In this document: positions 1-64,000 of the stretch, in pieces
How the letters are laid out: each line of letters begins with the position of its first letter
How positions within the stretch are numbered: the stretch's first letter is position 1
From: Phalacrocorax aristotelis
Lineage: Eukaryota; Chordata; Aves; Suliformes; Phalacrocoracidae
Reading direction: 5' to 3'
NCBI RefSeq assembly: GCF_949628215.1
Contig: NC_134278.1
Location: forward strand, 36,722,115 to 36,786,114
DNA length: 64,000 bases
Notes under the pieces: model-generated
What the model was told of the DNA's origin: nothing
The model's database searches: none
The model's input: only the letters and a program-made list of their open reading frames with translations
Position numbers and translations under genes: made by a program

Positions 1-3000
1 CAGATTCTGCGGGATTACTACCTTTAAGTTATGAATTTATTTATAATTTTTTTTTAAATATTGCTTCTTTTGACACATACCTTTTTGGCAAAGATTTATT
101 GCTTACAGAGAATAATTCCAGGCCATTTCCTCACAAACACAATACTGAAGACCACTTCAAGGAGTCATTTAGCCTATCGGTAATGTTCATACCTTTGAAC
201 AGAGACCGGGACCTTTTTCACTTTTAGGTGCTGCTGAGCACAGAACATGAAACAGTTCAGTGACATCTACCACAGAGACCAGATTTGAATTTTATTTCTA
301 CTAGCCTTAACCTAACTTTCTCTCTGACAGCATTATTAATATCAGTGTGTTGCATGATTTAGGGCTTCATTCAGTTGTGACCAAAGACAACCAAAGTCTC
401 TTAACTGATTTCAGCAGCAACTGTATTAAGTTCTTTACAGTTTTACAGAAATGGTCAATAATGATGTTCCAATATTTTTTTGTACTGTGGGCTTTTGACC
501 AGTAGACTAAATCTATCAGCTCATTTCATCAACAGCTAGCTACAGTCAGAGAACATTGCTCACACTGTATGTTAAAGTTATCTTAGATAAACAGAGAAAA
601 GAATTCTCTACTTTTATTAACAGGACCAATTTAAAACTAGAAGAAGTCAGATCACATCGGAGCCCAGCCTGAGTCAGTGGTTCTGTATGGAGTTACCTCT
701 AAAATCACTTTATCTCGTCAAATCACTATCTAGGAGGAATCCTGGGAGGAAAAGAAATGACAGATGCCTTTTCTGAATCCGTGAGATGCTGAGCTGTTTA
801 AAGGAAAGTAAAAATGTGACAAATCCATTCATATTTTCCAGCAATACTGCCACTTCCCGTACTTGGACTGCAAATTCTACTCATAGGAGTGTGTCTTCCA
901 GCAAGCAACAGCTAGAGCAGAGACTCGCTGACCAACCTCCTGAGCTACAGAAATTGTTAACAGTGCTTGGAAATTCTGTAGGCAAGGTCAGAGTGAGGAG
1001 ACTGGAGGCACTTCTCTTTCTCTGTAGACCTCTGTATGTTGTTAAAGAGAAAACCCTTGTTTTGCTTTCAAATTCTCACCAGCCTCACCTCCTGTGAACC
1101 CTACTATGTTCCCCTCAAGCCTCAGCAAGTCTCAGTTATTCTCATTAGTCCCTGAGGGGGAAAAAAGCCTCCTGAGGACATACATTTCCTTAAAATAGGA
1201 GATTTCACATAAATCATCTAAGTTCTACATTGGCTCCAGCTTATCCAGTAAATTTTGACCTTGGAAGTAAAACACCAGCAGGGATGGGGCTACTAATTTT
1301 GTTCTCTCTTTCTACCATGCAAGTTTCTTCTTTAAAGATAAAAAATGCTCAGGTAAAAGTTTGGAACTCTTTGGTGATCGTTATTAACTTAAGAATTCAG
1401 TATTTTAGAAGTCTGACAAATTAATTTTAAATTTTGAAGACTAATTTTCTATTTTCTCAGATCTAACCTTCTCAGTTTTGAGTCTCATCTGGTTTTGAAA
1501 AAGTAACAAAACAGGCTTACAGTGGATATTCATTTACCCTACACAGTGATTGTCAACGCCATGTAAGAAGTGAGCGACTGACTGACTTTGCATACAAACT
1601 TTGTAAGGAATAACCAAGTAATGCATAGATATGACATAGGGCCTCCATTTGTTAAATGTTTTACAGCACAGTAAATCAGCATCTGAGACACGTGACAGAA
1701 AGACATCAGTCAACACGGCTACTGCAAATTGTCCTTTCACAAAAAAGCATTTGGCAGCAGCTTTAACAGAGATTTTCTCATCAGACATATTCCAAACCTC
1801 AAAAATCTTACCTCGCTAAACAAATCCAGCTAAGTCATAAGCAATGTAGCACTTCACTGCTACCATACAGAAATAGATCCAAACATAAAACCATCTGTTT
1901 CCTAAGGAAAAAAAACAAATCCCACACACAATTTAGCACCTTCTCCATCTCTTCATAGTCTGTAGTTAAGTTTTCAGTTTTTTAATTCAGCTTTAAGTTA
2001 GCAGAATGATATTCGCAATTAAATTAGCTCTTCCAACTCTGAAATGAGGGTTTAATCCATCATTTTCAAAAATGCCTCCTACTCAGACTGTAAGTCAGAA
2101 AAAGCTGGCTATCCATAGATTTGGCTTTATATTCAAATTCTGAGTGACAGACTCTCAATACACTTAAACCAGAGCTTTGCAAAGTACCCTTAATGAGTGC
2201 AAAGTAAAAATGTGGCTATAGTTATTAAATTATCCTTAGTGTATGATGTTCTTATAGTGTATGCTAACTACTCAATAACACTTGACCTTGTTTCACAGAA
2301 AAGTATTTTTCCATAAAATAAATTGCATCTAAATTAATTTTATAACTGGCCTTAGAAAAGGTCTTCTAGGATTCACCCAACTAAGCTCCTAATTTTGATA
2401 CCTTTTTGTATTATTTCTACAAGACACACTGTGTTCCCAGAAAGTTAAAGATCACACAGCATTGAATTATGAAGCGCATAACATGTATGAGATTTCATTG
2501 CACATCTACATATATGCATGTAACTTTTCCAACAGATTTTGCCTGATACAGGCTGCCTTTCACAAAAAGGCAAATCACTTCTAATCAATGGTTAAATCAG
2601 AATAGTCTTGAACACACATAAACAACCTGGAGAATACACAATTTGGCTTCATTACATTATCCAACACTTCTTTAAAAATTTTATTGATGATTTCTTGATA
2701 AGCAGCATTCAATACTTAAAGTGTGTCTACTGATACTGCTACATAAGTAAATCCTCTACAAACATCTTGGCTAAACAAAAACAAAAGAAAGTACTGCTGT
2801 GACAGACTACTCTCAAAAGCATTTTTAACTCCTTGTTTATAAAAGAATTTATTTTGGATGAATATACAGTTTCCCCTGTACTAATTTTCCCTTAATATTT
2901 TATTTTGTAAAGTCAGCAGCACCCAGAATTTATTCATGTAAGCTCTTGAACTGATTTATATTAAGTGACTAGGCACCAATATTTCTGGATTCTGTTACAG

Positions 3001-3719
3001 ACTCCTTCCTTGTCTTGTCATATAACTTTGATCAAAGTCAGTTACATACAAAATTTTAGGTGTCTCTACTTCTGGTTATTCATGCTAAGAAACATCGAGT
3101 GTCATCTCCAGAAGTAATGAATACCTAGCAGATTCTATCCATTTCATTTGAAGCTTTAAGTGTTCAGCAAATCTGGAGAGAAAACCAGATTCAAAGGCAG
3201 AAGACTCAAGAAGTCATGAGGCGTGCAAAAGTCATTGATACCTCTTAAGGCAGATGTGATATTAATGATGAGAAAGGGAGTTTGTACAGAATCTCCCTAA
3301 TGATGGGACATGAAGCACACACTGCACCAAGCAGATTAATGAGAGGAAAAAAAGACAGGGTTTCAGTTCCCTTAATATTTCTCTTTCCTGCCACCTCCAA
3401 GGAATCTGCATCTGACTTGTAAAATCAGGTCTTGATGTCTTTGCATGTCATGTTTTTATCTAGAAGGAAAATATAGCAATATTTATCTATATCATGTCAC
3501 ACAGACTCCGCAAGGTGAATTCTGAAGGCTGCAAGACCTTGTATAAACAGAGTATTGTCAGCTTCCAGCCTCTGCCAGATTCCAGATTTCAGGTAATCAC
3601 AAATGTAAACAGTAATGGCATATCCAGAGTCCTTCCCAAAAAATCCTCATACAAATGAGACTAGACATACAGAGCTAGACATTTCATAGTCACTCAGACA
3701 GGCAGGGGAACTGATCTGA
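1..3719. other. Intergenic AT-rich DNA, no supported gene
   Basis: I see no coding exon, RNA gene or recognisable repeat here. Short open frames (for example 786-1097 plus and 1534-1788 minus) lack convincing splice context and resemble no family I know. The stretch lies upstream of the IRAK1BP1 promoter and is most simply intergenic DNA with old, unrecognisable repeats. Confidence 0.5.
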
Positions 3720-3721
3720 GA

Positions 3722-4458
3722 GGCATCTCATGAAGTTCAGCATGGGAAAACACCAAATCCTGTGTCTGGGGAGGAACAATCCCATGCTCCAGTGCATGCT
3801 GCAGCCTGACTGGCTGGAAAACAGAAAAGGACTTGGGGGTCCTGATGGACAACATACACCCATGTGGCAAAGGGGTCCAACAGCATCCTCGGCTGGATTA
3901 GGAGGAGCGTTGTCAGCAGGTCAAGGGAGGTGATCCTTCCCCTTTGCTCAGCACTGGTGAGACACGCCTGGAGTGCTGGGTCCTAATTTGGACTCCCCAG
4001 TACAAGGGAGATGTGGACATACTGAATAGAGTCCAACAAAAGGCCATGAAAATGAGCATCTCTCCTATGAAGAAGGGCTGAAAGAGCTGGGACTGTATAG
4101 CCTGGAAAAGAGAATGCTCGGGGGGGATCTTATCAACGTGTATAAATGCCTGATGGGAAGGAAGGAAGACAAGGGAGCCAGGCTCTCCTCAATGGTGCCC
4201 AGTGATGGGACAGGACATGATGGACACAGATTAAGGCACATGAAACTTTCTGTGAACATAACTCACTTTATTTTTACTGTGAGTATGGTCAAACACTGGT
4301 GTGGGTTGCCCAGAGAGGTTCTGGAGTCTCCATCCTTTGAAATATTCAGAACCCAACTGAACATAGTGCTGGGCAACCTGCTCTGGCTGACCCTGCTTGG
4401 ACCAAGGGCTGGACCCCCCCTCAAGAGGTGTCTTCCCACCTCAAGCATTCTGTGATTC
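3722..4458 (+). mobile_element. CR1 LINE fragment, 3' part
   Basis: This is a 5'-truncated CR1 retrotransposon copy. The left part decays from the C-terminal reverse transcriptase region, with a recognisable FSMGKHQILCLGRNNPM-like start. The right part holds the usual CR1 end, with a lysine-histidine-tryptophan-type coding remnant (KHWCGLPREV) and a tail reading attctgtgattct. The reading frame is broken in several places, so the copy is dead. The left border was estimated by eye. Confidence 0.85.
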
Positions 4459-4656
4459 TCTGAGCAGCCAAACTGCACGCCTCTGCCTTTCCTAAGGAGA
4501 GGGCAGCATTAGCAGGACTCAGCCAGCAGACATCGGCAAAGCCAACGTGTGGGCTGCAAGGCCCCTGCATGGAGAAACAGCAGCATTGATGCTAGGACAA
4601 TTTTTAATCATCCCTGCCTAGGCCCTGCCACCAGCGGAGGATATGCTGTGCCACAA

Positions 4657-5072
4657 CAAAATGATGAGTGGCTGAAGTCACTTGGTTTGTTCAGCCTGGA
4701 GGAGACTGAAGGAAAACCTCATTGCGGTCTGCAGCTTCCTCACAAGGGGAGGAGGAGGGGCAGATGCTGATCTCTTCTCTGTGGTGACCAATGAGAAGAC
4801 CCAAGGGAATGGCAGGAAGATGTGCCAGGGGAGGTTTAGGTTGGGTATTGGGAAAAGGTTCTTCCCCCAGTGGGTGCTGGAGCACTGGAACAGGCTCCCC
4901 AGGGAGGCAGTCATGGCACCAAGTCTGACAATATTCAAGAAGCACTTGGACAAGGCCCTCAGACACATGGTGTGAATTTTGGGTCTGTCCTGTGCAGGGA
5001 CAGGAGTTGGACTTAATGATCCTTGCGGGTCCCTTCCAACTCAGGACATTCTACGATCCTATGATTCTATAA
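4657..5072 (+). mobile_element. CR1 LINE fragment, 3' end
   Basis: This is a second 5'-truncated CR1 copy in the same orientation as its neighbour about 200 bases upstream. It contains coding remnants [32 protein letters not shown] and [10 protein letters not shown], then the CR1 terminal block (cccttccaactcaggacattctacgatcc in part) ending in a tatgattctat tail. It is nearly the same in sequence as the 3' end of the CR1 copy in IRAK1BP1 intron 1, so both probably come from one subfamily. Confidence 0.9.
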
Positions 5073-5352
5073 AAACCCAGCCTTCCCTCATCCACTGACA
5101 GCAACTACAGCCCTGTCTCCAGTGCTCCTCTTCACACCTCAGTATACTGGAAAAATACAGTAATAGGTAAAAATTACAAAAACAGGACAGGTTTTCCACA
5201 GAGGATGTATACCTACACCTCCCCTGCCACAGCCTTCCTAACTGCTGCAGCCCAGCCGCCTGCCTCAACCACCGGAGGGCTCCTGCTTCGGCAACTGTCA
5301 CGGCGGAGCCCCTGAAGGGGGAAGCAAAGGAACTTCCGCCTCGGTACCGATC

Positions 5353-5459
5353 ATGGCGGGAGCCCGGCGCCCACGTGACAATTGCGCTGCGGCCGGGTGA
5401 TGGCGGCCGGGAGCGGAAGGGGGAGTGTCACGTGGGCGCTGGTTGCTATGGCGCCGTGA
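5353..5459 (+). promoter_or_regulatory. Upstream ORFs in the IRAK1BP1 leader
   Basis: Two short frames precede the main ATG. One runs from ATG 5353 to TGA 5398-5400 (15 codons). The next ATG at 5400 overlaps that stop (TGATG) and runs 19 codons to TGA at 5457-5459, passing a second in-frame ATG at 5448. The last stop lies 13 bases before the main start at 5473. Whether they are transcribed depends on the start site, so any effect on translation is inference. Confidence 0.45.
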
Positions 5460-5472
5460 GGGTCCCACCGCC

Positions 5473-5745
5473 ATGGCGCCGCCCCCCGCCCGCGTCTTCG
5501 CCGAGCTCGTCCCGGTCCCGCCGACCCCAGCCCCGACCCCGGCCCCGGCGGGACGCGGCAGTCCCCCGGCGCCGCCCGGGCGGGAGGTGCACGTCAGCGG
5601 CAGCGCGGAGCTAAGCGCCGGCCCGGACCGGGCGCGGGTGTCGCTGCGGCTGGGAAGCCGTAAGGGGGCGGCCGGCGCGGCGCGGAGCAGCGTGTCCCGC
5701 CGGCTGGAGTACATCGCCCAGAGCGCCCGCCAGCGCGGCGTCCCG
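5473..5745 (+). CDS. IRAK1BP1: IRAK1BP1 coding exon 1
   Basis: It encodes 91 residues ([14 protein letters not shown] onward) and ends after RQRGVP at a GTGAG donor, phase 0. It is extremely GC-rich because it lies inside the CpG island. The segment [16 protein letters not shown] starts the SIMPL domain. Confidence 0.92.
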
Positions 5746-8700
5746 GTGAGAGCCGCCGCCCGGTCCCCGCCGCCCTCCCGCAGCGCCGGCAGCGGAGCGG
5801 AGCGGGGGGTCCCCCGCCGCCGGTTCCCCCGGGGAGTGGGGCGGGCGGGGCAGGTCCCCTCAGTGGCGGGGTCCAACCGAGGCAGCCTGTGTGGGGGAGG
5901 GGGCAGCTTTGCCGGCCTCAGCAGGGAATGTGGAGCGGCGCTGCTCTCCGGCGGGTTGCTTGTTTTGCATGTGAAAACCGTCCTCCTGCGACTGTTTCAC
6001 CTGTTCACGTAGTGCAGCATCATCCCGTGCGTACGGATGAAACTGATAACGGTACACAGCAACGTAACATGACCTGTACGTCTGCGTAAGTGCCGCTGTA
6101 ACGGTGTGAGTGCCGTAGCTTAGCGACAGGCGCCTCTCCGTCTTGTTCCACTTGAGGAGAGAGGTACGAAAAAGCGTGAGACGTGATCAAGGCAGCTGAA
6201 GTGACAGAAGCCCCTCGTGGACTCAAAATGTTCCTTTACCATAATAAGGTGTTTTGGCCTCAGGAAGTCATTTTATGACAATGACAAAAGCGTGGTCTTG
6301 CCTTTAAAGCTTTGTCCACGCTGTAAATGCTCTGTAAGAGTGATTTTTGTCCTAGCGATTGTGCTGCTGATGGTTTTGGATTTTATAAAACAGTTTTGGG
6401 GAGCGTTCCGCACCTAGGACTCTTAAAAACAGAGCAAAGCTGGTCTTTGATGGAATAAATGGTTGCTGGGGGAAAGGGAGGTGATAGAGTTTGCTGTCAA
6501 CACCACATTATTCGATGTAGTAAAAAAGAAAGAATCACAGAAGTGTTTCGTGGTGCTGCATGATGTTACAGTGCTGCTCAATATTAGTAAATGCAAAGTA
6601 AGAGAGCAAGTTACTCGGCCTAAACAGTGATGTGCTTACAGTGAAATTGCATGCCCACGTCTCAGATGCTGCATGCATTTGAAGATAAGTGCTGGCTCCA
6701 ACCTTCCCCCACCCCAATAAAACACAATTTACTGTTTTCTTTTAAAACTGATAGTGATGCTGTCTCTGTTTCTCTAGTAGCTAAATAAAGCATTTGTTCA
6801 GAAACAAAAGAAGGCAATAAAAAAAGGCTTCTTAACCCCTGATTTAGAAAAAGCTCAAATTGCAGCTGTGGGACTAGATGACAAGGAGGCACGGAGGCTG
6901 CGGTGGGCTAGATACATGATCCTGCTTCTTATGTTTTTCCCAAGCGCATGGCTGGGTGCATGTCTGTTGTGGGGAGCATGATTCTGCTGCCATCAGAATG
7001 ACTTGTTCAGTCAGCAACGGTGCATTTTTCTATGGAATTACAGGTTGAATGCCTTCAGTTCCTATTAAGGGAGTTTATTAACTCACTTAAAGTCTGGTGG
7101 ATTTTAAGAGGAATGGAAGAAGACAAGGCAACTCACCATGCATTCATTTTTATCAGTAGATAAAATTATAAGCTTTGTACCCACCAGCATGGTGAGCTAT
7201 CAGATCATGGGGTATTTTCATCCTGGCTGCAATTAAATAGCTCTTCAGAGCGTGGATAGATTAGAAAAGATAGTTGCAGATATTTACCCTACAGTGAATC
7301 CGAATAATTAACTTCCAGTTTTGACATGAGCCTGACTGAATTAGGAGAGCACGGAGCATTCGACACGGCGGATGGCATGCAAAAGGAGTAGGCAGGATGT
7401 TAAATAAGTCCATGTGATTTAGAGGGCCTGTGTGCACTACCCCAGGCTAGAAAAAATAATTGCAAAATGAAGTATGATCTGGACAAACCAGTGGTTCTAT
7501 TTGGGTATATGCAGTCAGATTCAGAAACGTAGTGGGAGCAGGTAAGCAGTGGTGGCGTAACCTAGGTGGAGAGCAGACTGTTTTTACAATGCGAGAGCAT
7601 TCAGTGTCATCTTATAATAATTTCACAGCAATCTTTTGCTGTTGCAGAGATGCCATGCATTGGAGAACGGAAATGCTAGCTCTTCCTACTTACTTGAGGG
7701 ACTGTGAAATGCTGCTTAAGTTGTGGGTTTCTCAGTGTTAGCAAAGTATTAGCTCTAGGGACCTCTGAGAAAAACAACGTGAAGGGTTTCTTTTTCAGAG
7801 TAGTTCCCTGTGGTATAATTTTTAGTGCTTTGCTCCATCTAATTCTAAGTCACTCCACTGCTGGAGCTTTTATTTGCCTTGTGGCTTTTCTGCTAACAAC
7901 TCTCACTGCTGGCAATTTGTTCTTAACTGCATTTGCTAACATCACTTGTAGCTAATAGCATTCTAGACCACTGTAAAATTAATATCTCTTCACAGTCTCC
8001 ATGGGGTTCTAGTTGTTGCAAGCTTATCTGAGGCCTCTTTAGAAATCAGCTGGCTATTAAATATATATTTTTTTAAATTAATCCATAGAACAATTTCCTT
8101 AACCCTTCTTGTTGCTATCATAGGAAGTCTGAAATCAGACGTGAGATTCATCTGAGGGTGCTTAAAGAGTTGGCTGATGTCATAGCGAGGCCTCTCTCAA
8201 TGTTTTTTCAATGCTCTTGGGAATCTGGAGAGGTCCCAGTTGACTGGAAGCTGGCAAACATTGTCCCAGTCTTCAAGAAGGGCAACAGGGATGACCCAGG
8301 TAACTACAGGCCTGTCAGTCTCACTTCTGTGCCTGGTAAAACTATGGAGAAGATTATTCTGGGAGTTACTGAAAAACAGCTGAAAGGCAGTTCAGTCATT
8401 GGTCCCAGCCAGCACGGGTTCATGATGGGAAAGTCCTGCCTAACAAACTTAATTTCTTTCTATCACAAGGTCACCCACCTGGCTGAACAAGGGAAGCCAG
8501 CCGATGTGATCTTTTTGGATTTCAGTAAAGCTTTTGATACTGTCTCTTACAGTCTCCTCCTGGACAAAATGTCCAGCACACAGCTGGATAAACACGTAAT
8601 GCAGTGGGTGAGCAACTGGCTGATGGGTCAGGCTCAAAGGGTCATAGTAATCGGGGTCGCATCGGGCTGGCAGCCAGGCACTAGTGGGGTTCGGCGGGGA

Positions 8701-11700
8701 TCCATCTTGGGGCCAGGACTCTTTAATCTCTTTGTTAATGGCTTGGATGCAGGACTGGAAGGAATAGTAATTAAGTTTGCTGATGACACAAAAATGGGAG
8801 GAGCTGTTGCCACTCTGGAGGGCAGAGAGGACCTGCAGAGGGATCTGGACAGATGGAGAGCTGGGCAATCACCAACCGTATGAAGTTTAACAAGGGCAAG
8901 TGCCGGAATTTACGCCTGGGGCACGGCAACTCCGGTTATACATGCAGACTGGGGAACGAGAGGCTGGAGAGCAGCCCCACAGAGAGGGATTTGGGGGTTC
9001 TGGTCGACAGCAAGTTGACCATGAGACAACAGTGTGCCCTGGCAGCCAAGAGGGCCAACCATGCCCTGGGGTGCATCAAGCCCTGCATTGCAGACGGTTG
9101 AGAGAAGGCATTGTCTCGCTCTACTTTGCACTGGTGTGGCCTCACCTCGAGTACTGTGTGCAGTTGTGGGTGCCACAGCATGTTAAGGATATAAAGTTAC
9201 CTGAGAGTGTCCAGAGGAGGGCCACGAAGTTGGTGAAGGGTTTAGAGGGGAATTCATATGAGGAGCAGCTAAAGTCACTTGGTTTGTTCAGCCTGGAGAA
9301 GAGGAGACTGAGGGGAAACCTCATTGCAGTCTGCAGCTTTCTCACAAGGGGAGGAGGAGGGGCAGGTGCTGATCTCCTCTCTGGTGACCGATGAGAGGAC
9401 CCAAGGGAATGGCAGGAAGATGTGCCAGGGGCGATTTATGTTGGATATTGGGAAAAGGTTCTTCCCCCAGCAGGTGCTGGAGCACTGGAACAGGCTCCCC
9501 AGGGAGGCAGTCACGGCTCCAAGCCTGACAATATTCAAGAAGCACTTGGACAAGGCCCTCAGACACATGGTGTGAATTTTGGGTCTGTCCTGTGCAGGGA
9601 CAGGAGTTGGACTTAATGATCCTTGTGGGTCCCTTCCAACTCAGGGCATTCTATGATTCTGTGATAAGTGCATAACCTTTGCAGCAGCAGGAGCTTGCAT
9701 TAGCAGCTCGTCAGGATGCCTGGGGGCAGCACCTCGTTTCCATATATATTTACACAGGATTTTAATCAGAAATAGATGCACACAGTAGCATTTATTTATA
9801 GAGTGCTCTGAGTACATACAGCACTTCAGAGCACAGAATCTGCTTTGAAGGCTGCAGGGGAAGTAAAATCAATGGGGAAACCAATCTCTCTTACTCAGCC
9901 CAGCTGCTCAAAAGTAACGCTTTTTTCTCTTTCTCTAGAAGCAAACTGATTTTATATTTACCACCTATGATTTATCTGGGGAGTAGTATGGAGATGACAC
10001 TTGTTTTCTTTCATCATTGTATCTAACAATTGGCATTGGCCATTTTGTTTAAAAATAACAGTAATAATATTTGTTGTACCGGTCAGAGTGTTATTTATTA
10101 AACAAAACAAACCAGCTCACAAACTATATCCAGTGCACTCTGGCTTACAGTTTGTCTGCACTGGGATATATCCTTGGATATATGTGCAATAATCTCCATA
10201 TTTCAAAACCGTTATTTAGGAATCACAGGTGTAGATACACATCCATACAGTCAGTTGAAAAGAAAGATTTTGATGTTTTGCTCACTCAGTTACAAAATCT
10301 TCCAATTTCACTAAGAAAGGTAGAAACCTGCATACGGCATCACCTTTTTTAGACTACCATGTATTTTAGTAAATACCCCAAAATATCCTTGTATTCACTG
10401 AGTACAAATCTGCTTTTTACCTGTCTTCAAATAACTGTTACATATATTTCTGTAATTTCTTGAATGGACATTAAGCAGCAGAAGCTTCGCTGTAGGTTTT
10501 TAGGTTGTCATTCTGTCCGTCCAATGCCAAACAGAACAGAGAGAGCGAGGGGATGAGAGGCTGGCGCACAGGTACCTGATGCCTAACTGGGGTACCCACT
10601 GGCAGTAGGTGCTTATCATCCTTACCTGTCCAGGGACACCATGATGGATGGACTGATAGGAGATACAAGCGTACATCAAGACTCTCATTGACTATTTCTT
10701 TAGTACTAAGAACAAAAATTATATGTTTAGGTGGAAGAAGCTAACTCTTTAGTCATTTAAATATCTTTATCTTTCATAATGTAAAGTTACATTGGATATA
10801 TCAGTGCAAATGTACAAGTGTAAATTTTAAGAGATATTTGCAGGTGTCTCCAGATTTTTTTATTTATTACTACACATACCACAATGGTGCATTAGAATAT
10901 GTTTCCAAACTATAAACATTTTCCCTTACTGAGACTGGTCTTGTGTTTCATAAAACAGTCTCACAGTTTTGTTAACTCAGTCACCAGGAGCAGAACACGT
11001 AACTTTATCTGCAGGTAGGCTTCTCTCATCCGGTATTGTTACATACCTGTCTCCTTGAAGTGTGTTTTCACTGATTATCTGTTTAGTTTTTTCCCCTGTT
11101 CTTTTCTGGGGAAAGGAGCAGTCATTCCTGTAAACAGCCATGGTGTCGTGAGGGTGGACACATTGGCCCTATGAAGAAGAAATTGTTCAGAAGTAGCAGA
11201 TAGGTAGGAGGAAGGGCTATGTAAGATTTTTTTATTTGTTTGTTTTCTGTTGAAAAGAAGGAAAATATAAGGCAAAGCACTTGATATTGTAAGCTCAATG
11301 GGATATTGACTGTGTTTCATATCTGTGTTTACAGTACCTGCAACAATGATGGTTTATGTCGCTGCTGGCTCAAAAAATAGGCTAGATAAGCAGAATGCAA
11401 GTGTGATTTGGTTAAGAATTGTTCAATGGCTTCTGGGGTAATTGAGTTATCACATAACACTAATGTTATATTCATTTAACTTTTCTACTGTGATTCTTGG
11501 CCAACAGATTTAGACAACGGGGAAAGTTATTCCAGAATTCCAGACTACCAGACACACGGGAAGTGTAGGTTTCCCTAAGTTAAAGTGAAAACTTTTTTTT
11601 CCTGTTGCTATTGCAATCAAATGGATACTTCCTCGGCCAAAATATGAACAGTAGACATAAGCAGTAGGAAAAAAAAGCCTTTTGCTTTTGATGTAGTCAA

Positions 11701-14700
11701 AGTCCTGATTCCAGTTTAAAATTCTGTCGTCACTTACCTTTTCCATGTCTTTGTCTGAACACGCTCCCGATCAGGAACAAAGTATCGCAGGAGGCCTCCT
11801 TGTTATGACTTCAGCAATTATTTAATCTATTTATCTTCAATAATACATACAGCTACTGTCAAGTCTGACGGGATAAAAATTAGCGAATTAGTGAGGGAAA
11901 TTTTATAATAGATGGTACAAAACGATCTTTCACTCCAATTGCGTTGATCTTGCAATAGTGCCTGGAGCCACAGGATGGCACTGTCCTTAAATACACAGGA
12001 ACCTTGCAGAGGGCAAAAACCAAATTAGAAGACTTTAATTCATTCAGCAGGAAGGAGGGCTCTTTCTAAAAAAGGATTAAGGAGCAGGGACAAGGGAAAA
12101 CAAATGCACTTTTTCTGTGTTTACTCTGAAGTTTTGTTACAGTATAGTTATTTCTGTAAAATCCGAGTTGTAGATGAAAGCTTTTCTGTGTGGTTATTTC
12201 TATAAGAGATATAAGAGCTCCAAGAAAAAACCTTTCTTGTCGATTGTAACTGGATTCTATCATAAATAGTAAGATTTATCCATATTGAGTTGTTGGTGCT
12301 GGACTGACTTGAGCACTCTTTCCCAAACCACAGCCAGCCACGCTGCCAAAGTACATCAAATCTATGACAGCAAAAGGGGAAATATATTTTTTTAGGGACT
12401 AACCAGCCCTGCTCCGTGCCCTTACTAGAAGAGATAATCCAAAAATAGGACTGTTGCGCTTGAATTTGAGCACTGCCAATCAATCATAAAATTGAAATTT
12501 CAAAGTTTGTTTCTTGTAGGCTGCTGTGCAACGGTAATTATGGATCCAATTTCCATACGATATTTTTAAATGATTAATGTCATTTATATAAATTTATGCA
12601 TGCATGCTACATGATAAACTTGAAGATTCGAGCCTCTGTAGGAAATATTCTAACACAGAGCATCTTTTGAAATGCGTCAACACTGAAAGCAAATATTGTT
12701 TTCCTGTGTAAATAAATTTAGTAAGTAAAACTTTTTCAGTAATTGGAAGGCTTAGTATCTGCTTCCCTATGGTTCCTGGGTATTAAATTAAAAGTTATAT
12801 TTACATTTAAATTGTAAACTGTGCTTTTTGTTGTGTTATAGTAATTTTACAATAAATTGTTCATACAGACTGTTTACCGAAGAGGGAAGTGGGTGAAAGA
12901 AATGTGATTGTTAGGCTGCTGCCAAGCCAGTCAAATATTCAGAAATAACTGGCATTATTCTGTATCTTAGTTCAGTATCTTACAGGATTTGCTAGTGCTC
13001 TGTGCAGCCATTATGTTGAATAATGTAGCTGCTGTTAATGCAAGAGTGTCACTTCTGCATTAACCTCTTTTAAGGGTTACCATTCTGCCCGAATAACCAG
13101 TGGTGTCATTGTTCACATCACCTTGCTACAAGCCACTACTGTTAAAATGTCTTAAGTGCTCTTCAGGGCCCTATTTTATCACGTACTCCTTTTCTGAAAA
13201 CAATTGACGCTTCTAGTTTTTTGAACCAGGTGAATTTACAGTTACGCACTGATACACACAGCTTCTAGCTAGCAGTCACTTGTAAGATCTAATTGTTCTC
13301 TTCAAGTGAAAAGCAGCAAAATTACATTATAAACCTACTGTATAATTTAAATAATGTCGAGAAGTCTTTAACATCCAGCTAGTTTTTAAATGAAGAGATT
13401 TGCATGGGTAATTCCAAATTTCTGTTGCTAAGTTGTAAGTAATAAGCCAAAACAGTTCAACTTTTACAGGACACAATGTACATACATTTCCAACAGATGC
13501 TTAATTTCTGGGGTTTTTTTAAGATTATGTTCTTGTACTTCGTTTTAGGAAGAAAATATGACTGTAACAGAGGATTTTAGTAGAGTAGAAAATACTTACC
13601 AAATGGAAGCAGAGGTACGTATTCAACCTAACTAAAAATAATGCTAAAAAAAAAAAGAAGTGTAGCAAGGACCAATGAAAACTTGCAGACTGTCTTTCCT
13701 CATACCGAGGAGTATATGTTCTCTACAGTAAAGGCAGCACAGTCCAAAGCAACACTTGAAGGACTGCAGTTTAAAGCAGAGTTCAGCTGCAGTCTTCCGT
13801 TGTGCACAGAACTTTGTTTTCTGCTATTGTAACATAGAAGGAATTATTTTCTTCTCAGATGAAGAATTTCTTTTAAATATTAATGTTTAAAATATTTAAA
13901 AGAATATAAATATTCTTTTAAATATTAAATATTTTAAATATTAGATTTCTTTTTAAATATTAGAGAGTGCTACAGAAGGGAATATTTGGTTCTGGGGCTC
14001 TAAGGTTGTTCTGTGGCAGTGTCAGCAAACCCACGGTCCTGCACTCTCCTTCACCCATAGCCCTTCTCGCCCTCTACTTGCAAGGAGTTGTACTGAGGTG
14101 ATCCGGTGATAGGTCAGTCCAGAAAGCTGCTCCCATTAATAACTCTTTTTTTTTTTTTTTTCCAGATTAGATTTTATTTTTTCCATTATTTTAGCTCCCT
14201 CAACTGGAGGCAATGCAAGGCAGAGGACAAGAGTGGATGGGGGAAAACAGTGGCATGGCAGCCCTAATCTAGATCTGTTTAAGCCACAGACAGTTGAACA
14301 GCACCTGGACTTTGGTCTATCCTACACGACTCTGCCATCAGCTTGCTGCAAGTAAAGCAATGCTAACTGTTTCCTAGGTAGTTGACTTGGAATTCTGTAG
14401 GTAAAAAGTGCTGTGCAAAAGCTAAACGTTACAGGAATTATCCCATTTACTTCAGAAGCAGCTCAGGAGAGTATATTTTTGCACATTCATGCTATAGTAA
14501 GAAATAAGTGCTGTGCTGGAAACATTCACTGAGGGAAATGATGTGTTTTTAGTCAGTGGATCTTTTTAGAGCATCAAACCTTAATCACTACCCAGCAAAT
14601 TTACAGATTCTTAGGAAGTAAACCTGGAAGCTTGCAATAAAATGATAGCTGTTTTATAGAGCTGTTGTTTACAGTCTCCTAAAACAGGGTTCAGCCTCCT

Positions 14701-17700
14701 TAGTTTGCTTCCTTGCTTTAAGGCATATTTCATCTAAATAACAGCACTAAATATAGAAATAATCAAGAATTTGGAGAACAAAATTTGGATTTTAAAATGA
14801 GTCTTTAGATACTTAAATACTGTGCATCAGTGTCATATTCTGAATGACTAACTTCATAAAGCAGACACCTACTATCACGAGAGCTTAAATCACCATGTTT
14901 TTAGATAAGCTATACTTAAGTAATAATTCAATATAGTTTTATTTAGGCTACAGACAATCTTAGGCTTACAACTTCAGTCTTAAGTGCTAACTTAACCAAT
15001 CGTCTCCCTGCTGCTATTAATTTTTATACAACAAGGGTTGTACGAGGAAAGCGAATTACATGGATTGAGTGTTCGTTTGTAGGCAGCTTGGACCAGCCAT
15101 AATTGCTGTTCAGAAGTTGTATGGTTGCCTAGGTAGGACCTGGCTGTCAGAACTGGAAAAATCCAGCAATAGTACCACTGTTTTGGCTGCCCTGTATGCT
15201 TAGGTAGCAGTGTGCTCGCTCTTTATGCAGAGATTAGTTTCTCCTTGCTTCCCCCTTTATGTAAGCACTTGTTTCATTAGTGCAGCTTCATAAACCAATG
15301 AAGTTCCATTGACCAGCGTGTTTGTGTGCTTTAGCAATTTAAATGAATTTAAAATTAACTTACACTCGCTGCTTTACTGAAGAGTTTGCCATTATATTTG
15401 TGTTATACATAATGTCATGGAAGTTGGCATTATTTCATTCTATAAACTCTTTACCATTTGTCTACTCTGAGTTCTTAGAAGACTGAAGAAATTCCCAGAC
15501 AAGTAGCTATTTTAAGGTACAACGAAGAATTCAAGATACACTTTCAACTGTAAGGAAATAAATTTTAATACATGCTATAACAAAGGAAAATATGCAAAAG
15601 AATGAAGTTGTGTATGAGATCACAAAGCTCTATAATATCTTAATCATAATAGTTCATTTATTGCATGATGATCTCATGTGATCATCATGGGATGAAGATT
15701 ATGCTGGTTTTGTGCATTTCTTAATACACTTGCCTCCTTATAAACCATAACTTCTTGTCCTTTACAGCCTTACCCAAACTTTATAATGTCCATAGTGGTT
15801 TTGCATACCCTCATATTACTTTTTCACACTTCTTAACCTTAATCATAATTCGGTTGAAGAAGTTGAAACACTGCTTTGCATTTTAACGCCCAGGTAACCT
15901 CTGTGAACGTAAGTGGAATTTTTTGCATCTAGCTCTAAATGAAAACTGTGATTTTTAGGGGAAAAACCCCAACAAAATTCACAGCTATTGCTCAGTTGTT
16001 TTCTCCCCTGAGGGTACTTGATTACATGCCACTTTTTTAACAAGGAAGTTCCTGAGTGCCCATAACTGCCCCAGTCTGTCTGATCATTCTTTTGTTTCAT
16101 CCCCTTGAGGGAACTAATCTTGTAAGCACTGAATGCAATCTGGAGAACACTATGACAGTCCTCATAGTGAGAGTTGCGACTTTCCACAAAATATGACTAT
16201 GACAGTTTTTTGGCAAAACAGACAAGGGCATGTATGCTTTTTATATATGGCAAGAACTCCCACTAAAGAAATAAATCTAGGTTTAGTCTCGTCTTCAGAC
16301 TTTGTTCAAACTGGTATTGCACCTTCCAGAAGGCCATCCCACCCCCAAGTTACAGATAAAGGGTGCGCAGCTGAGATTAAGATGGAGACTTGGTGCAGTT
16401 TTGCACAACAGGTGTGACCCTGTGTCCTTGTGGGAGCTAGAATTGCCCTGTCGCTCCATCTTGGTCAGTTTTTAAGACCCTAAGCCCAGTTTTGGCTCAG
16501 TTGTGTGAAAAGCTACTGAGCCAGTGCAAGGATTCAAGCCAGGATGAGGTGCATGTACTGCACTGAGAGGCTGCCAAGGGCAACAAGATGTGTGCATTAA
16601 TTGCTTTGTGATAATTGTCAATATCCATTTTTCACATTACCCTGTATAAAAAGTAGCGGCCTCCTCTCGCACTGAGGGACTCAGCTTCCCTGAATCATCT
16701 CATTTTCCACACGGTAGATCTATGGTGTGCATGCAGGAAGCTACTGCAGTGCAGCTGACATGCCGTAACTTGGATTTCTGTACCATACACCTTCACTGGG
16801 ACAGATTGCTGGATGGACTGCAGCAGTCACAGGGGTGACTGTATGTCACAGGGGTTGGCAGTGGAATTTTCTTTACCACAGCTTTTTCCTCCCCCTCCTG
16901 TTGAAGCTGTATTACTGTGCAAAAAGGAGGAGTCGGGGATAAGAGAGAAGGTGAGCCTGACTTGGTGGTGAGAGCACTGTACTGGGAAGTGAAGATAAGG
17001 GTGTAGTTCCTCTAAAGAAAAGAGTTTGAGACCTGAGATTTCTGATTCCTGAATGCTGTAGCAGTTTGGCATCATCGCTTTGCTCCTGGCGACTCTGCTC
17101 TGCTGCAGAAAAAGGCTGGCTCCTGCCTGGAAAGTCACTGCCTCGCTGGCACTTCCCTGCAAAGAAGGCTGTAGGGCTCTGGATCCAGGGCTGATAGTGA
17201 TGCTTGCTTCATAGCACTTAGGGAAGCACCTGAATTCCTGATGCATCTGTATTTAATGCTTCTTATTGCCACAGCCACAGCCAGCTAGATGTTTAAGCTG
17301 TTTTTAACCCAAATCTGAAGTGCCCAGTTCTCTGTAGGCACTAGAGTGAGGAGTCTGCTCAGCCATCACAGGGTTTTGAGCCCACTGTGAGCTGGACTGG
17401 GCCAGGCTTAGTTTAATCTCATAGTTTAGGTTTCTTGAACCCAATGCTTGGAATTAAAATATAATTTTCCTTCCTGCACAATGTTTTTCACGTCATTTTG
17501 CTTGGGCTTCTGCATAATTAACATCTAGTAATCTAAAAAGAGAAGAACCAGGCTGCATCTAGTCATGTGTCCCAAAAAGCACGTTCATTCTTCAAATTGT
17601 CTATGTACCAAGAATGCCATATTCCTCACAAAAGAGCATTTTTTATTTTTAAACCATTCTGTGAACTTCTTCCTGTTGCAAACACAATGGTAGTCTCAAG

Positions 17701-19258
17701 GGCTGTATAAAAGTGGCCTAAGTAAACAACTGTTGGAGTTAGTTATATACAGGACTAATATGTTTAGTTAGTTTGCACATATCTGGCTTTACGCTGATTT
17801 AAATACAAGTGTTGAATCGTAGGAGAAAAATGGAAAAAATTACTGGTGTGATGTCTGTGTTCACTCCCAGGTCTGTATTATATTCAGTGATTTTGGAAAA
17901 ATGCAGAATGTTTGCAATCTACTCACTGAAAAGTTAGGAACCTCTGTTACCATCAGTCCGCCTCATTTCTACCATACGCCAGAAGCTGTAGACACCCTTC
18001 GGTAAGTTCTCTCTCACGCCACAAATTTTGCAGCCTCAGGTAACAGTTACAATGAATACATAATTTATACTGTTTGTAATGGGAGCAAATAGTTTCCTTC
18101 ATACCTATTAAAATTTATGTTCAAATATTTCAGTATTTGTTTTAAATATAAATTAATGCTGCTCTGCCTAGAAGATAGAGCTTGTTCTTTCTACAGTGTC
18201 CCTGTGCCAAAGCAGAATGTAATAAAAGACTATTTTCCCACTGATTTCCATCAGAAGTACAATCTACTGTGAATATTTGGCCAACAGAATTTAACTTCGG
18301 TTACATCAGCATGTGTAGATTTAATTTGTAGTTATTCACGAAGGTATGAGTGTGTTACCAGATGTTGGTAATTCTAAGTACCCTTGCCAGTTCCCGTTAC
18401 TCTTAGCTGCTGATGTGATCTGAAAAGGACGATGTACGGTGCTTGCTCATCATCGAAACACGCTACTTTGAAGCTCAGTCTTGATATGTTAGGCATTAAC
18501 TACTCAAAGTCCTGCTTCTCCCATTAGCATTGGGGGGCAGAGGGAAGTTTAGCCTTGGTTTGGGTTTTGCCTCTTTAAAGAAAAGAATTATGCCTGGTCC
18601 AAGAAGCAAGCTCGACTAGCTGCTGCTAATGGTTCTGGAGATGTCAGAAGTGTATCTCCGAGGTACCTACGCAGGAGTCTGGAAATCAGGCCAGTGGGAT
18701 TAGGCGCTAGCATGCCTTACCGCTGGGCCACGCAAATGCCTGGAGCAAGGGTAGAACGCTGGCTCGGCACCACGCACGCCTACAGTGTACGGGTGTTAGA
18801 AATGCTTGATCGTAGCTGATGAGGATGCTGACGTTTTCTCCCCCCTTGACCTCTTAAACTATCACCCAGAACCTGGGGGAAGGTGATGTGCACTTACAAA
18901 AGCTGAGGCATGAAAAAATTGCTTGGCAGGAATACTTGTATGTCGGTTGGCCCTGCTTGTTATTGTGCTGCTTTTTCTACCTCTCAGCCGTCAAGTATGT
19001 GTTGCTGCTGTTGGAAACACACGGCGGAAGGCTCAAGAAGTCTGTCGACTGTTTGGCCAGTCATTGGGAAAACCTTTATTAATAAGAGAAGAAGAAACAA
19101 AAGAGTGGGGAGGCCACATAGACAGTCAGCTACCGAACTCCTCAGATTCACTGACTCTGCAGGAAAGAATCCAGAATGCTACTGCTTACGCTTCTTGTAG
19201 AGTGTTTGCTGTCTTTGAGATAAAGGGAAAAGAAAACAGAAGAAACAAGTTGCTCTAG
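5473..19258 (+). CDS. IRAK1BP1: IRAK1BP1: IRAK1-binding protein 1 (SIMPL), four coding exons
   Basis: The product is a SIMPL/DUF541-family protein known in mammals to bind IRAK1 and modulate TNF/IL-1 signalling to NF-kB p65. The spliced CDS joins 5473-5745, 13549-13614, 17871-18001 and 18988-19258: 741 nt, 246 residues plus stop, against about 260 in human. All joins keep phase and use GT-AG borders. Landmarks shared with the human protein are RVFAELVP near the start, [73 protein letters not shown] and the basic C-terminal [10 protein letters not shown]. The start ATG at 5473 sits in CCGCCATGG, a near-ideal Kozak context, and is the first ATG in its frame. The proline/alanine-rich stretch at residues 14-35 differs from mammals. 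A minus-strand gene converges on its 3' end. Confidence 0.95.
8145..9664 (+). mobile_element. CR1 LINE with reverse transcriptase remnant
   Basis: This is a 5'-truncated CR1 non-LTR retrotransposon of about 1.5 kb in the sense orientation of IRAK1BP1 intron 1. It starts inside the reverse transcriptase (frame [12 protein letters not shown]) and ends with the tail attctatgattctgtgat. It lacks the endonuclease part and cannot move by itself. Its 3' 400 bases match the CR1 fragment at 4657-5072 closely. Confidence 0.93.
8158..9575 (+). pseudogene. Decayed CR1 ORF2 (reverse transcriptase)
   Basis: An open frame from 8158 to 8883 carries reverse transcriptase motifs in order: [48 protein letters not shown], and the catalytic FADDTK around 8776-8793. 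Near 8855-8870 the frame shifts to one reading [17 protein letters not shown], then shifts again after CIKPCIADG at about 9100 and once more near 9330. The C-terminal part [12 protein letters not shown] ends at the TGA at 9573-9575. With three frame breaks and no N-terminal domain it is a pseudogene. Confidence 0.88.
9665..13548. other. Repeat-poor part of IRAK1BP1 intron 1
   Basis: Nearly 3.9 kb without recognisable repeats or exons. Small open frames at 11510-11746 and 12148-12483 on the minus strand show no family resemblance. Confidence 0.6.
13549..13614 (+). CDS. IRAK1BP1: IRAK1BP1 coding exon 2
   Basis: This short 66-nt exon encodes [18 protein letters not shown] then MEAE. It is flanked by a ttttag acceptor and a GTACGT donor, both phase 0. 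The sequence matches the known SIMPL domain segment closely. Confidence 0.93.
13868..13965. repeat. AT-rich repeat of TTTAAATATT-like units
   Basis: About 100 bases are made of repeated ttttaaatatt and its reverse complement, so the block can fold on itself. It lies 250 bases after IRAK1BP1 exon 2, within the intron. It looks like an expanded simple repeat. Confidence 0.6.
15664..15689. repeat. Near-perfect 26-base palindrome
   Basis: Ten-base arms CATGATGATC and GATCATCATG are exact inverted repeats around a six-base centre that is itself partly palindromic. Intronic in IRAK1BP1. Confidence 0.8.
17871..18001 (+). CDS. IRAK1BP1: IRAK1BP1 coding exon 3
   Basis: The 131-nt exon encodes [18 protein letters not shown], then TEKLG, then [15 protein letters not shown], and ends two bases into an arginine codon. 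Acceptor is tcactcccag and donor is GTAAGT. Confidence 0.94.
18988..19258 (+). CDS. IRAK1BP1: IRAK1BP1 coding exon 4 and stop
   Basis: After the acceptor acctctcag the split codon gives R, followed by [36 protein letters not shown] and a basic end at [10 protein letters not shown], stop TAG at 19256-19258. It completes the SIMPL domain and the lysine/arginine-rich tail that mammals also have. Confidence 0.94.
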
Positions 19259-19615
19259 AAACTTGCAAATCCTACACATTTTTTAATGAATTTTTGATGC
19301 TTTCTTGAGGTTTTTTTGTTGTTGTGTTTTTACTTTATCCTTATAGTAGCAAGTAGAGTTAAGAGAGGAGATTAAGAATGCAGGTTGTGTAGTGAGCCAA
19401 GGTAGAAGCCTTCTTAATATCTGTCCAGGTGCAAAAAAGATTAACGCTTCCTTTCCCTGTAGCATTTGAAAGCAGCACAATGCATGATTTTTTTAAAGAG
19501 AGTAGCCAAAGTATTGCACAATTTACTTACTACAGCTCTCCCCAAAAATATTCCAGTTCCTATTGGCCTTAATTTTAGGGGATAGAGCTAAATAAAGGTT
19601 ACAATTAATTCTGAA
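19259..19615 (+). other. IRAK1BP1: IRAK1BP1 3' UTR (probable)
   Basis: No coding sequence follows the stop. The first AATAAA on the plus strand after the stop is at 19591-19596, so cleavage about 15-20 bases later is a reasonable guess. A second AATAAA at 19826-19831 is an alternative. The end is inferred. Confidence 0.45.
19591..19596 (+). terminator. IRAK1BP1: AATAAA polyadenylation signal, IRAK1BP1
   Basis: This is the first canonical AATAAA after the IRAK1BP1 stop codon, about 335 bases downstream, with T/G-rich sequence following at a distance. Use of the site is inferred. Confidence 0.4.
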
Positions 19616-19847
19616 AGTACAGTTCTTAACTGTTCAGTTTCTTCTGTTCTGCCCCCTGCAGAAGGGCAAGATATTTGATGTGCAAAACCTTTGGTACTCC
19701 TGTCTGAAACTTGGCTATATTTAAACCCTTCTGCCCAGATTTGAAAGGAAATTAATCCCTGTCCCAAGTCACAGTAAACTGAACATGCAGTGTGGTCACT
19801 TCTAATGAAATGGATTGTTCAACATAATAAAACAAGCTTAGGAATGT

Positions 19848-19853
19848 TTTATT
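19848..19853 (-). terminator. AATAAA polyadenylation signal of the YccV-domain gene
   Basis: Read on the minus strand this is AATAAA, about 100 bases after the stop codon of the YccV-domain gene. It would leave roughly 220 bases between the converging transcripts if IRAK1BP1 ends near 19615. Confidence 0.4.
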
Positions 19854-19955
19854 TCATCATAGGAAAAAACATACATGAGTTTTATCCTGGTGTCTGTTTG
19901 TTCAAGTTTAAAAAGGAAATGTGTTGTCTGGATGTATATTACACGTACAAAAACT

Positions 19956-20051
19956 TCAGTCGTGAGGATAGAGTTTTTTCAGCCACGGCTGCATAATGTA
20001 TTTTGATCCATCATATCCACTGAAATAGGCTTTCATATCAGGGTGATGTAC
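19956..20051 (-). CDS. YccV-domain gene, last coding exon
   Basis: It encodes VHHPDMKAYFSGYDGSKYI then MQPWLKKLYPHD and a TGA stop. The acceptor is a ttttctcag. The HPD...YF...G..YI pattern is the part that resembles the tail of FBXO21. Confidence 0.85.
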   Translation of the reverse strand, partial: VHHPDMKAYFSGYDGSKYIMQPWLKKLYPHD

Positions 20052-23000
20052 CTGAGAAAATAATATTTCAAGTTGAATAAGCACCAGAATTAGCAATAAA
20101 TACGAAGTTATACTGAAAAGAATCATTACAGTTACTACAGTTGTTTCTGAAAACTCCTGATTTGTTTTTAAATGCATAATGTACATAGAGATACTTTCAG
20201 TGGAATTTTCCATGTACCTTAACCTAATTTATGTCGTCAGGACAGTGGGTTTCTCAAACTGTCCAAGTACTCCACAGATGTTGAACATATCTCATGAGCT
20301 ATTACATGCTAGATCTACATGGGCAGTGATGTTTTTAAATCAGCACGCCTTCTTATTGAAGTAGTTGCCCCTCATTTGCCTCTGGTAGAGCTATTTGTTA
20401 TTGTCTTTCAGCTGGACCAGTTAGCTAATCCAGTTAGGCAGCAGGAACAGTAAAGCAACAGTCAGGGAAAGGGTGAAGCCACACCAAGTTGATGGCCTTA
20501 GGTACCACAGCGTCCAACTTGAAGATGCAAAGCCACAAAGGGCAATCCAAGTTGCAGGCCTTGTCATGACACAGAAAGCGTCCAGTGCACGGGTTAGAAC
20601 TGTCAACTAGGAAAGGGTTAGGACAAGTCTAAGCATTTTCTCATCAGTCTCAACTCTTCAGGAAATTGCCTGTTAGGCTGTAGGAAAGGCTGAGTGAGGG
20701 CAAACCACAGGCCTTCATTTGAACTTGAGGTATAGGCATGACTCACCCTTTGTAATTAATCTCAAGTAGACAGCTTTCAAATATCAGGTTTTGTGAGCTT
20801 GTTACTACCAGTTGCCCTAACAATCTGTGGGGAGAATTAGCCTGTCATGCAGGTGAATAATGCAATCTGATATCCTAAAGGCTATTTTACAGAAGGTCTG
20901 TGTTTATGGTGAGGTATCTTATTCTCCCCATGGACTACACAGGTAAGCAAAGGCAGGCAGCTGACTGACATAATGAAAGGTGCATTTTTTAGACACGTAA
21001 GTTAGAGTGGTCGGAACCCAATTTTAATAGTTCCTGTTCCTAAGTTCAGGCATGTTAGCACATTTTGTATTACAATCAGTGGCTAAAACAGAAACAAGGA
21101 CTAGAACTAAGGCTTCTCCCAAATAAAAGAGGTAATGGTGTCACTGTTTGGCCCTGTTGGTTGAGGGGGTCCATTATGTGCAGTGGCAGTTTCAGGAGAG
21201 AGCATGGAGACTCGTCAGGCCAGCCTGGCTTACACAGTTCCTTTGGGGATTTTTCCTGAAAGGCGAAATTCTCCTTTGAATCTGTTTCATTAGACCAAGC
21301 ATCTCCTGTTAGACGAATGGTTCAGCTACTTGCTGTTATTTTAAATACAGATAACTGCCACTCTCCAGAATTTAAAAGAAGGCACCACAATAGCACTGGA
21401 TCCCTTACAAAAAGCCATTTCTCTGTGGCACGCATGCCTGGTGGCTGTTTTCTGGACCAGAGTCTCTAAGTTTAAGAATCAGGTGTACCTTGCATAAGCT
21501 AGAAATCAGAGGCTACCATCACCAGGATACACAAAACAGAATTTTTGGCTCCCAGAAAGTTTTGCAGGTAAGAAGGGAGACATTATTCAGTCTGGGCAGC
21601 AGCTGAGCAGAAGCTGTTTGAAATGCAGATTTTTCAGAGCGGATTTGAGAAACCAATGTACTTTGCTAGATCCAGTAGAAAGAGATTAAATGACTCATCC
21701 AGCTTTGATAGGCCAGTGAAATCCTGAAACAAAAGTCCATGTCTGCCAACAGCCTGTACATAACAGAAGTCAAGTTGCTAGAACACTTACAAAACTAGGC
21801 AGTGGGGTACTCCAAAGTAGGCAATACCTGGGTTTGGTCATTTATCACCTTCCAAAAACACATACTTGAAAGTACAGCAGTAATTTGTTTATCTGCTGCT
21901 TTCTCTACTAGTTTTCACTAACTTTGCAAAAGGGATAGTATCTATTGAGCCAAAGGTCAGCCAACTTTTAGACGTACAGGATAATGAACAAGTTGCAACT
22001 GAACAAAAAATAAATACTACCTCTAATCCCATAATAATTGTTATCTCTTCCTCAGGAATGTAAGCTGTAGATTTGCCAAATCCATTTGCTTTGTTAATTA
22101 GAATTCGATAGTGAGGAGTATCTTTTAGATCCTGTAAAAACAGAAGGAAAATAAATAGCCTCCAGGGGAGATGATGACTAAAGATCACATGATAAAATCA
22201 GTTAACTTGCTCACTAGGCTTACAGACCATAAAATCATTCAATATATACATACAGCAAGTTCACTTTTATGATCTTACCAATGTCAGTTTGGAAAACTAA
22301 ATATGAAGCAATCAAAACAGTAATACATTAAGTTCTTGGCATACCTGAAACAATTTTTAAGAGTCAAGATTTTAATTAACCTTTTCTCCCATAGATCTTG
22401 CAAGAAACATGACTTAGTTCATCCCTGCTTTTTGTATATAGGTCTCAAAACAAATTGTCACTCGCCCTTCTTCCTTCACAAGTGTCAACAGAGGACACCA
22501 GAGAGAAAGGCAAATTCAGAGCATAATACCACCTCTGACAATCTTGGTCCCAACCCTTGATAGAGCTAAGCCAACTTCCGTGTATATGTAAAAATCTTCC
22601 AGCCAAGAAAGAAGTGCGGCTTAGTGTTATTTTTACAGTGCCTGTGAACCCAAATCATGGCCAGGATCCCACCATGCTCGCTTCCACCCAGAAACATTCC
22701 TGCCCAAAGTAACCCCCACTCTAAACACAAAAAAAGTGATGGATGAATACAGACAGATAACTGGAGTTTATGAAGCAGTTAGTATCGATCAATGTGACAG
22801 GCAGTGGCCTCTGCTCAACAATGTAGTAAAGAACTGAAAGTCGGAGAAAGAAAAGGAAACTTGGACTGAAAGCCTGGCTAATGTTTAGAGGGGATTTGCA
22901 AGGACCAAGCTCAGTAGTTGCCTCGTAAAGGTCAGAAGGCGGTTTGCATAGCTGATGCACGTAACCTGAAAAGGCAAAGGCAAGTTAAAAAAAAAACCCA

Positions 23001-26000
23001 AAAGACACACACTTAAACCGCATGTCATCGGTACTGAAATTAAAGCAATAAAGATGAACACAAGGTCACTGGGAGAACAGAACAATGTAAGGTACATAAA
23101 AGAATCTGAATGCCTGATGGGAAATATATGGGTGTTCCATTGCTGACAACAACACTGAGAGGAGAAAAGGAGAGGAGAAAAGAAAGCCAGGATGCAGATG
23201 TTTTAGAAGCCAAAAATGAGTGGCAGGTGGATAAAATTACAGCGGGGAAGGAACAAAACGCACAAAACAGGACTGGATGTCTGCTCCCAGCTGAACACGA
23301 ATTCTCTGCTACGGGGAGAGTTTCTCATCTTTTCTCATTTTCAGTCCTCTTTGACTTAATGATCAGTGCCTTCCTGCCACTTAAGCAGCATGGCAGCAGC
23401 CAACCCACAGAGTATGCAGTGCTGTATTACCAGCAGCTCCTTCAACAAAGATTTGGCATCTGATTTTCAAATACAACAAGGACTTAGGCTAGAGAATTTC
23501 AAAAGCTTCAAGAATTCTGACAAAAACATGTTGTTAAATAGATTTACATTCCAATTGTCCAAATCCCCCAAAACATTGCTTTCTAACTGCAGCTGATTAA
23601 ACACAAAGGATTACTTGCCTTTCTTAGGTGGAATGAAGATGTTACCAATTATACCTACACTGGAAAATCAGACAAATGATTTAACAGCCTCTCAACTTTA
23701 GTAAGACACCACAAGAAATCCCTTCAAACATTATACGTTGACCCTGCTACTGTAAAAACAACACTGCGTATTAGAAGTGAGTAATTTTAACTCGAGACAT
23801 GCCCAGTAGAACCCTGACTAGCAAAGCTTAACCAATCAGTGGTGCAAAAGCAAAGCTCTACTGAGGCAACAGCGCAGAAGCAGCAGAGGGGATCGCTCAG
23901 CTGCAGAGGTGATGCGGGACTCAAGTATCTCCCATGAGGTTAGCAGGAAGTCTGTCTGTAACAGTGTTTCTGAGTTGTTTTTTTTTTAACCTCAGTTATT
24001 CTGTGTATGTGTTAATAAAGCAAGAGTTGAATACGTTCACACCTGTTTGGCTGGAGGGTATTTGTGTTGTAGCCAGTCTTCTGGAGCGTTAGCTTTTACA
24101 TCCCATCCAACAATGACTCCTGAGTAGCCAAATCTTTTGTGAACTATTACCTGTCCCACACTGAACTGAATGTATTCAGGCTTTGGACTGCGAACATGAG
24201 TTGATTCTGATTTAACAAAGAAAGAGACTTAGCAAGGGTAAGTGGTTGATCAAGTACATTAAACATTTAAACAGACATTCTCCTGACTTCTACCAGAAGA
24301 GACATGATAGTTAGATTAATAGGCAAATTAAACAAGGGAACAGGTGCTTTGTTTTCACCCTGCCCAGACTTTTACTATGATATTTGGCAAAGCAGCATCC
24401 ACCGAGGGACACACGTTTCTATTTGTATGCCTTTGATATTACACAGGGGTCTTAACGGAGTTTTGGAAAGCATAAACACATGTATATGTTGACAGTTACT
24501 GAAGCCTTACATACAATATTTTACAGTGCTTACACATGCTAACTGATTTTGCCATTAATTTTTTTCCAGTTTAGGTCACAGGATTCTTCTATTCAGTCTG
24601 ACTGCAGGGAATTTCTTTCCAGGAGCAGACTGATCAACTGTTTCTTTTTCCTTTTATGAAGTTGATCTAAATCACTTCATTTGAATCAAGTGAAAGCTAT
24701 ACCACTGTTTCATACATCAATACAAAACAGGCACACTCAGATCTAGTCAATAAAATAGATATGTGCATATAGTATATCACATTGATACTGCAACACAGCA
24801 CAGGGTGAGAAGGCCTTGGATTTTTGCTGTTTTGCTTACTGAACATTATCAATAAAGTTTAGAGAGAAGGAAAGAAAAAGACTACAATTTACAAAGCAAA
24901 TATAGAAATCCACTATAGAAGACCTTATAGAAGACAATATCATAGGCGAAATGCAAAAGGGTTGCAAAGACTCCAATACCTGCAAAATAAGAATGGGTTT
25001 CTGCTTCACTGTCGCCAATTTTAATTTTCTTTTCTCCATAGTACCAATTCCTAAAATGTAAAATTAATAACCCAACATTCAAACAAGTTCTTTAGAAACC
25101 AAGTTTTAGGATAATGGGCTTTCTGATTGTTCCTAGCTTAAGCATTTGTCTGAATAGAGGGATGCTGCAAAGGCTTTGATACAAAATTCTTCACAATTTG
25201 AAGACCAAACAGAATAAGATCTTTACATTAAAGCTGCTTTTAAGGAATAGATCACAGAATGGTTTAGGTTGGAAGGGACCTTTAAAGGACATCTAGTCTA
25301 ACCCCCACTGTAATGAGCAGGGACATCTTCAACTAGATCAGGTTGCTCAGAGCCCCGTCCAACCTGACCTTGAATGTTTCCAGAGATGGGGCATCTACTA
25401 CTTCTCTGGGCAACCTGTGCCAGTGTTTCACCACCCTCATTGTAAAAAATGTCTTCCTTATATCCAGTCTCAATCTACCCTCCTTTAGTTTAAAACCATT
25501 ACCCCTTGTCCTGTCACAACAGGCCTTGCTAAAGAGGTTGTCCCCATCTTTCCTATAGTCCCCCTTTAAGTACTGGAATACACAAGCCAAAGGAATTTGT
25601 TCCAACAGGAGAAAAAAGTATTAATCTAATTTCTTTGGAGATGTAACTGTACAGTTGCATTATAATCTTTGTATCACAGGAAACCCATTTATTTTCTGTA
25701 GGTGAGCAAATACTATTCTGAACTCTAACAGAGCGATTCTTCAGTATCTTTTGTAAATGCTATTGTGAAATCTTTAAAGATTGGTTAACATTGGTATGGA
25801 CAAGCTGTCTGGCAATGTATCCCAGCTTAAAGCTACAATAAGTATAACTTCTGCACTAGGCTGAGTTTCATGTGAATTTAAAGGATGGAAGCTAGGGGAG
25901 GGACATCTTTAAAAAGGTGAAATGGCCTACGTTTTACACTGCCACTGTGAAAAAGAGTGTAAAGAAATAATGAGCAAACGCAACATTTAGCGGGGGTGGG

Positions 26001-28803
26001 GGGAGCCTTCAAATATTCTTTCTGCTGGCAGTGGAACAGAAGCAGTGCATGAAAAGATGTATTTGGGTTAAGATTCTCCATCCACACCAGTCAGCAATCT
26101 GTTGGTACCAAAGAACTACAGCTTGTCCTAGCATCCCTCCTTTTTTATGGTGTTCACCGCCTTCCCTCTTTCACTCCTACTCCCTTCACCCTGCCTGGAA
26201 GAAAGTAAAAGCAGGTTCCACAACTCTGCAAACAATACTTTTTGTTTAAAAGTCTTGGTTTAGCTAAAAGCTGTGGGAACACTTAAAGTTGACAAATACC
26301 TTTTAACAGGAACAAGAAAGGGCAAATATCCTGACTTGTCAGACTGCATTGTTGAAAACAGCAGCTAATATAGTAGGTTTGGAAGGTCTCAAATTCAGTG
26401 TATTTTTAGGATAGCCAGTTAATTCTTTATCAGATGAGATATTCAGAAGACACAAGCAGCTCCAAAGGTTCACTCCACCTGCGAAGGCTTTATCTTTAGA
26501 TATGGCTGGAGCTTTCCACAAAGTTGCAAAGCAATTTAGAGTGAACCTAGGAAAAGCAGAGTTTCTGCTTCCATCCATATACTGTTCCCCGAGGCTTTCC
26601 TGGGGGCAAAATTAAGTCTGAATCTTCCGCAGTTCAGATGACTTGATAGCCTTGACTGTTGTACATGGACCAATAATAAAAGATTTTTGAAGGTCCAGAC
26701 AATGTAAAATCATTGGAGTAATTCTACTATAGAAGAATTAAATTTCACAAGCAAGCCTTTTAACTTCCCCAAACATGTCCAAGCAACAGTCTTCTTAAAT
26801 TGAACTGGCATATATATAATATGGATATAACTTTACCTTTTCTAGACCAACTCATTGTCATGTGTCCAATAATCAAGTTTCCCCTTCTTCCCAAACCCAT
26901 CTGCATTTTCTAATTCAATTTCAAGTTTTCTTGAACTGCCATATGCAGTGTAAGATGTCCATCCCATGTTGTAGGATCTGATCCTACAAACAGGTAGCTG
27001 CTTACAGTCATTAACATGGTTAGTCCTCCTGACTTCACAGTCAGATAAAGTAGAGGATAACATGTATAGAATCACTGCCATGATTTATATTTAGTTTTGC
27101 ATGGAGTTCAGATTGCATGTTTATGTAGAATATAGGCAAAAGGTTTTCTTAAAACTGGTAGTAAGGCCCAAATCAGTGTCAACAGAAAATAAGAGATGTT
27201 TCCCCTTTGTAACTTATTTCACTCCTACAGCATGTTATCCCGTTAAGAAGAGGCCACGTTTGAAATTTAAGTGCAGTGCAGAGGGTATATTACATCCTAC
27301 CTTGTTATTGATAGCCACAGCTTTAGACGATCTGCCCATGCATCCAGATTCAAGTAAGACTTTGTAAAGCTGCTCCAAGAGGCAATTATCCTTTAGTAGT
27401 AAAAATTATCAACACATCGTTTTAAAAACCTTCTCTAGTATTTGTATATACTTTTAAAAAATATTTTAACTTTAAGGCTTCACTTCTGTAGCAAATGGGG
27501 ATAAAAGAATAGTCAGTGACCAGGAACAAGTTCTTCTCAACATTACTATCTAGATTGCAAATTAATATGCTTTCAATGGTCACTTGTACCAGTAAACCAC
27601 ATATAAATTTTGGAAAAATGTAACTTTTCATTACAAGGTCACTTGCTTTCTGTACTCAGACCATAGGAAATGCTAACTTGTGTCAGATTCTGCAGTTTCA
27701 ACTCTTACTTGAGAATAGCGAGCGTGAGGTTTCAAAAATGGTGCATGTAATCAAAAGGCTATTAAAAATTATCGTAAGAGTTTTTGCATAAATCTAAATG
27801 GTTAGTAGTTTACTCATGCCGTGAAACCTGAAAATTATTTAAATCTGGGTCTTTGCACAAAAAGCCAGACTTCGTTTTTTTATCAGGCCGATTATTTGTT
27901 CTCATTACTTCATGTATTTGAGTTCTACAGATGAACAATACAACCAATGCACTACACGGGCTGCACTGTTAAAAAAAAGTCACAGAAGTCTCTCTTTGCA
28001 TGGTTCATCTTCAAAATACCAACATTTGTCATTGGTTACCACTATCAAATATTCGGACCCGATGTAGTATTCTCCACTTTACATTTGGAGAGAGATGTAT
28101 GCGACCCTGTGAATACATAACATCTTAATTCATATGCAAAATGGCACTACTTACTTAACTATCATTATGGCTCCCTTAAGTAATTTACTACGAATGAATA
28201 GTAAGTAATGAATAATAGAATGAAGAGTTGGTTAAGACTCTGTACTGAGTCATACTATGCAAGAAAATCTATTTTAACAGTGTCAAAAGTGTCAAAAGGT
28301 AACGGAAAGTTAGAAATAGTCTAATCAAACACTCCATTTTCCCCTTTTTAAAGGGACATAACCCATAGTGATATACATTGGAATTTCCAAAAGCAGAATG
28401 AGATTAAGGCACAGTTGTGCCCTTGCACAGATTATACACGGATTTTCATGTGATGAAAACAGTGGTGGCTATTCAAATTTTGAAGCACATCTTTAAACAA
28501 CCTAATACAGTCACATTAAGCCACAAAACTGTCTGAGGTATGATTTGAATGTTTTTTTCGTGTAGGGATGGCCAGTGTGTTCCACCCACACTCCAACTTC
28601 CTAGGACAAAGTGTCATTGGGGATGAGAAAGAGAACTCTCTTATAAATAAATACAGTAGGGAAGGAGAGACTTACAACCTTTCTGTTATGAGGATGCGCT
28701 GAGCAGAGTCTGTTCCATACCACTGGGATATGAAATATTGTGCAGGAAGTGCAGACAGCAACACGCAAATCTGCAGAGCTGCAGCTGCATTGATGTGAGG
28801 CAT
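19956..28803 (-). CDS. YccV/HspQ-like domain protein, five coding exons
   Basis: The spliced CDS joins, in transcription order, 28803-28676, 25050-24980, 24206-24043, 22131-22021 and 20051-19956: 570 nt, 189 residues plus stop. All introns are GT-AG and every phase fits. Residues 6-26 form a hydrophobic segment (AAAALQICVLLSALPAQYF) that could be a signal anchor. Residues 81-151 match the YccV/HspQ (hemimethylated-DNA-binding) fold: FSVGQVIVHKRFGYSGVIVG then WD, a loop with P-DW, HYRILI, and AYIPEEEI. The end, HPDMKAYF then SGYDGSKYI, resembles the C-terminal tail of FBXO21 after its YccV domain. No F-box is present. Bacterial HspQ acts in protein turnover and plant ClpF is a Clp adaptor; the role here is unknown. 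I cannot assign a gene name. The ATG is in exon 2 with a G at -3. Confidence 0.85.
20052..22020 (-). other. Intron of the YccV-domain gene
   Basis: GT-AG borders. No exon, repeat family or RNA gene is recognised in its 2 kb. Confidence 0.75.
22021..22131 (-). CDS. YccV-domain gene, coding exon with second half of the domain
   Basis: This 111-nt phase 0/0 exon encodes DLKDTPHYRILINKANGFGK then STAYIPEEEITIIMGLE. The HYRILI strand and the AYIPEEEI segment are the two C-terminal YccV signatures. Acceptor tttttacag, donor GTAGTA. Confidence 0.88.
22132..24042 (-). other. Intron of the YccV-domain gene
   Basis: A purine-rich stretch lies at 23155-23190. Otherwise I see nothing recognisable. Open frames on the plus strand at 23110-23463 look like chance. 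Confidence 0.7.
24043..24206 (-). CDS. YccV-domain gene, coding exon with first half of the domain
   Basis: This 164-nt exon completes a split glutamate codon and encodes STHVRSPKPEYI, then FSVGQVIVHKRFGYSGVIVG, WDVKANAPEDWLQHKYPPAK and Q. The GQV-HK-FGY-GVI-GWD series is the hallmark of the YccV/HspQ family. Acceptor ttaaatcag, donor GTGTGA. Confidence 0.92.
24980..25050 (-). CDS. YccV-domain gene, short linker exon
   Basis: This 71-nt exon encodes NWYYGEKKIKIGDSEAETHS then YFA, phases 2 to 1. It links the N-terminal hydrophobic part to the domain. Acceptor cattttag, donor GTATTG. Identification depends on phase continuity on both sides and open frame. Confidence 0.82.
25253..25610 (-). mobile_element. 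CR1 LINE fragment, minus strand
   Basis: This is a 3' CR1 fragment of a subfamily different from the 4.7 and 9.3 kb copies. On the minus strand it reads GDNLFSKACCDRTRGNGFK, GRLRLDIRKTFFTMRVVKHW and LPREVVDAPSLETFKVRLDG. The 3' end (left) carries the block ggttggaagggacc in its complementary form. It lies in the intron upstream of the linker exon. Confidence 0.92.
26837..26983 (-). other. Possible cassette exon with in-frame stop in the YccV-domain gene
   Basis: On the minus strand a tgtttgtag acceptor and a GTAAAG donor bound 147 nt that fit the phase of both neighbouring exons exactly. The frame gives IRSYNMGWTSYTAYG and GFGKKGKLDYWTHDNELV, then TAG at 26844-26842, just before the donor. 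If spliced in it would stop the protein ahead of the YccV domain. It is not needed for the 189-residue product and may be chance. Confidence 0.3.
28676..28803 (-). CDS. YccV-domain gene, first coding part (start codon exon)
   Basis: It encodes MPHINAAAALQICVLLSALP then AQYFISQWYGTDSAQRILIT and ER, ending two bases into a leucine codon. The exon starts upstream at 28845 after a long T-tract and ctttttag. In this frame the upstream sequence has no ATG back to a stop in exon 1, so the ATG at 28803-28801 is the best start. The hydrophobic run suggests a membrane anchor or signal peptide. Confidence 0.82.
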
Positions 28804-28845
28804 TCCAACAGGAAGTTCTTCAAAGGCACTTCCCTGCTCCCTAAC
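28804..28845 (-). other. 5' UTR part of exon 2, YccV-domain gene
   Basis: These 42 bases between the acceptor and the ATG are open in the coding frame (VREQGSAFEELPVG) but have no start codon. An alternative acceptor TTAG exists five bases in, at 28841. Confidence 0.55.
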
Positions 28846-30338
28846 CTAAAAAGAAGGAAAAAAAAAAAAAAAACAACAAAAAGAGAGACAAAAAATTTGC
28901 AATAAATAGCTGCTCTCCATGAACAAAATTCATTGTGCTGCTTTATCACCTAATTATTAAATATCTAAGTATTAATCATGTGTGACATATCAGACTGATG
29001 GCCTCCAGAAAAATCTATTTGGATGCAGTGATTATTGCACATACAACAGAATGAAGAGATTTTTCTTTCAGATTGAAGGGAGGCACAGCATCGTACCAAG
29101 ATATCAGAGTGTACCACAGTCCCATCATTAGACTAGCAAAGGATTTGATATCACCATTCATTCCACAGGCACCTGCCACACTTCACCAATGCATTAAGAT
29201 ATTCCTGACTCTTCAAATTAAGATGTTCACCTGCAGATGAGGAGCACATTTACTGTCTTTTTACACCTGTGAAGATTTACCAAATCCAAACTGGGACTTG
29301 CTGAAATTTGAGATTTGTACCTCTTACTCAAGCATTCTGAGAGTGCACAGGTTTACTGCAGCCTTCAAAGAGTCATCTGTATCCACTCCCCATTCTGTCG
29401 CGTTAGTCTCCAGTAGTGGCTGTTTCAGCTACTACTCTCTAGTAGAGTACTCAGCTTGCAAGCACAAGCAAATTGTTTCAGTTGTTTCTGAGTTGCTTCT
29501 ACTTTCTCCTGTTGTTATTTACAACATTTACGCAGAAATTTGGGTTCCTGTAATATATCCAGCACACGTGTACGTGGGAAGTTAGATTTATTAAAACTGC
29601 CTAGCAAAGGCAGTTAGGATCACAAAATAGTGCTGATGGAGGCCCACAGATATAGTAAGGAATATGAAAACATCTGCGCATGTGATGAAGTTACCAGAAA
29701 CTGCATTTTTCACTTCTGCATCACCTGCTTTAGAGCCAACAGCAACGAAAAAACATCTCCTAATTTTAGACATTATCGGTAGCTGTACATCTAGGCGTGT
29801 TAACTTGTGTGTGTTGGGGGGAAAGGACGAGTCACATATCCGTGCAACAAAACAACCGCCTGCCAGGCCGGAGCGGGGGACAGGACCCCGCAGGGGAAGG
29901 CTGCCACTTGGCCCGCAGCCTTCACCCAACGCGACCGCACACCTTGTGTCGCTGACGGTCCTTCTCCTATTTCTATAAACAGCTTTTTAAGCAGCTGGAT
30001 CCACCAGACGGGAAGGATGCAGTAGCAGAGAGAGAGAGATAGTCTGGATCCAAGCTAGAGCCCCACCGAATCAAAATACTTCTGCGCATATTCTGAAGCC
30101 CCTGAACACCTGTCAGAAAGGAAGGGGCTCTGCCTGTACCCCAGCGGGGGCCAAGCCTCCTGGCCGGTATTTCTGCCACAAGCCCGGGCACCGGCGGCAC
30201 GAAGCCGACACGGGCCAGTCCGGGAACAGCCCCGCAGCCCTCCTCCCCCGGACCACCGGCCCTCAGCCCTCCTCAGCCCCGGCGGCTCCCGCTTCCCTCC
30301 CGACCCCCGCACAGCCGCCGCCGTAGGCAGCCCCTCAC
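28846..30338 (-). other. Intron 1 of the YccV-domain gene
   Basis: GT-AG intron, with a T-tract (A-run on the plus strand, 28858-28873) just upstream of the acceptor. Most of it is AT-rich except where it enters the CpG island. Confidence 0.5.
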
Positions 30339-30680
30339 CCGGCTGTGGCCACAGCGCAGCGCGTCCCGCTCTCCGGCAGCTCCGGGCGGCAGGTGCTAGG
30401 CTGGGCCGGGCTCGGCTGGGCCGGGCTTGTCTGGGCTGGGCTGAGCTCCCCCCGCCCCGAGGGGCGGGCCGCGAGCTGCCGGCGGCGGCAGGTAGCGGCC
30501 GTTGGGGGCCGGCGGACATCTTGTGCGGCTGAGGGGAGCGGCGGGACGGGACCGCTCTCGGCTTCGCGCCCTCCTCGGCATAAACGTTTAAACGCCGAAA
30601 ATGAACCCAGAGCAGTGAACGCTGCGCCTGACGCTCGGGTCAGGTGCCCAGGCGGGGAGGTGAGGGGTATCCCCCTTCTT
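29850..30680. promoter_or_regulatory. CpG-island promoter of the YccV-domain gene
   Basis: This is an abrupt island of G+C- and CpG-rich sequence, densest at 30170-30560. It sits at the expected 5' end of the minus-strand gene. No TATA box is evident. It could also fire toward the plus strand, but no plus-strand gene is seen beyond it. Confidence 0.75.
30339..30540 (-). other. Non-coding first exon, YccV-domain gene (approximate)
   Basis: A good donor, CCGG then GTGAGG, ends this exon at 30339 within the CpG island. The 5' limit is a guess. It contains an ATG at 30519 whose frame, after splicing to 28845, meets a TAG two bases into exon 2, so it would act as an upstream ORF of about 60 codons if included in the transcript. 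Confidence 0.45.
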
Positions 30681-31599
30681 TTTGCAAGTTAGTTTTAAGC
30701 AAATGATACTTACAACTTCCTTAAGTAATTTTTTTTTCTGTGAAGGTGGACAATTGCCTTTAACCTGCTATGAAGAGAAGTCAGGAGGAAGTTCTCTAAC
30801 TGTGAAGTTGATGCAAAAGGCATCACGTTTTAATATAAACTCTTAACCCAGCCTCACGGTGTGCCTGTCACCACCCTGTTGGTATTTCAGGGAGCGCTTG
30901 GTGGTCCCTGGGCCTGGTTTTGTCACAGATGGATGAAGGCGTAGCTGAAACAAAAGTCTCCTGCGTGGTTTCGATAGTGCATGTGTCAGCTGTCAAGAAG
31001 AGCCTCCTCCTCTGGGCCTGTGACTGCTGAGCTGCTGCACAGCGGTTGAAGCCAGTTAATGAGTCTCCTTTCTTTGTCAGGGGTTTCTTTGGTGTATATT
31101 CATCAGTGATCAAATTTGTGGGAGCAAACAAAGGAGGATAGACTCAAACTGCAAGTGACCCAGAGAGATCAGAGCAATGGGACCGTTACAGGCAACGGGA
31201 AATGCAGCAGTAGCAGATGTTGAGTCTTACTGAGGGAGAGGAAATGTTCTAGCCGTCTCTCCTCGCTTACTGAGCACATCTCTGTAAAGAGCAATACCAT
31301 GAAAAAAAGGGAAAATGTTATCGAGCCGTACCTCGTTTAATAATGTAGCTTACTGTTCATGGTTTCTTCAGTAACATAGTGATAGTTACACTTTTCAAAT
31401 GAAAAACTTCAGAAAACTTCAGAAAGTAAAAATTATCTCAGAAATAATTTGAAAAATGCAGGAACTACACCGTGTGATGATACAGACTGAAATACCTCCT
31501 GCTTTCTGTAGTAGATAAAATGAACAATATACAGTACAAACAGTGGCCCAATACATAATATTATTAGATACCTAAAAAGTCATTGTGTCTCTTCTTCAT
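30681..31599. other. Intergenic, nothing recognised
   Basis: This is the upstream flank of the CpG island between the YccV-domain gene and the PHIP 3' side. I see no exon or repeat. Confidence 0.5.
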
Positions 31600-31890
31600 T
31601 AACAGGGCCTATTGCAATAGGACAAAGGGTAATGGTTTTAAACAAAAGGAGGGCAGGTTCAGATTAGATGTAAGGAAGACATTTTTTACACTGAGGGTGG
31701 TGAAACATTGGCACAGGTTGCCCTGAGAGGTGGTAGATGCCCCATCCCTGGAACCATTCAAAGTCAGGTTGGATGGGGCTCTGAGCAACCTGATCTAGTT
31801 GAAGATGTCCCTGCTCATTACAGTGGGGGTTAGACTAGGTGTCCTTTAAAGGTCCCTTCCAACCCAAACTATTCTGTGATTCTATAGATG
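31600..31890 (+). mobile_element. CR1 LINE fragment, plus strand
   Basis: This 3' CR1 fragment reads [20 protein letters not shown] and [14 protein letters not shown] in broken frames and ends with the CR1 terminal block (cccttccaacccaaactatt) and an attctgtgattctatag tail. It belongs to the same general subfamily as the minus-strand copy at 25.25 kb, in opposite orientation. Confidence 0.92.
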
Positions 31891-34800
31891 GAGAAAATCA
31901 CGTAGCATCTCCTACGCTCCATTGGACAGAGCAAAAGAGTGGTGTTAGCTTTTAAGTAGAGCACATCGTTGGCTGGAACTGTTTGACTTGTTCCTTGGGC
32001 TGAACTGAGCTGCCTTGGGCAGTGGTTTTGAGCCCAGGGCACACGTAAGTTAAATAAGAAAAGCAAGCAGAATATCAGGAGGCTTACATGCAGCATCCTG
32101 GGGCTTGCAGTCAAACAAGGATAATCCATTTTTCTAGTGTGTAAAGTGCTTTGAATTCCTGTGCCTTGGCTAGGTAGGAAGCTAAGGAAAAAAAGCATCA
32201 GGATTTGGCACTGCTGCTTTCACTTCTCCATTGCTTGTGTTGCCACTTGTTCTTCCTTTCTCCCGCCATCTCAGGGTCTCCCCAGAGACCCTCCTTGCCT
32301 AGGGGACTGCCTGCATTTGTCAGTTGTAAGGCTGTACCAAGAGGATGAGGCGTTGGCAAAAATTACAGTAGTAATTTCAAGACAGCATTAGTATAAAAAT
32401 ACAGTGTGTGGGAAGTAAGTCTTAGGGTTTTGTTTGTTGATGGATTTAAACCTGGGCAACGTGGCAGGTATACCCAGTTAAAAACCCATAAATACTGACC
32501 TGGACTAGAAGTACAAACTTAACCTAAGAAAAATACATTTTTAAAACATAACCAATCAAGTTGTTTCTCTATAGATGAAATATAGTTGAAATAGCTTAAG
32601 TTGGATAATTTCACCATTATTCTTCAATCCAAGTAAAATTTCATTTTCAGGGGAATGTTACAGGTTAAGTTTTCTGGAGGTCTTTAGGAGTAGCTTATCA
32701 CAAAGGTGTCACAGACCACGGCCACATTTATACAATGGAAGGTGCCTGTTTATCTCCTACATTGACATTGCAGTAACAGAAGAATGAGCTTAGGAAGTAA
32801 ATAGGAAAAGTTGAAAGAATTTATTTCTTCTAGGAGCCTCACTTTCCTTCCAGCCCAGTCAGCATCAAAAAGCAAAAGAACTCCAAATAATAGAAAGGAA
32901 GAAACAGGGCAGAAAAGCACGTCTGGTGTCTGGGAAGCCTTTCTCTGAATGGATGCTTGGTGCTCACACTGCTGCGAATAATGTTTCCAGCATTTAAATG
33001 GGTTAGCGAGATTTGAAGGTAACAACTCTCTTGAGGAAGAAGTGATAGAGAGGTCAAGGCAATACTTTTCCTATTACTTGAATAATTTCCTGCAAGACAG
33101 CATATGCCTACCTAGTGGTAGGAAGGTTATCTGTGCGGTGGGAAAGTCTCTCCATACATTCATGACATGAAAAAAATTAAAGCTCTCAGTGAGCTGGTGA
33201 GGAAGTTCCTCAAAAAGGAGCATTTACAATCCTTTTGCATGTCTCTGGCTCGTGTTAGAGTTCTCTGCAGTCATCTTCTGGGCAACATAGGTCTGTCTAT
33301 CAGGGAAGGAGCAAGGCTTCACTATATTACACTATATATATGCTTCTAAACTTTTTTCCTTTAAGGAACATGCACATCACCTCACTAATGGGCTGAACTA
33401 TGTTTTACTGGCTTCTGGTGAAAAAACAGCTGTGACTTGACAGAATCACTGGAACATCAGGTGGCTGGAAAGCCATCTAAATCCACACACTTTTTTGTGA
33501 ATGCTACATACAGTGGTGAAGAGGTGCTGAACTAGGCTTTTTCTCTCTCAGCATCAAGTCTTTATCTGTTCTTGGCAACGGTATGATTTCAAGTTAAGAT
33601 TGCTAAAGCCAACCTTTTTATTGTTGTGGACTAAATAGGTGCCTTTTCAAAAATTAGAAAATATTTTCTTCCTTCTTTTTTCTCCCCCCCCTAGCATAGG
33701 AACAAAAATCCTGTACTGCTGTAAACATCAGATGCTGTTTTGCAGGGTTCTTGTACACAGAAATGAGAAAGATTGAGGAAAACAAAATGAGAGTAATTTG
33801 CTCTTACAGAAGTCAGTCAAGTAAAAAAAAATAAAAACAAGCCAAACCCAGACTTGTGACTCAGCAAAAGCAATTCCAGCCTTACCATTTTAGAAGCACC
33901 AGAAGCTGAGCCAGTGTTGCATTTACCATCCCTCCAGCCTCGCCTCTCTGCTGACTGCAGTTCACAGCTGTAACTGCTGGCCAAGTTTTACAGATTTAAG
34001 CACAATACTGATGGAGCAGCAAAACAATTTTCATTAGTACAGAGCTAGAGCTTTTCTAACAGAAGATCAAGTTCCAAAAGCAGGAAGAGATATTTAAAGC
34101 ACATATTCCACACAGACTTAGCCCCAGTAGAAGAACAGTTGCCTGAAAAGGCTCCAGCTGCAGCACATCGAGAAACCAAGCTGGAGTGGTGGACACAGCT
34201 GTGGTTGCAACAGGAGATGAGCCATTAGGCTTGGCTGCCGTCTCACCTCAAGTGCTTCCTTTCAGCATTACTTCATATAATTGGCACCCATAGCAAGATA
34301 CAAGCCAGGTGATAACAGAGCAGAGGCTTAAGGGTGCTCTTTGTGTTAGTAGAATGGAAGTTACATGTGCCAGAATGTCTGGGTGATGTGATTCCTAGTG
34401 GGCCTGGCAAAAAACCCCAGACTTCAGCTGCACCCCAAGATGGGGACAGTTCACTAGATTGTCATTGCAGCAACACGAGGCGCAGGCCTGGCGTGCTCGC
34501 TCATCATCTTTTCTTCAGCCAGCCCCATCCCTACATCTGTCACTTTCCCTTTTTTGTCCCAGTAGCAGATAGAGGCTGTCTGAAGTGCCTGTCTACGGAG
34601 GTGACTTGTGGCCGTTCTGAGATGCAGTCGCTGCTGTAATTTGGTCACCACATGGTCGTCTATCACCTTAAGATAAAAATATTACTGCCTCCTGTGTCTT
34701 CCTCACTTCTACAGTTTGCATCTCAAAAACCCTTAGCTCATATTTAAAACCCTGATATAACTTTAAGCCATAACAACACACCTGGATTTCTATGGTGCCA

Positions 34801-37800
34801 GAGTGGATATGAGGAATTGTGACCACTTAGAAAAATGAGCCTCGGCACCAGAGAGCTTTCACACTGGAGCTGGATGTCTGTTAGCCTAAGGTATGCAAAG
34901 TAAGGAACCATTCTAGATGCCTTGTGGTCCACAGCAATTTTCTGTTTGCCCCACACAGCCTGCCCCAAGGAGAGCAGATTCTCTGGGCCATTGCGGCTGT
35001 GTTGGCATCTCGCCAGCCCAGGCAGGGACCTAACCACTCCCTTGGGCAAAACCTCAGGAGCCATGTCAATACCTGATTCCACCTCAGGGAGGCAGAAGGT
35101 CTCAAAGCGTGACTCAAGCAACTTTCTCCCAAACATTAAGACACTTCCCAGCAATACAAAGTAATTCAAATCGCAAGATGCTTCTGTTACAAAGCAGGTT
35201 ACTCCCCACGTGCTTGAGCAGAGGTTTGTGGTACAAGAGCCAGACAGAAACCAAACCTGTGTGCTCTGTCGTATCTTGGAGGTAGGCAGAGAACAGGCCA
35301 AGCTCCTCCACATTCACTGGAGAAGCATGAAGCCTTGGTACTGGTCTGACTAAAAAGTTCTCCATAGCCTCATTGCACTGGGATTCTGCATGGATCACAG
35401 TGGTTTCCCATCTCACCAGGCAGCGGTTACTGCAGCAGTCCTCCTCCCCACCTTTCCTACCACTGCTGGGCCACCATGAAGCCAGGCGTGCAAGAGCCCC
35501 AGGCAGAGCAAGCACAGACAAAGAGGTGGCCCAACTGCAACCCTGTGATTAGTGCAGCCTTTCGGGAGGGGAGAGACCTCTCCCCGAACCACTCCTGTTC
35601 CATCCCAGAGAAGCCAACGCAAAATGCTTACAGGAAGTTGTGATTACCAGGATCTACCTGTCACTAACTGGTAACTCAAACACCTCCGAGGGCTGCAGTG
35701 GTTAAATATTAAATGTCTCATTTTCCCTGGGAATGTTCTTTCTTACAAATCCAAGCTGGAGAAGCCTGCACAGTACAGTCTGTATTAGACCTTCCCAAAG
35801 ATAAATTCTGTTTTTTCAAGCCCAGGGTTTTCATGCTATCACTATGATCGCAAAGAACTTCAAAATTCTGTGCAGCTGAATTTCATACAAGTCTAACCAG
35901 ATACATTTGCATATGACAGCACTTACCAGTGCGAGACATTTTGTAGTTACTTAAATGGACTCTTCTTTCCCCAAAATGGAGATACAACACACACCCCCTG
36001 CCAGGAGAGAAAGGTATCAGTGGTCAGAGCTGCTTACAGCTTGAGCAGACTCAAACTGAGCTCTCAGTCTTCCACAGAAGACCACAAAAGCGGGGCTGTA
36101 AAGGCCCTGGAAGCGAGGGCAGCTTCAGTCTCTGCCAAAGCAGGCCGTGCCAGGGGAGTAAGAAACAATTATAAAAATGGTGGCGCCCCATCTCCTACTG
36201 ACATTTTGGCTCCCAAACAGAGTCCTGAACTTGGATGGGACCAGCTGCAACACCACTGTACTGTGATCTCTTTAAGGAAGTAAAATTCCTTAAAGGACTT
36301 CTAGTTCCTAAAGGTTTTGATTTATTAGAATACCAGAGGGGGGAAAATAATCAGGAGGAGTTTTTCTGACACGTACAGGGAACCTCAGACCAAATGCTCA
36401 GAAAGGGATGTTTTTTGGATGTTTTGAACAGCTGGGCTGAGAATGACACATCAAGAGCTACCACCCATTTGGGGGAAGATCCCAAGTTCAGGAAACTATT
36501 TCTTGCTTGGGTAAGAGTTGCATAAATTTTCTTGTGTGTGTAAAATTCTCATGGTTTCCACCATTCTTTTTCTCCATGCAGAAGCAAGAACTTCCAGATG
36601 TACAAAAGACCCAAATTTCTCTTACTTGATAAGAAAGGCATGTTTTCAGAGCTGTGAAACAACAGCAACTACCAAGCTCTAGAAAACCAGGAAAACTGGT
36701 TTCTGTCCTGTAAAATTCTAGGCAGCCTCTTTCATGAAGACAGAGTTCTCCATAAACCTGACAGAATCAAATCGCACGCACAGGGGTAAACTGGAATTCT
36801 CAGCAGGTCTGTGAAACCTGGATAAGGGAACTGTTACTTGGCTAACTGCATTTCTGCCACGAGCCTGCGCTGACGTAAGAATCCCCTGAGGCGAGAGGAG
36901 GCTTAACAGGAGTCAAGGGCACCAAGAGAAGCGCAAAAATAAGGCCCAAAGCTCACAATAAGTTTTATAAGAATATAACTTTTGTAAAAAGGCTAGAGAC
37001 AATGCTACACAGACTGAAGCGTTTTCTTGGAACATTTCCAAAGCCAGAGGAAAATTACAACCTCATAAATTAGCATGTAAGAAAAAATTGTCATAAGACA
37101 ATTTCAGATGACCTACCTTTAAGACAAAGCTTATATGAATTTTCCAATCATTTTCCTAAATAATTTACCCTCTCATTTCCCTTATAAAGTTATCAGAAGA
37201 GTTTAGTATTAACATGCGTTTTACAACCTCACAGGTTTTATAACCATTAAACAGAATAAGAGTTTCAAGTACTAGATTTTTAATCCTTCCCAATGTACTC
37301 GTGCATTCGGTTTAATGGATGTCAAAAGGCAGCAGTAGTACAGGGTGCGCATGCACCCAGCTCTTCGCGTTGAGATACTAGTTGGGTGAAAATATGCAGT
37401 GTATTGAAAGATGCTGGCAGGATTTCTAATTAAGGAGTTTGACTGTTTTAAGGTATTTTATTCTGTATATGTCCTTAATGTAAAACCTCGGTGAAGGGGA
37501 AGATTTTGACAGCTGTGTTCCCTTTCTTAGCAGTTCATGGAAGCTGACACCACCCTCCCTAATAATAAAGAGAATTCAAATTTTGAATAAGGGTGCTTGA
37601 ATATGAGAAAAATAACCCCACTAGATTTCTCTACTGTAGAATCTAAATAAGTAATTCTTTCTAGTGTTCTAGTCATGTTCTAACTAGTTTTGCATTTTAA
37701 GTTAGTCTATTATTTTGAATATCCTTGTTCAAAGTCAGAGACCTGAGACAAAGCACAAATTAACAGATAAAGCTGTCTGGCTCTTGAATACTAACATTTA

Positions 37801-39700
37801 ATTTGAACTCAGTATCTTCAGGAGTACGCCTCTGCAGAAATTTGATGCTGAATGAATTGATTAACTGCCTCTGCTCTTGTTTCCTCTTTCTCATTTTTTC
37901 ACTAATGTGCCTACAAGATGAAAGCAAGAGGCAGGCAGGACCAAGCTTAGGTAAAATCTCCCCGTTTCTGAGACAAGAAAAGGAGGCATGAAGGAAATTT
38001 GTATGGCTGTTCACAGATTAGAAGCAGCATTCCAGAATTCTCTACCCTGTCCTCCCCTCAGCACACACACAAAGTACAAGAAAGGATTAAAAAATCCTCA
38101 CTGCTCTTGTAAAAGAGTCAGTTAAGCCTGTTATGCAGGTATCTAACATGGAGGATTTCTCTGAGCTAGAAAAACAACCTGACAGTTTGGGTTTTGAGTT
38201 TCCTGTCCACATTAGCAAAGCCCACAAAAATTACATCTTTGCATGCTAAATTTATGTACAATAACTCAATTACATGCTATTTAAATTCCAGTCACCTTCT
38301 ACATTGCTTGCTGGTTTTAGTTTTCTGGCACTTGCTGTATTTTCACGTGCTTCAAATAGAAACACTGATTAATGTTTAAAGCTCTTTGCTCATTTGTCTT
38401 CGGGAAAAATGACATCACGCTCTTTTGTGAAGTTCATATTGATTGCCAGAGCAGGAAAGGACACGAGTTTAGGTACAAGAACTTTCAATTCGAAAACAAA
38501 ATGGTCAGCTTCAACTATCATACATAATTTCCTTCATTTAATGAGCATTATGATCTAACAGGAGTAAATGGTGTTAAGAAGGTAATGAAGCGTTAGTACT
38601 GGCACAGTCGGCAGCTAGCTGTCAGATACCAACAAATCACAGCATCTGTTAATCCTAAGCAAAGTCTTGATTCCTGCTCAAAGTAAAACAATCACAGAAG
38701 GTTTCAAAAAGGCACCTGTCACACGAGTGAGGAGAGAACGGGGATATGGTCGTATTTTAAGGCTTCTGCAAAGTTACACAGGGAGAGATGTTTTAAAAAG
38801 CAAAGACTTTAGACTTATGAAAACCTCCCTTAGAAGAAATAAACAAATCATTAACTGCTTCAGACTATTCACAGTAACAGAACTAAAACCAGCCCTAAAC
38901 CTAAAACCCTGGACCTGCTCTGACCATTCCCTGATCCCGCTGCTCAACAGCACCCATACCTGCATCTGTGAGGCAAGTGAGGGCTGCTTCCATCGCTCAC
39001 TTCCTTCTGATTTCAGGTAAGGTACACAAGCAGGAAAAGATCATCTGGTAAATAACGCACAGAACTAAACAGAATCCACGTGGTGCAGGATTTGAAACAG
39101 GAAACATTTCTTCGATCTTGCAGCTAGTGAACAGAAACACATAGATATAAACACAAAGCAACCCCACAGCACTGTGAAAACACATCCTGTATTGACTTTT
39201 CTGTGCATCCCTGTGCGTTTTCAGGGCAACTAGTCTGGAAACCAGTTACTCTACACGCGGGGGGCTTCTCTGCTTGTTTTTAGCTTCTTCTAGGCTGTTG
39301 GGAAGCAGGTATTTCCACACAGGCTGGACATAGCTAAGGCATCTGAGCAGGGATGGCTATTGGAGGCTGAAGGGTACCCTGCTGCACGTGTAAAAGCGAG
39401 CTAAGACGACTGGCAACACAGCATCTTCAGCACCAGGTGCTAGTGCCCTTATACTGCCTGCAGAAGTGCTGTTTTTAGCGAAAACCCCTAAAAAATATAA
39501 ATTTATCTCTATCAGTGCTTTGGTTGTAATTTTGCCTGCGCCCATGTGATACACTATACCATGCTACCAAACTGCACTATACTGTATTCCACGAGGAATC
39601 CAAATGCATGGATTTTAGGCTGTTTTGAAGAACACGTAAGCAATCGTCCCGTAACACATCACTAGATGGAAACACACACTCTTGGACAGCTTAGAAAAAC
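31891..39700. other. Intergenic region between the YccV-domain gene and PHIP
   Basis: About 7.8 kb with no gene that I can support. A slightly GC-richer part at about 34.3-35.65 kb has overlapping minus-strand open frames of 189 and 135 codons, which match no family I know and show no clean splice context. No LTR, SINE or tRNA was recognised. Confidence 0.5.
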
Positions 39701-39710
39701 ATGTTTTCTA

Positions 39711-39716
39711 TTTATT
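39711..39716 (-). terminator. PHIP: Candidate distal AATAAA signal for PHIP
   Basis: AATAAA on the minus strand, 5.7 kb after the stop, within an AAATAAATAG context. Candidate only; nearer signals exist. Confidence 0.25.
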
Positions 39717-40580
39717 TAAAAATAAGTTTGTAGTTACTACATTGCAGTGACAGTAATTCTTACACATACATTCTAGTTTGTATAAAAGGATTCAAAGTAT
39801 TATGCATCAAAACTAACATAGAAAGTGTCCACGTAACAGTAAAGAAATTTCCAATCCATATGTACAAAAAGAAAGGGCACTGTTATCCTGGTGAGATACT
39901 TCAGGTTATAACATGATAATCCAGGTTTCTGGAAGGAAAAAAACCTTGATAAAGCTAAAGAATTATAGTTTTCAAAACCGTTACTCATTACATACAACAG
40001 ATTTGTGTTTTACATAATTCTGTACAAAATAAGCGTTATTTTTACTCTGAAAATGTGTCAGTTTCAAAATTAACCTTCCTAGGTCATTTCCTCGAAGTTG
40101 AGCTCTGTTCTATACATATTTAAACATTATGACAGAATTTAATTCACGCAAGATCATTATCCAGTTGTCCGCCACACCTCTGCAGTTTTAGTATGGTCCA
40201 AAAATGTAACTCCTGTACGGTCTCAATGTTTTCGCAAACCAATATACACAGCTGTAAGCACAAAATAGGGCAGGTACATCATACAGGCAGGTGCACATGA
40301 TAGGTACGCCTATTTCTTTCTACTCCTAATTTGTACGACCTCGTTCTTTGTTCTTTCAGGGTAGAAATTCATAGTACAATACTACCTTCCCTCCCTAAAA
40401 TGTATTGTTTGCATTATTTGAAGTGAATTTCCTGATGTATTTATCTGCATTAAAAAGGATCCAAATGACTACTTGTCTCACTACCTACCCCCTAAAAGCT
40501 AAATTTATTCACCTTTATTTTATTGCAGCATATAAGGTTTCTCTCTAGAGTGCCTTGAGGCTGTGGTACGTTTGGGAAAA

Positions 40581-40608
40581 GGCGAGGGGCGGGGGGGGGG
40601 GAGGGGAG
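40581..40608. repeat. G-rich run
   Basis: The plus strand has an uninterrupted 11-base G run (40591-40601) flanked by further G blocks, which gives G-quadruplex potential. In the PHIP transcript it would appear as a C-rich run. Confidence 0.7.
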
Positions 40609-43600
40609 CTAATCACCTTTTTCTGCGATTTAAGATGGCTTTTAATCTAGCTCTCCTGGCGTGTTTCCTCTCTAACACACTGTAAAATGACACGGCGAAT
40701 TCCCACTGTAAAATCAGCACAAACGCAAGAGCACCTAGAGGTTAGCTCTAGTGTAAAAGCTACCTTTTCATTTCCCCCCCACAGCAGAACGTGTACAAGC
40801 TGTGTTCCCGGTTCAGAAACGGGAAGCTACGTGAGCTGTCAATACCAGATTTGTTGTTGGAAACACGTTGTCAAGCCTTGGCCAATTTTACAAAATTTAA
40901 TACACTTTCCTCCACGTATGAACAAGCATGTATATACAATAATTTACAGCAGAAAACTAACAGCCCTTTTATCAGTTCAGTATCAAGGTCCCTTGGAAAC
41001 CAGTTTCTTACAAGAACTTCAGGGATAAAATATATTATATAGTAATTTTACACAGTTAATTTCTCTTCATTAGGTAGTAAACAGAAAATGAGCTTTTGCT
41101 GTTTCTGGGTGAGGTTTTAAAGCCCTCTACCTCTGTATCACAGCACTGCTGCAGGGTTGTATTCAAATTCTTGTTAAACACTCAACTGTTCAAAAAAAGG
41201 CAAAAAGAAAAAAATAATCTGAAAAACTACCGTGGACAAAACGCACTACTTTAGAATAAGGTAAGGACTCAAAACACAACGTAACTATTGTGGTATGGCT
41301 CTATCTTGACTGACCAGCATTATGTTAAAATTACCTCAGCAAGATTCGCACGCTTCAAATTAAATGCGAATGTTGATGAAAGTGAGCTTAAAAACCTCTA
41401 ACCTCTGATCCACTATGTAAGTATGGGGCGAAAGGGTCCCACCCAGCTAACCCTATTGCTTTTATAGAACCAGTCAACCATTTAACATGTGCCTCGATGC
41501 AAATTACATGCTAAAGCATTTACTTGCAGTCCTTGATCCAACAAACACGAGCAAAAGATTTAACAACGTGGTGTAAAAATTGTAACAAGCCTGAAGGTAC
41601 TGGATGGACAGCCTATTTTTTGTGTCGTATGTAGTCTTTTTGGTAAGACAAAAGCCTCTGGCACAGAATCAGAATTGGTACTTGAAAAATACTTGTACAG
41701 CAATACAGTGAGTAAGTTGTCTCTACACTACCATTTATTTTTTTTTATAGATATTCATATATCCTACGTGCTGCATCAGGGTCCTTTATCAATTTATAGT
41801 TTTACAAATATTAAGCCATAGTAATATTTAACTCAACCAACTCAATCTTACAAGTCTATCAACAAACTGATCACATGTACAAACCGGACACTGTACAAAT
41901 AAACATATGCAAATATATATCACAGCAGTCTAATCACTGGAGGAAGACATTTGTCTGTAGAGTTGCATCACTGGCCACTGCCGAGTGACAAAGAGCTCTA
42001 GTTCAATATTGACAATAATGAACACTACAGTGGCAAAATTTAAGTTCAGTTCCCAGAGCACACACTGACAACAGAAACAAAATGGCTAAGGCGTTAAGTC
42101 TGTGGGCACAGGTACAATGATTTCTGTCACACGTTTAGAGCACACTGGCATCACAGAAACAGAAGTTATCTCCTCATCAGTAGTTAGAGAACACACTGTT
42201 ATGAAGATACCACTCAGCGGTAAATACCAGTTTTAACGTTTCCCAGCATAGAGGAGAAATACCAGAACAGTATCCTCATATCCACGTCAAATATAAATGA
42301 ATTTAATGAAGAAAACTGCATTAATTGCTGCCGGGTCTGTCAGATCGTCTGCGGGCATATGACCACGAACCTATGTTATTTACAATGCAAATGTCAAACA
42401 AGCACACAAGATTTTGATACTCCATTTTCTGAACCAGTTGTAGGTACTCGAGGTGGCACTATAAAACATGCATATAACCATAATTCTTAAATTCTTTCAG
42501 AACACTGACCAACAGTTTATTGCTCACATTTAAAAACTTAAGACTTTGTAATCAAAAGCTCTTTTTCTGTGTTGATACAGTACGTCACAACAACCTCAAA
42601 GAATACATTTTTCCAACCAAAATGCACAGTCTGATGGTGACCAAAGTCTCATAAATAAAGTCTGCAACCTAGTGAAATTAAATTATAAAAATATAACTTT
42701 TAAATAAATCTGGTATTCATTTTTAATAAATTTTTAGTGTTGCTTCTATTAAAAAAATTTGACCCAAATTACCCACAATTTCTTTTAAAAGGAAGAACAT
42801 GAATATGTCTAATATGAGTTAAAAAATGACTGGCTAAAGTCACCGGTATTACTGGGTGGGAAGCAGTACCCATGTCTGCAGGTAAGGCCTTCTATTCTTG
42901 TAAAATTAAGATGTACGATTCTCTACCTACCATTAAGGGAACGCGTATCATTTCGGTCTCCAAAACTTACATACAACGTATTTTCGATATATAAATATAT
43001 ACATAAACATGCCATATAAAACATTATTACAAATGGAGTAAATACAGAAGCTGAGTTTTAGATAGAACCTATTTCATATATTACAATGCAGATAACATCA
43101 GGAAATTACACGTTTTCAAATGATTGCCTTCATCAGTGAGATCTGGCAAAATTAACAAGCAGAATCAATTAGCTTTGAATTGCGACGCTGTACTGCAACT
43201 GTACGACCATAGCTTATCTTACCACGCGCTTAGTGACTGTTTTAACTGAATGATAAATGCTTGTTAGAAAAATAAATATATCAACAAATGAAATGCAAAC
43301 TAATCCCTGCTCCCCTAATTCATATCCGTAACAATTCAAAGAGGATCTGGAAAATATTTTAGTCATTTTTTTGGTAGCAGAATGCATAATTAATTACAGA
43401 AAACTAGGTATGGTGGGTACCAACTTGCTACCCACAGTAGCAAGAGACAATATTTCTATTCCACTTGGTGCCAGATACCAGCGTTCCTTGTTCAACCATT
43501 TAATATTTTTTTAATTTTGTAACAGAAAATAAAGAGTGAAGAATTAGGCCTCAAATAAGTACACAGAATCTGTGCAAATGTAAGGTCTTAATTCTGTATG

Positions 43601-44795
43601 CCCTCCCTTCCACATATAGCAGATGATGTTTCTTTAAAAGAAGAAAAAAAATATTATAAAGTCAGGGTGTACAGAATTGAGGTTTCACTTCAGGTTTATT
43701 TTTTCAACTAAAAGTTAGGGTCACACACAAAAAAAAATCTTTCACACCACCCAAACTTCGAAAATAAAGTATAACCAGAAAATTTTGGTTACATTTTTGT
43801 ACCATACCAGATCTCAGAAAATATGACTACTTCTGTATTTTTTTCCCTTAAAACTGGACAATACTTTTTTTAAGTGATAGAAAATGGTATTAAAGTTTGT
43901 TTGTAAAGGTATAAAATAACTAAATGTACCATAAACAAATAAATAACTGCTTTTCTTTTCCAGAGCAGTACATATAACAATACATTCCCCTAAGTCATAT
44001 AGTTATCATTTACAATAGACAACTTAATTTTACTAAGGATGCAAGAAATAATAGAATACAAGGCACAATCATTAAATGGAATTTTTCTTTAGGGTGTATA
44101 TTGACTTATGTCAGCGTGATATACCATAAAAAGTGCAGAAAAACACAATGTGCAATGAGACCACTGTATAAAACATGATTGCATAAAAAGTGATTTGGCC
44201 TTTTAACCTCAATAATTGAAAATAACCAATCTTCCCCTTAAAATTAAACTATAAAGTATGACATTTTAAAATTTATTTTCAATTCTAGTGCTATCTAAAA
44301 AATCCTGAAAAAAATTTATACCTGGGTAATATTTTGTATGTATGTGTTTATGTATCTATTAATATATACACATACACTCCTCTTTGTAGGTCATTTTAGC
44401 CTCTTGAGCATGTCTAAAGTTGTAGAAACAACAATCGATCTGGATCGGAAAGTAAACATCGTAATTCCATACCTGTCCTGTTATTTCCTTGAATCCTTTA
44501 ACCAATGAAACATTTTGTCTAAACCATCTCTGTCAAAGGACCCCACCAGTGCATTATTTTCTACCAGAAGTACCAAAAAGGATACATTTCAGAACAATGT
44601 TAACAACTTACTATTTGAAACAATACACAGCTTTTATCACTGCAAATGGTATGCTGTACTGACACTCAGAAAGAAAAAAAAAGGCTTTCCACTGCACTGA
44701 TTCTCAGTCTTTGGCACAATAAACAGAGATTTAGTGATTGATACAAGAATCAAGGTCTGAAAAATTAGACATTAGTCAAACTTTTTCCAATGTGG

Positions 44796-44813
44796 ATATA
44801 TATATATATATAT
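44796..44813. repeat. (AT)n microsatellite
   Basis: Nine AT dinucleotides, uninterrupted, in the probable PHIP 3' UTR. Confidence 0.85.
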
Positions 44814-45423
44814 TTGAGATTACATTTTTGCTATGTTTGGCAGAACTTGGATAAACCAACAGCCTGTGCTAGGCTTCCTTTGCAGTTGAACGCTCTGTCA
44901 CTACTGAAATTAAGCATTTTCAGATTAGCAAAGTTTGGTATTTTTGTATTAAATAGAAACGTAAGTGAATTTACTGCCACTGTTTGTCAAAATCTGCCTT
45001 CCTAGGCAACTGGACTTTACAATCAAAGCGTACCTTGCTTGGTCAAAAATAGACTTCTGTTTTCGGTCTGTGGCATTAAAAGTTCTATCATCGTTTTTTA
45101 ACTGTGTAGAGATACTACGCGCTACTAGAGCGGAGTAGTTCTCAACTCCGTACGTCAGTCAGAAATTGCTTCCATTATTCTCAACTGTGAACAAAATGAC
45201 TGTTGAAATGCATAACCTATTTGGAGGGCAATAAATAGCAAAAGTTTAAAATATATATTTCTTTCAAAGAATGTTCTTTCAGTTTATTTTTTGCTAGATT
45301 TTTCTCCCCAAATCAGAACATATTCTTCTAACCCATAATAGCAGCAGGGAAGCAGAAGTCTGTTCTGCTCTTCCTTAACTGTACCTGCTTCATAGCATTC
45401 TGAAGTAAAAACCTTGGTAAAAA

Positions 45424-64000
<18,577 letters not shown>

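Follow-up and report, generated by a model that had tools for sequence, protein, structure and literature searches.

The genome of Phalacrocorax aristotelis carries, between PHIP and a gene that we take to be IRAK1BP1, a gene encoding a YccV protein, and we are highly confident that it is real and protein-coding. Its product looks like a genuine addition to a known domain family, ordinary in the domain it carries and unusual, for a vertebrate, in standing alone. The domain itself, YccV/HspQ, is of bacterial type and is known mostly from proteins that help in protein breakdown. All positions given here are those of the window, the whole 64,000-base stretch that was analysed (C3:36722115-36786114 in a 1.28 Gb genome assembly).

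Gene structure and domain identity

When joined by script, five minus-strand coding exons between 28845 and 19956 (Table 1) yield an uninterrupted, in-phase product of 189 amino acids, reproducing the coordinates, phases and length that a sequence-only reading of this DNA had proposed. All four introns between these exons are of the GT..AG type. The frame of exon 2 is open upstream as far as the exon's acceptor, and 204 codons would be expected to run without a stop by chance with a probability of about 1e-5, given the stop frequency of the minus strand. Splice sites were scored with a splice-site matrix and ranked against every GT or AG on the minus strand; those of the YccV gene fall within the best 0.02-14%, the weakest being the exon 5 donor (13.7%), the exon 3 acceptor (10.2%), the exon 3 donor (8.5%) and the exon 6 acceptor (8.4%).

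Table 1. Features of the YccV gene and its neighbours, in window coordinates
Feature	Position	Strand	Evidence
Presumed IRAK1BP1, neighbour, convergent with the YccV gene	5401..19258	+	SIMPL domain (PF04402)
Poly(A) signal AATAAA, about 100 bases past the stop	19848..19853	-	
Exon 6, domain end and C-terminal tail (HHPDMKAYFSGYDGSKYI...LYPHD), stop codon	19956..20051	-	FBXO21-tail and HspQ-tail alignments
Exon 5, C-terminal half of YccV domain (HYRILI...AYIPEEEI)	22021..22131	-	PF08755 across junction; FBXO21 and HspQ alignments
Exon 4, N-terminal half of YccV domain (FSVGQVIVHKRFGYSGVIVGWD)	24043..24206	-	PF08755, spliced and exon alone
Exon 3, linker, residues about 43-66	24980..25050	-	Splice sites and phase
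Exon 2, start of the coding part (ATG at 28803); residues 1-43 with the hydrophobic N-terminus	28676..28845	-	Splice sites and phase
Exon 1, probably non-coding, CpG-rich promoter, approximate 5' end	30339..30640	-	CpG observed/expected, GC, donor
PHIP, C-terminal exons, upstream, same strand	45427..62552	-	Bromodomain identity

The domain assignment is strong. The 189-residue product matches the Pfam YccV-like model (PF08755) over residues 80-174, with an E value of 2.5e-24 and 86 bits against a gathering threshold of 22.8, and the match covers positions 2-100 of the 101 in the model, that is, a complete YccV domain, as had been proposed. YccV-like was the sole family found in a Pfam scan of the product at E values up to 1, in agreement with the earlier description of a free-standing YccV protein. 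Two NCBIfam equivalog models for HspQ gave different outcomes: TIGR02097 was passed (65.6 bits, cut-off 38.05) and NF010729 was failed (25.5 bits, cut-off 135). Among 12 PDB matches listed at E<=10, HspQ (5ycq) was the only sensible one, at an E value of 0.027 that is not significant alone. Exon 4 by itself reaches 47.6 bits (1.9e-9) in a genome-wide six-frame PF08755 search, and the 86 bits of the spliced product therefore support the way in which exons 4, 5 and 6 are joined.

Residues 1-66, encoded by exons 2 and 3, are without homology support and are based on frame and splice signals. This leaves room for an alternative in which these two exons are mis-predicted and the gene makes a soluble YccV protein from exons 4-6 with another N-terminus, for example a POLDIP2-like mitochondrial presequence, and the middling splice sites of exon 3 point the same way. 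We consider it improbable, as both exons are open and in phase and the exon 2 acceptor ranks among the best 0.07% of AG sites.

Upstream of the coding exons, GC content is 0.63-0.81 and CpG observed/expected 0.77-0.99 over 30300-30700 (two 200-base steps), which agrees with the CpG-island first exon claimed earlier; the donor after 30339 ranks in the best 0.2% of GT sites. The span of 19956..30540 previously given for the gene ends inside this CpG exon, and the coding part starts at 28803. A scan from 30800 down to the main start, with the CpG exon taken as spliced at 30339, found two upstream ATGs on the minus strand, at 30581 and 30519; both start frames of 61 codons that end ahead of the main ATG, the second of them at the junction of exons 1 and 2. 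As both frames close in this way, translation of the YccV frame most likely starts at 28803. If the transcript begins 5' of them, the upstream ATGs may reduce how much of the YccV frame is translated.

The N-terminus and localization

The N-terminus is hydrophobic, as the earlier reading had it, over residues 6-25; before residue 32 only His3 is charged or partly charged, and the basic residues that follow the hydrophobic stretch (R36, R42, K50, K51 and K53) leave none within the first 35. The further suggestion of membrane anchoring fared less well. The best 19-residue window, AAALQICVLLSALPAQYFI, has a Kyte-Doolittle mean of 1.68 and a positive rough insertion energy, which disfavours a strong anchor, and a membrane anchor is thus a tentative reading of these residues that we regard as somewhat doubtful. 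Under the positive-inside rule for membrane topology, the basic residues that follow would, if the stretch is an anchor, place the YccV domain in the cytosol, although this is a weak prediction. With no basic residue in its first 35 positions, the protein does not begin like a typical mitochondrial protein with a presequence, and it is accordingly not predicted to touch CLPX or LON directly in the matrix.

The same run of hydrophobic residues, with His3 as the only possible charge ahead of residue 32, could instead be a cleaved signal peptide, making the product a secreted or ER-lumenal protein with its YccV domain outside the cytosol. This is unlikely in our view, given that there is no basic n-region and no N-glycosylation site, that the sole cysteine lies inside the hydrophobic stretch, and that the relatives described in PMC7647994 are active in bacteria, in plastids or in the mitochondrial matrix.

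Locus and distribution

The plus-strand neighbour, which we presume from its sequence to be IRAK1BP1, is represented by stop-to-stop frames at 5401-6009, 17823-18002 and 18914-19258; two of the three contain the SIMPL domain and 17823-18002 contains none. On the other side, BRWD_AD and bromodomain matches were found in two of three PHIP frames tested, and the second bromodomain is identical to that of human PHIP in the PDB at 114 of 117 residues. BRWD3 was considered for this minus-strand neighbour and ruled out on the strength of that identity and the far lower score of BRWD1. Both neighbours are as named in the sequence-only reading.

Some 590 bases separate the IRAK1BP1 stop from the poly(A) signal of the YccV gene (19258-19853), and with plus-strand AATAAA hexamers at 19591, 19826 and 20095 the 3' ends of the two genes may overlap. 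A 264-residue open frame on the plus strand (8089-8880) resembles a CR1-type LINE reverse transcriptase, and shorter CR1-like pieces lie near 4.0-4.9, 9.1-9.6, 25.3-25.6 and 31.6-31.8 kb, the third of these inside the YccV gene, in the intron that separates exons 2 and 3.

An inversion that involved PHIP and IRAK1BP1 together has been inferred from comparing fugu with human (PMC533870). For human 6q14.1, PMC5732689 names HTR1B, MEI4, IRAK1BP1, PHIP, HMGN3, LCA5 and SH3BGRL2, plus 'several different RNAs', and in another place puts the number of genes in the region at six; its lists place no gene between IRAK1BP1 and PHIP, which is weak proof of absence. Background knowledge and these gene lists incline us modestly towards loss of the YccV gene in mammals. 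A possible absence from mammals would also fit a bird gene that is itself decaying or silent, the remnant of an ancestral YccV gene; this is very unlikely, as its 189 codons run without a stop or frameshift and a CpG-rich promoter and a poly(A) signal are present.

Across the whole genome, a six-frame PF08755 search scored three candidates, two of which passed an E value of 0.001: exon 4 of the YccV gene and one exon on contig C15. The C15 exons are, judged from their sequence, presumably FBXO21; five frames scanned there contained Transglut_core2 (two), YccV-like (one) or nothing (two), and the first two families are in keeping with FBXO21. A six-frame protein search with the 189 residues listed only the five exons of the YccV gene, even at E values up to 10, although the reach of this search is limited, as it missed FBXO21. 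POLDIP2 was absent from the matches of both genome searches, with the PF08755 model and with the 189-residue protein. One copy of the stand-alone YccV gene was thus found in the genome by these sequence searches. Viral contigs were scanned with the single sequence, a search limited to close relatives, and no match was confirmed.

Zebrafish annotation presumably includes an uncharacterized YccV-domain gene, si:dkey-261l7.2, and a literature text search on that name returned no paper. No stand-alone vertebrate YccV gene was noted among the papers listed by the literature searches. Public annotation may well include the bird gene as a computed prediction.

Relationship to other YccV proteins

The known vertebrate YccV proteins are FBXO21 and POLDIP2. 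The earlier reading had put FBXO21 forward as the best-known vertebrate case, and FBXO21 is not the sole other animal one: as described in PMC7647994, POLDIP2/PDIP38 also carries a YccV domain, through which it docks to the zinc-binding domain of mitochondrial CLPX. POLDIP2 further contains DUF525 and a sequence that targets it to mitochondria. Compared by description, the new protein resembles POLDIP2 as an animal protein with a YccV domain, and the Pfam scan of its 189 residues revealed no DUF525/ApaG domain beside it. Plant ClpF has a UVR motif beside YccV, and the same scan found none in the new protein. Also by description, ClpF is similar in being a eukaryotic YccV protein, one tied to Clp proteolysis (PMC7647994), and differs in being a plastid protein.

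FBXO21 of the same genome aligns with the new protein from residue 67 to the last residue, with 36 of 124 positions identical (29%; E 2e-15). Among the best 80 bacterial rows, which were chosen by two patterns from the query alignment, are mostly Proteobacteria by title and are no fair sample, the best score was 63.2 bits (35% identity), and the leading identities reached at most 36%. FBXO21 scored 56.2 bits against the new protein, ranking 7 of 82 with the query included and below several bacterial rows, and a profile of the 80 bacterial rows scores the two animal rows at 64.3 and 60.9 bits.

In the 82-row alignment, the new protein and FBXO21 have the same residue at 33 positions. Of these, eleven (Phe81, Gly84, His89, Asp102, Pro127, Tyr129, Tyr145, His161, Pro162, Phe168 and Tyr176) occur in 79-80 of the 80 bacterial rows, as does Val97 of the new protein, and seven (Gly100, Trp101, Glu149, Glu158, Tyr186, Pro187 and Asp189) occur in none, the count at 186-189 being zero where the bacterial rows end before these positions. 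These seven include the GW ahead of the conserved Asp and the terminal YPxD. The earlier claim of an FBXO21-like tail calls for correction, as much of the tail is ordinary for HspQ (His161, Pro162, Phe168 and Tyr176).

HKR-[FY]-GY, GWD and the terminal YPxD are common to the new protein and FBXO21, which differs in having an F-box (PMC4887211) and, in this genome, Transglut_core2; the Pfam scan of the new protein at E values up to 1 showed neither. Introns within the domain fall between HKR and YGY (phase 2) and between AAQ and ENL (phase 1) in FBXO21, whereas those of the new gene fall between PAKQ and DLK and between MGLE and VHH, both in phase 0. Because these positions differ, the new gene is no recent copy of FBXO21, a duplication that the 29% identity also rules out. 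Bacterial HspQ resembles the new protein in its single domain, in the TIGR02097 score above cut-off and in identity of up to 36%. The new protein has GW where HspQ has D-[VI] (80 of 80 rows), a few extra C-terminal residues, and an apparently longer N-terminal part with the hydrophobic stretch.

A tree joins the two animal rows at 93/90, which is unsure, with end branches near 9-10 changes per column; as both rows are saturated, their placing is not firm. On sequence grounds, the new gene and the domain of FBXO21 likely come from a common, old eukaryotic stock. Recent bacterial transfer or assembly contamination, which the identity of up to 36% to HspQ might suggest, is dismissed: the coding part has four introns, the locus sits between IRAK1BP1 and PHIP within a 131 Mb contig, no bacterial row among the best 80 is closer than 36%, and the FBXO21-matching residues occur in none of these rows, with introns and divergence ruling out the transfer.

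Proposed role and significance

The precedents for function come from other YccV proteins. HspQ makes Lon degrade some substrates more readily, and modulation of ClpS is believed to be the role of ClpF (PMC7647994). A fragment of FBXO21 that contains the YccV domain (466-628) binds ASK1 (PMC4887211); as this fragment also contains a coiled coil, the binding may involve more than YccV. By analogy with HspQ-Lon, ClpF-ClpS, FBXO21-ASK1 and PDIP38-CLPX, and from relatives at about 30-36% identity, we give about even chances that the new protein is an adaptor in regulated proteolysis. Its YccV barrel would dock a client or partner machine, and docking would tune which proteins get degraded, on the pattern of HspQ with Lon and of PDIP38 with CLPXP; in an SCF ubiquitin ligase, the C-terminal region of FBXO21, with its YccV domain, may act likewise. 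Without an F-box or second domain, the new protein could be a free adaptor or a competitor, and its hydrophobic N-terminus may tether it to a membrane. DNA binding, the idea in the family's name, is a possible alternative role. The full picture of a membrane-tethered, stand-alone, HspQ-type proteolysis adaptor from FBXO21-domain stock, kept in birds at IRAK1BP1-PHIP and lost in mammals, is a speculative one that we put forward as unlikely to hold in every part.

If expressed, the gene would provide a third vertebrate YccV protein, without any other recognized domain. If mammals lack it, birds and mammals form a natural comparison. Such a protein would offer a way to examine what YccV itself does in an animal, free of any accompanying F-box or DUF525.
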